Below are positions 1-64,000 of a stretch of 64,000 bases of DNA, one piece after another. The stretch is taken from positions 134,190 to 198,189 of the forward strand of contig UCKM01000005.1 of assembly GCA_900473175.1 (NCBI GenBank), written 5' to 3'. Position numbers and translations under genes: made by a program. The notes under the pieces were generated by a model. The model ran no database searches and was not told where the DNA came from. It saw only the letters and a program-made list of their open reading frames with translations. The number at the start of each line of letters is the position of its first letter. Position 1 is the first letter of the stretch. This DNA is from Hyphomicrobiales bacterium (lineage in GTDB: Bacteria; Pseudomonadota; Alphaproteobacteria; Rhizobiales; Rhizobiaceae).

Positions 1-908
1 TCGAGCAACTGCTCGACGCCAAGGTGGCCGGGGCCATCGCCAGCGGCGTCTATGACGTCGGGCTGGAAACGCTGACGGCGGAGAGCTTCGTCGTCAGCGA
101 GCGCACGACCATCTACACCCATCCGGCAACGGGCGCACAGACGCGGCTGCTCGCCATCACCGAGCGCCGCCGAAACCAGCCAACCACGCTCGATACGGCG
201 CTCGGCTGTCTCGACGATCCGCATGCCCGGCTGCTCGTCAATGCGCGTTCGGGACGAGCTGCTGTCCAGGTGCCGGCGCCATCCATCATGCTCGACGAGG
301 GCGAGATCGAACGCCGCGTCCGGCTGATCCGACCGATGGAACAACATCACGCGACCATCGCCATAATGGACGACAGCCATTGGCAGGAGGCGGGTCGGGA
401 CACGTTCGCGGCCATCTGGCAGCGCGAAGTTGCCGAGGTGCCAGCTTACACCGAGGGCATGATCCACATGGTCAGCGGTTTGCTCCTGCCCGTGTGGAAG
501 CGTCTGCCGAACGAGTCGACGCGGGTCTATCGGCTCCAGACCGACGATGGCGAACGCATCATCGGGCGGCGGGTCTCTCCCGCCTGGGCCGCGAACGCCG
601 CCTCTAGCGGCGCGACCAATCTCACCAGCGACGAGGCTTACGCCGCTCTGGTGGATGGCCGCACCATCCTCGACCTGGCCGACGGACTCCAGCTTCGCCG
701 TGCGCGCATCATGGGCGCGAACCGGGTCGAACTATCCGGCTTCACCGAGGCCATGCGGGATCGCCTGCGCGCCTACGGCCTCTTCAGCGAGATCATCTCA
801 TGGAAGCTGCGCTTCTTCGTTCCGATCGACACCTCCGGTCCCGCCATCCTCGGCAAGCTGCTCGACACCTATCCGGTCGAGCGGATCAGCGAGCGCGAGG
901 CAGCGTGA
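1..908 (+). CDS. C-terminal part of a strawberry-notch-type helicase/methylase-like protein (5' truncated)
   Basis: The reading frame is already open at the first bases of the window (codons read through positions 3-23), so only the C-terminal 300 or so residues are visible; the GTG at 24 is just the first start-like codon. No helicase or methyltransferase motif falls in this part. The call rests on context: in alphaproteobacterial plasmids and ICEs a very large strawberry-notch NTPase/SAM-methyltransferase protein lies directly upstream of a Toprim protein and a DUF2493 protein, which is the order here. The stop overlaps the next ATG (TGATG), so the two genes are probably translationally coupled. 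The name is inferred from synteny and general resemblance; a different large DNA-processing protein is possible. Confidence 0.5.
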   Translation, partial: EQLLDAKVAGAIASGVYDVGLETLTAESFVVSERTTIYTHPATGAQTRLLAITERRRNQPTTLDTALGCLDDPHARLLVNARSGRAAVQVPAPSIMLDEGEIERRVRLIRPMEQHHATIAIMDDSHWQEAGRDTFAAIWQREVAEVPAYTEGMIHMVSGLLLPVWKRLPNESTRVYRLQTDDGERIIGRRVSPAWAANAASSGATNLTSDEAYAALVDGRTILDLADGLQLRRARIMGANRVELSGFTEAMRDRLRAYGLFSEIISWKLRFFVPIDTSGPAILGKLLDTYPVERISEREAA

Positions 909-1942
909 TGGCACGGCAGCACGTTTCCGATCTGGCTCATCGTCTCGGCCGTCAGGCCGAGGCGGTCTGCCGTTATTATCTCTCCAATGGCCAGCGCCAG
1001 GGCAACTATTGGCAGGTTGGCGACGTCCGCAACACCAAGGGCCGCTCGATGTTCGTGCGGCTCAAGGACAGCCCGAAGGGTCGCGCAGGAAAATGGACGG
1101 ACGCCGCGACCGGGGAACATGGCGACCTTCTCGACGTGATCCGTGAATCGCTCGGCCTCATCGACTTCGCCGACGTAGCCGACGAGGCCCGCACCTTCCT
1201 CAGCCAGCCACATCCCGAGCCGGAGCCAGCACCACGTCGCGGGCTAGCCCCAGCACCATCGGGAACGGCCGAGGCGGCAAGGCGGCTCATCGCCATGACG
1301 CAGCCGATAACGGGCACAATCGTACAAACATATCTGCGCGGACGCGGCATTACGTTTCTGCACGGAACCGGAAACCTGCGTTTCCATCCCCGCTGCTACT
1401 ACAAGCCCGATCATGGCCCGACTGAAGTCTGGCCCGCCATGATCGCGGCCGTCACCGACCTCACCGGCAAGTTCACCGGCGCGCACCGCACCTGGCTCGC
1501 GCCCGACGGCTCGCACAAAGCCCCGATCGACACACCGCGCAAGGCGATGGGTGATCTCCTCGGCAATGCCGTCCGCATCGGTGTGCCCGGCAGCGTGATG
1601 GCAGCAGGCGAAGGTATCGAGACCATGCTGTCGCTCCGGCAAGTCCTGCCCGATATGGCGATGGCGCCAGCGCTGTCGGCGGCACATCTGGCCGCCATCC
1701 TGTTCCCGCCGAATTTGCGGCGGCTCTATATCGTCCGCGATGACGATCCGGCTGGTGACGGCGCGCGGGACATTCTGATCGAACGGGCGAACGCCGAGGG
1801 AATCGAGGCCATTCCATTGTCGCCAGCATTCGGGGACTTCAACGAGGATCTGAGGCAGCTCGGCATCGACGCGCTCCGCGCGAGCGTTCGGGTGCAACTC
1901 GCCCCGGAGGACGCCCTGCGCTTCATGAGCCTGGCAGCCTAG
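908..1942 (+). CDS. Toprim-domain (primase-like, DUF7146-type) protein
   Basis: A 344-aa protein. The start is the ATG at 908, which overlaps the upstream stop; an open frame extends further upstream but only inside the previous gene. The N-terminal 100 residues (GRSMFVRLKD, GKWTDAATGEHGDLLDVI) resemble the region found before the catalytic part of plasmid primase-like proteins. The C-terminal half has Toprim motifs: AGEGIET at residues 233-239 (conserved Glu) and RDDDPAGDGA at 277-286 (the DxD metal site). Toprim proteins of this sort are thought to act in primer synthesis or DNA processing during plasmid replication or transfer. No zinc-finger Cys cluster or helicase domain is visible, so this is the short plasmid/ICE form rather than a DnaG orthologue. 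The specific activity is inferred. Confidence 0.75.
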   Translation: MARQHVSDLAHRLGRQAEAVCRYYLSNGQRQGNYWQVGDVRNTKGRSMFVRLKDSPKGRAGKWTDAATGEHGDLLDVIRESLGLIDFADVADEARTFLSQPHPEPEPAPRRGLAPAPSGTAEAARRLIAMTQPITGTIVQTYLRGRGITFLHGTGNLRFHPRCYYKPDHGPTEVWPAMIAAVTDLTGKFTGAHRTWLAPDGSHKAPIDTPRKAMGDLLGNAVRIGVPGSVMAAGEGIETMLSLRQVLPDMAMAPALSAAHLAAILFPPNLRRLYIVRDDDPAGDGARDILIERANAEGIEAIPLSPAFGDFNEDLRQLGIDALRASVRVQLAPEDALRFMSLAA

Positions 1943-2254
1943 CCGGAAAGGGCTGAAGGGCGGCGCGCAGTCGCCGAGCCCGCAGGGATGCGTCAGCTAC
2001 GGCAAGAGGACCGCGCCTCGGCCTTCGAGAGGGCGATCGGCCATCAGCCGGGCCGGATCGGCAATGGCTGCGGCCGACGATTTTCCGGCGGCGCGTGCCG
2101 CACCTTTCCATCGCGAAACAAAATCGTCGGCCTTCGCCATCCTCCGCTGGCGCTTCGGCCCTCTCGCTCACGCTCGGGGTGCAGGTCCGTCCCGTCCGAC
2201 GGCTTCGTCGCCATGAAGGCCGCGACGGTCGCGGTCCAACCGATGGAACATCCT
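1943..2254 (+). promoter_or_regulatory. Non-coding leader of the DUF2493 gene, related to the DUF736 leader
   Basis: These 312 bases have no convincing gene. An open frame runs through them into the DUF2493 gene, but its composition and lack of recognisable protein similarity argue against coding. From about 2078 to the ATG at 2255 the sequence resembles the leader at 5363-5536. Both contain TCGCGAAACAA (2111 and 5397), then CGCCATCCTCCGCTG, then an AGGCCGC/GGT block, at almost the same distance from the start codon (144 and 140 bases). The shared block may be a promoter or 5' UTR element. No good sigma-70 promoter was picked out. Confidence 0.45.
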
Positions 2255-3181
2255 ATGAGCGAGCATGACCGCTATGAGCCGCACCACGAATCATCCCCAA
2301 CCGACCACCTGATCCAGGAACTGCAACTCCACGGCTATCGCCCTTCCGAAGACGAACTCGACCAGCGTCCGCCACCGGAAGACCGCATCGTCGAAGGCGC
2401 CGTCGCCGACATTTTCGACGCCCTGGTCGCCACGATCACCGACACCAGCCTCGATTTCGACCTCCCCGATCTCCTCTGGTCGACCGTCAATATGTTCCAC
2501 CGCGCCGTGGACCGGATCGAACGGAATCTCGACGACAACGAACAGGCGCAGAAGCAGCTTCAGCGCGAACAGGATGGCTCGGAGGTGAAGTCCCTCCAGC
2601 TCGAGCGACTGCTCGACATCGGTATGAACCTGATCGACCGACGCGATGGCATGGAAGCCTTCCGCGAGGCCGCCGCCGAACGCTACCGCATCGCCACCGG
2701 CTCGCCCTGGTCGCAGCGAGCCGGATCACGGGTCAACCATCGCCACCTCACCGCGGCGCTGATCGATAGCCGGGATTTCCTCGCAGCCAAGCGGCGCGCG
2801 GATACCGAGGTGCTCGTGCCCGCCGGGCCGAAGATCGCCTTTTCGGGCGGAGACACAGCCGACCACAAGCATATCTGGGCGAAGCTCGATCAGATTCACG
2901 CCAAGCATCCGGATATGGTGCTGCTGCACGGCGGCTCGCCGAAAGGTTCCGAAATGATCGCCTCCCGTTGGGCCGACAGTCGCAAGGTGCCGCAGGTCGC
3001 CTTCAAGCCCGATTGGACGAAGCATGCCAAGGCCGCGCCGTTCAAGCGCAACGACCTGATGCTGAACGTCGTGCCGATCGGCGTCGTGATCTTTCCCGGC
3101 ACGGGCATTCAGGACAATCTGGCCGACAAAGCCCGCAAGATGGGTATCCCGGTCTATCGGTTCGGCTCGGGCGGCGCATAA
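2255..3181 (+). CDS. DUF2493 (SLOG/YspA-like) domain protein
   Basis: A 308-aa protein starting at the ATG at 2255 (MSEHDRYEPHHESS), where the protein-like sequence begins; the frame is open upstream but that part belongs to the leader. The N-terminal 200 residues are mostly charged and helical. The C-terminal 115 residues form a Rossmann-like DUF2493 domain: KIAFSGGD, then MVLLHGGSPKGSE, then VPQVAFKPDW, then VGVVIFPGTGIQDNLADKA-type segments. DUF2493 belongs to the SLOG superfamily, whose members bind nucleotides or their derivatives. The gene is a regular companion of the Toprim protein on alphaproteobacterial conjugative elements, but its role in the element is unknown. Confidence 0.8.
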   Translation: MSEHDRYEPHHESSPTDHLIQELQLHGYRPSEDELDQRPPPEDRIVEGAVADIFDALVATITDTSLDFDLPDLLWSTVNMFHRAVDRIERNLDDNEQAQKQLQREQDGSEVKSLQLERLLDIGMNLIDRRDGMEAFREAAAERYRIATGSPWSQRAGSRVNHRHLTAALIDSRDFLAAKRRADTEVLVPAGPKIAFSGGDTADHKHIWAKLDQIHAKHPDMVLLHGGSPKGSEMIASRWADSRKVPQVAFKPDWTKHAKAAPFKRNDLMLNVVPIGVVIFPGTGIQDNLADKARKMGIPVYRFGSGGA

Positions 3182-3202
3182 GCGCCGCCTAAACCCGCCA
3201 AC

Positions 3203-3231
3203 TTGAAAAATGATGGCAATTTCTCTATGTT
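3203..3231 (+). promoter_or_regulatory. Predicted sigma-70-type promoter of the toxin-antitoxin operon
   Basis: TTGAAA at 3203-3208 (5 of 6 match to the -35 consensus), a 17-bp spacer, then TATGTT at 3226-3231 (4 of 6 to the -10). It lies 37 bp before the antitoxin ATG and is more A/T-rich than its surroundings. It directly abuts a set of GCTATCA repeats that could be the repressor binding sites. Confidence 0.55.
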
Positions 3232-3268
3232 GCTATCACCGCTATCAATTCCGATGGAGACGCTATCA
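3232..3268 (+). promoter_or_regulatory. Three GCTATCA repeats, candidate antitoxin operator
   Basis: GCTATCA occurs three times, at 3232-3238, 3241-3247 and 3262-3268, the last overlapping the first base of the antitoxin ATG. The first two copies are 9 bp apart and the third is 21 bp on. They sit immediately downstream of the predicted -10 box and around the ribosome-binding site. Ribbon-helix-helix antitoxins commonly bind repeated sites over their own promoter, so this is a plausible autoregulatory operator; binding is not shown. Confidence 0.45.
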
Positions 3269-3522
3269 TGCCCGCAGTCACGATCCGGAACCTGCCTGAC
3301 GCGACGCACCGCGCCCTCAAGATGCGGGCGGCGCAGCACGGCCGCAGCGCAGAGGCCGAAATGCGCGACATCCTGGAAACGGCCGTCCGCCCTGAAACCC
3401 GGGTACGGCTTGGCACAGCGCTCGCGGAACGCAGCCGCCGCCTCGGCCTGACCAATGAGGACGTCGATGCGCTCGATCATGCGCGCGACAGGACGCCCGC
3501 CAAGCCGATGAGCTTCGAATGA
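3268..3522 (+). CDS. FitA-like ribbon-helix-helix antitoxin
   Basis: An 84-aa protein with the start of an Arc/MetJ-type ribbon-helix-helix domain (PAVTIRNLPDATHRALKMRA), the form seen in FitA/VapB antitoxins, followed by a tail (TNEDVDAL...KPMSFE) of the kind that wraps the cognate PIN toxin. GGAGA at 3256-3260 is a well-spaced ribosome-binding site for the ATG at 3268. Its last codons overlap the toxin start (ATGA), the usual arrangement of a co-translated toxin-antitoxin pair. It should neutralise the downstream toxin and, with it, repress the operon. On a conjugative element such a pair would favour stable maintenance. Confidence 0.85.
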   Translation: MPAVTIRNLPDATHRALKMRAAQHGRSAEAEMRDILETAVRPETRVRLGTALAERSRRLGLTNEDVDALDHARDRTPAKPMSFE

Positions 3523-3941
3523 TCCTCCTCGACACCAATGTCGTGTCGGAGGCGATGAAGCCCGCGCCCGACGATACCGTGCGCGTTTGGCTCGACGAGC
3601 AGGCGGCGGAAACGCTCTTTCTCTCCAGCGTCACGATCGCGGAGCTGATGTTCGGGATCGGTGCGCTTCCTGACGGCAAGCGCAAGGACAGGCTCACCGA
3701 AGCTCTCGACGGCGTGATGGAGCTGTTCGCGGATCGCGTCCTGCCGTTCGACGTCGGTGCTGCACGACACTATGCCGAGCTTGTCGTCAAAGCTCGCGCG
3801 ACTGGGAAGGGCTTTCCGACACCCGACGGCTACATCGCAGCAATCGCGGCCTCCAAGGGCTTTATCGTCGCCACACGTGACACCAGCGCATTCGATGCCG
3901 CCGGTATTGAGTTCATCGACCCATGGAGAGCCGAGCGCTGA
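3519..3941 (+). CDS. VapC/FitB-family PIN-domain toxin
   Basis: A 140-aa PIN-domain protein, the usual length for VapC/FitB. The acidic metal-binding residues are in place: Asp in MILLDTNVVSEAMK at the N-terminus, Glu in TIAELMFGI, Asp in PTPDGYIAAIAASKG, and Asp in VATRDTSAFD near the C-terminus. Family members are Mg-dependent ribonucleases, often cleaving tRNA or rRNA. The gene overlaps the antitoxin stop by 4 bases. No frameshift or missing catalytic residue is visible, so the pair is probably functional. Confidence 0.87.
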   Translation: MILLDTNVVSEAMKPAPDDTVRVWLDEQAAETLFLSSVTIAELMFGIGALPDGKRKDRLTEALDGVMELFADRVLPFDVGAARHYAELVVKARATGKGFPTPDGYIAAIAASKGFIVATRDTSAFDAAGIEFIDPWRAER

Positions 3942-4224
3942 CGACCTGCCACAGGCAACGCGGGTTGGGCCGGGCAAACCGGCAGAAACGTCCCTCGCGG
4001 CAAACAGACAACACGGTCTCCTGACCGGACGACCACCCCCGCTTCAAGACGCTGATCCTTGGGTCCAGCCGATGGCCTGACGCCATCAACCCGTAAAGGG
4101 TCGGACTACGCATGCGCGTGCCGCCGCTGCGGCTTCGCCTCACGCGGTGATTGCGGCCATCGGCCGGACTCTTCGGGCGCCTGTCAGCGGGGGATGGACC
4201 TCCGCTCAAGCAGGAGCCAGGTCG

Positions 4225-4392
4225 ATGTCCCTCCAAACCGCTCACGCCTTTGCCTTCAGCCTCGCCACCACCCTGATGGCCGCCATCGTCATTTTCCGCG
4301 CCGGCGACGGCACGCTCTCAGTCACACCAGCGGCCGAATACGATGGCGACGAAGCCGCCATCGTCAGCGAAATCGACCCCTTCGCCTCGTGA
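4225..4392 (+). CDS. Small single-pass membrane protein, unknown function
   Basis: A predicted 55-aa protein starting at the ATG at 4225, preceded by GGAG at a suitable distance. It has one hydrophobic segment (residues about 8-24, AFAFSLATTLMAAIVIF) followed by an acidic tail (EYDGDEAAIVSEIDPFAS), so it would be an inner-membrane protein with a short soluble tail. I recognise no family. The 283 bases upstream (3942-4224), after the toxin gene, contain no gene I can support; part of them (CCGCTGCGGCTTCGCC at about 4124) faintly recalls the leaders before the DUF2493 and DUF736 genes. Confidence 0.5.
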   Translation: MSLQTAHAFAFSLATTLMAAIVIFRAGDGTLSVTPAAEYDGDEAAIVSEIDPFAS

Positions 4393-4524
4393 GGCGAACA
4401 GGGTCGCACACACGGCGGACGCTGCGCGTTTCGCTCCCACGGCGACACGATTTCTGCTAATCTCGCTGTCGCGCCATGGTGGTGGTGGAGGCGCATCCGT
4501 CTGACATTGTTCGGAGACACCACC

Positions 4525-4965
4525 ATGATCTTCATCAGCATTCTGCTCAGCATCGCCGCCATCGGCTTCCTCTGCTGGCTCCTCTTCACGCTTGCGGTGT
4601 TCGCGCTCCCATTCTTCGCGGGCGTGACCGTTGGCATGTGGGCCTATGGCACCGGCGCGGGATGGCTCGGCGCTATCCTGGTCGGTTTGGTCGTCGCCGG
4701 TTTGACTTTCGGCCTCGGCCAGATCCTCCTCGCCACGGTGCGCCCGACCTGGGCGCGTCTGCTCGTCGCTGCCGCGTTCGTCGCCCCGGCCGTGGTCGCA
4801 GGTTTCCATGCCACCCACGGCATCGTGAAGCACACCATGCCGACGGAGACATGGCAGCTCGCGTTTTCGGTCATCGGAGCCGTCGCGGTCGGCATCGCCG
4901 CCTTCGCGCGCCTCACCGGAATGGCGGCACCCGGCCCATCGGCCGGGCAAATGTCCCAGGCCTAA
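4525..4965 (+). CDS. Polytopic membrane protein, unknown function
   Basis: A 146-aa protein. The ATG at 4525 was chosen over the in-frame start at 4507 because GGAGA at 4513-4517 is correctly spaced for it and the hydrophobic region begins at once (MIFISILLSIAAIG). About four transmembrane segments can be seen, at residues 1-20, 20-45, 47-70 and 72-90, with a further hydrophobic stretch near 108-125. No enzymatic motif is visible and I do not recognise the family. It lies among backbone genes of the conjugative element, with the DUF736 gene next downstream. Confidence 0.6.
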   Translation: MIFISILLSIAAIGFLCWLLFTLAVFALPFFAGVTVGMWAYGTGAGWLGAILVGLVVAGLTFGLGQILLATVRPTWARLLVAAAFVAPAVVAGFHATHGIVKHTMPTETWQLAFSVIGAVAVGIAAFARLTGMAAPGPSAGQMSQA

Positions 4966-5536
4966 CCCCACATCATCCGTCCAGCGGACGAGAGCGCAAA
5001 TTGCATCGCCGTCCGCATCATCGGGTTGCCCCGCTACGGAGCGGAGATATGGAGTACCGGCTGTGCCCTCTGGTCTCGGCAAGTTGGAGCGCGTGGGGGG
5101 ACGGCAACTGAGTTGCGGCCGAGAGATTCCCGGAGTCGAGGCATCCCGTCAGGGCTGGCGGGACAGGGAAATGAGCACCTTGACCTGGTTAAGGGCATCG
5201 TCCGCCTGTGATTGCCAGTCAGGTCTCTGTGCCAGGTATGATGGTCGCCACTGCCTCCGTCATCCATCCTCCCAGTGCCCGCTCCAAAACGGCCTCTTCA
5301 ATGGCCTGATCTGACCGAAGGACGGCTTCGCCTCGAGCGCCTATGCCACAACGGCTGGTCTCGACTTTCTTCCCCTGACGGCAGAGCCGCCATTCCTCGC
5401 GAAACAACAAAGCCGCGCCATCGCCATCCTCCGCTGCGCTGCGGTCGCAAGCGATGTGTCGGCACCCGCCTCCGGCCGGTCGATCGCCATCGAGGCCGCA
5501 ATGGTGCGGGCTCGGAACGGAAAACGGAGACTTATC
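4966..5536 (+). promoter_or_regulatory. 571-bp intergenic region; 3' part is a leader shared with the DUF2493 gene
   Basis: No supportable gene lies here; several open frames exist on both strands but none has protein-like character. The last 175 bases (about 5363-5536) are related to the leader at 2078-2254, with the same ordered blocks: a T/C-rich stretch, TCGCGAAACAA at 5397, CGCCATCCTCCGCTG, and AGGCCGC before the start codon. GGAGA at 5526-5530 is the ribosome-binding site of the DUF736 gene. Nothing specific was recognised in 4966-5360. Confidence 0.4.
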
Positions 5537-5863
5537 ATGGCGACCATCGGCACCTTCAAAAAGACCGGCTCGAACGAGTTCACCGGCGAAATCGTCACCC
5601 TCAACCTTCAGTCCAAGGGCGTCCGCATCGTCCCCGACCTGCGTGCCAGCGGCGAGAACGCCCCCAGCCATCGGATACTGGTCGGCCGCGCCGAAATCGG
5701 CGCCGCCTGGTCCAAGCGCTCCAACGAGGGCCGCGACTATCTGGGCCTCAAGCTCGACGATCCGAGCTTCACCGCTCCGATCTACGCCAACCTCTTCGAT
5801 GACGAAGACGGCGAGGGTTACTCGCTGATCTGGTCCCGCCCCAACGGTCGCCGCGGCGACTGA
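5537..5863 (+). CDS. DUF736 family protein (first copy)
   Basis: A 108-aa protein, the normal length of DUF736. The family pattern is clear: ATIGTFKKTGSNEFTGEIVTL at the start, IGAAWSKRSNEGRDYLGLKL in the middle, and PIYANLFDDEDG...WSRP at the end. The ATG at 5537 follows ACGGAGA with 6-bp spacing. DUF736 proteins are small, highly expressed and regularly found on alphaproteobacterial plasmids and ICEs; their function is unknown. A second, diverged copy is at 16279-16614. A strong terminator follows directly, so this is probably a one-gene transcript from the long leader upstream. Confidence 0.9.
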   Translation: MATIGTFKKTGSNEFTGEIVTLNLQSKGVRIVPDLRASGENAPSHRILVGRAEIGAAWSKRSNEGRDYLGLKLDDPSFTAPIYANLFDDEDGEGYSLIWSRPNGRRGD

Positions 5864-5876
5864 GGCAGCGAAACAA

Positions 5877-5900
5877 GGCCCCGGCCGGACGGCCGGGGCC
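5877..5900 (+). terminator. Strong hairpin terminator after DUF736
   Basis: GGCCCCGGCC at 5877-5886, loop GGAC, then the exact complement GGCCGGGGCC at 5891-5900. This perfect 10-bp G/C stem starts 13 bases after the DUF736 stop and is followed by GCCTTTCC, a short T run. It should act as an intrinsic terminator, though the weak U tract leaves efficiency uncertain. The remaining 250 bases to the next gene hold no gene I can support; TAAAAT at 6101-6106 is a possible -10 box for the XRE gene. Confidence 0.7.
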
Positions 5901-6143
5901 GCCTTTCCAGGTACTGTTGCCTGCCCCCCATAGTCCCGGCACGACCGAAGGCGCACCACCTGGCTTTACTACGAAATCGACCAGCCGAATCTTGGGCTCA
6001 CCAACAACTTCAGATCGATCCGGCGAATCAGCCTGTCCGAACTGGCGTGACACAGACCTCAAGCAAGGTCTTTCGGCTGGCGAAAAGGGGCAAGGACGAC
6101 TAAAATAGCCGTAGTTCTGGAACTCGCGTCGGTTGCGATGGGA

Positions 6144-6163
6144 GGTGATCATGCATGATCACC
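6144..6163. promoter_or_regulatory. Perfect 20-bp palindrome over the ribosome-binding site and start of the XRE gene
   Basis: GGTGATCATGCATGATCACC reads identically on both strands. It begins inside the GGGAGG ribosome-binding site (6140-6145) and includes the ATG at 6155-6157. As DNA it is an ideal operator for a dimeric HTH protein; as RNA it could fold and hide the start codon. Autoregulation by the adjacent XRE protein is the obvious hypothesis. Confidence 0.6.
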
Positions 6164-6415
6164 GCCCGACAATCCCGGGCCGCACGCGCGCTACTGGGTT
6201 GGACGCAGGAGACGCTCGCTGACAAGGCCCGCCTATCGCTGACAGCACTCAAACGCCTCGAATCCGAAAGCGGGCTCGATGTGTACGAGACGACACGCGA
6301 TCAAGCACGCAGGGCGTTGGAAGCCGCCGGCATCGTTTTCCTGTCGACCGACCGAGGGCAAGGAGTGCTGCTGGTCGATGATCGCGGAAACAAGCCAAAC
6401 AGATCTACCGGTTAA
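6155..6415 (+). CDS. XRE-family helix-turn-helix regulator
   Basis: An 86-aa DNA-binding protein with a Cro/C1-type helix-turn-helix in its N-terminal half: SRAARALLGWTQETLADKA, then LSLTALKRLES, where the recognition helix lies. The C-terminal part (ALEAAGIVFLSTDRGQGVLL) is the short tail typical of small alphaproteobacterial XRE regulators. The ATG at 6155 has GGGAGG 9 bases upstream. Both lie in or next to a perfect 20-bp palindrome, so the protein may control its own transcription or translation. Its targets are probably neighbouring backbone or transfer genes, but that is inference. Confidence 0.8.
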   Translation: MITARQSRAARALLGWTQETLADKARLSLTALKRLESESGLDVYETTRDQARRALEAAGIVFLSTDRGQGVLLVDDRGNKPNRSTG

Positions 6416-6517
6416 CGCTGACCTGTGGACGGCAAAGCCTGCTGACGCTCAAAGCGCCTCGGCTTCGGACCAAACATGGTTAAGTGACAGACGTCGTGTA
6501 TCCATCGAGTCTTCACT

Positions 6518-6781
6518 ATGATCGAACCGTTCGAGGAAATCGCGCCGTCCGGGCAGGCGCTCACCGACTACGACAAATCGCATGTCAAACTCTACGTGCG
6601 TTTGTTGGATGCGGCCGCTGACGGCGCCGATTGGGAGGAAGCTGTACAAGTGCTGTTCGGCCTCGATCCGGCTCGCGAGCCGGAACGCTGCCGACGCCTC
6701 CATGACAGCCATCTGACACGCGCCCGCTGGATGACGCACACCGGTTATCGACACCTTCTTCGCCAGGCCGACGGCGGATAG
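6518..6781 (+). CDS. Small DUF2285-domain (RovC-like DNA-binding) protein
   Basis: An 87-aa protein with the DUF2285 signature: LYVRLLDAAADGADW, then LFGLDPAREPERCRRLHDSHL, then ARWMTHTGYRHLLR. DUF2285 has been renamed a RovC-like DNA-binding domain. Very similar small proteins precede a larger DUF6499/DUF2285 regulator on many alphaproteobacterial conjugative elements, as here. It is likely a transcription factor of the element; its targets are unknown. Confidence 0.7.
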   Translation: MIEPFEEIAPSGQALTDYDKSHVKLYVRLLDAAADGADWEEAVQVLFGLDPAREPERCRRLHDSHLTRARWMTHTGYRHLLRQADGG

Positions 6782-6904
6782 ATTCGCAAACCGCGTGATG
6801 CCCTTTCGACATCACGCGATGCCATCCTTCAAGCTTCCAACACCCTCTCGGTGCAGCAAAAAATATGCGCTCGACTTACGCGGACCATGCGGGGAGTTGA
6901 TGCT

Positions 6905-7667
6905 ATGAGGCCCGACACATCAGACTGGCGAAACGACCGCAGCTACGATTTCTTCGATACACTGCCGATCGAAGGCCTCGCGTGGGAATGCCTTCGCAGA
7001 CACGTTCCCTATCAGAAACATTACACCAGCCTGGTCGATGCCAGCGCAGAAACCTTGCCGCTGCCTCGCGAAGTGCAGCAGCATTGGGGGTTACGATTTC
7101 GCGGCAAGGCCAGGTCTTTCCGCAGCGGAGCAGCAGGTGGTGTGGTCGCCATCAGTCGACCCAGCCATCATCCTCCTGACGAGCCGGCCAGGCTTTCTGC
7201 CCTCCGTCCAGACCGCATTCGCGGATAGGTACGCCGCGGAGCGTGACGGTCCCGAAGGATCGTACGCCAATCTTCCCGATTGCGGCCTCCAGGTCCTTTT
7301 TCTTCCCGACACATCCCCGAACGATCAACTCGCAGCAGTCATTCCAATCGATGACGATCTCCTTGATCGCATCGATGCGCTATCGCGGTTTTCGCGTGCC
7401 TGGCTCAAACGTCCGTTGTCGCGCGACACTCGTATGACTGTCGATCAGCGTCGCCGCTTTCGATTGAGACTGCGCGCCGCCGATGGTCGTATAAACGGCG
7501 CCACCTATCGCGAGATCGCCATTGCGATCTACGGCGCGGCGCGCATCGATAGCGAGCCTTGGAAGACATCGCCGCTACGTGACGCCGCCATCGCCGTTGT
7601 CGAAGCCGGAATTGCGCTCATCGACGGCGGCTATCTGCGGCTGCTCCGGCATCGCCGCCGTAGCTGA
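6905..7667 (+). pseudogene. DUF6499-DUF2285 regulator broken by a frameshift
   Basis: Two overlapping frames make one family-like protein. From the ATG at 6905 (GGGGAG ribosome-binding site at 6891) the first frame encodes the transcriptional-regulator-like N-terminal domain (SDWRNDRSYDFFDTLPIEGL, then LAWECLRRHVPYQ, up to WGLRFRGKA near 7110). The expected continuation (LSAAEQQVVWSPSVDPAIIL) then appears in the next frame and runs to 7667 with a C-terminal DUF2285 domain (ATYREIAIAIYG ... IDGGYLRLLR). Skipping one base near 7112 restores a continuous protein of about 250 aa. The fault is a single extra base, so it may be a recent inactivation or a base-calling error; everything else in the gene is intact. 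Confidence 0.75.
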
Positions 7668-7732
7668 CAGCCGGCAGGTATGCATGTTGCACATCCTTGA
7701 CGGCAGGCTGACTGGTTGCGCTCGGGAAAACC

Positions 7733-9643
7733 CTAGGCGACATGGACCTGACTCAAAGCTTGGACATGCGCACCGGCCAGACCGGTGAAGGCGGCGCCGG
7801 TAATGATTAGCTGGGCACCCTCGAAGGCGTCGTCCTTCAGTAGGTCGATGAAGGGCTGGACGATGAAATTCTCCTTGTCCCCAATGGACTCGCCGGAAAA
7901 TTCGCCTGGCACGTCGATAATCGCAAATCCAGGATAGTGGGTTTGAGGGCGCGGGCTGAGCGACAGAAGGCCATAATTGTACGCCATCAGGAAGTAGAGG
8001 GTGTCAGTTCCGCCCAAGGCGCCCTGCCACTTTTTGCGCCCGATCCGGAAGGAGACGTTGGACCGTGTCAGATCGACCTCGACCCGGTTATGCTTCCAAG
8101 TCTGAGGCCGCTCGCGATTGAGTGCTTCGAGATAGGCGTTTATCCCGTCCTCAAGCCACTGCGCGGCCGCGTCGAAGTCGATCGCCCTGAAGGATTCATC
8201 GACCCGTTCTGCCAACGGCTTGATCCGGTCTTCGAGCGCCTGGACCTGAGCCGTCAGAGACTTACCCAGTTCGAGCGCTGCCGTCACCCGATCCATCTGT
8301 TTAGCTCGCTCAGCGGCCTGCCCGAGCGCGACGTCGATTGCGCTGACTTCAGCTTGGGCGAGCGCGGCGACGGCTTGGCGAGCCGGGCCGAGCTCGACTT
8401 CGATTGCTCGTAAGCCCTCCTCAGTCGACCGCATCTCTGACGCCTGTTTCTCGACATCGCGTCGCAGGACGTGGAGAAGATCATCCGCCTCTTTCATTTC
8501 ACCCTTCAACCGGTCCTGCTCGAACCGAAGGCGCACCCCCCCGAGCCCCTCGATCTCGGGCTCATCCGGCAGATGCTGGTGACAGACGAAGCAGTGATCC
8601 CGAGAGTGGGCAGCCTTAAGCGTTTGATCGCATGCGGGACAATGGGTGACGCGCAAATCCGAGAGTATGTCGCCGGCATCCGCCGCGCGCGCCATCCGAT
8701 CGATCTCGTCGGCAAGATCCTTCCGGTATCTGAGAACATCCTTGAGACGCTCGTCCGCCGCCTGGCGCTTGCCACTGACGATCGTCAATGTCTCAAGAGC
8801 GTGCGCCCGGGCGTGGCTGAGGGTCTCGACCCGAGACCGCTGGGCGGCGGGAACAGTTCGCGTGCTGGCCTCTGTGAGGACGCGTATCCGCTCCTCCTGA
8901 AGTTTGCTGACCATATCGCGCAATCGTTTCTGGGCGGCGAGGATGGTCGTGTCGTTGACGCCGAGGCTGGCGTCGTCAGCGTCGAGCAGGTCGATCGCTA
9001 GGTCGTTCAGGGTTTGGCCGTACTGCTCGCGCCGCGCTTTCAGGTTCATTGCTTCAAGGCGCAGCTTCACCAGGACGCCGTAGTCCTCGCTGTAGACGCG
9101 GTCGGCCAGCCCCAAGAATGACAACAGCCCAGCATGGAACTCGGCGTCGGGCTGGAGATCGACCAGGCCGCTCCAGAACCGCTGCTGGCGATGGATATGG
9201 CGAAGCAGGCTTCTGAAGCTGAGTTCGGGCCAGGTCTGGCCGGACATAGGATTACCCTTGGGGAAGTTCACCATGGGAATGGCGAGCTTCTCCATCAGCC
9301 AATGCTGGAAATCCCGGGCAAGCATGCCTTCATCATCGACGAAGACCTTGCCCTTGGCTCCGGGCTCATTCCAGCGACGCTCAATGCGGAAGGCGTCATC
9401 ACCGATCTGCAACCAGGCCCCGGCTGCGTCGTATTTTTCCGCTAGTCCCTCTGAATCGGCGGATTCATAGGGATTGGCACCGGTATCACCGAGGAGGAAG
9501 TCCAGCGTCTGAAGCCATTTGGTCTTGCCCGTGTTGGGCGGCCCCACAAAGACGTTGACGCCGGTCTGGAACTCTAGCGTCTCGACATTTCCGGTCGCCA
9601 GACGCCGATCGACGGAGGTGATAGATAGGAAGATTCCGCTCAT
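7733..9643 (-). CDS. ABC-3C system ATPase (DUF3732-like, SMC-type)
   Basis: A 636-aa SMC/RecF-like ATPase. The P-loop GPPNTGKT is at residues 34-41. Central coiled-coil-like stretches flank a four-cysteine cluster (HCPACDQ at 334-340 and CFVCHQ at 351-356), likely a zinc site at the hinge. Near the C-terminus GALGGTDTLY (541-550) occupies the place of the ABC signature and FAIIDVPGE (573-581) that of Walker B. This is the ATPase of an ABC three-component (ABC-3C) conflict system, thought to sense foreign DNA and drive the nuclease encoded upstream. It is the last of three tightly overlapping minus-strand genes (ATGA overlap with the middle component) and converges with the broken DUF2285 gene. 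Confidence 0.75.
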   Translation of the reverse strand: MSGIFLSITSVDRRLATGNVETLEFQTGVNVFVGPPNTGKTKWLQTLDFLLGDTGANPYESADSEGLAEKYDAAGAWLQIGDDAFRIERRWNEPGAKGKVFVDDEGMLARDFQHWLMEKLAIPMVNFPKGNPMSGQTWPELSFRSLLRHIHRQQRFWSGLVDLQPDAEFHAGLLSFLGLADRVYSEDYGVLVKLRLEAMNLKARREQYGQTLNDLAIDLLDADDASLGVNDTTILAAQKRLRDMVSKLQEERIRVLTEASTRTVPAAQRSRVETLSHARAHALETLTIVSGKRQAADERLKDVLRYRKDLADEIDRMARAADAGDILSDLRVTHCPACDQTLKAAHSRDHCFVCHQHLPDEPEIEGLGGVRLRFEQDRLKGEMKEADDLLHVLRRDVEKQASEMRSTEEGLRAIEVELGPARQAVAALAQAEVSAIDVALGQAAERAKQMDRVTAALELGKSLTAQVQALEDRIKPLAERVDESFRAIDFDAAAQWLEDGINAYLEALNRERPQTWKHNRVEVDLTRSNVSFRIGRKKWQGALGGTDTLYFLMAYNYGLLSLSPRPQTHYPGFAIIDVPGEFSGESIGDKENFIVQPFIDLLKDDAFEGAQLIITGAAFTGLAGAHVQALSQVHVA

Positions 9644-10200
9644 GGAGTGATGACCTGACCGAGGGTGCGCTTGCCGACTTCCTTGTCGAACAGGCGATAG
9701 ATGAGATCCTTGAGGAAGGTCCCGGATTTCGATCCGAACACCTTCTTCACCTCGCGTTGGCGAGCAATCATATCCTGGAAGGACGGCCGAGCGGCGAGCG
9801 CCTTCGCGCTTTCCTTGCCCAAGGGCGACAGGGCGATCTGGTAAGACTGCTTGTGCTTGATGACGGTAATCAGCTGCTTAGCCTCAAGTACGCCGAGCAC
9901 CTGATAGTACCGCTTGTCCCAGGGTCCATAGTGGTGGCGCACCATGGAAGATTCCACGGCGTCGTCTTCCCGGGCCGAAGCCGCCGCAGTGTTGTCAATC
10001 GAGGCGCGCGCAGCATTGAAGAAGTCGGGATACCGGATGAAAAAGTCGAGCTTGGCCATCTTCGTTAGGCCGTCGATCCGCCCGGAGACGCCGCAGACGT
10101 GCATCAGGAGCAGCAGTCTCGCGGCGTGAAACTCCAGGATGTCGTCGGCCGCGAGTGGAAGGCTCGCCGGCTGGCATCCAAGACGGGCGAGCGATTTCAC
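9640..10200 (-). CDS. ABC-3C system middle component (winged-helix protein)
   Basis: A 186-aa protein if it starts at the GTG at 10200, which overlaps the upstream stop as GTGA and has AGGA 7 bases before it; an in-frame GTG at 10230 would add 10 residues. The sequence is like a winged-helix ABC-3C middle component: GRIDGLTKMAKLDFFIRYPD, then MVRHHYGPWDKRYYQVLGVL, then LSPLGKESA. These proteins are predicted adaptors between the ATPase and the effector, without enzymatic motifs of their own. The gene overlaps both neighbours by 4 bases, so all three are surely co-expressed. Confidence 0.68.
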   Translation of the reverse strand: MKSLARLGCQPASLPLAADDILEFHAARLLLLMHVCGVSGRIDGLTKMAKLDFFIRYPDFFNAARASIDNTAAASAREDDAVESSMVRHHYGPWDKRYYQVLGVLEAKQLITVIKHKQSYQIALSPLGKESAKALAARPSFQDMIARQREVKKVFGSKSGTFLKDLIYRLFDKEVGKRTLGQVITP

Positions 10201-11381
10201 GAGGTCATCCTGTCGAAACGCAACAGACACCGATCCGCGATGTCGTAGAGGCAGCCGTTGAGGAAGGCGGCCTGATCTTTCGCGTCGCTGGCGCGGGTGT
10301 TGTTGATTGCGTTCATCTCCGCAAGGCAGCGGGCGTGGAACTGGGGGCCTCCAAGATCGAGCAGCCCGGCCGCTAGGTCCGCGCTGAGCGATTGCGCCGT
10401 GGACTTCACCCGATCTTGCAGCGCTTCCGTGAGATCAGGCTCCATATAGGTGGTGGTTCGAACCTTAGCGGCGTAGCCGAGACGAAGATCGACAGCCATG
10501 GCGATGAGCGATTCCGGAAGATTGGCCGACTTCATCTTCTCGGCAAGCATCCCTCCGGACGGGGCATTGGTGCCCTGCACCAACTTCGCCAGACGTTGCT
10601 GCCACCAGCCGACCGCTTCCGCACGCGTAACAATCTTCTTGGCCTTGTCGGGCATCCATTTGGCATCGCCCGCCGCCTTCACCCAGACCCGCATCTCGGT
10701 GAGGAGTACATTGATCTGCTCCAGCAAAAGCGGCTGCCCTGTTTTCTCCGCGAGCGTGAAGAGCCGAACAGTATTGGCCTTCTGGACGGTCCTCAGATCA
10801 TGACGCACGTCCCAGAGACAATTCTCCAGCCAGTAGCCGCAGCCATTATCTTTGGGGGATTTCAGCCCCGGAAATTTGACGTTCAGAGCCGTCTCCAACG
10901 CCGTCATGGCCTCGCAGCCGGGCTTTCGCCCGTCCGACTCGAAGGCATAGGTGAGCGGGGTCAGATCGGAAACGACAGGGCGAAGAGTCACTAAGCGGAA
11001 GGCAGCGATCTCGTCGTGCTCATCACGCCCGAGAGAGGTCTCGAAGATCGAGGTGCCGACGGCATCCTTTTTCTTGCGCTGGCAGATATCGGCAACGGAC
11101 CAGAGTTTGTCGGGTTCACCGGCTTTGACCTGCACGAATTCGGCGAAGGTCTGGGCCGAGTTCGCGTCCAAGATGCGAACGAGAATAAGATCGTCGTGGG
11201 TCTCGAAATGAATTTTGGCCAGACTCGCGTCCTCGATCATGTCGAGCAAAAAACCGACCGCGATCTCGTCCTGATAGGAAAATCCCTGCCTTGCGATCGG
11301 CCCACCTTGCTCCTTGGGTGGAGCCTTGTCGATCGACGGCCAAGTTTTCTGTTGCGGCGCCGCTGCCTCGGTTTCAGGCAA
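10197..11381 (-). CDS. ABC-3C effector with DUF4297-like dsDNA nuclease domain
   Basis: A 394-aa protein and first gene of the operon. The N-terminal 90 residues match the DUF4297/dsDNA-nuclease pattern: GPIARQGFSYQDEIAVGFLL, then a strand with Asp (THDDLILVRI, about 62-70), then AEFVQVKAG (80-88), which gives the D...QxK signature of PD-(D/E)XK-type nucleases. The remaining 300 residues are helical with no motif I know. In ABC-3C systems this component is the toxic effector that cuts DNA on activation. The only start in the upstream part is a TTG at 11379-11381 with a weak ribosome-binding site, which may keep expression low. Upstream DNA (about 11425-11470) is A/T-rich. Confidence 0.68.
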   Translation of the reverse strand: MPETEAAAPQQKTWPSIDKAPPKEQGGPIARQGFSYQDEIAVGFLLDMIEDASLAKIHFETHDDLILVRILDANSAQTFAEFVQVKAGEPDKLWSVADICQRKKKDAVGTSIFETSLGRDEHDEIAAFRLVTLRPVVSDLTPLTYAFESDGRKPGCEAMTALETALNVKFPGLKSPKDNGCGYWLENCLWDVRHDLRTVQKANTVRLFTLAEKTGQPLLLEQINVLLTEMRVWVKAAGDAKWMPDKAKKIVTRAEAVGWWQQRLAKLVQGTNAPSGGMLAEKMKSANLPESLIAMAVDLRLGYAAKVRTTTYMEPDLTEALQDRVKSTAQSLSADLAAGLLDLGGPQFHARCLAEMNAINNTRASDAKDQAAFLNGCLYDIADRCLLRFDRMTS

Positions 11382-11627
11382 GGCACGTCAGCCGGATATG
11401 GAAACTCTGCACAGCGCCCCCTTAGCTCTGCATATATTATGCTTTGGACTGTAAACGTCGTTCAGTACATCTTACAAGGGTGCCGATGGCACAGACGGCC
11501 TGAAAGGTCGTAAAGATGGTGATTTTGAAGGTTTGCGAGCCGCTTAAATCAGTGCGCCATAATTCTGACGCCGCCCCCACTCTCCCATCGTAAGACTGAC
11601 TCAGAAGTATGTATTTCTATAAGATGT

Positions 11628-12518
11628 TCACATCTTCCATTCTGTATTGTCATAAATCGCGTCATAATTTTTCGCCTCAATGCACTGAATGCCGATTCGT
11701 TCGAGAAAAAAATGTCGGCCTTTCTGCGTCAGATCATCGCCATTGTTAACATACACATACCAGGCCGGCTTCCGACGCCCCTCGAATTTCGCAAAGTAAC
11801 GCGCCCGCTCGATAAGCAGCCAACGAAGAAAGACCTCATTTTCACGAAGACCAAGGCCGAAGATCAAAAGCGGCTTGTTGAATATGAGATGCACCCACGT
11901 GCGCCGCCCTGCCCAGCGAATGCGATCCTTAGCCTCGAATAGGCGCCCCTCGCCGCGGTGAAGCCAATCGCGTGTGCGTTGCACTGAACCCATATAGTGG
12001 GTTAGCCCGAGCCGGATGCTGCGAGCATAATTTGCCATTCCATTAATGTGCCAGATCCCAAACCCGTCGCAGGGATTATCGTGTAATTCCAATGCGTAAC
12101 GACTGTCCCATGGATACCAATCGGTAAACCCCTTTACATTGGGTCGCATCAGGCGAGCATTCGCTGCTTCGCTGAGGACGTCGTCGAAGTTCGTCGTTAG
12201 AACGGGAACGGAATGCCGGATCGACCAGTCCACTATGGCTCGATGATGACGAAGCGGTCGCCAATCGCGCATCAGATTGCAGAACTCTTTAGCAATTTCG
12301 CCGCTGCGACTGCGCGCGTGGAGCTCAATAACATCGAATATTTCAGTCGCGGATGCTCCCGTCGGTATCTCGTCGAGAGCGACGCCGTTTCGACGCGCGA
12401 GCTCAAGTAGAAGGGTTTCCCACGAGTTTGCACGTTGCAGGCCATAGCGGTGAACCCCGTTGCCGAGCACCAGCGCTACGTCTTCGCGATTATCCCTCAG
12501 CAGGTTTGAAAACGACAC
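11628..12518 (-). CDS. SIR2-like domain protein, probable defence NADase
   Basis: A 296-aa protein from the GTG at 12518, which has GGGGA 5 bases upstream; a TTG at 12548 would add 10 residues but has no ribosome-binding site. SIR2 motifs: LGNGVHRYG (18-26, nucleotide-binding loop), TTNFDDVL (108-115, with catalytic Asn/Asp) and WHINGM (156-161, catalytic His). No zinc Cys cluster typical of deacetylases is present, so it fits the bacterial SIR2_2-type proteins that deplete NAD during phage infection. It is separate from the ABC-3C operon (247-bp gap) but on the same strand. Its base composition (near 45-50% GC in places) is lower than the backbone, a sign of transfer. No partner domain is fused to it. 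Confidence 0.72.
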   Translation of the reverse strand: MSFSNLLRDNREDVALVLGNGVHRYGLQRANSWETLLLELARRNGVALDEIPTGASATEIFDVIELHARSRSGEIAKEFCNLMRDWRPLRHHRAIVDWSIRHSVPVLTTNFDDVLSEAANARLMRPNVKGFTDWYPWDSRYALELHDNPCDGFGIWHINGMANYARSIRLGLTHYMGSVQRTRDWLHRGEGRLFEAKDRIRWAGRRTWVHLIFNKPLLIFGLGLRENEVFLRWLLIERARYFAKFEGRRKPAWYVYVNNGDDLTQKGRHFFLERIGIQCIEAKNYDAIYDNTEWKM

Positions 12519-12666
12519 GGCGATCCCCGATGCTAAATAATTCTCCAAGCTAAGCTATCAATGTCAGTTACGCGCAACACTCGCTTCTAAGCTGAGTGAT
12601 CGCCATGGCCCCTGGATATCCCGGCGGTGACCAACATGCATGCCGCTAACACCCCCGTCCGAATGG

Positions 12667-12696
12667 CTTGGGGGTGGGAAATTTAGCCACCCCAAG
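12667..12696. repeat. Inverted repeat between the SIR2 and AlpA-like genes
   Basis: CTTGGGGGTGG at 12667-12677 pairs with CCACCCCAAG at 12687-12696, with one bulged G and an A/T-rich loop. It lies in the 273-bp gap between two divergent genes and could be an operator, a 5' UTR hairpin of the AlpA-like gene, or a remnant at the edge of the inserted defence cargo. Nothing else was recognised in the gap. Confidence 0.4.
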
Positions 12697-12791
12697 TTCC
12701 CCATCCCTCCCGCCGACGGTTCTCCGCCACCGTGGTCGTTGTCAGCCGCTGATCGCCAGCGGCCCCCAGCAACCTCACGGAGGCCCGCCCC

Positions 12792-13073
12792 ATGCGACCC
12801 GATATCGCCGCGATCCCGCCACGCTACCTGCGGACCAAGGAAGCCGCCGAGTTTCTCAGCCTGTCCGCCCGCACGCTCGAAAAGCACCGCACCTATGGGA
12901 CCGGCCCCGCGTACCGCAAACTCGGCGGGCGTGTCGTATATTCGGTCGACGATCTCGAAACCTGGGCAGCGCGCGGCGCTGTTACCTCGACCTCCGATCC
13001 GCGCGGCTCCGTTCTGCCCGCGAAGCGTCAGGCGCTACCGACCGGCCAGATCGCCGGCCGATACGCACGCTGA
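12792..13073 (+). CDS. AlpA/excisionase-like MerR-type HTH protein
   Basis: A 93-aa protein with a MerR-like winged helix of the AlpA/Xis kind: RYLRTKEAAEFLSLSARTLE, then RTYGTGPAYRKLGGRVVYSV, then DDLETWAA. Such proteins bind DNA and regulate plasmid replication genes or act as excisionases of integrative elements. It sits 18 bases upstream of repA, the usual place on alphaproteobacterial replicons, which favours a role in replication control. ATG at 12792 with GGAGG upstream. Confidence 0.8.
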   Translation: MRPDIAAIPPRYLRTKEAAEFLSLSARTLEKHRTYGTGPAYRKLGGRVVYSVDDLETWAARGAVTSTSDPRGSVLPAKRQALPTGQIAGRYAR

Positions 13074-13091
13074 TCGGGGCCGGCCCCTTTC

Positions 13092-14252
13092 ATGGTGGTG
13101 CAGCGTCGCGAGCCTTCGGAGCGTGGGCAGCTCGATCTGTTTCGCGCGCTGCCTGGCGACTTCGCGCCACGAGATGCGCAGGATCTCATGGCCTATCCCT
13201 TCTTCTCCCTCTCCAAATCGCACCGTATCGCGCCAATCGACTTCGCTGCGGGCGGCATCTCGATCCGCGTCGAGGCAGTTCCCGATCATGGCATGGCCAC
13301 GATCTGGGATGCCGACATCCTGATCTGGGCCGCCAGCCAGATCGTCGAAGCCCGCGATACAGGTCTGCGAACCTCTCGTCTTATGGCGGCAACGCCATAC
13401 GAAATCCTCACCTATGTCGGACGCGGCACGTCCATGCGCGATTATCAGCGTCTCAAAGCCGCATTGGACCGCCTGCAATCGACAACGATCTCGACCTCGA
13501 TCCGTCAGCCTGCCGAGGGCCGGCGACACCGCTTTTCGTGGATCAACGAATGGCAGGAACGCACCGACCGATATGGGCGGCCAGACGGCATTGAACTGAT
13601 CGTCCCCGACTGGTTCTACAAGGCCGTTCTCGACGACGCGCTCATCCTCACCATCGATCCGGCCTATTTCCATCTCACCGGCGGTCTTGACCGCTGGCTC
13701 TACCGCATCGTGCGCAAGCATGGCGGCCGCCAGCGCGACGGCTGGCGTTTCGAGCTACGCCACCTCCACCTCAAATCCGGCAGCCTGTCCCCGTTCAAAC
13801 GCTTCGCGTTCGAGCTGCGCGACATCGTGCGGCGTCAGCCGCTGCCCGGCTATGTCCTGTCGCTTGAGGTGGAGATCGGCGGTCGCACGCTTCTCGCCTT
13901 TGAGCCGCTGACGGCCTGTGGAAAACCTGTGGATGGCCTCGTGCTATCGGGAACCCGGACTATCGTGCCATCGGGAACCCGAAGCTCGTGCTATCAGGAA
14001 CCAAAATCGGGCCTAAGCTCTAGAAATCACGGCCAAAATCGCGCTCTTAACTTAGAGTCTAACCAAGAATCTAACTCTGAAGAACGCGCGCGCGATGTGG
14101 AAAACCTCATTCGCGCCGCCGCGAGGAACCTCCGCGCCACCGGCAAGACACCCGTTCTCGGCGCTCCCTCGGCCAAGGCAGGCCGGAAGGGAAGCGAGCC
14201 GCTCGCCACCGATCAGCTTCCGCTCTGTGACCGGCCTGGAGGCGCGCGATGA
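13092..14252 (+). CDS. repA: Replication initiator protein A
   Basis: A 386-aa plasmid-type replication initiator. The N-terminal 260 residues hold the conserved Rep region (DLFRALPGDFAPRDAQDLMA, YPFFSLSKSHR, then RLKAALDRLQSTTISTSI, SWINEWQE, YFHLTGGLDRWLYRIVRKHG), which forms tandem winged helices that bind origin iterons and open the origin. The C-terminal 120 residues are low-complexity and overlap three 15-bp DNA repeats and an A/T-rich stretch (13941-14085), so the origin probably lies inside the gene. The ATG at 13092 follows a G/C palindrome (13076-13087) in place of a clear ribosome-binding site, which may limit translation. The stop overlaps the parA start (ATGA). A Rep gene suggests that the element is, or derives from, a plasmid. 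Confidence 0.85.
   Translation: MVVQRREPSERGQLDLFRALPGDFAPRDAQDLMAYPFFSLSKSHRIAPIDFAAGGISIRVEAVPDHGMATIWDADILIWAASQIVEARDTGLRTSRLMAATPYEILTYVGRGTSMRDYQRLKAALDRLQSTTISTSIRQPAEGRRHRFSWINEWQERTDRYGRPDGIELIVPDWFYKAVLDDALILTIDPAYFHLTGGLDRWLYRIVRKHGGRQRDGWRFELRHLHLKSGSLSPFKRFAFELRDIVRRQPLPGYVLSLEVEIGGRTLLAFEPLTACGKPVDGLVLSGTRTIVPSGTRSSCYQEPKSGLSSRNHGQNRALNLESNQESNSEERARDVENLIRAAARNLRATGKTPVLGAPSAKAGRKGSEPLATDQLPLCDRPGGAR
13941..14002 (+). repeat. Three iteron-like direct repeats inside repA
   Basis: GTGCTATCGGGAACC (13941-13955), GTGCCATCGGGAACC (13965-13979) and GTGCTATCAGGAACC (13988-14002): three 15-bp copies differing at one position each, at 24- and 23-bp intervals, about two helical turns. 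Equal spacing and near identity at the DNA level in a protein region of low conservation point to initiator-binding iterons rather than protein repeats. Confidence 0.65.
14003..14085 (+). other. A/T-rich stretch next to the iterons, candidate origin-opening region
   Basis: Directly after the third iteron the composition falls well below the surrounding GC content, with CTTAACTTAGAG and two TCTAAC copies 12 bp apart (14058-14063 and 14070-14075). An A/T-rich element beside iterons is the standard layout of a DNA-unwinding element. It still encodes the C-terminal linker of RepA. Confidence 0.45.
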
Positions 14253-14902
14253 TCGTGGCGTTCCTCAATCAGAAAGGCGGGGTCGGCAAGACGACGCTGG
14301 CGCTCAACCTCGCCGGCGAACTCGCCGGACGCGGGTTGCGTGTCACCCTGATCGATGCGGACCCGCAGGCTTCCGCGCTCGACTGGTCTGAGCAACGCAA
14401 CCATGAAGGCCTGCCGCGCCTCTTCGGCGTCGTCGGCCTGGCGCGCGACACGCTCCATCGTGAAGCGCCCGAACTGGCCCGAGACGTCGATCATGTCGTC
14501 ATAGACGGACCACCGCGCGTCGCCGGGCTCATGCGCTCCGCACTGCTCGCCGCCGATCTCGTGCTGATCCCCGTACAGCCGTCGCCGCTCGACGGCTGGG
14601 CCTCGGCCGAGATGCTGGCGCTGCTTTCGGAAGCGCGCATCTATCGCCCCGAGCTTGTCGCCCGCTTCGTCCTCAATCGCTGCGGCGCGCGCACCATCCT
14701 TGCGCGGGAGACGGCGGAGACCCTGGCCGATCACGACCCGCCGCTTCTTGTCGCCACCATCGGCCAGCGCATCGCATTCGCCACTGCGGCGCAGACCGGT
14801 CGCCTTGCCTTCGAACTCGACGACGCGACATCGGCCGCCCGCGAAATCGCGGCGCTCGCCGACGAACTCCTCAGTCTTCGTCTCGGCGGGAGCGCACCTT
14901 GA
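14249..14902 (+). CDS. parA: ParA-family partition ATPase
   Basis: A 217-aa protein with a deviant Walker A (NQKGGVGKTTLALNL, residues 7-21), Walker A' (LIDADPQASAL) and Walker B (VVIDGPP), followed by LIPVQPSPLDGWAS, all standard for the short ParA (type Ib, no N-terminal HTH). It should bind DNA non-specifically with ATP and segregate the replicon. It overlaps repA upstream (ATGA) and a small RHH gene downstream (TTGA), so the three form a replication/partition operon. Confidence 0.9.
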   Translation: MIVAFLNQKGGVGKTTLALNLAGELAGRGLRVTLIDADPQASALDWSEQRNHEGLPRLFGVVGLARDTLHREAPELARDVDHVVIDGPPRVAGLMRSALLAADLVLIPVQPSPLDGWASAEMLALLSEARIYRPELVARFVLNRCGARTILARETAETLADHDPPLLVATIGQRIAFATAAQTGRLAFELDDATSAAREIAALADELLSLRLGGSAP

Positions 14903-15150
14903 ACGAGCGATCCACCCGTCGCGGTTTTGCCTCGCGGCCCGCCGATGCCGATCAATGGATCAAGGCGGCTGAAAGCACGCCGCGCGCACCCGACGCCACA
15001 GGGTTCACCGCCAGACTCACCATCGACGTGACGCCCGAGCTGCGTGGCCGGATCAAGATCACCGCCTTCGGCCGCGGCGTCACTGTCGCCGACATGCTGC
15101 GCGAGCTCCTCGCGCGCGAATTCTCACCGACCCAAGGAGACCCTTCATGA
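14899..15150 (+). CDS. Small ribbon-helix-helix protein, probable ParA partner
   Basis: An 83-aa protein starting at a TTG that overlaps the parA stop; no other start codon exists in its N-terminal part. The C-terminal half is RHH-like: FTARLTIDVTPELRGRIKIT, then VTVADMLRELLAREF. Small RHH proteins coded just after a short ParA usually bind the centromere-like site and stimulate the ATPase, so this is probably the ParB-equivalent. No centromere repeats were identified. The stop overlaps the next gene's ATG. Confidence 0.7.
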   Translation: MNERSTRRGFASRPADADQWIKAAESTPRAPDATGFTARLTIDVTPELRGRIKITAFGRGVTVADMLRELLAREFSPTQGDPS

Positions 15151-15668
15151 TCGGCATGGCGGCTCCCCACTTGCGCGGCGGCCCGCTGCCGTCAGCGTTC
15201 TCCCACGACGATATGACCCATGTCGAACTGACATGGATCGAGAAGAAGATCGAATACTGGATCAGGTTCGGCCGCGAGGCGCACGAGCAGATCCTCGACC
15301 GCCGCCGGCGTGTCGTCTCCTTCCGGCCCAACACCGTCTTTGCCTTCATGCGATGGGCAGGCAACGACTTCGGCACCATCATCTCGCGCATCGACATCGT
15401 GCGAGCAATCGAACCGGGCGAGCCGCACCAGACGCTGCCCTTCGTACGGCCGGGCGGCGAAATCCTGCTCAAGATCGAGGGCTGGCCGAAGGTCGAAGAC
15501 GTGCTCCGCCATATCGACGCCATTGAAGCCACCGGCATTGATGCTGACGCAGTTTCGCCGGACCACTGGCGGCACGTCCATAACCAGATGGCGGTCGGAC
15601 AGCAGCCCCGCGCCTATACGCCAGAACAGCACCGCGCCTTCCTTCTACGCCGGAGGGCGGGGTCGTGA
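15147..15668 (+). CDS. DUF2840 protein
   Basis: A 173-aa protein. The ATG at 15147 has GGAGA 7 bases upstream and overlaps the preceding stop; an internal ATG at 15213 (MTHVELTWIEKKIEYWIRFG) matches where many family members begin but lacks a ribosome-binding site. The body (FAFMRWAGNDFGTIISRIDI, then GGEILLKIEGWPKV) is the DUF2840 pattern. The family is almost confined to alphaproteobacterial conjugative elements, encoded between parA and the TraF-type peptidase. Function unknown. Confidence 0.82.
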   Translation: MIGMAAPHLRGGPLPSAFSHDDMTHVELTWIEKKIEYWIRFGREAHEQILDRRRRVVSFRPNTVFAFMRWAGNDFGTIISRIDIVRAIEPGEPHQTLPFVRPGGEILLKIEGWPKVEDVLRHIDAIEATGIDADAVSPDHWRHVHNQMAVGQQPRAYTPEQHRAFLLRRRAGS

Positions 15669-16210
15669 CACGCACCGGACTCTTCTTCGCGGCGGCGCTC
15701 GCCACGATGGGCGTCGGCTGCCCGGCACTCACGCCGATGCCGACCAAGCTCATGTGGAACGCATCGGCCAGCGCGCCGATCGGCTTCTACACGATCGACT
15801 TCGACGGCCCGTTCGAAGCCACCGATCTCGTCGCCGTCGATGCGCCCGAGCCGCTTGCGACCTTCCTCGCGACACGCGGCTATCTGCCCAAGGGCGTACC
15901 GCTCCTCAAGCGCGTCCTCGGCGTCTCCGGGCAGACCGTTTGCCGCTCGAACCTCACTGTCACCGTCGATGGCGTCGAGGTCGGTGCGGCGTTGAAGCGC
16001 GATCGCATCGGACGCGATCTGCCTGTTTGGCAGGGCTGCCGCCGCATCCACACCGGCGAAGTCTTCCTCATGAACTGGGAGGTCCGCGACAGTCTCGACG
16101 GTCGCTACTTCGGCCTGACCTCCACCGACCAGATCATCGGCCGCGCGGTCCCGCTGTGGACCGACGAAGAAGGAAACGGCCGCTTCGAATGGCGCGCGCC
16201 GACGCGGTGA
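15665..16210 (+). CDS. traF: S26-family signal peptidase, TraF-like
   Basis: A 181-aa serine peptidase starting at a GTG that overlaps the previous stop. An N-terminal hydrophobic segment precedes the catalytic serine region (WNASASAPIGFYTI); the general-base lysine is in PLLKRVLGVSGQ, followed by the box VFLMNWEVRDSLDGRYFG, the usual S26 order. TraF of RP4-type systems trims and cyclises the TrbC pilin in the periplasm. The trbC gene downstream (22997-23329) is the likely substrate gene. Confidence 0.85.
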   Translation: MTRTGLFFAAALATMGVGCPALTPMPTKLMWNASASAPIGFYTIDFDGPFEATDLVAVDAPEPLATFLATRGYLPKGVPLLKRVLGVSGQTVCRSNLTVTVDGVEVGAALKRDRIGRDLPVWQGCRRIHTGEVFLMNWEVRDSLDGRYFGLTSTDQIIGRAVPLWTDEEGNGRFEWRAPTR

Positions 16211-16278
16211 GCGCGCGACCAGCGGCGCTTGAACCGCCGCCGACCTCATCACCGCAACACAAACGACAGGAGTCCCGC

Positions 16279-16614
16279 ATGACACAGATTGGAGAGTTCA
16301 CGAAGCTGAAGACCGGCTATTCCGGGCGCATACGCACGCTCAGCTTCAACATAGACGTCGCCATCGTGACGGCAGAGACAAGCGAAACCGAGAACGCGCC
16401 GGACTACCGCGTTCACGCCGAGAGCGAGGAAGGCCCAGAGATCGGCGCGGGCTGGAAACGCTCCAGCGACAAGGCCGGCGACTTCGTCTCGATCCAGCTC
16501 GACGATCCTACATTCCCGCAGCCGATCCGCGCCAATCTCTTCCAGAACGGCGACGACAAGACCTCCTGGTCGCTGCACTGGTCGCGTCCGCGCGACCGCG
16601 CCGAGAAGGACTGA
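16279..16614 (+). CDS. DUF736 family protein (second copy)
   Basis: A 111-aa protein beginning MTQIGEFTKLKTGYSGRIRT, with EIGAGWKRSSDKAGDFVSIQ and PIRANLFQNGDD...WSRP, the same layout as the copy at 5537-5863 but with much divergence, so it is an old paralogue. ATG at 16279 with AGGAG 6 bases upstream. It lies between the TraF peptidase and the lytic transglycosylase, a fixed position in this type of element, suggesting a role in transfer or its regulation. Function is unknown. Confidence 0.9.
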   Translation: MTQIGEFTKLKTGYSGRIRTLSFNIDVAIVTAETSETENAPDYRVHAESEEGPEIGAGWKRSSDKAGDFVSIQLDDPTFPQPIRANLFQNGDDKTSWSLHWSRPRDRAEKD

Positions 16615-16617
16615 CCG

Positions 16618-17394
16618 ATGCCCGCTCGCCGTCCATCGACGAGCCATCGGAGTGCGCATGGGTGGCATCCCGCCGCCCGGCGCATGGCTCTCCTTCTCCT
16701 TTCCGCCCTGGCCCTCGCGACCGGCGCGACCGGCACGGCTCTCGCGCAGTCAGCACCGGCAGCACGCGCAGTCTCCCTCCATCCGCACGCAGCCTTCGTG
16801 GTCGAAGCCTCCCAGCGCTTCGGCATTCCCGAGCACTGGATCATCGCGGTCAAGCGCGCCGAAAGCGCGGGCGATGTGCGGGCGACATCGTCGGCCGGCG
16901 CACAGGGGCTGATGCAAGTCATGCCCGCCACATGGACCGAACTTCGTGCGCGCTATGGCTTCGGCCGCGATCCTTATGACCCGCGCGATAACATTCACGC
17001 GGGCACGGCTTACCTGCGCGAAATGTACGACCGCTACGGCAATATCCCGGCGATGCTGGCCGCCTACAATGCAGGTCCGGCGCGCTACGACGACTACCTT
17101 CAAAGGGGCCGCGCACTTCCGGCCGAAACGCGCGCTTACGTCGCGCTGCTCGCTCCGCAGCTTGGCGCGACGTCGCCATCGAGCGCTCCGTCCAATGTGC
17201 CGCCACCGCCACCCGATTGGCGCGAGGCACCTCTGTTCGTCGTGCTTTCCACCGCCGGTTCAGTCGCTTCACCGCCGGGCAACACGCATCCGGACGATAG
17301 CCGCGCCTCCGTCGCGGCGGGTTCGCCCGATGCCATCGACAGGTCGAATGCGCCCATCGTTGTCGCTCGGTCCGACCAGGGAGCGCCACAATGA
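16618..17394 (+). CDS. Lytic transglycosylase, VirB1/TrbN-like
   Basis: A 258-aa SLT-domain protein. Hydrophobic segment at residues 24-42 ending ALAQS (signal peptide), then the goose-lysozyme-like domain: catalytic Glu in KRAESAGD, then GAQGLMQVMPATW, NIHAGTAYLREMYDRYG and MLAAYNAGPARYD. The C-terminal 90 residues are Pro/Ser-rich and probably disordered. It would open peptidoglycan locally for assembly of the Trb secretion channel. It starts 3 bases after the DUF736 stop. Confidence 0.88.
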   Translation: MPARRPSTSHRSAHGWHPAARRMALLLLSALALATGATGTALAQSAPAARAVSLHPHAAFVVEASQRFGIPEHWIIAVKRAESAGDVRATSSAGAQGLMQVMPATWTELRARYGFGRDPYDPRDNIHAGTAYLREMYDRYGNIPAMLAAYNAGPARYDDYLQRGRALPAETRAYVALLAPQLGATSPSSAPSNVPPPPPDWREAPLFVVLSTAGSVASPPGNTHPDDSRASVAAGSPDAIDRSNAPIVVARSDQGAPQ

Positions 17395-17489
17395 GCCCCG
17401 CAAGCGCCTTTCGCGCTCTATCGTGGCCCAGCGCAACATGGAGAGCGCAAGGAAGGGAGGCAGGCAGAACAACCGTACGATGGCAGGAT

Positions 17490-17637
17490 AAAAGGCCGCA
17501 CATTGTGCGTCGGTCGGGCGGTTGTTTTTGCTCAGGTTTCCGGCGCGCTCCGCAGGTTGTCACGCGCTGGCGCAATGTGCGTGTAACGCCCAAGCGCCTG
17601 TATCAGGGCGGATTTTCGCACATTGCGGGCTCGCATC
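17490..17637. other. Candidate origin of transfer (oriT) upstream of the relaxase gene
   Basis: The 243-bp gap before the relaxase contains three related sites: CGCACATTGTGCG (17497-17509, nearly a perfect palindrome), CGCAATGTGCG (17571-17581) and CGCACATTGCG (17617-17627), the last two being exact reverse complements. A smaller inverted pair CGCCC/GGGCG (17587-17591 and 17606-17610) brackets TGTATCAG, which loosely resembles TATC-type nick regions. Relaxase genes usually lie beside their oriT, and such sites could bind relaxase or accessory proteins. The nick site itself is not identified. Confidence 0.45.
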
Positions 17638-19377
17638 ATGGCCGATGACCACGAGTTTCGCGTTCGGCCTGGGCGCGTCCGCTCGACACGCGCACAATCG
17701 GCCCGCCCCTTCATCGCGCAGGCGCTCGCCGCAGCAAAGAAGGCCGGCGGCGGCGTCTCACGCTCCGGGCGCATCGTCTCCGCCAGTCGCTCGCGCTTTG
17801 GCCGGGGCCAGCGCGCCAGCATCCAGGCGAACCGCCTGATCTCGGCGCGCACACGCGGCGCGGTCATCAAGGCCCGTGTCGTTCGGCATTCCGGCCGTAC
17901 CGCGCCGCTCGGAACGCATCTCGACTATCTGCGCCGCGATGGTGTGACCCGGGATGGCGAGAAGGCGCGGCTATTCGGGCCGGGCACGGAGGAAGCGGAT
18001 GGGCGCAGCTTCGCCCAGCGGTGTGAGGACGACCGCCATCATTTCCGCTTCATCGTCTCGCCGGACGACGCCGTGGAGATATCGGACCTGAAGTCCTTCA
18101 CCCGCGATCTGGTCGGCCAGATGGAAAAGGATCTGGACACACGGCTCGATTGGGTCGCGGCCGATCACTGGAACACCGAGCATCCGCACGTCCACCTGAT
18201 CGTCCGCGGTGTCCGCGACGACGGCCAGGACCTCGTGATTTCCCGTGATTATATCAAGGAGGGGATGCGCGACCGGGCGCGCGATCTCATCACCCAGGAA
18301 CTGGGGCCGCGCACAGATCTCGACATCCGCCGCACTCTCGAACGCCAGCTCGAGGCGGAACGCTGGACGCAGCTCGACCGGCAACTTGTCCGCGACGCCG
18401 GCAAGTCCGGCATCATTGATGTCGCTCCGCACGCCGACCGCCAGCCCGACGAATTCCATACCCTGAAAGTCGGCCGGCTGCGCAGGCTGGAAGTCCTCGG
18501 CATCGCCGGACAGGTCGGTCCCGGACAATGGTTCATCAAACCCGAAGCCGAAACGGTCCTGCGTGAACTTGGCGAGCGCGGCGACATCATCAAACGGATG
18601 CACCGCGCGCTCACGGAACGCGGCATCGAACGCGGCTCGGCTAACTACGTCCTGGCCGGAGAAAGCCTCGACACCCCCGTCATCGGCCGCCTGGTCGCGC
18701 GCGGCCTCGACGACGAACTGAAGGGAACGGCCTATGCCGTGGTCGATGGCGTCGATGGCCGGACCCATCATATTCGCCTGCCGTATCTCGACGCGGCGGG
18801 CGACAGCGCGCCGGGTTCCATCGTCGAGCTGCGCACCTTCGAGGATGCGCGCGGCGAACGCCGCGCGGCGCTGGCTGTCCGCTCAGATCTCGATCTCCAG
18901 CATCAAGTGAACGCTAACGGCGCAACCTGGCTCGACCGACAATCCATCTCCCGTGAGCCCGTCGCCATGGCGGATGGCGGCTTCGGCGCCGAGATGCGGC
19001 AGGCGATGCGGCAACGCGCGGACCATCTGGTCGACGAAGGTCTCGCCGAGCGACAGGGCCGGCGCGTCATCTTCACCCGCAACCTGATCGATACGCTTCG
19101 CCGCCGCGAGGTCGATGCCGTGGCCGACAAACTGGCGAATGAAACCGGCCAACCGTTCAAGCCGGCCGGAAATGGCGAATACGTCGCCGGCACCTATCGT
19201 CAGCGCCTGACCCTCGCATCCGGCCGCTTCGCCATGATCGATGACGGTCTCGGCTTCCAGCTCGTGCCCTGGTCGCCCTCCCTCGAAAGCCAGCTTGGCA
19301 AGCACGTCTCCGGCGTCGCCCGTGGCGACGGCGGCGTCGATTGGAGTTTCGGCCGCAAGCGGGGGCTCGGCTTCTAA
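17638..19377 (+). CDS. Relaxase/mobilization nuclease with C-terminal DUF3363 domain (VirD2-like)
   Basis: A 579-aa protein; the ATG at 17638 (MADDHEFRVRPGRVRSTRAQ) is preferred to upstream start codons of the open frame. The N-terminal 230 residues form the relaxase: likely nicking Tyr in HLDYLRRDG (Tyr97), then DDRHHFRFIVSPDD, and the metal-binding histidine motif HWNTEHPHVHLIVRG (177-191). The remaining 350 residues are the DUF3363 region found only with this relaxase type. It should nick oriT, stay bound to the 5' end and be carried by TraG through the Trb channel. The candidate oriT lies directly upstream; traG follows after 26 bases. Confidence 0.9.
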   Translation: MADDHEFRVRPGRVRSTRAQSARPFIAQALAAAKKAGGGVSRSGRIVSASRSRFGRGQRASIQANRLISARTRGAVIKARVVRHSGRTAPLGTHLDYLRRDGVTRDGEKARLFGPGTEEADGRSFAQRCEDDRHHFRFIVSPDDAVEISDLKSFTRDLVGQMEKDLDTRLDWVAADHWNTEHPHVHLIVRGVRDDGQDLVISRDYIKEGMRDRARDLITQELGPRTDLDIRRTLERQLEAERWTQLDRQLVRDAGKSGIIDVAPHADRQPDEFHTLKVGRLRRLEVLGIAGQVGPGQWFIKPEAETVLRELGERGDIIKRMHRALTERGIERGSANYVLAGESLDTPVIGRLVARGLDDELKGTAYAVVDGVDGRTHHIRLPYLDAAGDSAPGSIVELRTFEDARGERRAALAVRSDLDLQHQVNANGATWLDRQSISREPVAMADGGFGAEMRQAMRQRADHLVDEGLAERQGRRVIFTRNLIDTLRRREVDAVADKLANETGQPFKPAGNGEYVAGTYRQRLTLASGRFAMIDDGLGFQLVPWSPSLESQLGKHVSGVARGDGGVDWSFGRKRGLGF

Positions 19378-19403
19378 TCACCTGACAAGAAAGGACCGCC
19401 GCA

Positions 19404-21395
19404 ATGTCCGCGACCAAAATCCTCTGGGGGCAGATCACCGTCGTATTCCTGATCGTGCTGCTCACCACCTGGGCAGCAACGCAATATGTGGCATGGAGCC
19501 TCGGCTTCCAGACTCAGCTCGGCACGCCCTGGTTCGTCGTCATGGGCGTGCCGATCTACTATCCGCCGGCCGTCTTCTGGTGGTGGTATTTCTATGACGC
19601 CTACGCGCCGGAGATTTTCGCCAAGGGCGGAATGATCGCGGCGTCGGGCGGCTTCATCGCCGTCGCCGTCGCCATCGGCATGTCAGTCTGGCGCGCACGC
19701 GAAGCGAAGAACGCCGCGACCTATGGCTCCGCGCGCTGGGCTGAAAAGGAGGAAGTGAAGTCGGCGGGCTTGCTCAATCCCGATGGCGTCGTGCTCGGCC
19801 TCTATGACCGCGACTATCTGCGACATGACGGACCCGAGCATGTCCTGTGTTTCGCGCCGACGCGGTCGGGCAAGGGCGTCGGCCTGGTCGTGCCATCACT
19901 CCTGACTTGGCCGGGCTCGGCCATCGTCCACGACATCAAAGGAGAAAACTGGCAGCTCACCGCAGGCTTTCGCGCCCGGCATGGCCGTGTGCTGCTGTTC
20001 GATCCGACCAACCCGAAATCGTCAGCCTATAATCCGCTGCTCGAGGTACGGCGCGGAGAGTGGGAAGTCCGCGACGTCCAGAACATCGCCGACATCCTCG
20101 TCGATCCCGAAGGGTCGCTCGAAAAGCGAAACCACTGGGAAAAGACCAGTCACGCCCTACTGGTCGGCGCGATCCTGCACGTCCTCTATGCCGAGGACGA
20201 CAAGACGCTCGCCGGTGTCGCCGCCTTCCTCTCCGATCCGAAACGCCCGATCGAGTCGACCCTCGACGCGATGATGAAGACCAGCCATCTCGGCGAAGCG
20301 GGACCGCACCCCGTCATCGCCAGCGCCGCGCGTGAGCTACTGAACAAATCCGACAACGAACGGTCCGGTGTGCTCAGCACCGCCATGTCGTTTCTCGGCC
20401 TTTACCGCGATCCTGTCGTCGCCGAGGTGACACGGCGCTGCGACTGGCGGATCAACGACATGGTGGGCGGCAAGCTTCCGACCACCCTCTACCTCGTCGT
20501 GCCGCCCTCCGACATCAACCGCACCAAGCCGCTCATCCGCCTGATCCTTAATCAGGTCGGTCGCCGCCTCACCGAGGACCTGCAAGCCAAAGCCGGGCGT
20601 CATCGGATGCTGCTCATGCTCGACGAATTTCCCGCGCTCGGCCGTCTCGATTTCTTCGAGAGCGCGCTGGCGTTCATGGCAGGCTACGGCCTCAAAAGCT
20701 TCCTGATCGCGCAGTCGTTGAACCAGATCGAGAAGGCTTATGGCCCCAACAACTCGATCCTCGACAACTGCCATGTCCGCGTTTCGTTCGCCACCAACGA
20801 CGAACGTACCGCCAAGCGTGTCTCCGATGCCCTCGGTACGGCAACCGAGATGAAGGCGATGAAGAACTATGCCGGCCATCGGCTTTCGCCCTGGCTCGGC
20901 CACCTGATGGTGTCGCGCTCGGAGACCGCGCGCCAGCTCCTGACACCCGGCGAAATCATGCAACTGCCGCCGACCGACGAGATCGTCATGGTCGCCGGAA
21001 CTCCGCCGATCCAAGCGAAGAAGGCGCGCTACTACGAGGATGTCCGTTTCAAGGAACGCATCCTGCCACCACCTGAACTGGCGCGGCCCGCCGAAGGCCG
21101 GCCGGACGACTGGAGCAGGCTGCCGATTCCGGCTCGCCCGGACACGAGCGACAGCGCCGACCCAACGGTCATTTCCGACGAGGAAGAAGATCCGACCGAG
21201 TCCGAGCGTCGCCATCAGCCTGAACTCAGCCGGGTGAAGCCCGTCGAGAAGATGGCGCCGATCGACAACGAATTCGAGTTCGGTCTGCCCGATGACACTG
21301 AGGATGACGCCGCACGCAATCAGCGCCTGACTCGCGTGATGGGCGGCGTTGCCCGCCAGGTCTCGCTCGATCCCAATGACGGCATGGAACTGTAG
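19404..21395 (+). CDS. traG: TraG/VirD4-type coupling protein
   Basis: A 663-aa type IV coupling ATPase. Two transmembrane segments lie in the first 95 residues, followed by Walker A APTRSGKGVG (151-160), HDIKGENW (176-183), Walker B MLLMLDEFPALG (402-413) and the SFLIAQSLNQIEKAYG motif. The acidic C-terminal 100 residues are variable, as usual. It links the relaxase-DNA complex to the Trb channel at the inner membrane. GC content and codon use match the neighbours. Confidence 0.93.
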   Translation: MSATKILWGQITVVFLIVLLTTWAATQYVAWSLGFQTQLGTPWFVVMGVPIYYPPAVFWWWYFYDAYAPEIFAKGGMIAASGGFIAVAVAIGMSVWRAREAKNAATYGSARWAEKEEVKSAGLLNPDGVVLGLYDRDYLRHDGPEHVLCFAPTRSGKGVGLVVPSLLTWPGSAIVHDIKGENWQLTAGFRARHGRVLLFDPTNPKSSAYNPLLEVRRGEWEVRDVQNIADILVDPEGSLEKRNHWEKTSHALLVGAILHVLYAEDDKTLAGVAAFLSDPKRPIESTLDAMMKTSHLGEAGPHPVIASAARELLNKSDNERSGVLSTAMSFLGLYRDPVVAEVTRRCDWRINDMVGGKLPTTLYLVVPPSDINRTKPLIRLILNQVGRRLTEDLQAKAGRHRMLLMLDEFPALGRLDFFESALAFMAGYGLKSFLIAQSLNQIEKAYGPNNSILDNCHVRVSFATNDERTAKRVSDALGTATEMKAMKNYAGHRLSPWLGHLMVSRSETARQLLTPGEIMQLPPTDEIVMVAGTPPIQAKKARYYEDVRFKERILPPPELARPAEGRPDDWSRLPIPARPDTSDSADPTVISDEEEDPTESERRHQPELSRVKPVEKMAPIDNEFEFGLPDDTEDDAARNQRLTRVMGGVARQVSLDPNDGMEL

Positions 21396-21399
21396 CACC

Positions 21400-21846
21400 A
21401 TGACCAGCCGCAAGAAAAAAGCGCAAATCTCCGTCTATCTCGACCCCGACATCATGGCGATGCTCACCGACTATGCCGCGCGGCGCGAACAATCGCTCTC
21501 CCTGATAGCCGAGGCAGCCATCGCGTCCTTCCTGTCGCCGGACGATGCGCAGCGGCGCGAAGCCGTTGTCGCCAAACGCCTCGACCAGATCGACCGCCGC
21601 CTCACGCGCATGGAGCGCGACGTCGGAATCTCCGTCGAGACCATGGCCGTGTTCATCCGGTTCTGGCTCACCACGACGCCGGCACTGCCCGAGCCCGCCG
21701 CCCAGGCCGCGCGGGCCATGACCGGGAAGCGCTACGAGGCTTTTATCACGGCGCTCGGACGTCGATTGGCGCAAGGGCCGAAGCTCCGGCAGGAGATCGT
21801 CGAAGATGTCGGCGAATCGCCGACGGAAGAGGCGGCGCACGGTTGA
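21400..21846 (+). CDS. CopG-family ribbon-helix-helix protein
   Basis: A 148-aa protein from the ATG at 21400, 4 bases after the traG stop. N-terminal RHH domain: KAQISVYLDPDIMAMLTDYA, then SLSLIAEAAIASFL; the rest is helical with a possible coiled coil (RLDQIDRRLTRMERDV). A CopG protein between traG and trbB is standard in this element type and probably regulates the trb operon or acts at oriT. The 170 bases that follow hold only a hairpin upstream of trbB. Confidence 0.82.
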   Translation: MTSRKKKAQISVYLDPDIMAMLTDYAARREQSLSLIAEAAIASFLSPDDAQRREAVVAKRLDQIDRRLTRMERDVGISVETMAVFIRFWLTTTPALPEPAAQAARAMTGKRYEAFITALGRRLAQGPKLRQEIVEDVGESPTEEAAHG

Positions 21847-21991
21847 TGGTATCCGCTAGCGCCGGATCAAGAGCAGCGCCCCACCGCCGTTCTCCTGTAT
21901 TTGCACGCCACGCTACTACAACGACCGATACTTGTTGAACCGGCCCGATTCCAGGCTCTTTTAATCACCCCGATCCGGGGACCGTCTGTTT

Positions 21992-22013
21992 TGCCCCGTC
22001 AGGAAGCGGGGCA
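21992..22013 (+). promoter_or_regulatory. Hairpin over the trbB ribosome-binding site
   Basis: TGCCCCG (21992-21998) pairs exactly with CGGGGCA (22007-22013), a 7-bp stem with an 8-base loop TCAGGAAG holding the AGGA-type ribosome-binding site, 3 bases before the trbB ATG. A second short stem (CCCC/GGGG around 21968-21980) lies just upstream. Such folding could hold down translation of the first gene of the trb operon. Confidence 0.4.
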
Positions 22014-22016
22014 GAA

Positions 22017-23000
22017 ATGATCACGACCAGCCAGAAGCCGGAGGCGTTCGCGCGTGGCGCGCGGATGCTGCGCACGGCGCTCGGTTCGACCATCACCCAT
22101 CTGCTCGAAGACCCTTCCGTCGTCGAGGTGATGTTGAACCCGGACGGTCGCCTGTGGGTCGATCGGCTGTCGGAGGGCCTTGCCGATACGGGAGAGCGGC
22201 TGTCCGCCGCCGATGCCGAACGCATCGTCCGCCTCGTCGCGCACCATGTCGGCGCCGAAGTCCACCCGCGCAGCCCCCGCGTCTCGGCCGAGCTGCCCGA
22301 GACCGGCGAGCGGTTCGAAGGCTTGTTGCCGCCCGTCGTCGCCGCGCCAGCCTTCGCCATCCGCAAGCCCGCCGTCGCGGTCTTCACGCTCGATGACTAT
22401 GTGGCGGCCGGCATCATGAATGCCCACCAGGCCGCGACGCTGCGCGCCGCAGTCATCTCACGCGCCAACATTCTCGTCGCGGGTGGCACTTCGACCGGCA
22501 AGACCACGCTCACCAATGCGCTGCTCGCCGAGGTCGCGAAATCATCCGATCGCGTCGTCATCATCGAGGACACGCGCGAGCTGCAATGCGCCGCGCCCAA
22601 CCTCGTCGCCATGCGAACCAAGGATGGCGTCGCGACGCTTTCCGAGTTGGTCCGATCCTCCCTGCGCCTGCGCCCCGACCGCATTCCCATCGGCGAGGTG
22701 CGCGGGGCGGAAGCGCTCGACCTCCTCAAAGCCTGGGGCACCGGCCATCCTGGCGGGATCGGGACGATCCATGCCGGCTCCGGCATCGGCGCACTGCGCC
22801 GCCTCGAACAACTCATTCAAGAGGCCGTCGTCACCGTCCCGCGCGCGCTGATCGCCGAGACCATCGACATCGTGGCCGTCCTTTCGGGCCGCGGCTCTGC
22901 GCGCCGGCTGGCCGAACTCGTCCGCGTCGAAGGGCTCGGCCCCGACGGGGACTACCGCGTCATCCCCGCAACTCCCGCCAGCACAGGAGACCCTACATGA
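22017..23000 (+). CDS. trbB: TrbB, type IV secretion ATPase (VirB11-like)
   Basis: A 327-aa hexameric secretion ATPase of the inner face of the membrane. Walker [10 protein letters not shown] (156-164), Asp box VIIEDTREL (181-189), [19 protein letters not shown] (Walker B region) and His box [15 protein letters not shown] (241-255) are all present in order. The length is normal. First gene of the trb operon, with a hairpin at its ribosome-binding site. It should power assembly of the pilus and DNA transfer with TrbE and TraG. Confidence 0.94.
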
Positions 23001-23329
23001 TCCACACCACCATGCGCGCTCGCCGCGCCATCACGGCGGCCGTCGCCTTTACCCATATCAACCTCGTCCTCGTCCCCGCCGCCCATGCCTCCGGCTCGTC
23101 CATGCCATGGGAAGCGCCGCTTCAGAAAATCCTGGAGTCGATCGAGGGGCCGGTCGCCAAGATCGTCGCCGTCATCATCATCATCGCCACCGGTCTGGCG
23201 TTGGCGTTCGGCGACACCTCGGGCGGCTTCCGCAAGCTGATCCAGATCGTCTTCGGCCTGTCGATCGCGTTTGCGGCCAGCTCGTTCTTCCTGTCGTTCT
23301 TCTCGTTTGGCGGCGGGGCGCTCGTCTGA
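22997..23329 (+). CDS. trbC: TrbC, pilin subunit
   Basis: A 110-aa pilin precursor beginning at the ATG at 22997, which overlaps the trbB stop and has GGAGA upstream. A signal region (residues 1-31, ending AAHASG) is followed by two hydrophobic segments (GPVAKIVAVIIIIATGLALA, then FGLSIAFAASSFFLSF) separated by a short polar loop, the VirB2/TrbC pattern. It is probably processed and possibly cyclised by the TraF peptidase at 15665-16210. Confidence 0.9.
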   Translation: MIHTTMRARRAITAAVAFTHINLVLVPAAHASGSSMPWEAPLQKILESIEGPVAKIVAVIIIIATGLALAFGDTSGGFRKLIQIVFGLSIAFAASSFFLSFFSFGGGALV

Positions 23330-23610
23330 TGGCAACGAGCTTTGAGCAGCTCGACGCCGTGCCGGGTTTCACGATCCAGGTTCACCGGGCGCTAACCGAG
23401 CACATCCTGCTCGGCGGCGCACCGAGGAGCATTGCCATCCTGAATGGCACGCTGGCCGGGGCTGTGGGTCTCGGCCTGCGCCTTTGGCTCGTCGGCCTCG
23501 CCATCTGGGCCATCGGCCATTTCGCGGCGGTCTGGGCGGCGAAGCGCGATCCGCTCTTCGTGGAGGTCGGCCGCCGTCATCTGCGCATCCCCGCTCACCT
23601 GTCCGTCTGA
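23329..23610 (+). CDS. trbD: TrbD, VirB3-like membrane protein
   Basis: A 93-aa inner-membrane protein. The motif GFTIQVHRALTEHILLGGAPR marks the N-terminus, followed by one or two transmembrane segments (NGTLAGAVGLGLRLWLVGLA and on) and the DPLFVEVGRRHLRI tail typical of TrbD. It overlaps trbC by one base. It works with TrbE in the channel base. Confidence 0.9.
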   Translation: MATSFEQLDAVPGFTIQVHRALTEHILLGGAPRSIAILNGTLAGAVGLGLRLWLVGLAIWAIGHFAAVWAAKRDPLFVEVGRRHLRIPAHLSV

Positions 23611-23624
23611 GGAGGCGCATCGCG

Positions 23625-26072
23625 ATGATGAACCTTGCCGAATATCGCCGCACCGCAACCCGTCTCTCGGACTATCTGCCCTGGGCCGCGCTCGTCGCCG
23701 AAGGCGTCGTCCTCAACAAGGACGGGAGTTTCCAGCGCACGGCACGCTTCCGTGGCCCTGATCTCGATTCCGCGGTCGCGGCCGAGCTGGTCGCCGTCGC
23801 CGGACGGCTCAATAACGCATTCCGCCGGCTCGGTTCGGGCTGGGCGATCTTCGTCGAGGCGCAGCGCCACGAAGCATCGACTTATCCGTCCAGCCTGTTT
23901 CCCGACGCCGCCGCGGCCCTCCTCGATGCCGAGCGCAAGGCCGATTTCGAGGAAGCCGGCGCGCACTACATCTCCGGCTACTACCTCACCGTCACCTATC
24001 TGCCGCCGGCCGAAGACGCCGCACGCACCGAGGCCTGGCTCTATGAAGGACGCGAGCGCGGCGGCATCAATCCGGGGGAAGTCCTCAACACCTTCATCGA
24101 TCGTACCGATCGCGTGCTCGCGCTGCTCGACGGCTTCATGCCCGAATGCGCCTGGCTCGATAGCAGCGAGACGCTGACCTACCTTCATTCGACAATCTCG
24201 ACCAAGCGGCACCGCGTCCGCGTGCCGGAAACTCCGATCTATCTCGATGCGCTGCTCGCCGATCAGCCGCTGACCGGTGGCCTCGAGCCGCGTCTCGGAA
24301 CAGCGCATCTACGCATTCTCACCATCGTCGGCTTTCCGACCGCGACCACGCCCGGCATCCTCGACGATCTCAATCGTCTCGCTTTTCCCTATCGCTGGTC
24401 GACACGCGCGATCCTGCTCGACAAGACCGACGCGACCAAGCTGCTGACCAAGATCAGGCGGCAATGGTTCGCCAAGCGCAAATCGATCGCGGCGATCCTC
24501 AAGGAGGTAATGACCAACGAGGCATCCGCGCTGGTCGATACCGACGCTTCCAACAAGGCGGCCGATGCAGATCTCGCTCTTCAGGAACTCGGCGCCGACT
24601 TTGCCGGCCAGGCTTATGTGACCGCCACGGTCGCGGTCTGGGACGACGATCCACGCATCGCCGACGAGAAACTGCGGCTCGTCGAGAAGGTCATTCAAGG
24701 CCGTGACTTCACTGCCATGACCGAAACCATCAATGCCGTCGATGCCTGGTTGGGGTCATTGCCAGGGCACGTTTACGCCAATGTGCGCCAGCCCCCCATC
24801 TCGACGCTGAATCTTGCCCACATGATCCCGCTTTCGGCGGTGTGGGCGGGGCCGGAACGGGACGAGCATTTCGGGTCACCCCCCTTGCTGTTCGGCAAGA
24901 CCGAGGGCTCTACCCCGTTCCGGTTTTCCCTCCATGTCGGCGACGTCGGCCATACCCTCGTCGTCGGCCCGACCGGCGCGGGCAAATCCGTGCTGCTCGC
25001 GGTCATGGCCTTGCAGTTCCGCCGCTACGCCAATTCGCAGGTCTTTGCCTTCGACTTCGGCGGCTCGATTCGCGCCGCCGTGCTCGCCATGGGCGGGGAT
25101 TGGCATGATCTCGGCGGCGACCTCACCGATGGCGTGGAGTCCTCGGTCTCGCTGCAACCGCTCGCGCGCATTCACGAAACGCCGGAACGCGGCTGGGCGG
25201 CCGACTGGATCGGCGCGATCCCGATCCGCGAAGGCATCGCCATCACGCCGGATGTGAAAGAGCATCTCTGGACGGCGCTCACCTCACTTGCTTCGGCTCC
25301 GGTCGAGGAGCGCACCATCACCGGCCTCACGGTGTTGCTGCAATCGAACGACCTGAAGCAGGCGCTACGGCCTTATTGCGTCGGCGGCGCCTATGGCCGG
25401 CTGCTTGATGCGGAAACCGAACATCTCGGCGCGGCATCGGTGCAGGCGTTCGAGATCGAAGGGCTGGTCGGAACCGGCGCGGCGCCTGCCGTGCTCTCCT
25501 ATCTCTTCCATCGCATCGGCGACCGCCTCGACGGGCGGCCGACCCTGCTCATCATCGACGAGGGCTGGCTCGCGCTCGATGATGATGCGTTCTCCGGGCA
25601 ATTGCGCGAGTGGCTGAAGACCCTGCGCAAGAAGAACGCCAGCGTCATCTTTGCCACGCAGTCGCTGTCGGACATCGACAACAGCGGCATCGCCCCCGCC
25701 ATCATCGAGAGCTGTCCGACGCGATTGCTGCTGCCGAACGAACGCGCGATCGAGCCGCAGATCACCGCGATCTATCGGCGCTTCGGGCTCAACGACCGCC
25801 AGATCGAGATACTCGCCCGCGCCACGCCCAAGCGGGATTATTACTGCCAATCGCGGCGCGGCAATCGCCTGTTCGAGCTGGGCCTGTCCGAAGTCGGTCT
25901 CGCCCTCGCGGCCGCCTCCTCCAAAACCGACCAGTCCGAGATCGCGCGCACCGTCGCCGAAAATGGCCGCGAAGGCTTCCTCGCCGCCTGGCTGCGTCTG
26001 CGCGGCGCCGAGTGGGCTGCGGATCTCCTCCCCGACCTCACAAACCTCATCCCCCAGCCTGAGAAGGAGTAA
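23625..26072 (+). CDS. trbE: TrbE, type IV secretion ATPase (VirB4-like)
   Basis: An 815-aa ATPase, full length for the family. The ATG at 23625 follows GGAGG at 23611-23615. The N-terminal 430 residues form the CagE/TrbE/VirB region; then Walker A GPTGAGKS (448-455), FDFGGSIRA and Walker B LLIIDEGW (641-648), followed by FATQSLSDIDNSG. It is the largest energiser of the mating-pair channel, sited at the inner membrane. No anomaly seen. Confidence 0.94.
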   Translation: MMNLAEYRRTATRLSDYLPWAALVAEGVVLNKDGSFQRTARFRGPDLDSAVAAELVAVAGRLNNAFRRLGSGWAIFVEAQRHEASTYPSSLFPDAAAALLDAERKADFEEAGAHYISGYYLTVTYLPPAEDAARTEAWLYEGRERGGINPGEVLNTFIDRTDRVLALLDGFMPECAWLDSSETLTYLHSTISTKRHRVRVPETPIYLDALLADQPLTGGLEPRLGTAHLRILTIVGFPTATTPGILDDLNRLAFPYRWSTRAILLDKTDATKLLTKIRRQWFAKRKSIAAILKEVMTNEASALVDTDASNKAADADLALQELGADFAGQAYVTATVAVWDDDPRIADEKLRLVEKVIQGRDFTAMTETINAVDAWLGSLPGHVYANVRQPPISTLNLAHMIPLSAVWAGPERDEHFGSPPLLFGKTEGSTPFRFSLHVGDVGHTLVVGPTGAGKSVLLAVMALQFRRYANSQVFAFDFGGSIRAAVLAMGGDWHDLGGDLTDGVESSVSLQPLARIHETPERGWAADWIGAIPIREGIAITPDVKEHLWTALTSLASAPVEERTITGLTVLLQSNDLKQALRPYCVGGAYGRLLDAETEHLGAASVQAFEIEGLVGTGAAPAVLSYLFHRIGDRLDGRPTLLIIDEGWLALDDDAFSGQLREWLKTLRKKNASVIFATQSLSDIDNSGIAPAIIESCPTRLLLPNERAIEPQITAIYRRFGLNDRQIEILARATPKRDYYCQSRRGNRLFELGLSEVGLALAAASSKTDQSEIARTVAENGREGFLAAWLRLRGAEWAADLLPDLTNLIPQPEKE

Positions 26073-26077
26073 CGACC

Positions 26078-26857
26078 ATGACGACCCAACGCTCACGTTC
26101 GCGCGTGCTTTCGTTCGCGGCAGTCATCCTGGCGATGCCGCTCGCCGTGTCGCCCATACTGACCGCGCCAGCGCACGCGCAATTCGGCTTCGGCGGTATC
26201 GTCTATGACCCTACCAACTACGCCCAGAACGTCCTGACGGCGGCGCGTTCCCTCGAGCAGATCAACAACCAGATCCGCTCGCTTCAGAACGAGGCGCAGA
26301 GCCTCATCAACCAGGCCAAGAATCTGGCGAGCCTGCCCTATTCCTCGCTCCAGCAGATTCAGCAGAACGTCCAACGGACCCAGCAACTCCTCAGCCAAGC
26401 ACAGAACATCGCCTTCGACGTCCAGAGCGTCGATCGCATGTTCCAGCAACAATATGGCAGCGTCTCGCTCTCCACGACCGATGCCAAGCTCGTCACCGAC
26501 GCCCGCTCGCGCTGGCAGAACACCGTGGGCGGCTTGCAGGACGCCATGCGGGTGCAGGCCGGTGTCGTCGGCAATATCGACAGCAACCGCACGCAGATGT
26601 CCAACCTCGTCAGCCAGAGCCAGGGTGCCCAAGGCGCATTGCAGGCGACCCAGGCCGGCAACCAACTTCTCGCGCTTCAATCTCAGCAGCTTTCCGATCT
26701 AGTTGCGCTGATCTCCGCCAATGGCCGCTCCGAGGCGCTCACCGAGGCCGAACGTGCCGCTGCCGCCGACCAAGGCCGGGAACAGCGCCGCCGCTTCCTG
26801 ACGCCTGGTTCGGGCTACCAGCCCGGCAATGCGCAGATGTTCGGCAACGGCAACTGA
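26078..26857 (+). CDS. trbJ: TrbJ, VirB5-like pilus-associated protein
   Basis: A 259-aa secreted protein. Signal peptide at residues 1-34 ending APAHA; then a long Gln/Asn-rich helical region with coiled-coil character (LEQINNQIRSLQNEAQSLI, LQQIQQNVQRTQQLLSQAQN, LQATQAGNQLLALQSQQL). This is the TrbJ/VirB5 pattern; such proteins are minor pilus components and may contact the recipient. It starts 5 bases after trbE. Confidence 0.9.
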   Translation: MTTQRSRSRVLSFAAVILAMPLAVSPILTAPAHAQFGFGGIVYDPTNYAQNVLTAARSLEQINNQIRSLQNEAQSLINQAKNLASLPYSSLQQIQQNVQRTQQLLSQAQNIAFDVQSVDRMFQQQYGSVSLSTTDAKLVTDARSRWQNTVGGLQDAMRVQAGVVGNIDSNRTQMSNLVSQSQGAQGALQATQAGNQLLALQSQQLSDLVALISANGRSEALTEAERAAAADQGREQRRRFLTPGSGYQPGNAQMFGNGN

Positions 26858-26867
26858 GAGCACAGCC

Positions 26868-27152
26868 ATGGACGGCAAGATGCTGGCCCGGTTGGGCGCC
26901 GTCGTCTTCATCGCCGTCGCCATCACGGCGACGGCGATCGAGATGACCCGGAAGGAAGCGCCTCCGGAGATGGGACACGCCCGCACTGTCGAACCCGCGC
27001 GCGACCCGCTGCGCGAAGAGCAGCGCCGGTGCCAGCAGCTTGGCCAGGCAGCGGCGAGCGATACCGACTGCATGCGTGTCTGGGCGGAGAGCCGTGATCG
27101 CTTCCTTGGCCACCCTCCGGCACCTGCCGTCCCGACACCAGAAGGACGGTGA
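26868..27152 (+). CDS. TrbK-alt, putative entry exclusion protein
   Basis: A 94-aa protein from the ATG at 26868. One N-terminal transmembrane segment (RLGAVVFIAVAITATAIEM) and a short periplasmic part with two cysteines (RRCQQLGQAAASDTDCMRVW) match the 'TrbK-alt' family found between trbJ and trbL in alphaproteobacterial elements. By analogy with TrbK of RP4 it may block entry of a second copy of the element. It is not homologous to RP4 TrbK itself, which is a lipoprotein; the exclusion role is inferred from position. Confidence 0.8.
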   Translation: MDGKMLARLGAVVFIAVAITATAIEMTRKEAPPEMGHARTVEPARDPLREEQRRCQQLGQAAASDTDCMRVWAESRDRFLGHPPAPAVPTPEGR

Positions 27153-27155
27153 ACC

Positions 27156-28514
27156 ATGGGCGGCGCAGGCGTCATCGACAACTTCCTCGGGGTCTTCACC
27201 TCCTACATCAACAGCGGCTTCGGACTGCTCGGCGGCGAGGTCGCGTTCATCGCCACGACGCTGATCGTCATCGATGTGACGCTTGCCGCCCTGTTCTGGA
27301 GCTGGGGCGCGGAAGACGACATCATCGCCCGGCTCGTGAAGAAGACGCTCTTCGTCGGCGTCTTCGCCTATCTCATCGGCAACTGGAACAACCTCGCCAA
27401 GATCGTCTTCGACTCGTTCGCGGGATTGGGCCTCAAAGCTTCGGGCACCAGCTTTACCGCACAGGATCTGATGCGTCCCGGCAAAGTGGCGCAGACCGGG
27501 CTCGACGCCGCGCGCCCCTTGCTCGAATCCATCTCCGACCTGATGGGTTGGATCGCGTTCTTCGAGAACTTCATCCAGATCGCCTGCCTGCTCTTCGCCT
27601 GGGCGTTGGTGCTGCTCGCCTTCTTCATCCTGGCGATCCAGCTCTTCGTTACCCTGATCGAATTCAAGCTGACGACGCTGGCGGGCTTCGTCCTCATCCC
27701 TTTCGGCCTTTTCGGCAAGACCGCTTTCATGGCTGAGCGTGTCCTCGGCAATGTCGTCTCGTCCGGCATCAAGGTCCTCGTTCTCGCCGTCATTATCGGC
27801 ATCGGCTCGACGTTGTTCAGCCAGTTCACGCCCGGCTTCGGCGGTGCAACGCCCACGATCGACGACGCCATGGCGATTGTCCTCGCCGCGCTATCGCTGC
27901 TCGGTCTCGGCATCTTCGGTCCCGGCATGGCTGCCGGTCTGGTCAGCGGCGGACCGCAACTCGGCGCCGGTGCGGCTGTCGGCACCGGGCTTGCCGTCGG
28001 TGGGGCTGCGCTCGCAGCTGGTGGCGCGGCAGGCCTTGCCATGAAGGGAGGAGCGGCTGCGATGTCCGGCGGTGCTGCCGCCGTGCGGGGTGGAGCGGCT
28101 GCCGCAGGCGGAGCCGCCGCTGCCTACAGCGTCGGCTCGCTCGGCCAGTCCGGAGCCGCTGGCGTCGCCTCTGGTCTCGGCGGCGTCGCCCGCGCGACCG
28201 GAGCGGCCACAGTGTCACCCCTGAAGCGCGCGACGGCGCGCGCCGCCGAAGTCGTCAAGTCCAGCTTCTCGGAAGGTGCCAAGGCCGGTTTCGGCGCGAC
28301 GGGCGGCTCCTCGACGATGGGCACGATCTCTGCCTCGGGGACTGCTGGCGACGCTGCGGCTGCGTCCAGCGACGGGCCACCCGATTGGGCCAAGCGCATG
28401 AAGCGCGGCCAGTCCCTCAGCCACGGAGCCACCCTCGCAGCCCATGCCGTCCGTTCCGGTGACGGCCATGGCGGCGGCTCCTCCGTCAACCTCTCCGAAA
28501 GTGACCGCTCATGA
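27156..28514 (+). CDS. trbL: TrbL, VirB6-like polytopic membrane protein
   Basis: A 452-aa inner-membrane protein. About six transmembrane segments fill residues 30-280; the rest is Ala/Gly-rich low-complexity sequence (AAGGAAGLAMKGGAAAMSGG and the like) and a polar tail, normal for TrbL. It forms part of the channel in the inner membrane. It starts 3 bases after trbK-alt and overlaps trbF by 4 bases. Confidence 0.92.
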   Translation: MGGAGVIDNFLGVFTSYINSGFGLLGGEVAFIATTLIVIDVTLAALFWSWGAEDDIIARLVKKTLFVGVFAYLIGNWNNLAKIVFDSFAGLGLKASGTSFTAQDLMRPGKVAQTGLDAARPLLESISDLMGWIAFFENFIQIACLLFAWALVLLAFFILAIQLFVTLIEFKLTTLAGFVLIPFGLFGKTAFMAERVLGNVVSSGIKVLVLAVIIGIGSTLFSQFTPGFGGATPTIDDAMAIVLAALSLLGLGIFGPGMAAGLVSGGPQLGAGAAVGTGLAVGGAALAAGGAAGLAMKGGAAAMSGGAAAVRGGAAAAGGAAAAYSVGSLGQSGAAGVASGLGGVARATGAATVSPLKRATARAAEVVKSSFSEGAKAGFGATGGSSTMGTISASGTAGDAAAASSDGPPDWAKRMKRGQSLSHGATLAAHAVRSGDGHGGGSSVNLSESDRS

Positions 28515-29200
28515 ACCTCTTCAAACGGCCCTCCGCTCACTATGGGAAATCGCCCGAACCCGAAACGCCCTATCAGAAGGCCGCCCAGGTCTGGGACGAA
28601 CGGATCGGTTCGGCCCGCGTACAGGCCAGAAACTGGCGCATCATGGCCTTCGGCTCGCTGTTCCTGTCGGCCGGTTTCGCCGCCGCACTGGTCTGGCAGT
28701 CGGCGCGCGGCACTGTCGTCCCCTGGGTCGTGCAGGTCGATCGTCTCGGCCAGGCGCAATCGGTGGCACCGGCGACGGCCGATTACCGGCCGACCGATCC
28801 GCAGGTGGCCTGGCATCTCGCCCGCTTCATCGAGCAGGTCAGAAGCATCCCCGCCGATCCGATCATCGTGCGGCAGAACTGGCTGCGCGCCTATGAATGG
28901 ACCACCGACCGCGGCGCAGGCGCGCTGAACGACTATGCCCGCACCAACGACCCCTTCACCAAGGTCGGCAAACAGCAGATCGCCGTCGAAGTATCGAGCG
29001 TCATCCGTGCCTCCCAGGATTCCTTCCGCGTCGCCTGGACGGAGAAGCGTTACGAGAACGGCCAGCTCGCCGGGACCGAACGCTGGACCGCGATTCTCAC
29101 CATCGTCATCCAGACGCCGCGTGACGCCGAACGGCTGCGCGCCAATCCACTCGGGATCTACGTCAACGCCATCAACTGGTCGCGGGAGATGTCCCAATGA
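28511..29200 (+). CDS. trbF: TrbF, VirB8-like protein
   Basis: A 229-aa bitopic inner-membrane protein: a cytoplasmic N-terminus (HYGKSPEPETPYQKAAQVWD), one transmembrane segment (about 43-62, MAFGSLFLSAGFAAALVW) and a periplasmic NTF2-like domain (VPWVVQVDRLGQ ... PLGIYVNAINWSREM). This is the standard TrbF/VirB8 layout. It nucleates the channel in the periplasm. Overlaps trbL and trbG by 4 bases each. Confidence 0.93.
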   Translation: MNLFKRPSAHYGKSPEPETPYQKAAQVWDERIGSARVQARNWRIMAFGSLFLSAGFAAALVWQSARGTVVPWVVQVDRLGQAQSVAPATADYRPTDPQVAWHLARFIEQVRSIPADPIIVRQNWLRAYEWTTDRGAGALNDYARTNDPFTKVGKQQIAVEVSSVIRASQDSFRVAWTEKRYENGQLAGTERWTAILTIVIQTPRDAERLRANPLGIYVNAINWSREMSQ

Positions 29201-30177
29201 GCGCGTCTCATCGGAGGCCCGCCTCTCCGGCTTTGCGTAAATCCGCTTTGGCGATGGTGTTGCTTTCCGCCACCATGCTGGCGGGATGCGCGACGTTCAA
29301 GCCGCCGACCATCAGCTACGACAGCGACGTGCCGCCTCTGCCGGCAGTGCCAGCGCCAGTCACCGAACAACCGCCGCGGCCGCTGCATACGCCGCCCGCC
29401 TGGACACCCGCGCATGGCGGAACCGCTGCGAACACGCCAAGCGGCCGCGTCGAGAATGCCAACGCCGCTGCACGCGTCGAACCGCGACGCGAGGGCTACT
29501 ACAATGCGATCCAGATCTATCCGTGGAGCGAAGGCGCGCTCTATCAGGTCTATGCCGCGCCTGGGCAGATCACCAACATCGCGCTCGAACCCGGCGAAAG
29601 CCTGACCGGTGCTGGCCCGATCGCCGCTGGCGACACCGCCCGCTGGATCATCGGCGACACCGAGAGCGGATCCGGCCTCTCGCGCCGCGTCCACATCCTC
29701 GTCAAGCCGACGCGCCCCGACATAACCACGAACCTCGCCATCACGACCGACCGCCGCATCTACATGCTCGAACTCAGGGCAGAAGCGAAACCGTACATGC
29801 CAGCCGTGGCATGGGCCTATCCCGTGTCCCCGGCATCGCAGCGCGTCAGAATCCCGGCGACACCGATCATTCCCGCAGCCGCCGCACGTCACTATCGATA
29901 CGGCATCACCGGCGACACACCGCCCTGGCGGCCGGTCTCCGTTTATGACGACGGCCGGCGGGTCTATGTCGAGTTTCCGCGCGGCATCGTCCAGGGCGAA
30001 ATGCCGCCCATCTTCGTCCTCGGCGCCGACGGCGTACCCCAGCTCGTCAACAGCCGCATCTACCAGAACATCCTGATCGTGGACCGCATCTTCGGCGCCG
30101 CCGAGTTGCGTCTCGGCGGCGGCAACCGCCAGCAAACCGTCAGGATCGTGCGAACCGATGGGAAGCCTGCATCATGA
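29197..30177 (+). CDS. trbG: TrbG, VirB9-like protein
   Basis: A 326-aa exported protein. The signal sequence ends in a lipobox-like LAGC (about residues 28-31), so it may be a lipoprotein. The C-terminal 200 residues are the VirB9/CagX region (YNAIQIYPWSEGALYQVYAA, DTESGSGLSRRVHILVKP, VYDDGRRVYVEFP). With TrbI it forms the outer-membrane core complex. Overlaps the trbF and trbI genes by 4 bases. Confidence 0.93.
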   Translation: MSASHRRPASPALRKSALAMVLLSATMLAGCATFKPPTISYDSDVPPLPAVPAPVTEQPPRPLHTPPAWTPAHGGTAANTPSGRVENANAAARVEPRREGYYNAIQIYPWSEGALYQVYAAPGQITNIALEPGESLTGAGPIAAGDTARWIIGDTESGSGLSRRVHILVKPTRPDITTNLAITTDRRIYMLELRAEAKPYMPAVAWAYPVSPASQRVRIPATPIIPAAAARHYRYGITGDTPPWRPVSVYDDGRRVYVEFPRGIVQGEMPPIFVLGADGVPQLVNSRIYQNILIVDRIFGAAELRLGGGNRQQTVRIVRTDGKPAS

Positions 30178-31358
30178 GTGATACCGACAACGACACCCCC
30201 GAACCACGGCAGCCATCGGCGCCTTTTGTCGATTCAACATCGCCCATGCGCCTGCGCGCCGAGTCTCCGCGCGTCACGCGGCTATCGCGCAAGGTGCTCG
30301 CTGGCGCGGCCGCCGTTGCCCTTGTCGGCATCGGCGGTTCCCTCATCTACGCGCTCCAGACCCGCGATCCAGGCAAGAGCGGCGATGAACTCTATTCGAC
30401 CGATAATCGCGCCACGGCCGATGGCCTGGCCGGCTTGCCGCGCGATTATACCGGGCCCGTGCTTGGTCCGGCGCTGCCGGGAGATCTCGGCCGACCGATT
30501 GTCAGTGCGCAGAACCAGGGCCAGCCTGTCGTACCGCCCGCCATGGCAAGCCCGCAGGTCGATCCCGAAGAGCAACGCCGTCTCGCCGAGCTGGAAGCGG
30601 CGCGCACCAGCCAGGTGTTCTTCCAGGCAGGTCCAGTCTCAACGTCGGCGCCAATCGGAATGAACACGCCCGGACTTTCTGGCCTTGGAACAGGCGGGCA
30701 ACCGGGCGCCCAGACAGCTCAGGACCGCCAGCTCGCCTTCCTCAACGCTCCCGTCGACCGCCGCACCATTGCCGCCGATCGCGTCATGGCGCCGGCGTCG
30801 CCCTATGTCCTCCAGGCGGGCGCGATCATCTCGGCCGCGATCATCACCGGCATCCGCTCGGACCTGCCGGGGCAGATCACCGCCCAGGTCACGGAAAATA
30901 TCTACGACAGCCCGACCGGGCGCATCCTCGTCGTTCCGCAAGGAACGCGCATCATTGGCGAATACAGCAACGACGTCGGCTTCGGACAGCGTCGTATCCT
31001 CTTGGTGTGGAGCCGCCTCATATTCCCCAACGGACGCTCGATCGTGCTCGAACGTCAACCCGGTGCAGACATGCAGGGCTATGCTGGTATCGAGGATGGC
31101 GTCGATTACCACTGGTGGGATCTCGCCAAGGCCGCCGGCCTCTCGACGCTCCTCTCGGTCGGGGCCGAACTCGCCGTCGACGACCAGGACCGGCTTTTGC
31201 GCGCAATCCGCGACGGCGGACAGGACACCATCAATGACGCAGGCCAGCAGATCATTCGGCGTCAGCTCAACGTCCCGCCAACGCTGACAATTCGGCCTGG
31301 CTTCCCCGTCCGCGTGATCGTCACCCGCGATCTCGTCCTCGAACCCTACGGAGGCTGA
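30174..31358 (+). CDS. trbI: TrbI, VirB10-like protein
   Basis: A 394-aa protein with a cytoplasmic N-terminus, one transmembrane segment (about 42-62), a Pro/Gln-rich linker in the periplasm and the VirB10 C-terminal domain (PYVLQAGAIISAAIITGI, PQGTRIIGEYSNDVGFGQRR, RPGFPVRVIVTRDLVL). It spans both membranes and senses ATPase energy. Complete, last of the T4SS genes in the operon; DUF2274 follows after one base. Confidence 0.94.
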   Translation: MSDTDNDTPEPRQPSAPFVDSTSPMRLRAESPRVTRLSRKVLAGAAAVALVGIGGSLIYALQTRDPGKSGDELYSTDNRATADGLAGLPRDYTGPVLGPALPGDLGRPIVSAQNQGQPVVPPAMASPQVDPEEQRRLAELEAARTSQVFFQAGPVSTSAPIGMNTPGLSGLGTGGQPGAQTAQDRQLAFLNAPVDRRTIAADRVMAPASPYVLQAGAIISAAIITGIRSDLPGQITAQVTENIYDSPTGRILVVPQGTRIIGEYSNDVGFGQRRILLVWSRLIFPNGRSIVLERQPGADMQGYAGIEDGVDYHWWDLAKAAGLSTLLSVGAELAVDDQDRLLRAIRDGGQDTINDAGQQIIRRQLNVPPTLTIRPGFPVRVIVTRDLVLEPYGG

Positions 31359-31359
31359 C

Positions 31360-31599
31360 ATGACGAAATTGAAGCTCGGTCCAATCATGGAGGAAAAGCC
31401 GGTCAAGGCTACGCTGGAGCTACCGGCATCGCTCCACCGCGATCTCACCGCCTACGCCGAAGTGCTGGGACGGCAGACAGGCCAGTCCGTTCGCGATCCC
31501 ACCCAACTGATCGTACCGATGCTGGAGCGCTTCATCGCAACCGACCGCGGGTTCGCCAAGGCCCGCCGAGCGAAACCTATCGGCGATGCTGGTTCATAG
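31360..31599 (+). CDS. DUF2274 protein
   Basis: A 79-aa protein in the usual place after trbI. The pattern KLKLGPIMEEKPVKATLELP, then LHRDLTAYAEVLGRQTGQSV, then LIVPMLERFIATDRGFAKAR is that of DUF2274, which resembles a ribbon-helix-helix fold, so a regulatory role is possible. The last 6 bases overlap the 3' end of the convergent LysR gene, which marks the end of the trb operon. Confidence 0.88.
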   Translation: MTKLKLGPIMEEKPVKATLELPASLHRDLTAYAEVLGRQTGQSVRDPTQLIVPMLERFIATDRGFAKARRAKPIGDAGS

Positions 31600-32487
31600 T
31601 TCCGCGCCCTCGCGGCGCGCCAACACCTTCGCCATGCTGACGAAGCGCCTGAGCGCCGGATTATCGTTCTTCGGCGACCACACGCCGCTAAAGGGAAGAA
31701 CCTCGCCGACGATCGGCCTGTAGCAGATGCCCGGCACATGAGCTGCTGTCGTCGCCTCGCTCGTGACCGTGAGCCCGCTGCCGATCGCGACAAGCGTCAA
31801 CAGATTATCGCGCCCGACAAACTGTGATTGAATTTTCGGATGGTGGCCGAGATCAGCGACGCGCTGCACCAGATAGTCGTGGATTTCCTGGCCCGGAGGT
31901 GCGTCGCTGACGATGAACGGCTCATGCGCGAGGTCATGCCAATTCACCTCCTCTTTCTGAGCAAGTGCGTGGGATTCAGGCAGCACCACGAAAACACGCT
32001 CTGACCAGAGATAGTCCGTCTCGCATCGTGGCCAGTCCAAGGTCCCCGTCAGAAAGGCGATGTCCAGCCGGAACTGCCTGATCGCTGCGACATGCTCTGC
32101 GGGGTTGCCGTCGGCGATCTCGATATGGACGCCAGGATGCTCCTCGGCAAAGCCACGCAGCAGATCGGGAAGAAAGCCGGACGCAAGTGAGGTGAAAATC
32201 CCTACGCGCAGATGGCCTTCCTTGGCGCGGCCCACCGCGTCTACGATCTCGGCGCCTTCGTTGACGTAGCGAAGGACCTTTCGCGCCTTCGACAACAGCC
32301 GCTGCCCTGCGACGGTCAGGCACACGCCGCCGCTATGGCGGTGAAACAACGCTGACCCGAGCCCGTCTTCCATGTCGCGTATCCGGCGACTGATCGTGGA
32401 CTCCTGCACACCGAGCGCTGCACCCGCCTTCCGAAAGCTTCCATGCTCGAAAGCTGCAACGAAATATCGCAGATGTCGAAAATTCAT
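31594..32487 (-). CDS. LysR-family transcriptional regulator
   Basis: A 297-aa protein from the ATG at 32487 (MNFRHLRYFVAAFEHGSFRK), where the family N-terminus begins; the open frame runs further upstream but is not protein-like there. The winged HTH is at residues 18-60 (AGAALGVQESTISRRIRDME) and the C-terminal part is the periplasmic-binding-protein-like effector domain. It lies convergent with the trb operon and downstream of the minus defence arm, separated from it by a strong terminator. A LysR gene is common at this spot in related elements. Inducer and targets are unknown. Confidence 0.88.
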   Translation of the reverse strand: MNFRHLRYFVAAFEHGSFRKAGAALGVQESTISRRIRDMEDGLGSALFHRHSGGVCLTVAGQRLLSKARKVLRYVNEGAEIVDAVGRAKEGHLRVGIFTSLASGFLPDLLRGFAEEHPGVHIEIADGNPAEHVAAIRQFRLDIAFLTGTLDWPRCETDYLWSERVFVVLPESHALAQKEEVNWHDLAHEPFIVSDAPPGQEIHDYLVQRVADLGHHPKIQSQFVGRDNLLTLVAIGSGLTVTSEATTAAHVPGICYRPIVGEVLPFSGVWSPKNDNPALRRFVSMAKVLARREGAEL

Positions 32488-32589
32488 ACTTGCACCTGGA
32501 AATCGTCCGGGGAGCCCCCTTATCCCGAATGCTTGACAGAGACGCTGCGAGGCTTGCCAAAGCGATTTCCCAGCGTGGCGACAAAGTTC

Positions 32590-32624
32590 GTCGGCGTTCC
32601 CCGGCCACACCGGGGAACGCCGAC
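32590..32624 (-). terminator. Perfect 15-bp hairpin ending the minus defence operon
   Basis: GTCGGCGTTCCCCGG (32590-32604) and its exact complement CCGGGGAACGCCGAC (32610-32624) enclose a 5-base loop, starting 6 bases after the DUF499 stop on the minus strand. Such a long exact stem immediately after the last gene is a likely terminator, although the following U tract is short, so an RNA 3'-end stabiliser is also possible. Confidence 0.72.
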
Positions 32625-32630
32625 CAGCTA

Positions 32631-35600
32631 TCACTCTACGGATTTCTCTATGAATCCAAGTGTATTAGCATTCTCGACCAGCGTCCGAACCTTGGCGCGA
32701 TCGAGGCCGTCAGGCACTTCGGCGACAATCTCGAGGCGGATCTTTACCTGGCTGCCCGGCAACGTAGTGAGCTGCTCGACGATCGCTTCGACGATCTGAT
32801 GGATGTCTCGGGCCGGACGCTCCGGCGAGATCATCACGGCGCCGGAGAAACGCGTCGGCTTCTTTTCCGGCGGAGGCGCAGTCGGCCCACCGTCCGTGGG
32901 TACTCCATCCGGCGGTAGCGTGCTGTCGCCAGGTCCTGGAGGTGTGTCACCCGTTCCCGGCTGTGCCGGCGCCGGACGGTGCATCTCAGCCACCTCGGGC
33001 CTTACGATGACACTGTCGCTGTCGATCACGACTACGGCGTTTGCCGCCCGTTCAATCGCCAGCCCCAGATAAGTGTCGGACTTCTCGTCCCACCGCTCGG
33101 CATAGGCGAACGGGCCGGGCAACATACCGCCCACGGCCGCCTGCACGGCCTTGACCAGAACGTCCTGTCCTTTCAGGCGTGGCAGATAGATGTAGCGGTT
33201 GAGGTATTCCCGCAGATCCTTCAGCGACAGTCGCGGCTTGTCGTTCCAGATGTATTTCTGGAGATCGCGGTCGAGGCGCGACGGCCCCAACTCGACCAGC
33301 AAGCCCTCTTCGGCCACCAACTTCTTGCTGGCCCGAGCCAGCAGCCCGTCCTGCGCCGGAATCTTGCCCGACACCCACTCCCAATCGGCTTGCGCACTCT
33401 CCTGGGCGGGATAATGCAGATAGCACCATGCCTCTTTCAGGCGCGTCTTCGTCGTCTCGTTCGCTTCGGCCAGCTTCGCCTTGGCCAGCGCGCTGTCGCT
33501 CTGGGTGAGGTTCAGCCGCTCCGTGTCGCGCACGATCTCGCCCCAGGCTAGGGACGCACGAACGGCGTCTTTCAGGTGATCGAGCTGGCGGGTTTCTGCG
33601 GCGATGAACACCAGCATGTTGCGATAGACGCGCGGCGTGCTGCCGCGTTGCGTGAGGATGTCTTTCGCCTCGACCAGCGCTTCCGAACCATCGCGCCCGT
33701 TATGCGGATGTTTGACGCCCAACACGACGGCGCGGACACCGCCCGCTTCATCGGGGACTTCGGCCGATGACGCCGGCGCAACCTGCACGGCATCGAAATG
33801 GCCGCGATCCGTGAGACCATTCACATATTTTCCGAGTTCCGCGTCGATCGTCACATCGACCAGCGCCGCCTCGATCTGCGCCGCCTTATCCGCCGCGATG
33901 CGGTTGAGGCTGGCCGACATCGAGTACCAATACCGGCCAAGATCGGCGTGCATAAACTTGGCCTGGTTGGTCAGCCGGCGCAGCGCATCGCCGAAGATCG
34001 CTGGACGTTCGCCGGGCTGCACGACGCCGAGATTGATCTGCTTATCGTCGAGGCCGGTGTTCTGCTGTTGGTGCGTGGGCGCAGTCCCCATGAAGATCGC
34101 GCGGGCGACACGTCGGGTCGCCGAGTATCGGTTCAGATTGGGCGCCGATTGGTCGATCTTATACGGCGTGGACGCCGTGCCATCGACATCGCCGGCAATG
34201 ATCGATTGCCAGCTCACGTCGAGATAATGCAGCAATTCCGGCTCTACGCGCGGGGAACTTACGGCCACACTACCCGGCATGATCATCACCGACGGATCGC
34301 CATTCATCCAAAGCTCGTGGATGGCCTGCGCCATCAACCGCAGCACACCGCGCGTGCGCTGAAATTTCTCAAGCGATCCCCAGGTCGTATAGAGCTGGTC
34401 GAATAGCTCTGGATGGATCGGATAGGCCTTCTCCAGCTTGCGCCTGTAGTCCTCATCCGCGCAGCCCTGCGGGAAGTCGTTCGTGTTCTCGCGATACAGC
34501 TTCGCGAACTGCTTCAGCGTGTTGTCACGATGATGGAACTTGTCGCCGGGAATGTCCTTGAACAGCCGCCGCCGCACAATTTCGTAGCTCTCTTCCTGGC
34601 TCGCCGGGCGCCATGACGATTCGACCCGGCTGAACGTCTGCTTGAGACGCGCCAACGCCTCCTGACCACCTTCGCCGCCAACTTCGATCTGCGACGCCGG
34701 CAAGGAGGCGACCAGCAGAGTGCCGGGGCTGGCCTTGACCGCCTCGGTCAGCGACTGAACGAAGGACAGGTTCGCATCGAACGATCCCGACGGCAGTCCT
34801 TCTACCTTGTAGATCTGCCGCAGATAGGCGACCCATTCGTCGATCAGGATCAGGCAAGGCGCATACTTGTTGAAGATCGTTTCGAGTAGGTGGGAGCCCG
34901 GTGCGATACCATTGGCATCATTCTCTGCAACCATGTCGAAGGCTTCTGCGCCGCCGAGTTGCCACGCCAGTTCGCCCCATGTGGTACGGATCTTTTGGCC
35001 GCTGTTGGTATTGAGGACGTCCTGAGGTCCCCGCGACGTACCGACAAGCACCGCACGGTTGATGGCCTTGGGCACGCTCAGCCCGTTCTCGTCGAGCAAG
35101 CGATCTAGTCCAGACAAGTCCTGTACCGGTGTTCCGCCCGCCATGTGATAGAGGGCAAGCATCGAGTGAGTCTTGCCGCCACCAAAATTAGTTTGCAGTT
35201 CGACCACCGGATCGCCGCCGTTGCCGGCAAGCCGCTTGGCAGCGCCAACCAGAAGCGTGCTCAATCCCTCCGTCAGATAGGTACGGCTGAAAAACTGGCC
35301 GGGATCGCGATATTCGGCCGGCGCACTACCCGAATGAACCTTCGCAAGGTCCGCCGCGAACTCGGCCTGCTGGAATTCGCCGGTCGCAACGTCCGGATGC
35401 GGCTCGACCACTTCGCGCCACGGGAGCAATCCCGCCACGGTTTCGACCGAAATATCCAGCCGCTGGGTTTTCCGGCGCTCTTCGTTGCGCTGAAGCTCGG
35501 TGAACTTGGTGCGAAGGATCGTATCGCGCATCTTCGAGAGTTGCTCGGCAACCTCGCCGGCGCTGATCGACTCCATCAGCCGCCGCATCGTGTCCAACGC

Positions 35601-35927
35601 CCGCTCGGCGTCATCGTAGGTGAAGGTCTCGTTATGCGAGAGCTTGTTGCGGACATCGAGCAGCTCCGAAACATAGGAGCGTTCGGGATGCCCAAGCACC
35701 GAGGTAAAGGCATCCTTCCAGAACGCCATCATGGTCTTAAGCAAGCCCTGCTGATCCCAGCCGACCTCTCCTGCCGAATTGGGCTTGAGACCCTGCACTC
35801 GCTGCACGACCTCGATCTGCCAATGCCCCTTGACGGAGGTCTCCAGCCTCTTCTCGACGAATGGAATGAGCGCCGCAGGAAGCAGCTCCATTCCTTCGAA
35901 AACATATTGGCGCGTACTTTTTGCCAC
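32631..35927 (-). CDS. DUF499 ATPase with N-terminal Swt1-like HEPN domain (defence)
   Basis: A 1098-aa protein. GTG start at 35927 with GGGGGA upstream. Residues 1-125 look like a Swt1-type HEPN domain with the RNase signature RNKLSH (93-98, the Rx4H motif). The DUF499 AAA-type ATPase follows: Walker A NFGGGKTHS (247-255), GTSRGPQDVLN, Walker B CLILIDEWVAYL (358-369), then long helical regions. The tail has a Pro/Gly-rich linker (about 1000-1040) and a small C-terminal domain. DUF499 ATPases recur in defence islands beside DUF1156 methylases, as here. A HEPN domain suggests an RNA-cutting or RNA-binding arm, possibly for abortive infection; that is inference. Last gene of the minus operon, 13 bases after the methylase stop. 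Confidence 0.82.
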   Translation of the reverse strand: MAKSTRQYVFEGMELLPAALIPFVEKRLETSVKGHWQIEVVQRVQGLKPNSAGEVGWDQQGLLKTMMAFWKDAFTSVLGHPERSYVSELLDVRNKLSHNETFTYDDAERALDTMRRLMESISAGEVAEQLSKMRDTILRTKFTELQRNEERRKTQRLDISVETVAGLLPWREVVEPHPDVATGEFQQAEFAADLAKVHSGSAPAEYRDPGQFFSRTYLTEGLSTLLVGAAKRLAGNGGDPVVELQTNFGGGKTHSMLALYHMAGGTPVQDLSGLDRLLDENGLSVPKAINRAVLVGTSRGPQDVLNTNSGQKIRTTWGELAWQLGGAEAFDMVAENDANGIAPGSHLLETIFNKYAPCLILIDEWVAYLRQIYKVEGLPSGSFDANLSFVQSLTEAVKASPGTLLVASLPASQIEVGGEGGQEALARLKQTFSRVESSWRPASQEESYEIVRRRLFKDIPGDKFHHRDNTLKQFAKLYRENTNDFPQGCADEDYRRKLEKAYPIHPELFDQLYTTWGSLEKFQRTRGVLRLMAQAIHELWMNGDPSVMIMPGSVAVSSPRVEPELLHYLDVSWQSIIAGDVDGTASTPYKIDQSAPNLNRYSATRRVARAIFMGTAPTHQQQNTGLDDKQINLGVVQPGERPAIFGDALRRLTNQAKFMHADLGRYWYSMSASLNRIAADKAAQIEAALVDVTIDAELGKYVNGLTDRGHFDAVQVAPASSAEVPDEAGGVRAVVLGVKHPHNGRDGSEALVEAKDILTQRGSTPRVYRNMLVFIAAETRQLDHLKDAVRASLAWGEIVRDTERLNLTQSDSALAKAKLAEANETTKTRLKEAWCYLHYPAQESAQADWEWVSGKIPAQDGLLARASKKLVAEEGLLVELGPSRLDRDLQKYIWNDKPRLSLKDLREYLNRYIYLPRLKGQDVLVKAVQAAVGGMLPGPFAYAERWDEKSDTYLGLAIERAANAVVVIDSDSVIVRPEVAEMHRPAPAQPGTGDTPPGPGDSTLPPDGVPTDGGPTAPPPEKKPTRFSGAVMISPERPARDIHQIVEAIVEQLTTLPGSQVKIRLEIVAEVPDGLDRAKVRTLVENANTLGFIEKSVE

Positions 35928-35940
35928 GTCCCGTTCCCCC

Positions 35941-38745
35941 TTAAATATCCAGCCGGATCTGACGATCCCCGCTTGTGTCGTGGATGGCCGCCGCAGCCTT
36001 CGTTAGCTCGGTCCAATCGGCGATTAGAGCGTTGTAGGCTGTGGCCTCCTTCGCATCCTTCCGCTTGTTGGCGCTGATGTCGTAGAGGCAATAGGCGAGA
36101 TCCTTCACGGCTTCGGCTTGGGTGATGATCTTCTTCAGCAGGATGGCGGTGTCGTGAGAGATGCCATCCTTCTCATGCTGACGGACTAGATGTTGAAGGC
36201 ACTCCCACACCGTGAGGTGGCTATCGACGTCTGAATCCCAATCGTCATCGAGCTCGTCTCGCGAAAGGATACGGACTTTGCCGGCAGCACTTTCCACGAT
36301 CCCGGCGTGCTTGACACTCTCGACAGAGATACCGCGCGCGGTGGCGATGCTGTTGGCTGTGCCGTAATCACCCTTACTCATGCCGTTCTGCTCGAACCAG
36401 GTGATGGCAAAACGGGTGTCAGCGTCGAACTCACCCTGGATGCCGCCGAGATACTCGTCGAGCTCACGGTTGATAAGCTGGAGCGCAGTCTTCACGCTCA
36501 TCGGGCTGTCGTCAGATTCGAGGACGGCGTTGTAGCGCGAAAACACACCCATGCCGGGACCGATGGCTGATTGCGGCATGTCGGCAGGCGCAATGTTAGC
36601 CATTTGCAATTTCGCAATTGCAGCAGGCAATTCACGCTTTAGCGCTCGTATAAACTCTGCCCGACTAACACTGATAGCATTCTCGTCCCTCTTCCTACAG
36701 ACTAGGACTACAGAACTGGCAAGCGCATTGCTCCCAATCCCTCTAATCCTAGAACTTTGCTCAGATCGCACCGGCCAAGTCGCGCTTATATACATACCTG
36801 CGTCGATTATCGCCTGGATGAATGTTGCCCATCCGGTAGAGCTTATGCCCTCTTTCTCGATCTCGCTCTGTTTGAAGGCATAATATATTGTGATCGGGTA
36901 TTCGGCACTCGCCTGTCGCGCCATGCTCCGCATGGCTTTCGTCATACCATCTAGGAAGAACTGCTCAGCAGCTTTGCCGCTACCGTGTCGAGCCGGCGTG
37001 GCTACCAGCTCCTCTGATTTTGGCGTCTGGATAAAAGAGAATAGTTCAGGGTATACATCATTGATGCTTCTTTTGAGCCAAACATAGAAAAAATCTGAAA
37101 GATCAGCATATCCTATATTGTCGTAATACGGCGGATCGGTCGATATTACCGCATCTGATCCGTAAACAACCGACTGAGCGTCATGTTGCCAGGCTATACC
37201 GGGAACGTTTGTTATCAAGCGAGACAAGCATGTCGCTTGATATTCTGTCGCCGGAGCAAATCCCCCAACAACGTCCGCAAGAATATTCGCCTCAGCGAAA
37301 TCCCATACCATAGGTATAGCTTGTCGGCCAAAAAGGTTCATTGGCTTTTCGTTACTTGGGCTCCATCGCACTAAGGAGTTATTGAAATCTGCCGCCCTAT
37401 CGATCCCAAATGACAAATATATACTAACTGCTTCAGCATAGGCCTTAGCCCCTGCGCCACCATCTCGTAACGAAGAACCACTATCATCCATTCCCGCAGC
37501 GAGAGCGGTGGCCTCTATCTCACCGCGAGCATGCTTTATGATCTCGCCCAATGTATTTAGCGCGACAATCTGCCTTTGAGTAAATAAATCACTCCATTTT
37601 GACATACCATAATTGCCCACGCGGAATCCAAGCCCTTGCTGGAAGAACTCGTCTTCAGGCTTCCATTCCGAAACTTGCGAAAACGCGACATCCTCATGAT
37701 GTTGCGAAGGGGGGAGATATACGCGACCACCTTTTCCATCAGCGACGATCGCCATAAGCGTTTGGCCTATTTCGCCCTTAAGTCCGCATTCTTTAATGTA
37801 TTCTGGGGTGATTGCAGTTTCCGAAATAGGACAAACAAAATTTGCCCTTCCGACCTTCGTTCCTTCCTTCGCCCTATCGAGTTCTGCCTTCGTGCCGCCC
37901 TTGCGAATCCGGTATTGGATCGTCTTCGTCGCCTTATCGATTTCGAGAGAGATCCAGCACTCTTTTGCCTTCTTCGTACTGAGGACGAAATTTGAAGCTA
38001 TCGGTACTCGCACGTTGGAGAAGGCGGGATCGGGGCTCGGTACCGTTCGCGCCCATATCCACGCAATTACGGTCGCCTTCTTGCCTCCAAGTTCTTGGGG
38101 CAAGTCGACCTTCGGATACAGTTGGCCGATGCGCTCGACGGCACGCTGTCGAACCAACTCACCGTAATATGTGACGTCCTCGGCCAAGCCTTCGGCATGG
38201 CGGTAATGATTTCGGTCACTGGGGCCGGGATGGATGGGCTTCAATCCTCGAAATCTCGGCGGTATTTCGATCATAGCCTTTCCGATCATGACAGCGACAG
38301 GATTTAGATCGCTGCCATATGCGGGAAGACCAAGTCTTTGCGCTTCCGATGCTATCGAAAATCCGCCAGAGAAAGGATCATAAACCGACGGAAGGCTGCC
38401 ATTACAACTTTTTAGTATTTCAGCTCTTGCCTCACGAAACAGTTCTTCATCGTGGCTATTTTTCCAGTTGGATAGTCTCTCTATAATATGGAACAATCGA
38501 TTTCGTTCGACCTGTTGCGCCTCTTCCGTTGGAAACTGAGAAGGATCGCTCGAGGGATCGTCAACGAGCTGCGCAAACAGGAATGAGCGACACGCCACAT
38601 GAGGGCGCCGTGCCCACCAATGATGAATTCCCCGCGGGTGTGGACCTATCCCCGGCATCTTCTCATAGGAGGATCCCGCACTAATCGCCTCCAGAGGGAT
38701 CGCGACCTCAATCAATTTCTTCTTGGTGTTATTCGTTGAGGTCAT
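35941..38745 (-). CDS. DUF1156-type DNA methyltransferase (defence)
   Basis: A 934-aa protein from the ATG at 38745 (a TTG at 38751 would add two residues). N-terminal DUF1156 region: IEVAIPLEAISAGSSYEK, then HPRGIHHWWARRPHV. SAM-binding motif DPFSGGFS (123-130) with SDLNPV (145-150), and catalytic DPPY (537-540) followed by YDNIGYADLSDFFYVWLKR. DPPY points to amino methylation (N6-adenine or N4-cytosine). The long insert between the motifs may hold target recognition. It should mark host DNA as self for the rest of the locus. GC falls to about 37-45% in the middle of the gene (about 36600-38560) against about 65% around it, a sign of a separate origin. Overlaps the upstream gene by 17 bases. 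Confidence 0.85.
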   Translation of the reverse strand: MTSTNNTKKKLIEVAIPLEAISAGSSYEKMPGIGPHPRGIHHWWARRPHVACRSFLFAQLVDDPSSDPSQFPTEEAQQVERNRLFHIIERLSNWKNSHDEELFREARAEILKSCNGSLPSVYDPFSGGFSIASEAQRLGLPAYGSDLNPVAVMIGKAMIEIPPRFRGLKPIHPGPSDRNHYRHAEGLAEDVTYYGELVRQRAVERIGQLYPKVDLPQELGGKKATVIAWIWARTVPSPDPAFSNVRVPIASNFVLSTKKAKECWISLEIDKATKTIQYRIRKGGTKAELDRAKEGTKVGRANFVCPISETAITPEYIKECGLKGEIGQTLMAIVADGKGGRVYLPPSQHHEDVAFSQVSEWKPEDEFFQQGLGFRVGNYGMSKWSDLFTQRQIVALNTLGEIIKHARGEIEATALAAGMDDSGSSLRDGGAGAKAYAEAVSIYLSFGIDRAADFNNSLVRWSPSNEKPMNLFGRQAIPMVWDFAEANILADVVGGFAPATEYQATCLSRLITNVPGIAWQHDAQSVVYGSDAVISTDPPYYDNIGYADLSDFFYVWLKRSINDVYPELFSFIQTPKSEELVATPARHGSGKAAEQFFLDGMTKAMRSMARQASAEYPITIYYAFKQSEIEKEGISSTGWATFIQAIIDAGMYISATWPVRSEQSSRIRGIGSNALASSVVLVCRKRDENAISVSRAEFIRALKRELPAAIAKLQMANIAPADMPQSAIGPGMGVFSRYNAVLESDDSPMSVKTALQLINRELDEYLGGIQGEFDADTRFAITWFEQNGMSKGDYGTANSIATARGISVESVKHAGIVESAAGKVRILSRDELDDDWDSDVDSHLTVWECLQHLVRQHEKDGISHDTAILLKKIITQAEAVKDLAYCLYDISANKRKDAKEATAYNALIADWTELTKAAAAIHDTSGDRQIRLDI

Positions 38746-41700
38746 AAACAAGCCTGTACGTTGCGGGGTGAATAGTCAGCTCGCCGTCATCGCGCAGTGC
38801 GCGTAGGCGGACCCCCGTCATCTCGACGGGATCACCCTCGGGGTTGTTGAGAATAAATGAGTAGACGTCCGGCTTCTGGTCAAGCAGCCCCCAGACGTCG
38901 GCCTCAAGCTGGAGCGGTTCATGCTCCAGGCAATGGTCCTTGGGGTAGTAGTGACGCAGGATCTCGCCGCCTGCCGAGCGGCGCTCCCACGGAAAACGCG
39001 TGCCGTTACCGCGGCCGATCCAGCTCCCGTCCGCATGGAAGAAGCGATCCTCGCCGTCAGCCTTGTAGCCCTGGGCCAACGCAAAGCGCGCCATGACACT
39101 CGGGCGTGGGGGCTTCTGCACGGTGCGATGCTTGGTCGCCACCTCCGTTTCGATCAGCTCGCGATCCGGCTCCCCGGCCGGCGAGGCGGGTTCAGGCTGG
39201 TTTGCGGGCTCATCGTCCTCCGCCGGGTGGAGATCATCCGCATCAACCGGCTCGGCATCATCGTGAGCGTCTTCGGCAACCTGGTCGACGTCCTCGTCAT
39301 CGCCGGGTTCGGCAGCGGGCTGTATCTCGGCAATCGGTAGGGCGACGATGAGCTCAGGGCCGAGTGTGAAATTCTCCTCGAGATATTCCCGGATGTCCTC
39401 GGGCGACCGCTCGAACGCATAGGCCAGCGCCGCGCGAATATCGGCGCTCAGGCTCCTGCCGATCTCCTCCGGCACCCGCTTGGCGAGCTTGGCCTTGGAT
39501 AGCGGGATGACGAACAGCTTGTGGTCGAGCCACAGGATGTCGGTAAACCGGGGCGTGCCGGCCGGCACGCCGTCAAGGTACGGGATGACCTCCAGCTTGG
39601 GGCTCTGGACCCAGCTCGTCGCCGCGATCGCATCCGCCAACGTCCGCACACGCTCGGTCTCGGCGGCATCGGCCAACTCGATCCGTCCCAGCTGCGTTCC
39701 GAACGCCGTTAACCAGGCGCGGCGATTATCCATGCCGTCCAGCAGCGACGGCTGATTGAAGCGTTCCTCAACGAGTTCCGACAAGGCCGGCAACACCGAG
39801 AATGGCGGCGCTTGCACGGTCTCCCCCGACAGTCGCTGAAAATCGGCAGTCTTGCGCTTGACCCATTCGTGCAGATGGCTCCACCGGAACAGCGTCTGCA
39901 TGCTCAGGCCATAGGCCAGCGTCTCAACCGGTGCCCACTCACCCACCAGATTCACCCAGTGCCCGCACTCTTCCCATATCCGGGTCGGGTATCGGACCAG
40001 AAGAGTGCGAACCCGCCGGGCGTCGTCGGCCGACAGCGCTTTCCCCGAGGCCAGAGTGTCCAACCATTGCAGCGCCAGATCCGCCGATGGTCGATCGGCG
40101 ACACCGATACGATGCCACAGGCTGAGGTCGAGCACGGACGTGCGCATGACGGCGGCGCCGGGAACATCCTCCTCGTCACCTGCCAGGAAGACTCCACCGG
40201 ATGTCGCCCACGTGCCGTCATGGGCGAGGATCAGCTTCTCGGTCTTGAAGGCGTTCTTGATGTTCTGCGCATCAGCGGTCGAGCAACCGTCGAGCATCTG
40301 ATCCAGGCGGCGATACCACTTCTCGACCTCATGCGCTGGCGCCTTGTCGGACTTCGCCAGGGCACGCAGCCGGTCGAGCAGACGTCCGGGACCGCTCGGC
40401 GTACTGCGGACGCCGAGAAGATCGAGCAGCGGGCGCGTTGTTTCCCGGTCGAGCAGCCCATGCACAAAGGGCTCGACGTCGATCAGGGCTTCCGTCTCGG
40501 GGGTCCTGCGTACAAGATCCGCCGGGAGCTGGATCATGTTGCGCGTGTCTGGAAGGCAAGGCTTGGCCCGCAGCTTCAGCAGCCAGTCCGTCAGCAACCG
40601 TTCCGATGTGACCGATCGCGTGGAACCCGTGGTCGCCACCTGTGAAAGGCGAGCGCCGACACCGCGCGACCAATAAGTATCACGTTGATCCAGAATCTTG
40701 CCGACGATCTTCGCCCAGATACCCGCGTCAGTCTTCGACAGCCCCTCCCAATGCCGCCAATAGTCCGAAGGAAAGTCCCAGTCCTCGATGACGAACTGGC
40801 TGGTGACATAAGGATAATAGAGCGCACTGCGCGCACCGCGCGCTTGCGCCTCCGATGTGAGTTGCGGCCGCCCGTAGAGACTCTGGCGCTTCTGAACCAG
40901 CGGGGCCATCGTCTGGAGCCCCGAACGGCCAGACGCCACCCAGCGCAGCCAATCCTCCCGTGTGCAGGATTTGAAGCTCGCCACATAGTCGCCGTGCAGG
41001 AGCTGCGTCTTCCGGACGGACTCAGGCAGCAGCTCCTCCAGCGCCCCATTCTCGTCGAACAGCACTCCCTTGCCGATCGACCGAAGCGTTCGATCAGCGC
41101 AGGCGTACCGGAAAGCGTCACCGATCGTGACGCCCAGCTTGGCCGCGATCTGGGCAATCTGAATACACTCGGCGAGTTTCGGCTGGCCGGAGGTGAAATA
41201 GTCGGCAGCGACACGCTCGATCACGGCATTGACGTCGCTCGTCCCATCGAGGCCGATCTCTTCCAGCACCGCGAAAGCCGCCTCGACCGTGTCGTTGCGG
41301 CTTTCCCCGTCCCCCTTGTCGCGGCGCTGCTCGGCGAGAAACCGGGTCCAGTTCTGGTTGAGGACGATCAGGTGGCCGGCGAGAAACTCCCAATCCTCTT
41401 CAGACTGAAGCAGCTTCTTCTCGCCGAGCCGCACGATCTCCGACGCCCCATAGAGCACGTCTTTGCCCTGCACAGGCACGATCCGCAGGGCGTCGGCGTC
41501 ATGACATTGCCAGCCCGTCACTTCGGGCGCGATATAGGCCCATAGGTTCAACAGGTGTCGCCAGGTCGCAGGCCGAGGCAGGTGATTGCTACGCAGGCGC
41601 TCAAGTAAATCGGTCTTCGAGAACTCCTCGACCAAACCCCAGTGAACGAGCTTGGTCCGGTTCTTGGCCGATACATGTTGGCACAGCGCCGACCGGGATT

Positions 41701-42958
41701 TGTCGTCGAGCAAGGCCATAGCCTGATCAGCCGGCCAGATGTCGAATATCTGCCGCGGAACAGTGATCGCGGCTTTGATGCTGACGAGTTGCCCATCTTC
41801 GGTCAGCAGCATCGATCGGCCATCGATCGCCGCATCAAACGCCAGTTCGACGATCGCACCACACGATCCTTCAAGCGTGGACGCCTCACGATCAACATCA
41901 GGCAACAAGCCATAGGCATCCGAGCGATCCCGCGGGCTGGCCTTGGTCTGCTCCAGCCACTCAATCATCGCACTGGCGGCGAGTTCGCCGGCCCGGTTCA
42001 ACAGCCAGCGATTGGTCGGCGAGGTCTCCGGATCCTTGATCTTGAGACGCGCCGGGTCCTGGATGAAGGGGGCGTTGCAGGCGAAAGGTAGCGCAGTTTC
42101 CACGCCGGTCGGCAGCACGACATAGAGCCGGCCCTTGGCGCCGAGCACAATCTCCACCCGGCAGGGCGGGAAATCACCGCTATCCTCGGCCCCCAACATC
42201 CGCTCGTTGCGGATCTCGTCGAGCGCCTCGGCAGGAAAGGCTTCCTCGTCCGACCGCACGAGGAGGAAGGGATCGTTCGCCTTCTCGTCCAAAGCCATCC
42301 ATTCGCTCTCGGCGATGGGGCCAGGTCCGAGACTCTGCCAATGCACCTCGCTGTCGCCGATCAGAAGGCGACGGATTTTCTTGAAGAACAGCAGCGACAC
42401 CGGGCTCTTCAGCCACTCGTCGAGGTTCTTCTCGACTTCGCGGCGTAGCAGCGGGCCTGCAATTGCCACCTCGACGCGCGTGGTTCCCGACGTCAGGGAA
42501 CGACTATCAATCCAGTGCGGCTGCGTGAACCGCGCGCGCTCGAAGGCGACAGCCAGCGTCGGCGTGAACAGCTCGACCCGATCGCCCAAGCTGAATGTGC
42601 TCTTAAAGCCGATCCCTCGGAAGCCGATCGTGTGCAGCGCGCGCTTGTTGGAGTAGCCGAAGCGGCAGATCGATGCAAAGTGGGCCTCGATGAAGTCCTC
42701 GCCATTGTGCTCGAACACGAAGCGGTCGTTCTCGATCGATACCCGCGCCTCGCTAGCACCGGCGTCGTCAGCATTCTGGAGCAGCTCAGACAGAATATGG
42801 CGTGGGCTCTGCACCTGCTTGAAGAGCTGATGCCACGGCCCTGCAAGCTCCGGGTCCGCCTCAAGCTGGTCCCAGCGTTTGGTGGCGCGTTCCTGGATGG
42901 GCTGGAAATAGCCAGGAGGATCGGCGAGGATCGCTTCGATCTGGCGGCCAGCGCTCAT
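38729..42958 (-). CDS. Sacsin/Hsp90-like GHKL ATPase, very large (defence)
   Basis: A 1409-aa protein. The N-terminal GHKL ATPase domain is clear: ELLQNADDAGASEARVSI (58-75, Mg-binding Asn62), FEHNGEDF (82-89) and the lid/ATP motif TIGFRGIGFKS (110-120), as in sacsin N-terminal repeats and Hsp90. The next 1100 residues are mostly helical with no motif I know. Near the C-terminus an acidic, Pro-rich linker (about 1210-1270) precedes a conserved-looking 110-residue domain (YKADGEDRFFHADGSWIGRG and on). Sacsin-like ATPases occur in several defence loci as putative sensors or clamps. Overlaps its upstream neighbour by 4 bases (ATGA). Confidence 0.78.
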   Translation of the reverse strand: MSAGRQIEAILADPPGYFQPIQERATKRWDQLEADPELAGPWHQLFKQVQSPRHILSELLQNADDAGASEARVSIENDRFVFEHNGEDFIEAHFASICRFGYSNKRALHTIGFRGIGFKSTFSLGDRVELFTPTLAVAFERARFTQPHWIDSRSLTSGTTRVEVAIAGPLLRREVEKNLDEWLKSPVSLLFFKKIRRLLIGDSEVHWQSLGPGPIAESEWMALDEKANDPFLLVRSDEEAFPAEALDEIRNERMLGAEDSGDFPPCRVEIVLGAKGRLYVVLPTGVETALPFACNAPFIQDPARLKIKDPETSPTNRWLLNRAGELAASAMIEWLEQTKASPRDRSDAYGLLPDVDREASTLEGSCGAIVELAFDAAIDGRSMLLTEDGQLVSIKAAITVPRQIFDIWPADQAMALLDDKSRSALCQHVSAKNRTKLVHWGLVEEFSKTDLLERLRSNHLPRPATWRHLLNLWAYIAPEVTGWQCHDADALRIVPVQGKDVLYGASEIVRLGEKKLLQSEEDWEFLAGHLIVLNQNWTRFLAEQRRDKGDGESRNDTVEAAFAVLEEIGLDGTSDVNAVIERVAADYFTSGQPKLAECIQIAQIAAKLGVTIGDAFRYACADRTLRSIGKGVLFDENGALEELLPESVRKTQLLHGDYVASFKSCTREDWLRWVASGRSGLQTMAPLVQKRQSLYGRPQLTSEAQARGARSALYYPYVTSQFVIEDWDFPSDYWRHWEGLSKTDAGIWAKIVGKILDQRDTYWSRGVGARLSQVATTGSTRSVTSERLLTDWLLKLRAKPCLPDTRNMIQLPADLVRRTPETEALIDVEPFVHGLLDRETTRPLLDLLGVRSTPSGPGRLLDRLRALAKSDKAPAHEVEKWYRRLDQMLDGCSTADAQNIKNAFKTEKLILAHDGTWATSGGVFLAGDEEDVPGAAVMRTSVLDLSLWHRIGVADRPSADLALQWLDTLASGKALSADDARRVRTLLVRYPTRIWEECGHWVNLVGEWAPVETLAYGLSMQTLFRWSHLHEWVKRKTADFQRLSGETVQAPPFSVLPALSELVEERFNQPSLLDGMDNRRAWLTAFGTQLGRIELADAAETERVRTLADAIAATSWVQSPKLEVIPYLDGVPAGTPRFTDILWLDHKLFVIPLSKAKLAKRVPEEIGRSLSADIRAALAYAFERSPEDIREYLEENFTLGPELIVALPIAEIQPAAEPGDDEDVDQVAEDAHDDAEPVDADDLHPAEDDEPANQPEPASPAGEPDRELIETEVATKHRTVQKPPRPSVMARFALAQGYKADGEDRFFHADGSWIGRGNGTRFPWERRSAGGEILRHYYPKDHCLEHEPLQLEADVWGLLDQKPDVYSFILNNPEGDPVEMTGVRLRALRDDGELTIHPATYRLVYDLNE

Positions 42959-43443
42959 AGCGGCAACTCCAGCGTCGAAGGCGTGGCGACCATTTCGGGT
43001 CCGCGCGGCGGGGCTGTCTTACGCCAGCCGCCCTTTACGGTCTGGATAGCAGAGATCGGCAAACGTCGCCCGGCCGGCAGTTCGTGCAGATCGCAAACGT
43101 GCCAGAACACCGCCCAGTGGCCCTGATTGTCGGACGTATATTGGCCCGTCGTCGGCGGGCGATGCATCATTCCCTTTGAATGCTTACCGTTTCCGCTTTC
43201 CTCGCAGCCCACATACCAACCCAGCCAGGACACGACAAAACTGAGCTTGGCCGGCACGTCCTCGCGCGATGGATAGATCAAGACCGGCATGCGAACGCCG
43301 CCGCGCATTTCATCGACCTTGCGAAACAGCTCCCACTTCCGCGAGCCAAAGGCGACGAACCCGGCCTTGTGCGCGATGTCTTCGCCGGACTGAAGATGCT
43401 CCAGCGGCACCGGAGCGAGAATGGCAAAATCCTTCATCTCCAT
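42955..43443 (-). CDS. Small protein of unknown function in the defence operon
   Basis: A 162-aa protein. The ATG at 43443 (MEMKDFAILAPVPLEHL) overlaps the upstream stop as TGATG; the open frame upstream of it lies inside the neighbouring gene. It is rich in predicted strands with aromatic patches (FVAFGSRKWELF, PVLIYPS, VSWLGWYVG, HWAVFWHVCDLHEL). This loosely recalls PUA/EVE-like barrels that read modified bases, but no family motif is firm. No catalytic triad or metal site is obvious. Its stop overlaps the next gene by 4 bases, so it is surely made together with the large ATPase. Confidence 0.65.
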   Translation of the reverse strand: MEMKDFAILAPVPLEHLQSGEDIAHKAGFVAFGSRKWELFRKVDEMRGGVRMPVLIYPSREDVPAKLSFVVSWLGWYVGCEESGNGKHSKGMMHRPPTTGQYTSDNQGHWAVFWHVCDLHELPAGRRLPISAIQTVKGGWRKTAPPRGPEMVATPSTLELPL

Positions 43444-44423
43444 CACGCGCCCCTCCCTTGCGATCCGCACCGCATGAGACTGACGCGATAGCGATAGGCT
43501 GCAATTTCCTCGACCACGACGCGGTCCCCCGCTCGGGCGCAATACAATCGATAGAAAGCGCCGATCCAGCCACGGGCGCGGAAAAACTTCTTCTGGCCGT
43601 CGAGGTCGGTCTGGACCGGGTCCGTGCCGCCCCACTCGATCGTTAGATCGCGCTTCGCCCGCGTCGCCTTGTTTGACCCGCCAATGGCGTCGGCCGGGAA
43701 GCGGTCGAAGAAAGAACGGAGGTAGATGTGGTTGTTCGCGATGTTTCCGTCGGTGATCTCCACCTCGCCGATCACGCGCCCGGTCGTCGTCTGCAAGGTT
43801 GTCATGCCCCGTGACGCCGGAGGTCGCACGGTCTGGGCGGTCGCGGTTGATGGCATCGTCTTCACCGGATCGATTACGTCCGGCTTGGCGTCATCCCACT
43901 CAATGTCGACATGCAGCTTGCGACCGCGCTGGGAGACATCGACCTTCACCGTATCGGCGCTGCCGAACCGATCCTGCCGCGAAGCGCCAACCAAAGGCAT
44001 CGCCACTTCCGGCTCGCCCATCGCGCCCCCGGCTCCGAGCTGGCTCGCGATACCATCGACGGCCGCATCGTCCAGTTCGACCCAGGTCACGGCGCCGCTC
44101 TTGTGCCGGTAAGCAACCGGTCGGTCGAGGCGGCGCACATCGGCCAGCTTCCAGGGCGTATTCCATTTCGCGACTTCGCCCGAACGGATCATATGCTCCG
44201 GAATACGGTGATGTTCGAACGTGGCGATCATCTCTTCTGGCGATAGCAGCGCGCCGGCCTCGATCAGTCTTGCCACGCCATAGACCGCCCCCGTGCCTTT
44301 GCGGATCAGTCCGAACCAACCGCGATGAGAAGCGCCGGTCGAGCGCATTTCCCAGTCCTTGGTCCCGCCAAGGATATAGCCAATCCAGGGATCGGCGATG
44401 ATCAGACCCTTGGTGATCCTCAT
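43443..44423 (-). CDS. ASCH-domain protein with possible B3-like C-terminal domain (defence)
   Basis: A 326-aa protein. Residues 1-60 fit an ASCH (PUA-like) domain: GLIIADPWIGYILGGTKDWE, where the TKDWEMR segment carries the typical K-x-x-E-x-R, then GLIRKGTGAVYGVARL. A middle segment is variable. The last 90 residues (NHIYLRSFFDRFPADAIGG, KKFFRARGWIGAFYRLYCAR, GDRVVVEEI) have the order of a B3/EcoRII-N-like DNA-binding barrel; that part is tentative. ASCH proteins bind nucleic acids, and some recognise modified bases. In an operon with a methyltransferase it could read methylation or phage base modification. Stop and start overlap those of its neighbours. Confidence 0.6.
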   Translation of the reverse strand: MRITKGLIIADPWIGYILGGTKDWEMRSTGASHRGWFGLIRKGTGAVYGVARLIEAGALLSPEEMIATFEHHRIPEHMIRSGEVAKWNTPWKLADVRRLDRPVAYRHKSGAVTWVELDDAAVDGIASQLGAGGAMGEPEVAMPLVGASRQDRFGSADTVKVDVSQRGRKLHVDIEWDDAKPDVIDPVKTMPSTATAQTVRPPASRGMTTLQTTTGRVIGEVEITDGNIANNHIYLRSFFDRFPADAIGGSNKATRAKRDLTIEWGGTDPVQTDLDGQKKFFRARGWIGAFYRLYCARAGDRVVVEEIAAYRYRVSLMRCGSQGRGA

Positions 44424-47400
44424 CGCGGCGCCTCCGCGCGCTCGAGCAGGCGCGGCAGATGAAATTGAATTGCCGTCTCGAGAAAGGACGGCTCGCGCTC
44501 GACAAGAGGGCCACGCACATAGCGCGGCTCATGGGCGAAACCGCTGGCGACAGAGACGATCGCCAGAATGAACTTCTCCGGCTCGTGCAGCGAGGTGATG
44601 ACCTCCTGCCGTGTGATCATCACGCTGTCGGCACCGTCGATGCGCCCCTTGACCTCGATGAAGCGTAGGTGCCCCGACTTCGGATCGTGCGAGGCGATGT
44701 CGTAGCCGACCTTCTGGGCCGATACGTCGACCGGCGCGTTCCCCAGTGCACGCTCGGCCGCCATGACGGCCTCCATCGCGGCAAGCTCGATCACTCTGCG
44801 TGCAGCGGGGTCTTCCGCAAAATGGTTCGGGACGCTTGGCGATTGACGCTCTTCGAGCAGGCCGCGCGGGATGACAACCATGCCACCACGGACACGCGGT
44901 GGCTGCGATGAGATGAAGCGCTCGCGCTCAAGCTGGTCCATTCGGCGCTTCTGCCGTTCGGCAAGGTCTTCGGCGCGGCGCTGGGCATTCTGCCAGTTCA
45001 CCCGCGTCTTCTTGCCAGCCCGCTCCTCTTCCTTCAGCTCGAAGGCGCGCGAGTCCCAGTAGTTGATCTCCTTCTTGAGCCGCGCGCGAACTTCCTGCTC
45101 GACCTTTTCGATCTCGGGCAGGCGCCGCGCCTTGACCTCGGCGACATGACCCTGGGCAAGCTCGACTGTAGCGAACCGAATGGCTGCTTTTTCCAGTTCT
45201 GAGGTGAGCCAGCTCTCGTCCAGGAGGTCGCGCACGCTGGCAACCTCCTCCGTCGTCGCGGGCCGGAGATTCAAGTGCGGCGCAATGCCTGCATTGACGG
45301 TGTTACCAGTCCTGTCGAGGGCCGCGAACTGGAGCCGTTGCGATATTACGTGCGGCTTACCGGCGCTGGTAACACGACCGTCCTGGACAGTGTGCTCCAG
45401 TAGGAAGATCGCCGACAGCGCGTCGCCGGCATCAGTGTCATCCACCAGGATCGCACCCTGCCGCATGATCTGCTCGTACTGCTCGCGGATCATGCTGATC
45501 ACGGCCTCGAGCAGCGGATGGCCAGGGCAGACGAAGGCTGCGACGGGCTGCTGGTTGATCTTGTCCTTCTCGAAGCAGATCCGCTCATACTGCGTCTGAA
45601 TCGGCGCACCGGTCCCGATCTGACGATCCCGCTCGCGAATACGCACCGGGACGTGTGTGATCTCCCAGCGTCCTTCCTCGCGGCGCTTGATCCGGCCACC
45701 CAGATGCTGAAACGCCTCGACAAAGAAGCTCTGGATGTGGTGCGGCTGAAGGCGCTGCGCCTCGGCGCGCTCCATTTCAAGCCGCAATTCCTCGACCCTG
45801 GCCTCGGGCATGGTGTCGTTGGTCAACGCGCGGCGCCGCAGCAGTTCGAGCAGGTTCGCCTGGTCGACCGCGCCATCGACCTGCTGGAAGAGACGCGCCT
45901 TGACCTCTTCCCTCTCGCCATACTGTATCGCCTCGAACAGCAGATCCTTGAGCGCCACGCCGTCGAAGAGTTCGCCGAGCACGTCATAGACACGACCGCC
46001 CAACGCCTCGCGCGCTGCCTCCAGCTTTTCAAGAAGCCGGGCATAAACCTCGCCCTCGCGAGTATCGGCAGCGACAAGATTCCACAGATGGCAAACCTCA
46101 GTCTGACCAATGCGGTGGATGCGGCCGAACCGCTGTTCGATCTTGTTCGGGTTCCACGGCAGGTCGTAGTTGACCATGAGGTGGCCACGCTGAAGGTTCA
46201 CGCCTTCACCGGCCGCATCATTGGCGATGAGGACAAGCATGTCCTTGTCCTGCATGAAGCGCTCGACGACCTTGCGTCGCTCCTCGCGTGACACGCCGCC
46301 GTGGATCACCTCTACGGCCTCAGGATTGCCAAGCCGCGACCGCACCTTGTCGAGCAGGTAGTGGAGCGTGTCCTTGGGTTCGGTAAAGATGATCAGCTTG
46401 CGTCGATTGCCGGCAGCATCGATCATGAGATCGTCGTCGAGAATACGATTGAGCTGAGTCCACTTCGTATCGACGCCGGAGCGAAGTACACCGAGCGCCA
46501 TCGCCTCCAGGCCCTTCAGCGTCTCGACTTCGAGGGCGAGTTGTTCGACCGTCTCGGCCGTCGTCGCGCCCGTCGAGATCAGATCCTCAAGCTCGTCGAT
46601 CTCATCCTGACCATATTCCTCGATGTTGCGCAGCATGTCGGCGTTGACTACCGATTCACCCATACCGGCCCGACGGCCTTTCGCGGCAAGGCGTGCCTCA
46701 CCCAGCTCATTCTCCAGCCGCTCGCGGCGCCGCTTGAGTGACTGGTAGATGGCGGCCGGGGACGAGGCGAGGCGCCGCTGGAGAATCTGCAAGGCGAAGC
46801 CGACATTGTTGCGCTTCTTCCCGTCACCCTCGGCGAACCGCTGCACGCGGTTCATCTCGGTGCGCACATATTCAGTGACGGCGGTGTAGAGCGCAGCCTC
46901 CCCTTCCGAGAGCTGATATTTGACGGTGCGCGCGCGCCGCTCGGGGAAGAGTGGCCGGCCATCGAATCTCAGCAGTTCCTCTTTCGTCAGCCGCCGCATC
47001 ATGTCTGCGGTGTCGGCGTAGTGGACGCCATCGCGGAACCGGCCTTCGAACCGATCTCCATCGAGCAGCGCCATGAAAAGCTGGAAATCCTCTTCCTTGC
47101 CATTGTGCGGCGTCGCCGACATCAAAAGCAGGTGCCGACATACTTGGCCGAGCTTCTGACCGACCTGATAGCGGCGGGTATATTTGACCTCGCCACCGAA
47201 ATAGGTCGCTGACATGCGATGAGCTTCGTCGCAGATGATCAGGTCCCATTCGCGGGCACTCATGAGCTTCTCTTGAAGCTCCTCATTGCGCGCGAGCACA
47301 TCGAGACGGACGATCAGCCGATCCCGGTCGCTGAACGGATTGCCCGACCGCGAGTTCTCGATCATGTCGCGAGAGAGGATATCGAATTCGAGATTGAACT

Positions 47401-47923
47401 TCTGGCCGAGTTCGTCCTGCCATTGCTCGACCAGACTACCCGGCGCGACGACGAGACAACGCTCAAGATCGCTACGCGCGATCAGCTCCTTCATCAGCAG
47501 GCCGGCCATGATCGTCTTGCCCGCGCCGGGATCATCGGCAAGGAGGAAGCGCAGCGGCTGGCGCGGCAGCATTTCGCCATAGACAGCAGAAATCTGGTGC
47601 GGCAGCGGCTCAACTAGACTCGTGTGAACCGCCAGATACGGATCGAAATAATGCGCCAGCTTGATACGGTTGGCTTCCGTCACCAGACGCAGCAGCGCGC
47701 CATCGGCGTCGAACGACCAGGGCCGCCCGTTCTGCTCGATCTCAAGACGGTGTTCGTCATCGCGATAAAGAACAGCCTCGGCCACCGCGCCATTGTGATC
47801 GCGGAAAACGACATTGATCGCCTGGTCGCCGATCCAGTCCACCGAGATGACATGCACGGGCTGCGCGGAGGCCACCCCCCGCACAGACGCGCCGTTCTTT
47901 ACATCTTCAAGCCGTGCCCCCAT
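44420..47923 (-). CDS. SNF2-type helicase with C-terminal DUF3883/PD-(D/E)XK domain (DrmD-like)
   Basis: A 1167-aa protein. Motif I DDPGAGKT (130-137) after LPHQISAVYGEML, motif II DEAH (232-235), motif III LLMSATPHNGKEED, and in the second RecA domain LVLIANDAAGEGVNLQRGHL and FGRIHRIGQ, which are SNF2/DrmD hallmarks. A long coiled-coil-like stretch follows. The last 125 residues carry KVGYDIASHD (Asp1075) and RFIEVKG (Glu1090-x-Lys1092), a PD-(D/E)XK nuclease signature within a DUF3883-like domain. It could translocate along DNA and cut it, with specificity set by methylation. In DISARM the DrmD helicase lies beside an adenine methylase, which is the closest known parallel; DUF1998 partners are lacking here. 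Confidence 0.82.
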   Translation of the reverse strand: MGARLEDVKNGASVRGVASAQPVHVISVDWIGDQAINVVFRDHNGAVAEAVLYRDDEHRLEIEQNGRPWSFDADGALLRLVTEANRIKLAHYFDPYLAVHTSLVEPLPHQISAVYGEMLPRQPLRFLLADDPGAGKTIMAGLLMKELIARSDLERCLVVAPGSLVEQWQDELGQKFNLEFDILSRDMIENSRSGNPFSDRDRLIVRLDVLARNEELQEKLMSAREWDLIICDEAHRMSATYFGGEVKYTRRYQVGQKLGQVCRHLLLMSATPHNGKEEDFQLFMALLDGDRFEGRFRDGVHYADTADMMRRLTKEELLRFDGRPLFPERRARTVKYQLSEGEAALYTAVTEYVRTEMNRVQRFAEGDGKKRNNVGFALQILQRRLASSPAAIYQSLKRRRERLENELGEARLAAKGRRAGMGESVVNADMLRNIEEYGQDEIDELEDLISTGATTAETVEQLALEVETLKGLEAMALGVLRSGVDTKWTQLNRILDDDLMIDAAGNRRKLIIFTEPKDTLHYLLDKVRSRLGNPEAVEVIHGGVSREERRKVVERFMQDKDMLVLIANDAAGEGVNLQRGHLMVNYDLPWNPNKIEQRFGRIHRIGQTEVCHLWNLVAADTREGEVYARLLEKLEAAREALGGRVYDVLGELFDGVALKDLLFEAIQYGEREEVKARLFQQVDGAVDQANLLELLRRRALTNDTMPEARVEELRLEMERAEAQRLQPHHIQSFFVEAFQHLGGRIKRREEGRWEITHVPVRIRERDRQIGTGAPIQTQYERICFEKDKINQQPVAAFVCPGHPLLEAVISMIREQYEQIMRQGAILVDDTDAGDALSAIFLLEHTVQDGRVTSAGKPHVISQRLQFAALDRTGNTVNAGIAPHLNLRPATTEEVASVRDLLDESWLTSELEKAAIRFATVELAQGHVAEVKARRLPEIEKVEQEVRARLKKEINYWDSRAFELKEEERAGKKTRVNWQNAQRRAEDLAERQKRRMDQLERERFISSQPPRVRGGMVVIPRGLLEERQSPSVPNHFAEDPAARRVIELAAMEAVMAAERALGNAPVDVSAQKVGYDIASHDPKSGHLRFIEVKGRIDGADSVMITRQEVITSLHEPEKFILAIVSVASGFAHEPRYVRGPLVEREPSFLETAIQFHLPRLLERAEAPR

Positions 47924-47945
47924 CAGTCAGCGCCCCCCGATTCAT

Positions 47946-48830
47946 TCATAGATGAAGCCCCGATTTCTGTAGCGCGGCCTCCGTTTCCTTACGGTTTATC
48001 GTAACGATATGCTGCGTATGGGCGCTCTGCTTTGAGGCATCGCCAAGAAGCCCGAGGCGCTTCAAGACATAGAAGAGCATTGCGTAGCGTACCGAAAGCA
48101 CGCTCTTGCCATGGTCCAGCCCATAATCCTTGGCGACGACTTTCTGTTGGCTCGCCGTAAGAGCCGGATGCGGCCCGACGATAACGTCGAAATAGTTATT
48201 CCAGAGCCAGTCCCGTTCGCCAGTCTCGCCAGGCTCCCCATTCGCGCCGACGTCGAGGATGCGCGGCAGCAGGAAATCCTTGAACTTGTATTCCAAGTGG
48301 CAATAGGCCCGCGCGTGCCAGCGGAAACCATCGTAACCGAAGGCGTGCGGCGTAATCCGTCGCCAGGTAGGTTCGGGCCGCAACTTGTTCATCGACTGGT
48401 AGAAGACGTCGATGGATACGCCCTCGCGGCAGGCATCAAGAATCTTCCGCAGAACCTTAATGTCGATGTCCCGCCTGGGGGTCAGCGCCACATCAGCGCT
48501 GGGAAGCGCCGCAATCCACGAGTCGTTCGCGGACACAGCCCCCTCGGCTACCGAGCGAAGCTGCGACAGATAGATGTACGGGTCCGGCTCCAGAAACCGC
48601 AGCACGAATTTTTCGGCAGCGACGTAGCGCTTGGCGCGGGGGTCATACTCCACGTTTCCGGGCGCACGCTCCTGATAGAGCGTCAAATCCTTGGAAGCCT
48701 GCGGCACCGACACACCAAACGCCTCGACAAGATCAGCCCGGTTGATCGAGCCCTCCCAAAACAGCCGAAACTCGATGAATTCGAGTCGGCGCCCCACCCC
48801 CCACTTCAGCGCCGTCGCGGCTTCTGCCAT
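47946..48830 (-). CDS. WYL-domain transcriptional regulator, BrxR/CapW-like
   Basis: A 294-aa protein. N-terminal winged helix (FRLFWEGSINRADLVEAFGV, then SVPQASKDLTLYQE), then a WYL domain (RRITPHAFGYDGFRWHARAY) and a C-terminal WCX-like extension. BrxR/CapW proteins are dimeric repressors that sit at the head of BREX, CBASS and other defence operons and bind inverted repeats in their own promoter; ligand binding may relieve repression. Here an exact 13-bp inverted repeat (48845-48857 and 48895-48907) lies just upstream, between this operon and the divergent plus-strand operon. It is first of seven genes in its operon. Confidence 0.85.
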   Translation of the reverse strand: MAEAATALKWGVGRRLEFIEFRLFWEGSINRADLVEAFGVSVPQASKDLTLYQERAPGNVEYDPRAKRYVAAEKFVLRFLEPDPYIYLSQLRSVAEGAVSANDSWIAALPSADVALTPRRDIDIKVLRKILDACREGVSIDVFYQSMNKLRPEPTWRRITPHAFGYDGFRWHARAYCHLEYKFKDFLLPRILDVGANGEPGETGERDWLWNNYFDVIVGPHPALTASQQKVVAKDYGLDHGKSVLSVRYAMLFYVLKRLGLLGDASKQSAHTQHIVTINRKETEAALQKSGLHL

Positions 48831-48844
48831 GTACCCTGCCTCGC

Positions 48845-48907
48845 CTAATGAGGATAAAAACTATATGGACAACTCGCCATAGTCCGTGTAATTATTATCC
48901 TCATTAG
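48845..48907. promoter_or_regulatory. Bidirectional control region with perfect 13-bp inverted repeat
   Basis: CTAATGAGGATAA (48845-48857) and its exact complement TTATCCTCATTAG (48895-48907) lie 50 bp apart, centre to centre, in the 199-bp gap between divergent operons. The DNA between them is A/T-rich. On the minus strand TATAGT (5 of 6 to -10) occurs inside it; on the plus strand TGGACA, 17 bp, TAATTA is a weak promoter-like pair. The arrangement suits a BrxR-type dimer controlling both arms. The rest of the gap up to 49016 holds only the AAGGAGGG ribosome-binding site of the plus operon. Confidence 0.7.
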
Positions 48908-49029
48908 GGGGTTCCGTCAATGGTCGATCTGTCACAGTCAGCGAGGCAAAGAATGCCGCGGCACGGCTTTTTGGATCGGATCGATGGCGCGGCGCACAGC
49001 CCCAAGCAGAACCCGGAAGGAGGGCGGCC

Positions 49030-51687
49030 ATGACCATCGCACATCGATCCACCTTGGTCGTTCACGGCCGCCTCGCCATGCGGGAGAGCCGCCTTGCGGC
49101 GGGCCGTGCCGGCCAGCACGGCCTCCAGATCATGTCCTTCGAGCAAGCCGCCGTCCGGCTGGCCGGCGGTTTTGTTCGCCCGATCGATGAAGAGAGTCTG
49201 CGCGCCGCCATCCAGGCGGCGCTGTCCGCCACGCCGATGGGCGAACTGGAGAGCATCAAGACGCTGCCCGGCATGATCGATGCGGCGGCCGACACGCTGC
49301 ACAAGGCCTGGCGCGCGGGCATAGACCTTGCCGCACGCGCGGCCGATGACCATCCCCGTCTCGCCGCCATCGCACGCCTGGAGGCGGCCGTCCTCGACCG
49401 GCTTCCGGCCGGCATGCTGCGGCCTCTCGACATCGCCGCCGCCGCCACTGAGCGTCTCGCCCATGCGCCAGCGGTCCTTGGTCCGATGGAGATCGTCGGG
49501 CTCACCGAACTCTCGCCTTGCTGGCGGCCGCTACTTCAGGCGCTCACCACCCATGTCCCCGTGCAGTGGACGGCCGGCCCGAGGAGCGTTCCCGCGTGGC
49601 TGGACGGCACGGACGTCGCGATCTCGCGCGCACCGGCGCAAGCGCCGGAGATCAACGCCGCCAGCGCGGCGACGGCCTATCACGAAGCCATCGAGGCGAT
49701 GCGCTGGGCGCGAAGCCTGCTCGCGTCGGGCGTCACCCCGTCGGAGATCGCCATCGCGACCGCCTCGCCCGCCGACTATGACGATCACTTCCTGGCTCTG
49801 CGCGCCGACGCCAACATCGACCTGCACTTCGTCCACGGCGTTCGCACCGTCACCACCCGCGACGGTCAGGCCGCCGCGGCGCTGGCCGACATCGTGGTCC
49901 GCGGCTTGTCGCAATCGCGGTTGCGGCGGCTCGCAACGCTCTGCCGGGACTGTGGACATTTCGAGTCGCTGCCCGAAGGCTGGCTGCGTGTCCTGCCGAC
50001 CGATGCGCCGCTCTCGACGCCGGGCGCCTGGAACCGCCTGCTGGCCCGGTTGGCGGCGGACGACTGGCCCGATGGCGCCGACCATACCCCGGCTTTGCGC
50101 GTGGCGATCGAGACGCTGTCGAAAGGGCCAGAGGCCGCCGGCGAGATAGGAGAAGCCTTCCTCAAGGGCCGAGCCCTCGCGATCTGGCGCAAAGCGCTGC
50201 TCGCCGGCCCCGGCGCCTCGGTCGATGCGACGCTCGAGACCCTGAAGCAGGACGACGGACTGGAAGCCTGCGTCTGCGTCGCCTGGATGCCGGCCAGCGC
50301 GCTGGCGGCGTCGCCCCGCCGCTTCGTGCGGCTGCTTGGCCTCAATTCGTCCCGCTGGCCGCGCGGGATCGCCGAAGATCGGCTGATCCCGGACCATATC
50401 ATCGCGACCCCGGTGCTCGACCCGTTGCCAGTCAATCTCGCCGACCGGCGCGACTTCGAGACGATCCTCGCCACGACGGGCGATACCGTTGTCCTCTCGC
50501 GCGCGCGGCGTGACAGCGACGGACGTCTCTTGGGACGCAGCCCTCTGCTCGCCGGACATGGTGACGAGACCTATCTGCGCCGCAACGCGACGCCAGCGCA
50601 CGCCTTCAGCGAAACCGACCGCCTGATGGCCCGGCCCCAGGAATTCGCCGCCGATCCGCAAGCCGTCAGCGCGCAAGGCTGCTGGCGCGACTGGCGACAG
50701 GTTGAGATCACGTCCCACGATGGCCTCGTGCGGGCGGACCATCCGCTCGTCCTCGCCATCCTCGGCCGGACCCAGTCCGCCAGCTCGCTGCGCCGACTGT
50801 TGCGCAATCCGCTCAGCTTCGTGTGGATCTATGCTTTTGGATGGCGTGAACCGCAGAGCAGCGCCGAACCGCTCGTGCTCGACGCGCTCGGGATCGGCGA
50901 TCTTGTCCACCTGGTTCTCGACCAAGCCCTGCGCGACCTCGAAACCGGTGTCGGTCTTGCGGCCGCCGACGCGCCGACCATCGAAGCCGCAGTGGCGCGG
51001 GCCGCGCAAGTCATCGCCGCCGACTGGGAGAGCGAGCGCCCGGTTCCGCCGGCGGTCATCTGGGGGCGGACCCTCGACGACGCCCGCGTGCTGGCCAGCC
51101 GAGCTCTGTCCTATGGCGATGGCCTTCTGCCAGGCGCGCGTTCCTACGGCGAGGTTCCCTTCGGCGGCTCGCAGCCGAAATCCGACGCGCAGACGCCTTG
51201 GGATACGAGCACCCCAGTCACGATTCCCGACACTGGCTTCAACATCGCCGGCTATATCGACCGGCTCGACATCGCAGGAGACGGCAAACGCGCCCTCGTG
51301 CGCGACTATAAGACCGGACGCCCGCCGCGCGGCGACATCCGACTGAACGGCGGACGCGAGCTTCAGCGCTGCCTCTATGCGTTCGCGGTCAAGGCGCTGC
51401 TCGGCGATGACGTCGCGATCAGCGCCTCGCTGCTCTATCCACGCGATCCCGTCGATCTTCAACTCGACGAACCCGAAGCGGTGCTCGTGGAGATCACCGG
51501 CTATCTGCGCGCGGCAAGGGCGAGTCTCGCCAGCGGCGCGGCCCTGCCTGGGCCGGATACCGGAGGCGACTACGACGACCTCGCCTTCGCCCTGCCGGCC
51601 AACGCCAGCGCCACCTATTGCAAACGCAAGATGCCGGCCGCCACGGAGCGGCTCGGCGAAGTTACTCAGGTCTGGGAGGCGGAATGA
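49030..51687 (+). CDS. AddB/RecB-like PD-(D/E)XK nuclease (defence)
   Basis: An 885-aa protein. ATG at 49030 after AAGGAGGG. The body resembles the inactivated helicase-like region of AddB (RFVRLLGLNSSRWPRGIAED, TVVLSRARRDSDGR), without a Walker A motif. The C-terminal RecB-type nuclease is intact: FNIAGYIDRLDI, VRDYKTGRPP (Asp759-x-Lys761) and ELQRCLYAFAV (Gln779 to Tyr783). Only part of the Fe-S cysteine set is apparent (ATYCKRK). It should form a complex with the AddA-like protein encoded next, degrading or processing DNA ends. It heads the plus-strand defence operon under the shared control region. Context argues against the chromosomal housekeeping AddB. Confidence 0.82.
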   Translation: MTIAHRSTLVVHGRLAMRESRLAAGRAGQHGLQIMSFEQAAVRLAGGFVRPIDEESLRAAIQAALSATPMGELESIKTLPGMIDAAADTLHKAWRAGIDLAARAADDHPRLAAIARLEAAVLDRLPAGMLRPLDIAAAATERLAHAPAVLGPMEIVGLTELSPCWRPLLQALTTHVPVQWTAGPRSVPAWLDGTDVAISRAPAQAPEINAASAATAYHEAIEAMRWARSLLASGVTPSEIAIATASPADYDDHFLALRADANIDLHFVHGVRTVTTRDGQAAAALADIVVRGLSQSRLRRLATLCRDCGHFESLPEGWLRVLPTDAPLSTPGAWNRLLARLAADDWPDGADHTPALRVAIETLSKGPEAAGEIGEAFLKGRALAIWRKALLAGPGASVDATLETLKQDDGLEACVCVAWMPASALAASPRRFVRLLGLNSSRWPRGIAEDRLIPDHIIATPVLDPLPVNLADRRDFETILATTGDTVVLSRARRDSDGRLLGRSPLLAGHGDETYLRRNATPAHAFSETDRLMARPQEFAADPQAVSAQGCWRDWRQVEITSHDGLVRADHPLVLAILGRTQSASSLRRLLRNPLSFVWIYAFGWREPQSSAEPLVLDALGIGDLVHLVLDQALRDLETGVGLAAADAPTIEAAVARAAQVIAADWESERPVPPAVIWGRTLDDARVLASRALSYGDGLLPGARSYGEVPFGGSQPKSDAQTPWDTSTPVTIPDTGFNIAGYIDRLDIAGDGKRALVRDYKTGRPPRGDIRLNGGRELQRCLYAFAVKALLGDDVAISASLLYPRDPVDLQLDEPEAVLVEITGYLRAARASLASGAALPGPDTGGDYDDLAFALPANASATYCKRKMPAATERLGEVTQVWEAE

Positions 51688-54600
51688 TGAGCAACGTGTC
51701 CAAAGTGCTGAAGGACGACGGCGCGCGCCGCCATGCGATCAGCCTTCATGATCGCTCCATCCTCGTCGAGGCGGGCGCGGGTTCGGGCAAGACCGCCGTC
51801 ATGGCTGGGCGCATCGCCGCCATGCTCGCCGAAGGCGTCGCGCCGCGTTCCATCGCCGCCGTCACCTTCACCGAACTGGCCTCAAGTGAATTGCTCTCGC
51901 GTGTCCGCGAATTCGTCGCCGATCTCTCGGCCGGCGTGATCGCGACCGAGCTGCGCGTGGCGCTGCCCGATGGCCTGTCTGAGGTCCATCGCCGCAATCT
52001 CACCGCCGCCAGCGCCGAGATCGACGAAATCACCTGCTCGACCATCCACGGGTTTTGCCAGCGGCTGATCAAGCCCTATCCGGCAGAGGCCGACATCGAC
52101 CCCGGCGCCGGCGTGATGGATCGCAACCAGGCCGATCTGACCTTCCTCGAGATTGTCGATGGTTGGTTGCGCGAGCGGCTGTCCGGGGGCCAAGGCGGCA
52201 TCCTGGCCGAGATGGTGCTGCATAGCCCCGGCGAGACGGTGGCGCTGATCCACAAGATCGCGGAAAACCTGCGCCGCCGCCCCACGCTGGCGGCCCCGAC
52301 CGTCTCTCCACTTGACGGCCACCTGACAGCGTTCCGGCAGGCTGCGGCGGATTTTGTCGGCTTCATGGATGGCACGGCGGTGGCTGAGCCGGAAACGGTG
52401 ACGATCGTCGAGCGGCTGGCGGAAATGGCCGCAGACCTGGCGACGGCTCCCGATCCGGCGACGCCCGCGGGCCTCGTCCAGCTCCTGACCTCGCGGCCCC
52501 ACCCAGACCTTTGCACCAAATCCGGAGCCTTCGCTTCCTATCGCAAGAAGGGAAAATGGGCCGCCTCCGCCAAGCAGGCCGGTCTTTCCAAGGTCGACGG
52601 CGATCGGCTGAACGACGCGGCCGAGATCCACTACGCCGCCTGCCGCGATGCCTGGACCGCACTTGTGCAGGCCGCCGCCGGCCATGCCCTCGCAGCGCTG
52701 ATCGACGAGGCGCATCCCATCCTGCAACGCTATCGCGACCACAAGCGCGCCAGCGCCCAGCTCGATTTCGACGATCTGATTTTCGCCGCGCGCGCCTTGC
52801 TGCGCGACCACGATGCCGTCCGCCAGGCGCTGGGAGAGCGTTTCGCCCATGTCCTCGTTGATGAGTTCCAGGACACAGATCCCCTGCAAACCGAGATTTT
52901 CTGGCGTCTGTGCGGCGAGCCGGTCGATGGCGATGACGACTGGACGCGGTTCCAAATCCGGCCGGGCGCGCTCTTCCTGGTCGGCGACCCCAAACAGGCG
53001 ATCTATCGCTTCCGAGGCGCCGATGTCGGCGCCTATGTCCAGGCGCGTGACGCCTTCCGCGCCCAGGACGCCGACAGCCTCCTGTCGATCTCGACCAATT
53101 TCCGCTCCTGCGCCTCGATCCTCACCTTCGTCAACGAGCGTTTCGAGGCCGTGCTCTCGGCCGATGGACAGCCGGGGTTCACCGCGCTCGACCCGTTCCA
53201 CGATGACCGGGGCGGCGTTTGCGTAGCCGCCCTCGACATCGCGGTGGCTGACGAAACCGGCAAGGCCAGCGCCGAACAGCAACGCGACGCTGAAGCCGAC
53301 GCCATCGCCGAGCTTTGCGCCCGGCTGATTGAAAGCCACCCCATCATCGACCGACGCAGCGGCACGGAGCGCCCTTGCCAACCGGGCGACATCGCCTTGC
53401 TGGCGCCGACCGGCGCGGAACTGTGGCGCTACGAGGAAGCTCTGGAGCGGCGCGGCATTCCCGTGGCGACCCAGGCCGGCAAGGGGCTGTTCCGCCGCCA
53501 GGAAGTCCAGGACCTGATCGCTCTGACCCGCGTCCTGGCCGATCGCCGCGACACGCTCGCGCTCGGCGCGTTGCTGCGCGGGCCTCTGGTCGGCCTGTCC
53601 GAAGAAGAGCTGCTCGACATCATCTGGGGGCTTCCCCGCTCGGAAGATCAGCCTGACCGGATTCCACGCCTGGATCTCGGCATCGACCCTGCCGTCATCA
53701 CGCACCCGCTCGCGCGCGAGGTCATCGAACGGCTGCAATCGCTCTCCCGGCGCGGCAACAGCACGACCCCGCACGAATTGCTTTCACAGGCGGTGGACGT
53801 GATGCGCGTCCGTCCGCTTCTCCTCGAACGGCATCGCGGCCAGGCCGAGCGCGCGCTCGCCAACGTCGATCTCTATCTCAGCTTGTCGACCGGCTACGCC
53901 GTGCGCGGTCTGCGCGCCTTTGCCGAGGCCATGGCGACGGCGTGGTCCGACGAGGCCCGCGCCGTCGAGGGGCGCCCCGATGCACAGGAGGAAGCGGTCG
54001 CGCTCTTCACCATGCACGCGGCCAAGGGGCTGGAATGGCCGATCGTCATTCCGGTCAACACCATGACCGGCGTGATGGCGCCCGAAAGCGCCGTCCTCGA
54101 TCGCCAGACCGAGACCTTCTATTGCCCGGTCCTGGGCATCCCGCCCGAAGGCTATGACGACGCGCGCCAGGCGGAAAAGGAAGAGCTGGACCGCGAACGC
54201 ATCCGGCTCTGGTATGTCGCGGCCACCCGCGCCCGCGAGCTTCTTGTCCTCCCCCGTCTCAACACCACGCCGTCGAAATCGGCATGGATCGGTCTCGTCG
54301 ATCTATCGCTCGCCGAACTACCCGGTCTGGATGTCTCGCATCTGCCCGCCGGTCTCACGGCAGCGGGCACGGGGGTGGACAACGCCCAGACACGCGCGAC
54401 CTTCGCCGCCGAAGCTGAAATCATCGCCGCGGCGCAGACGCGGCTGACCTGGCTTGCACCCAGCCGCGACGAAAACGCCGTCGGGGCGGTGCTCCGGAAA
54501 GAAGAGGCGTCCCTCTGGACCGGCTCGGCTGACGACCAGCCCCCCGAACTGGAAATCGCCGCCCCGGTGCAGGGAGGCCGGGAGCGCGGGCTCATCCTCC

Positions 54601-55079
54601 ACAAGCTCATCGAAGAGGTGCTGACCGGGGAAACCCCGGAAGCCGAGGCGGCGCTGATCGAACGTGCGGCCGGCCTGATCCGCTCGCTTGGCCGGTCGCC
54701 GCTCGCCGATCCGGCGAAAGGGCTGTCGGCCGAAGAACTGGCGGCCTGTGTCACACGCACTCTGGCCCTGCCTGACATCGCGGCCTTGCGACCCGGCCTC
54801 CTGGCCGAATTTCCCGTCTATGCCGCCCAGGCGAATGACGGCGTGGAAACCGCGACGGCCGGGATCGCCGACGCTCTGACAGTTGGAGAAGATGGCCGGC
54901 CAGTCGTGGTGGTCGACTGGAAGAGCGACGTGAACCCCGACGCTCAGACTCTCGATCATTATCATGCGCAGGTGCGCGCCTATCTGAACATGACCGGCGC
55001 CGAGCGCGGACTGATCGTGCTGATGACGAAGGGAACGGTGATTGCCGTCGCGCCTTCGCCGCAGACCGTGTCGGCCTGA
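51684..55079 (+). CDS. AddA-like UvrD helicase-nuclease (defence)
   Basis: A 1131-aa protein. Two adjacent ATGs, at 51684 (overlapping the upstream stop) and 51687 (better spaced from GGAGG); either may be used. SF1A helicase motifs: GAGSGKT (31-37), VDEFQDTDPLQ (392-402), GDPKQAIYRFRGAD (434-447), TNFRS, TMHAAKGLEWPIV and YVAATRARE. C-terminal PD-(D/E)XK nuclease: GLILHKLIEE, VVVVDWKSD (Asp1078, Lys1080) and HYHAQVRAYL. Both helicase and nuclease look active. With the previous gene it makes a full AddAB-type machine, here as part of a defence operon rather than chromosomal recombination. Confidence 0.88.
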   Translation: MMSNVSKVLKDDGARRHAISLHDRSILVEAGAGSGKTAVMAGRIAAMLAEGVAPRSIAAVTFTELASSELLSRVREFVADLSAGVIATELRVALPDGLSEVHRRNLTAASAEIDEITCSTIHGFCQRLIKPYPAEADIDPGAGVMDRNQADLTFLEIVDGWLRERLSGGQGGILAEMVLHSPGETVALIHKIAENLRRRPTLAAPTVSPLDGHLTAFRQAAADFVGFMDGTAVAEPETVTIVERLAEMAADLATAPDPATPAGLVQLLTSRPHPDLCTKSGAFASYRKKGKWAASAKQAGLSKVDGDRLNDAAEIHYAACRDAWTALVQAAAGHALAALIDEAHPILQRYRDHKRASAQLDFDDLIFAARALLRDHDAVRQALGERFAHVLVDEFQDTDPLQTEIFWRLCGEPVDGDDDWTRFQIRPGALFLVGDPKQAIYRFRGADVGAYVQARDAFRAQDADSLLSISTNFRSCASILTFVNERFEAVLSADGQPGFTALDPFHDDRGGVCVAALDIAVADETGKASAEQQRDAEADAIAELCARLIESHPIIDRRSGTERPCQPGDIALLAPTGAELWRYEEALERRGIPVATQAGKGLFRRQEVQDLIALTRVLADRRDTLALGALLRGPLVGLSEEELLDIIWGLPRSEDQPDRIPRLDLGIDPAVITHPLAREVIERLQSLSRRGNSTTPHELLSQAVDVMRVRPLLLERHRGQAERALANVDLYLSLSTGYAVRGLRAFAEAMATAWSDEARAVEGRPDAQEEAVALFTMHAAKGLEWPIVIPVNTMTGVMAPESAVLDRQTETFYCPVLGIPPEGYDDARQAEKEELDRERIRLWYVAATRARELLVLPRLNTTPSKSAWIGLVDLSLAELPGLDVSHLPAGLTAAGTGVDNAQTRATFAAEAEIIAAAQTRLTWLAPSRDENAVGAVLRKEEASLWTGSADDQPPELEIAAPVQGGRERGLILHKLIEEVLTGETPEAEAALIERAAGLIRSLGRSPLADPAKGLSAEELAACVTRTLALPDIAALRPGLLAEFPVYAAQANDGVETATAGIADALTVGEDGRPVVVVDWKSDVNPDAQTLDHYHAQVRAYLNMTGAERGLIVLMTKGTVIAVAPSPQTVSA

Positions 55080-55093
55080 CGGAGGGCGACCCG

Positions 55094-58000
55094 ATGGCCT
55101 CCCGCACCCGCTCCAACGGCCCCAACCAGGACGACCTCTTCAATCCCGAGGTCGAACTGCTCTTGCCGGCCCGGCTTGTCATCGACGGCAAGGTGCTGGG
55201 GAGCCCGGTGCGTCAGTTGGCCGTTCCTGCGCGCCGGGTACGTTGCCGGCTTCGCCCCTTCGCCATCCGCCGCGTCAATGGTTACGAGACAACCCTGGAA
55301 TCCGGCGAAATTCTGAAGGTCATCAGCGCAAAGACGGCCACGCCGTTGGAGGCCGATCTCATTCTGCTTGTGCCTGGGGCAATGGAGCCGGAACGGATCG
55401 CCGAAGCGCTTGAACTGGGTGCAGGCCGGTGGATGAATGCGCTGCCGATCGGCATTGACACGCTGGATCGTTCCGCGCGCGTCGAGCGGCTTAAGGCCGT
55501 CTCCGCCTCCTGGATCGACGCCATTCATTTGCGAGAAGGCCGAGCCGCGGCCGATGGTGTGCCGGCGCAGCCTGGCTTGCGGCGGCCCCAGATCGGGGCG
55601 CTTCATGCCGCGCTTGCCCATGCGACGCGATCGACGGACCCGGCCACCATCGTCATGCCGACGGGCACGGGCAAGACCGAGACAATGCTGGCGCTCAATG
55701 CCAACCGGCGGTTCGAGCGCCTGATGGTGGTGGTCCCTACCGACGCTCTGCGCGAGCAGATCGCGAGCAAATTCGAGACCTTCGGCGTCCTGAAACAGCA
55801 GAAATGTCTCGATGAAACCGCAGCCTTCCCTTTGGTCATACGGCTCTCGCACATTCCGGTCAGCGAGGCCGAGGTCGATGAAATCTTCGACAGCGCCAAT
55901 GTCGTCGTCACCACGATGCAGATCGCTGGCCGCGCCGAGGCGCCGGTACAGGAACGGATGGCGGTCCGTGCCTCCGCACTCTTTATCGATGAGGCGCATC
56001 ACATCGGGGCACGGACCTGGAAGTCCTTTCGCGGGCTCTTCGTTGAGCACGAGCCGCCCATTCCGGTGATCCAGTTCACCGCCACCCCGTTTCGTGAGGA
56101 TGGAGGCCGCGTCGATGGGGAGTTCATCTACACCTACCCCCTGAAGAAGGCGCAGCAGGAAGGCTATTTCAAGCCGATCCGCTTCGAGGCCGTATTCGGG
56201 CTTGATCAACCCGACGCTGATCAAGCGATCATAGACAAGCTCGGCGAAGTGCTTGCCTCGGACCTGGACGCTGGCCTCAATCATCTGGCGATGGCCCGTT
56301 GCAGCACCATCGAACGCGCCAAGCACCTGCATAGTCTCTATGCGGCGGCCTATCCGGACTATCGGCCTGTCATCGTCCACAGCCAGCAATCGCTGAAAGA
56401 GCGGCGTGAAAATCTGGCAGCGCTACGCCGCTTTGAGAGCCGGATCATCGTATGTGTCGACATGCTCGGCGAGGGGTTCGACCTGCCCGAGCTGAAGATC
56501 GCTGCATTGCACGATCATCACAAAAGCGTGGCGGTGACGATCCAGTTCGTCGGCCGCTTCACCCGCCAGGATCCGACCTTGGGCGATGCGACGGTGATCG
56601 CCAATACCGGCATCGACGATGTCGATCGCGCGCTGGCCAAGCTCTACGCCGAGGACGCCGACTGGAACGCGCTGGTGGAGGCGCTCAGTTCGGCCAAGAT
56701 CGAACGCCAGGTTCGCCGCGCCGAGATGTTCAAAGGCTTTTCGGGGGATCTAAGCGACATTCCGCTCCAGACCCTCGAGCCGAAAATGAACGCGGTCCTC
56801 TACCGGACGTCCTGTGACGCTTGGGATCCGTTCCGCGCGGAGGAACTCTACAATCCCGGCATCTATCTCGGCATGAAAATGAACCCGCATCAACGGGTCG
56901 CGATCTTCGTGACTCGGGCGGAGGAACAGGCGCGCTGGACCTCGGCGCAGCAGGCGGTGAACGTCACCTGGGATCTGCACATGCTCCACTGGGATCAGGC
57001 AAGTGGCCTGCTCTACATCAGCAGTTCCGCCAAGGGCCCGTTTGACCGCCTGGCAAAGGCGGTTTGCGGCGATACGACGCGCCGCGTGGAAGGCGAGGAA
57101 GTGTTCCGCAGCCTCCACGGGTTCAAACGGCTCATCCTGCGCAACCTTGGCCTCACCCACCATCAGGGGCGCGGCGTCCGCTATTCAATGTATATGGGCG
57201 TGGACGTCGCCGACGGCCTCGACAGCGCGAAATCCCAGTCGAGGATCAAGAACAACATCTTCGCCACCGGCTTCCTCGACGGTGTGCCTTCCTCACGCGG
57301 ATGCTCGGCCAAGGGCAAGTTCTGGTCCAGCGCCAAAGTCCATGACCTGACCGACTGGGTGGATTGGTGCCACGACGTCGGCCGCACGGTGAACGATCCC
57401 AGCATCACGACCGACGGCGTCTTCAAGAGCGCGATGCGCCCCCATCAGATCAACCAGCGCCCGGCCGTTCCGCCCGTGGCGATCCATTGGCCTGAATCTC
57501 TGATCACCCAGTTCGAGGAGCGGATCGAGATTTCGTTCGGAGATGAGCCCGTCACCTTCACGGAATGCGATATCGAGTTGCTTGATAACGCTCGTTCCGG
57601 ACCGCTGCGATTCGCCGTGCGAAGCGATGAGCACGCGGCCGAGTTCGAGATCGTCTTCAGCGACGGGCATGCCCGCTACCCCCAGCGCGCCGGCCCCAAG
57701 GCGACGATCAAGATCGGCAGCAAGGTGCAGACGCTTTCGGAATCCTTCGGCGAGGATTCACCTCAGATCGACTTCGGCGATGGCTCGTTGCTCATCTACA
57801 GTCACCTCTACACCCTGCCCGAAGGCGAAACGATCGAGCCGTACCCGTCCGACAAGATCGAGGCCTGGGATTGGTCGAAGGCCAATATCCGCGTCGAGTC
57901 GCAAGGCACGAGTAAGCGCGCAGACTCCGTCCAGCGTCTCGTCATCGACACACTGTTGGCCGACCCCGATCCCTATGATGTGATCTTCGACGATGATGGC

Positions 58001-58435
58001 AAAGGCGAGATCGCCGATGTCGTGGCGCTGCGAATAACCGACAGCGTCGTTTCCGTGACCCTTTATCACTGCAAGTATTCGGCGGCGGATACGCCAGGTG
58101 CGCGCCTCGGCGACCTCTACGAGGTTTGCGGCCAGGCTCAGAAGTCCGCACGGTGGCGCGACCGGCCAGGCCGCATGCTTCAACACATGCTGAGGCGCGA
58201 AAAGATGCGCCGGGATCGTGGCCTCAGCTCTCGGATTGAGCAAGGCTCAGCCGCCGCGATCAAAAAGCTCAAGGTCGGGTGGCAAGATCATCGCTTCGAG
58301 TTCGATGTCCGCATCGTGCAACCTGGACTATCCCGACAAGCAATCGGTGAAGAAGGCTTGCACCTGCTTGCGGGGGTCGAGACCTATTTGCTCGAAACCC
58401 GCGCCATGAGGTTGAAAATTATTGGTAGTGAATGA
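55094..58435 (+). CDS. DEAD/DEAH helicase with possible C-terminal nuclease domain (defence)
   Basis: A 1113-aa SF2 helicase. Motif I MPTGTGKT (188-195), motif II FIDEAHHIG (DEAH at 299-302), TATPF, and in the second domain VDMLGEGFDLPELKIAALHD and FVGRFTRQD, similar to type III restriction subunits. The first 150 residues are an unassigned N-terminal domain. At the C-terminus IFDDDGKGEIADVVALR (Asp/Glu near 966-975) followed by LYHCKYS (Lys994) has the spacing of a PD-(D/E)XK site, so the protein may cut DNA itself; this is tentative. It starts 14 bases after the AddA-like gene. Confidence 0.82.
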   Translation: MASRTRSNGPNQDDLFNPEVELLLPARLVIDGKVLGSPVRQLAVPARRVRCRLRPFAIRRVNGYETTLESGEILKVISAKTATPLEADLILLVPGAMEPERIAEALELGAGRWMNALPIGIDTLDRSARVERLKAVSASWIDAIHLREGRAAADGVPAQPGLRRPQIGALHAALAHATRSTDPATIVMPTGTGKTETMLALNANRRFERLMVVVPTDALREQIASKFETFGVLKQQKCLDETAAFPLVIRLSHIPVSEAEVDEIFDSANVVVTTMQIAGRAEAPVQERMAVRASALFIDEAHHIGARTWKSFRGLFVEHEPPIPVIQFTATPFREDGGRVDGEFIYTYPLKKAQQEGYFKPIRFEAVFGLDQPDADQAIIDKLGEVLASDLDAGLNHLAMARCSTIERAKHLHSLYAAAYPDYRPVIVHSQQSLKERRENLAALRRFESRIIVCVDMLGEGFDLPELKIAALHDHHKSVAVTIQFVGRFTRQDPTLGDATVIANTGIDDVDRALAKLYAEDADWNALVEALSSAKIERQVRRAEMFKGFSGDLSDIPLQTLEPKMNAVLYRTSCDAWDPFRAEELYNPGIYLGMKMNPHQRVAIFVTRAEEQARWTSAQQAVNVTWDLHMLHWDQASGLLYISSSAKGPFDRLAKAVCGDTTRRVEGEEVFRSLHGFKRLILRNLGLTHHQGRGVRYSMYMGVDVADGLDSAKSQSRIKNNIFATGFLDGVPSSRGCSAKGKFWSSAKVHDLTDWVDWCHDVGRTVNDPSITTDGVFKSAMRPHQINQRPAVPPVAIHWPESLITQFEERIEISFGDEPVTFTECDIELLDNARSGPLRFAVRSDEHAAEFEIVFSDGHARYPQRAGPKATIKIGSKVQTLSESFGEDSPQIDFGDGSLLIYSHLYTLPEGETIEPYPSDKIEAWDWSKANIRVESQGTSKRADSVQRLVIDTLLADPDPYDVIFDDDGKGEIADVVALRITDSVVSVTLYHCKYSAADTPGARLGDLYEVCGQAQKSARWRDRPGRMLQHMLRREKMRRDRGLSSRIEQGSAAAIKKLKVGWQDHRFEFDVRIVQPGLSRQAIGEEGLHLLAGVETYLLETRAMRLKIIGSE

Positions 58436-58499
58436 TGCCGTAGGGCATCGGCAATATTCTTGAGTTGTGAGTTTTTACCACGCCGTGGGGGCAGGCTTC

Positions 58500-59717
58500 G
58501 TGTCATCTTTTGGGTTCACCTTTTTGTCGCGCAAGGCGTTGGGCCAGGCCGAGCAGATGATGTTCGGCGGCGCAGCGGGGGTGCGCGATGAGGTCGGATT
58601 CCTCATCGTCCACCAGCGCTATGCCGATCACTTCTTCCCCGGCACATCGGTTCTGCACACACGGCTGCGCTACGCGCTTCTCGTCCCCTGGCTTTACCAA
58701 AGCCTTCGGACGAAGCGCCCTGTTCCCAAGGATTTTGGCCAAGCCTTTTCCGATCTCGAACACGAGCTGACCGGCCGTCTCAAACATGTCGATGGAGTGG
58801 GCGGCGAGAAAGATGGCGTGATCGGAGGTGAGGTCTTCCCCCGAGTGATCAGCCAGCCGCCAGCCTATGTCTATTGGACGGCTCTCGCTAAGTGGGGACT
58901 GATCGGCGCCCGCCCTGATGGCCGGCCGTGGAGCCGCCCGGATATGGCGAAGCTCTTGGCAGCATCCGGCAAGCGCGCCCTCCATGATGATGACGGGAAG
59001 CCCTTCGAGACAGTGGCCTGGCCAATCTCGGGGTTGATCGATGCCCCCGACGACTGGGAAGGCGGAGGAAAGCTCACGCTCGACCTTTCACCTCCGGAGC
59101 AGATCTATCTCGCGGCCAAGCTGCGCGCCGTTCGCTCGCCGACCGATCCGGGCGAGCCATCGCTCTTGTCGAAACTGGTCGGAAAGCCGCTCGGCGAGGC
59201 GGATCACTGCTGGGACAGCGAAATTCTCGCACTTGCCGGCAAGGAAGCCGCCATGCTGAAGCGGGCCGGCCAGGCAGCGGCGCTGTCCGCCATTGGTAGG
59301 GCAATCTATGCGGCCCAGGTCGAGACACTCAAGGAAACGCGTGACAAGCGGCCACAACCCAATTTGCATCGCGCCGAGCTGAAAGACGCGGTCGAGCAAT
59401 GGGGCGGGTTGGCAGCCCGGCTGGATATGAACCTGTTTCTCGCCGAAATCGGCCACCTCCCGCCTGCGGTTGAGGGCGTGTTGAAAGAAACTTCGGCCTG
59501 GGTTCGGGCGAATAGCAAGGATCCGATGCCGCTGCTCGACGTGTATGCGTGGGCGGAGGTCAGCAGGAAGGATGATCGCGCGCGTCTCGCCAGCAACCAG
59601 TTCGGCGTCGATCGGCGCATGGAATGGCAAGGCGAGCGCCATGGTCGTGCCGAGCCGCTCCATTATCGCTGGGGGAATGTGAAGCGGCTCCTGCGTGATC
59701 TGGAAGCCGTCACATGA
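58500..59717 (+). CDS. DUF6361 protein (defence)
   Basis: A 405-aa protein. The GTG at 58500 (reading MSSFGFTFLS) is preferred because DUF6361 proteins begin with an SSFG-type N-terminus and GGGGGCAGG lies just upstream; a GTG at 58467 would add 11 residues. Further family sequence: HHQRYADHFFPGTS-like segment at residues 39-52, TRLRYALLVPWLYQ, then VYWTALAKWGLI. No catalytic motif is known to me. The family is annotated in defence islands next to PLD-like proteins and large helicases, exactly as here. The 4-base overlap with the PLD gene shows co-translation. Confidence 0.7.
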   Translation: MSSFGFTFLSRKALGQAEQMMFGGAAGVRDEVGFLIVHQRYADHFFPGTSVLHTRLRYALLVPWLYQSLRTKRPVPKDFGQAFSDLEHELTGRLKHVDGVGGEKDGVIGGEVFPRVISQPPAYVYWTALAKWGLIGARPDGRPWSRPDMAKLLAASGKRALHDDDGKPFETVAWPISGLIDAPDDWEGGGKLTLDLSPPEQIYLAAKLRAVRSPTDPGEPSLLSKLVGKPLGEADHCWDSEILALAGKEAAMLKRAGQAAALSAIGRAIYAAQVETLKETRDKRPQPNLHRAELKDAVEQWGGLAARLDMNLFLAEIGHLPPAVEGVLKETSAWVRANSKDPMPLLDVYAWAEVSRKDDRARLASNQFGVDRRMEWQGERHGRAEPLHYRWGNVKRLLRDLEAVT

Positions 59718-61519
59718 GTGATCGGCAAGCTTGGCACGGCCAGCCCTACCTCGACGAACTGCGGCCCGGGCGATTGGAGACGGTCAAGCTCGCGTTGTTC
59801 GCGACCTACTCGGTTGACCTGTCTGCGGTCGCCGCGGCGTTGCTCGCCCTGATTGGTCGCAACAATGACAAGGGCAGTGGAACGGCGGTCGATTTTGCCG
59901 AAGCGATCGACAGGCTACGCGATCACGTCAGGATCATCATCCAGCGCGGGCGGATCGCCCGCCCGGTCGCGCTCCCCCGGATCGCGGGCATCCTCGATCA
60001 GTTCATCGTTGAGCAACCCTACGATGAACGTGAGCGCAGCTGGCATCCGAAGATTGCTTTGGTTGCCTATAACTGCCCCAAAGGGGAAACCCGCTGGAAG
60101 CTCTGGATTGGCAGCCGGAACCTCACGCGATCTCAAGATCTCGACGCCGGCGTTTTGCTGGACGGCAGCGAAAAGCGCGCGAAGGGGCGGGTTCGGCTCC
60201 CTGGCGTCGGTGCTCTCGGGAGCACTCTCGCACGCTGCGCATCACGCGAGGATGCCGATGACATCTCGGAGCAACTGGAGGCGATCTGGTGGGATGCGCC
60301 CGACGGGTTTCGCCTACGCGGCCTCCTCAACGGGCTGGATGAAGGTGTTCCCTTGCCAGCGGAGCCGCCATCCGGCGCGATCGACGGCATAACGATCATC
60401 AGCCCGTTCCTGTCGCCCGACTTTCTGAAGAAGGCAGGCAACTGGGGGGCGGCTGGATCCAGAACGCTGATTTCGTCGATGCCGGCTCTTGCCGAAATGG
60501 CCAGCCGGTCCAGGACCTCGCTGACCGGCTTCTCGAAAATCCTGGCTTATGCGGCGCCGGACGTGCTCGCTGACGAGTCCACGCTCGCTCTGCCCGGCAC
60601 TGAACCTGTGGCCGAAGATGATGCGGAGCCGGCGCCCCTTGCCCTCCATGCGAAGATCTTCTGCTTCCATTCGGGCGAGAAGACCATCTTGAGGGTCGGG
60701 AGCGCCAATGCGACCGAAAGGGCATGGTCGGGGCGCAACTCGGAAATCATGGTCGAACTCGAGGCGGGCGATGCGTTCGCTTCCGGCCTGGCGTTCCTGG
60801 TCGGTAAAGCGACGCCTGTCACCATCGAGGAACTCGCCGCCACAGACCTGCGCAGCATGATTGCGGCCGATGCTCTGGAAGAGTCGCGCAAGGTGCTGAT
60901 GGCCTCCTGGAACCCGATTCTGCGCCGCGACGGGGAATGCTTCTCGATCGATGCGCAGGCGGTTCCTTCGCTTGCCTACCCCGACCATGTGCTGCACGCC
61001 GGATCTGCAAATGGCGACCTGCTGCCTTGGCCGGCCGATGCCGTCCGCCTCGGTCTTGGACCGATCCCCTTGTCACTTCAGTCTGCCTTCATTCAGGTCC
61101 GGATAAGCGGCCCAGACGGCGATTTGCGATGGATGCAGCGCGTCACCGTCGATCCGCCTCTCGAAGAGCAGCGGGATCTAGCCGCGCTGGCCAGCCACAT
61201 GGGGCTTCGCGCATTTCATGACTGGATGCGTGCGATGCTCGGCGGCGACACGCTTCCGGTCGGTGGTGGCGCATGGGACGAAGATGCCGGATCGCGGGGC
61301 AACCGCCCCCAAGGCCTGGGTTATGACCGGCTTACGTTGGAGGATATTCTCACGGCCTGGGCACGCGATCGCAAAGCCTTCGGCCGGGTCGATCGCCATT
61401 TTGCGCCCTATGTGGATGCGCTCCTCGCCCACGGCGAAAACCTGAGCGAAACGGAGAGAGCTGACTTGAACGAACTCGCTCAGATCTGGGCCATCGCGCG
61501 GACCCGGCTTGCCCCATGA
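59714..61519 (+). CDS. PLD-like protein with two HKD-type motifs (defence)
   Basis: A 601-aa protein. Two phospholipase-D-type motifs are present: HPK (111-113) with IGSRNLT (132-138), and HAK (312-314) with VGSANAT (328-334) plus a downstream Asn/Glu (RNSEIMVEL). The Asp usually found 4 residues after the Lys is missing in both, as in many nuclease-like PLD proteins of defence systems (DrmC of DISARM is an example of a PLD partner). It probably acts on DNA or RNA rather than lipid. Overlaps the DUF6361 and helicase genes by 4 bases each. Confidence 0.8.
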   Translation: MSDRQAWHGQPYLDELRPGRLETVKLALFATYSVDLSAVAAALLALIGRNNDKGSGTAVDFAEAIDRLRDHVRIIIQRGRIARPVALPRIAGILDQFIVEQPYDERERSWHPKIALVAYNCPKGETRWKLWIGSRNLTRSQDLDAGVLLDGSEKRAKGRVRLPGVGALGSTLARCASREDADDISEQLEAIWWDAPDGFRLRGLLNGLDEGVPLPAEPPSGAIDGITIISPFLSPDFLKKAGNWGAAGSRTLISSMPALAEMASRSRTSLTGFSKILAYAAPDVLADESTLALPGTEPVAEDDAEPAPLALHAKIFCFHSGEKTILRVGSANATERAWSGRNSEIMVELEAGDAFASGLAFLVGKATPVTIEELAATDLRSMIAADALEESRKVLMASWNPILRRDGECFSIDAQAVPSLAYPDHVLHAGSANGDLLPWPADAVRLGLGPIPLSLQSAFIQVRISGPDGDLRWMQRVTVDPPLEEQRDLAALASHMGLRAFHDWMRAMLGGDTLPVGGGAWDEDAGSRGNRPQGLGYDRLTLEDILTAWARDRKAFGRVDRHFAPYVDALLAHGENLSETERADLNELAQIWAIARTRLAP

Positions 61520-64000
61520 GCGCGAAATCAAAACCCTTCCAGGCCGCGACGGTCAAAGCTGCAACCGCCGCCCTGTCGGGAGGCAACCCACTGCGCCGGT
61601 TTCTCGTAGCGGACGAAGTCGGCCTCGGGAAAACCGTCGTCGCCCGAGATACGCTTGCGGCATTGGCAAGCAAAGCGCGTAAGTTCACGGTCTACTATAT
61701 TACGAGCGGGCTCAAAGTCGCGGACCAGAACAAGGTCGAACTGCTGCGCTTCCTCGACAAGGACGACGCCAAGGACGCACTCTCCATCATCGACCGCGTC
61801 GGTCTCATTCCGTTCGAGGAAAAACGGAAGGGGAAGCTGCGGCTCTACGCCTTTACACCCACCACATCATTCTCCAACTCGCAGCGCCTCTACGGCGGAA
61901 AGGCTGTTGAGCGCGCGTTTATCAAGCTCCTGTTGGACGAACTATACCCCGGCCTGACCGCAGCCTTCCCGGAAGGCTATATCGAATATGGCGCAACATC
62001 CGGCTGGACATGGGCGTGCGAGGAAGCTCAAGGCAAGTTCGACAATGTCTCCGCCCTCTTCAAGGCGGCCTATGGCCGGGCCTTACGCGCGGAATTTGGC
62101 AAGCCGGCCCGCGAAAACATTCTGCACGCGATCGATACGAGCAAACATGGCCAGAGCTTGGGCCGGATGCGGAAGGCGCTCGCTCAAGCCGCTTTGGATT
62201 CCGCCCCGCCCGATCTCGTAATTTTCGACGAATTCCAATGCTATCGCGAGCTGCTCGACGCAGGCGCCGATAATCCCTTGGCGCGTCAATTGCTGGCAGG
62301 AATAGATGGAGGGACGCCGCCACCGATCCTCCTCCTGTCCGCCACGCCCTACCGTTTCTATGCCGAGCGCTGGGAAAGCGGCGCTGGGGCTGCTCCTCAT
62401 GTCGAATTTTTCGAGATTATCGAATTTCTGGGCGGGTCGGCTGTACGCGCTGAGGCTGAAACCCAATTTCGTCGTTTTGGCGATCTCCTGCATTTGATCG
62501 GCCACCTGCCGCCCGATAGCCGAACGGCGGCGATCGAAGAGGCGCAAACGCTCAAGCATCATCTCGAGGCGCTCCTCACACCGCTCATGTCGCGGACCGA
62601 GCGTCCGGCTTCGGACCATGCCGGAGAGCCTGCGCCGCCGTCCGTAAGGATCGAGCCCCACGATCTCGACGTCTATCGCCATTTCACCGACCATGTGCCG
62701 CCCAAGCTCGCGGGCAGCGCGATCGCCTACTGGCTTTCAGTGCCTCTCCCTGCGCAAGCGTTGGGGGACCGATACCAGATTTCTCGCGACATAGATTTTC
62801 CAGCCACGCGCAGCGTCCCCCGGCTTGGAGTCACCAATTGCTTCAAGCCGCCCAAAGATGGTTGGGGAAGCGCCAAGCTCCGCGCCCTCAGCAACCTTGT
62901 GCCGACGGAGGCCCTTGCGCTCCCATGGGTGTTGCCATCGCTGACTTGGTGGGCGCCTTCGGGCCCATGGGCGAAGGTGACGCAATCGCCCAAGATGCTG
63001 ATCTTCAGCCGGTTCAGGGCCACGCCGCAAAGCCTGGCAGCCCTCGTCAGCCTAGAGGTCGAGCGCAAATACGTTGGGAAAAGCAGTCTTCCCTACGCCG
63101 CCGCGTGGAAGAAGCGCCACCTGAATCCGAAGCCCAACCAAGGCCCCACGCTCGCCCTGTTTCACCCGAGCCCATTCCTAATCCGCGCAGTCGATCCCCT
63201 CGATGTGAAGGGAAAGGCGGCCACGAAGCAGATCAGAGCCAGGGCGCGGCAGCAGATTATTCAGGCGCTGCCCCCGTCCATCGCGCCGGAGGCTCCGAAT
63301 GCGCGTGGCAATCGGCGGCGCAAACCGGCGTGGGCGATCCTTGCGGCCGTCGAGCGCGCGCAGAAGGCGCCGCTGGCTCGGGAGTTCGCGGCGGTCCAGA
63401 AGAACTGGGGTCGGGTCGCACCGAAGGATGCCACGCTTCAAACCTTGCTCAAACAGCGCCAAGAAGCCGAGGCAATCACCTGGCTAAGCCGGTGGGAGCT
63501 GGACGCACTGGTGGATATGGCTCTCGGCGCCCCTGGCGTCGTGACAGGTCGAGCACTCTATCGCCACCTTCCGGACCTTTTCAATTTCCAGGAGCAGCAT
63601 TTCGCGCGGCTTGTGCGCTTCTGCTGGACGCGGCTGCGCACCTATCTGGATCGCCCCGTTTTCTGGTCGGTCTTACCCGGCGAGGACGCCACGCAGAAAT
63701 ATCAGAATGCGTGCGTTGATGGCTGCTTGGAAGCCGTCCTCGACGAACATTTCTGGCTGCGAAAATCCAAGGTCAATCCAGATGGGCTGATCGAGGATCT
63801 GTCGGCGGCGCTCGCAGCGAACGTCGGCACTTTCGGGTTCAAGGGCGCAAAGAAAAGGGACAAGATCCGTATCCGCTGTCACGCTGCGGTGCCGTTTGGA
63901 GGCACCGAGACAGAGACGCATCGACAGGACCATGATGTCGATGAACCGCCACCGGCGCGCTCTGAGGAAATCCGCAGCGCGTTCAATACACCATTCTGGC
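61516..64000 (+). CDS. Large SF2 helicase (3' truncated by the window end)
   Basis: The frame is open from the ATG at 61516, which overlaps the PLD-like stop, to the last base, giving at least 828 residues. Motif I DEVGLGKT (33-40), motif II DEFQ (238-241), motif III LLLSATPYR (272-280) and, in the second domain, MLIFSRFRATP near residue 495. The large insert between the two domains is family-specific. The visible part ends at RSAFNTPFW, just before where motifs V and VI are expected. A DEFQ helicase after DUF6361 and PLD genes suggests a helicase-PLD effector pair. Further operon genes may lie beyond the window. Confidence 0.78.
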   Translation, partial: MSAKSKPFQAATVKAATAALSGGNPLRRFLVADEVGLGKTVVARDTLAALASKARKFTVYYITSGLKVADQNKVELLRFLDKDDAKDALSIIDRVGLIPFEEKRKGKLRLYAFTPTTSFSNSQRLYGGKAVERAFIKLLLDELYPGLTAAFPEGYIEYGATSGWTWACEEAQGKFDNVSALFKAAYGRALRAEFGKPARENILHAIDTSKHGQSLGRMRKALAQAALDSAPPDLVIFDEFQCYRELLDAGADNPLARQLLAGIDGGTPPPILLLSATPYRFYAERWESGAGAAPHVEFFEIIEFLGGSAVRAEAETQFRRFGDLLHLIGHLPPDSRTAAIEEAQTLKHHLEALLTPLMSRTERPASDHAGEPAPPSVRIEPHDLDVYRHFTDHVPPKLAGSAIAYWLSVPLPAQALGDRYQISRDIDFPATRSVPRLGVTNCFKPPKDGWGSAKLRALSNLVPTEALALPWVLPSLTWWAPSGPWAKVTQSPKMLIFSRFRATPQSLAALVSLEVERKYVGKSSLPYAAAWKKRHLNPKPNQGPTLALFHPSPFLIRAVDPLDVKGKAATKQIRARARQQIIQALPPSIAPEAPNARGNRRRKPAWAILAAVERAQKAPLAREFAAVQKNWGRVAPKDATLQTLLKQRQEAEAITWLSRWELDALVDMALGAPGVVTGRALYRHLPDLFNFQEQHFARLVRFCWTRLRTYLDRPVFWSVLPGEDATQKYQNACVDGCLEAVLDEHFWLRKSKVNPDGLIEDLSAALAANVGTFGFKGAKKRDKIRIRCHAAVPFGGTETETHRQDHDVDEPPPARSEEIRSAFNTPFW

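Follow-up and report, generated by a model that had tools for sequence, protein, structure and literature searches.

CapW, the regulator of CBASS known from S. maltophilia, E. coli, P. aeruginosa and R. leguminosarum (the last as a complex with single-stranded DNA (ssDNA), 9c5g), represses its divergent promoter in both directions, as described in the accessible text of PMC9122588. Both CapW and BrxR repress until ssDNA is bound, according to the accessible part of PMC13373217 and the title of PDB entry 9c5g. The available descriptions portray the sites of this family as short, tightly spaced palindromes, and those of CapW as 19-24 bp long and located at the -10 element. BrxR from the BREX systems of Acinetobacter and E. 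fergusonii has its site in its own promoter, with half-sites 5 nt apart, and the 25-bp site of the Acinetobacter protein forms the tip of a stem-loop predicted to span ~70 bp. In the accessible text of a survey of BrxR homologs, the 200 bp upstream were searched for repeats with gaps <8 bp; these were found for 193 of 347 homologs, thus leaving 154 without. Wide nested palindromes like the present one would escape such a gap filter. A further WYL regulator, DriD of Caulobacter, binds a bidirectional promoter with its site over the -35 element and activates the divergent operon (accessible text of PMC12340889). Among bidirectional promoters, an 18-bp layout with reciprocal -7/-11 pairs is reported as the commonest arrangement (available text of PMC10268837 and PMC12825309).

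Here, we describe a locus in a window of 64,000 nucleotides (the whole stretch of DNA that was analysed). Like the CapW loci, it combines a regulator of full-length homology and with the same DNA-binding residues, a palindrome over promoter elements and a divergent gene pair. It differs from them in the length of the palindrome (65 bp), in a predicted shared -10 element, and in its operons, which are Hma and an AddAB-like nuclease-helicase module instead of CBASS. With BrxR it shares the family, a site in the regulator's own promoter and the nested look of the site, whereas BrxR is more distant in sequence and its 5-nt spacing is absent from the centre of the palindrome. The published shared -10 promoters resemble it in the reciprocal pairs and in the 18 bp between starts, which are predicted here; the present promoter differs in lying under a predicted defence repressor and in being repeated in several genera. 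HmaA, HmaB and HmaC are matched here as in the Hma or DUF499-centred BREX-related systems (PMC8565338, PMC12839542), and the accessible text of these papers mentions no regulator at a promoter common with a second operon. Likewise, our literature search, mostly of open-access main texts, returned no WYL regulator at a promoter common to Hma and a second system. Each of the three components, CapW/BrxR control, bidirectional promoters and Hma, has been described before; what is new, as far as the literature was searched, is a nested palindrome over a shared -10 element that joins exchangeable defence operons.

Two defence operons diverge from a common intergenic region

The preliminary description had two arms diverging from the 199-bp gap, the minus arm starting with the WYL regulator, and this is the arrangement that we find:

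47946-48830, minus strand: CapW/BrxR-type WYL regulator of 294 aa, with whose gene the minus arm begins
44420-47923, minus strand: HmaA helicase (E 0, 1588 bits)
42955-43635 and 43443-44423, minus strand: two ORFs separating HmaA from the large ATPase
38729-42958, minus strand: large ATPase-like protein inside the Hma operon (PADLOC TmtA models; Pfam SACS just under the cut-off)
35941-38751, minus strand: HmaB methylase (DUF1156)
32631-35927, minus strand: HmaC, a DUF499 ATPase with Swt1-like HEPN
48920-49033, plus strand: possible leader ORF of 37 codons, its stop overlapping the next start (ATGA)
49030-51687, plus strand: PD-(D/E)XK nuclease encoded by the first large plus-arm gene (PF12705; TIGR03623 far below the cut-off)
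51618-55079, plus strand: UvrD/AddA-like helicase-nuclease (addA_alphas E 4.5e-91, below the cut-off)
55094-58435, plus strand: DEAD/ResIII helicase
58467-61519, plus strand: ZacA and ZacB genes

Helicase, methylase and ATPase of an Hma system are thus all matched. The pair of ORFs at 42955-43635 and 43443-44423 gave no Pfam or PADLOC match, and the second of them also no NCBIfam match; the plus-arm nuclease gave no PADLOC match and no PDB sequence match at E 0.01. The place of the leader ORF is occupied in other loci by a small protein of a different kind, ~47 aa long (MPKRSPNREVTSKKAASAASKVLRDP...), e.g. at 17729-17872 (minus strand) of locus L061, for which a Pfam search returned no match. 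The module of PD-(D/E)XK nuclease, AddA-like protein and DEAD helicase (49030-58435 of the window, plus strand) recurs in relatives both opposite Hma and opposite BREX.

The gap holds a nested palindrome of 65 bp

An exact 13-bp inverted repeat had been pointed out in the gap. Indeed, CTAATGAGGATAA is found at 48845-48857 (plus strand) and its exact complement at 48895-48907, 50 bp from start to start. The flanking C at 48844 and G at 48908 also match, which extends the repeat to 14 bp, and a larger palindrome encloses it:

48844-48857, plus strand: left exact arm of 14 bp (the 13-mer and one further pair), outer rim of the palindrome
48895-48908, minus strand: right exact arm of 14 bp
48844-48908, both strands: imperfect palindrome of 65 bp centred on 48876, with 27-nt arms that are 85% complementary and 11 nt between them

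The 27-nt arms, which pair without gaps, correspond to 48844-48870 and 48882-48908, and exact repeat and palindrome are concentric on position 48876. In the genome assembly (4.88 Mb, 45 contigs), the 13-mer occurs once forward and once reverse and nowhere else. We employed 1500 dinucleotide-preserving shuffles of the gap, in which exact inverted repeats reached 11 bp at most (three times) and never 12 bp, compared with 14 bp observed. Chance is thereby ruled out as the origin of the repeat. The preliminary description had called this DNA high in GC; the gap itself has 55% GC and is not strongly GC-rich. The repeat is real and probably functional, and represents a variant of a known regulatory kind.

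The regulator is a full-length relative of CapW and BrxR

The regulator had been called BrxR-like, and phmmer, profile and fold comparison all identify it as a full-length CapW/BrxR relative. Its closest match by phmmer is CapW of S. maltophilia (SmCapW; E 1e-60), followed by the CapW proteins of P. aeruginosa and R. leguminosarum and then by BrxR, and the profile comparison gave an E-value of 5.5e-89. WYL was the sole Pfam model found, and an NCBIfam search found no model. Its sequence aligns over nearly its full length to 7tb6, 9c5g, 7tb5, 7t8k and 7qfz, in agreement with the wHTH-WYL-WCX architecture. Fold matches of the structural model (mean pLDDT 80.8, pTM 0.54) by VIA-align had Z-scores of 14.4-20.9 and r.m.s.d. 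values of 19.5-23 Å, the best one with a Z-score of 20.9 and an r.m.s.d. of 19.8 Å over 276 aligned residues; values near 20 Å arise because the placement of the domains in the model is uncertain, as judged from the pTM. The regulator is 24-41% identical to its nearest solved relatives, CapW and BrxR, and 11-16% to DriD.

To compare the locus with its relatives, we assembled loci from 15 of 199 relatives' genomes (its own included), with 37 from viral contigs, from plasmids (685 matching records, of which 4 were taken) and from species genomes (the best 80 of 457). The comparison set comprises 92 loci with an identity of at least 55%, the window included and some being near-copies. It excludes rows below this identity as well as L001-L003 and L021, which are copies or fragments from the own genome. 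A locus of Niveispirillum cyanobacteriorum (L059) is 89% identical. According to the available description, mutation of R32, S42, Q45 or S47 of SmCapW abolishes DNA binding. The residues at these positions in the phmmer alignment, R31, S41, Q44 and S46, are identical in all 92 loci. For the ligand pocket of SmCapW (Y145, R183, F185 and R189), the same kind of alignment assigns Y144, F186 and R190, which match SmCapW and are invariant in 24 sequences. The fourth pocket position, 184, is a lysine instead of the arginine of SmCapW and nearly invariant in these sequences.

Two opposed predicted promoters appear to share one -10 element beneath the palindrome

A consensus scan of 401 bp returned two sigma-70-like promoters, with 0.1 expected. 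They are opposed, overlap the palindrome and have spacers of 18 bp each (TTGACG-18-AATAAT leftward; TGGACA-18-AATTAT with TGn rightward):

48915-48920, minus strand: -35 element (TTGACG) of the WYL/Hma promoter, just outside the palindrome
48891-48896, minus strand: -10 element (AATAAT) of the WYL/Hma promoter; predicted start at 48884
48866-48871, plus strand: -35 element (TGGACA) of the plus-arm promoter, within the operator-like core (see below)
48890-48895, plus strand: -10 element (AATTAT, preceded by TGn) of the plus-arm promoter; predicted start at 48902

The -11A and -7T of the two promoters coincide reciprocally on base pairs 48891 and 48895, so that the predicted starts lie 18 bp apart. 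The shared -10 class is characterised by mapped divergent starts 7-25 bp from each other. Thus, the expectation of two promoters under one site is borne out insofar as matches face both ways over the palindrome, but they appear to share a single -10 element.

Among the relatives, TTGAC occurs 34-48 bp before the centre in 87 of the 92 loci. Of 91 loci, 27 scored 18 or more out of 24 for the shared -10 layout and 34 scored 16 or more, while none of 90 control stretches reached 16, a control in which base composition is unmatched and to which many near-copies among the loci are compared. Scores of at least 18 were obtained for 25 of 50 loci with a PD-(D/E)XK, UvrD or DEAD arm and for 2 of 41 without; the layout is therefore not universal, as the other 25 loci with such an arm score lower. 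Of the 50 loci with the arm, 47 have TGGACA at the position of the plus-arm -35 element, compared with 5 of 42 without (six more have TTGACA), the latter including L064, where the upstream DNA is too short to show an arm. With kinship controlled on the starred branches of a quick tree (24 of 78 inner branches), the association between arm and TGGACA was not significant (median p 0.125, seven independent pairs), a mean of 4.5 of the seven pairs pointing the same way and 0.0 the opposite way. Kinship explains much of this association. Moreover, TGGACA belongs to both the palindrome and the promoter, and conservation of operator and of promoter is inseparable there.

The coverage of the plus-arm -35 element by the operator-like core recalls DriD, whose site covers a -35 element, and would suit a WYL protein that activates instead of repressing. 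We regard this as improbable: CapW and BrxR are much nearer to the regulator than DriD, the predicted minus start falls inside the core, and the promoters here match the consensus well, whereas those of DriD have non-optimal elements (accessible text of PMC12340889).

The interior of the palindrome is conserved, the exact repeat is not

Alignment of the relatives revealed an operator-like core:

48859-48893, minus strand: operator-like core conserved in relatives, in the sense of the WYL gene AA(C/T)TA(T/C)ACGGA - N13 - TCCATATAGTT

A site scan with fixed spacing gave scores of at least 30 in 73 of the 92 loci, with a matrix trained on the same rows; the remaining 19 score lower, some having altered spacing (L105, L107). 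We repeated the scan with a matrix derived from 28 close loci only; of the 64 held-out loci, 52 scored above all 40 of their own shuffles and 12 did not. No recognisable site was found in the promoter of L007. Both consensus sequences, written in the WYL sense from loci with scores of at least 30, extend beyond the core: TTGACGag.g.cc.TgATGgGaATAaTAAtTAcACGgAC.g....Gat.TGTCCATATAGTTTTTAT.CtCATt for 23 non-redundant loci with a nuclease-helicase arm, and Ttga..........t.ATg.GtATA..AAcTATACg.At......T..atGTCCATATAGTTT.TAtaCt.AT for 22 other loci. Conserved are thus the interior of the palindrome and a looser consensus of the arms, about ATGgGaATAa / TtATcCtCAt. The preliminary description had proposed conservation of the repeat in homologous loci as a check, and the answer is divided: the interior and the loose arm consensus are kept, the exact 13-mer is not. 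At offsets 19-31 from the centre, only the window has all 13 pairs among the 73 well-aligned loci, where 7 and 8 pairs are commonest; a conserved operator consisting of the exact 13-mer is thereby rejected. The perfect pairing of the 14-bp rim is a local feature, by which the outer and looser part of the site was completed. As in the CapW/BrxR class, the palindrome overlaps the promoter of the regulator's own operon.

Elsewhere in the genome, the pattern ACGGA-N12-GTCCATATAG had no second perfect match besides the present site, and with up to three mismatches we counted 34+51 matches versus 42+31 for a reversed control, i.e. no clear enrichment. Within the 64-kb window, the operator pattern occurs only at the present site.

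With respect to the regulator, the core scores better in forward orientation in 28 of 28 close loci and in 47 of 64 held-out loci. The other 17, among them L104, L022 and L111, score better reversed, and a uniform orientation everywhere is thus ruled out. Similar half-sites may explain these cases. In L104, the right half resembles the left half of the core of the window.

A promoter flanked by exact inverted repeats could also be an invertible segment, or the repeat could act as an RNA hairpin or terminator instead of an operator. The palindrome folds strongly as a single strand of 65 nt (-14.8 kcal/mol, z -6.7), and the 17 cores that score better reversed (L104, for example, 0.1 forward and 13.5 reversed) make an inverted core conceivable in some relatives, although drift between two similar half-sites explains them equally well. 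Against inversion stands the common orientation of all the close and most of the held-out loci. Each predicted transcript would hold at most one arm, an Rfam search of the palindrome gave no match at the gathering score, and the sole terminator-like site that we found lies at 48955-48967, outside the palindrome. We therefore consider these readings very improbable and retain that of an operator.

The palindrome may accommodate two regulator dimers

We asked which part of the site a single dimer might occupy, given an operator of 19-27 bp with the 5-nt spacing of BrxR. The centre of the palindrome misfits, and each half fits weakly. Tentatively, the 65 bp might instead be filled by two dimers on two mirror-oriented boxes ~33 bp apart (about three helical turns), each box combining one half-site of the core (inner) with one of the exact arms (outer). 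BrxR-shaped pseudo-dyads (10+5+10) of the right and left halves scored best at offsets +16 and -17 in the 23 nuclease-helicase loci (0.53 and 0.52; mean of all centres 0.25, s.d. 0.09) and at +17 and -17 in the 22 other loci (0.48 and 0.59; mean 0.26, s.d. 0.07), while the dyad at 0 reached 0.50 and 0.40, respectively. Such a box also exists at -45 in L025-L029, mutually similar loci of ~50% identity from viral contigs, with 8 of 10 matches in four of them and 7 in L027. However, 8 of 10 is unexceptional, as L049 has 9 at two places. Compared with column permutations, the maxima gave p-values of 0.03-0.07 in three of four cases, one left half reaching 0.0005. The motif TGnnnRTA-N5..7-TAYnnnCA was present in the right half of 15 of the 23 and 3 of the 22 loci, and in the left half of 2 and 0 of them, respectively. 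In the window itself, the best 25-bp dyad lies at +4.5 (7 of 10), +16 having only 5. The second gel-shift species of Acinetobacter BrxR, which also forms with randomised flanks, lends no support to a second box.

In L025-L029, the box is a single 25-bp BrxR-shaped pseudo-palindrome ~45 bp before the regulator (GATGCGTATAGTTTATATATCCATC in L025). A G and a T at offsets 6 and 7, considered as a general contact after R38 of BrxR, were dropped, as promoters like that of L088 have not retained these letters on the right side.

Pairing of the rim was completed recently

Between offsets 6 and 32, three letters of the window (-25 A, -23 G and +31 G) are absent from all four sisters, L063-L066, and each of them forms a pair that is impossible with any sister letter. 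The change at +31 accompanies a stretch before the gene that is one base shorter (46 instead of 47) and may be a one-base deletion. Quasipalindromes can template mutations by which one arm is copied from the other.

Such templated mutation might have made the arms exact, and their exactness would then be functionless. We consider this conceivable but somewhat doubtful. It would account for three private, pair-making changes set against four sisters, and is in line with the weak covariation at offsets 19-31, determined for 33 non-redundant loci of the 52 scoring at least 45 (cis 0.594 versus 0.562 permuted, p 0.011; 0.582 versus 0.554, p 0.031, minus the window). At offsets 22-31 the p-value was 0.046 (0.097 without the window), and offsets 6-18, where many positions are invariant, showed no clear excess (p 0.10). 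Selection for a tighter site, however, predicts identical changes, and the outer arms keep a shared consensus. Furthermore, long perfect runs of other sequence exist inside the palindromes of L107 (21 pairs), L124 and L136 (14 each) and L126 (13). In a palindrome test of single loci, a minority of rows reached p 0.016, the minimum with 60 shuffles, and most loci did not exceed their shuffles. The rim is so under some pull to pair, and in this genome pairing was recently completed by selection or by templated mutation.

A model for joint control of both operons

We consider it likely that the gap is a bidirectional promoter with a shared -10 element under a CapW/BrxR-type operator, through which both operons are repressed jointly and released by a ligand. 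As the shared -10 element lies under the palindrome, the putative repressor site covers the promoters of both the WYL-Hma and the AddAB-like nuclease-helicase operon. Repressor dimers on the palindrome would block RNA polymerase in both orientations, an assumption based on the CapW precedent of repression in both directions (PMC9122588, in its accessible text). WYL-Hma and nuclease-helicase-Zac operons would be held down together, and the repressor would limit itself. Binding of a ligand at the WYL domain, ssDNA in the studied CapW, would release the repressor and let both operons fire, as the accessible part of PMC13373217 states such release for CapW/BrxR. Polymerase would then load in one orientation at a time. 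That both arms are switched together, as first suggested for this locus, is the best reading given divergent arms, two-way promoters over the palindrome and a CapW/BrxR-type regulator. If true, one small cassette would put two unrelated defence systems under one DNA-damage or phage signal, and would explain why defence systems can swap without losing control.

Defence operons are exchanged on either side of the regulator

Across 91 labelled loci, the nuclease-helicase arm is paired with Hma in 36, with BREX in 8 and with something else in 4. A DUF2188-like gene, a label given by a short peptide pattern and verified with Pfam in one instance, is paired with Hma in 17, and 26 loci fall into other classes. 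On the best quick tree, a minimum of 22 changes is required for the outward label, compared with 10 for the downstream one.

The regulator genes of L004 and L089 are 90-100% identical per 60 nt from codon 48 onwards and 73-85% before it, and their upstream DNA is unrelated (alignment score -12 versus -11 shuffled, s.d. 4). L072 and L088 show a similar pattern (upstream score 1 versus -12 shuffled, s.d. 7), while L103 and L104 retain some upstream similarity (18 versus -4, s.d. 4). In the first two pairs, the junction of an apparent recombination lies within codons 1-48 of the regulator gene, and the outward arm seems to have been transferred together with the promoter and the initial codons. 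Nevertheless, the promoters of L004 and L089 both carry AA(C/T)TA(T/C)ACG and TAGTTT in the same columns, and L089 beats all 40 shuffles with the held-out matrix. A site kept under unrelated upstream DNA is the best comparative argument for the palindrome as the site of the regulator.

In a wider reading, which we think rather unlikely as a whole, the CapW-type repressor, the nested double palindrome and the shared -10 promoter would form an alphaproteobacterial defence 'socket'. Two dimers would sit on mirrored boxes, polymerase could run either way, and whole operons would be swapped on either side, those facing outward taking the promoter and the initial regulator codons with them. By sensing ssDNA, the repressor would command any pair of operons, and the AddAB-like arm could alter ssDNA and feed back.

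The outward arm is QatABCD in L104 (2625-7625), DUF2188 with a patatin in L113 (6675-7901), and an SbcD-like gene plus a large ATPase resembling LmuB in L132 (2895-7884). On the downstream side of the regulator, L129 has a 1950-aa protein with no Pfam or PADLOC match (9123-14975), L142 has proteins of 651 and 553 aa with no PADLOC match (10443-14288), and L138 has a pPIWI-RE/DinG-type protein (9916-13584).
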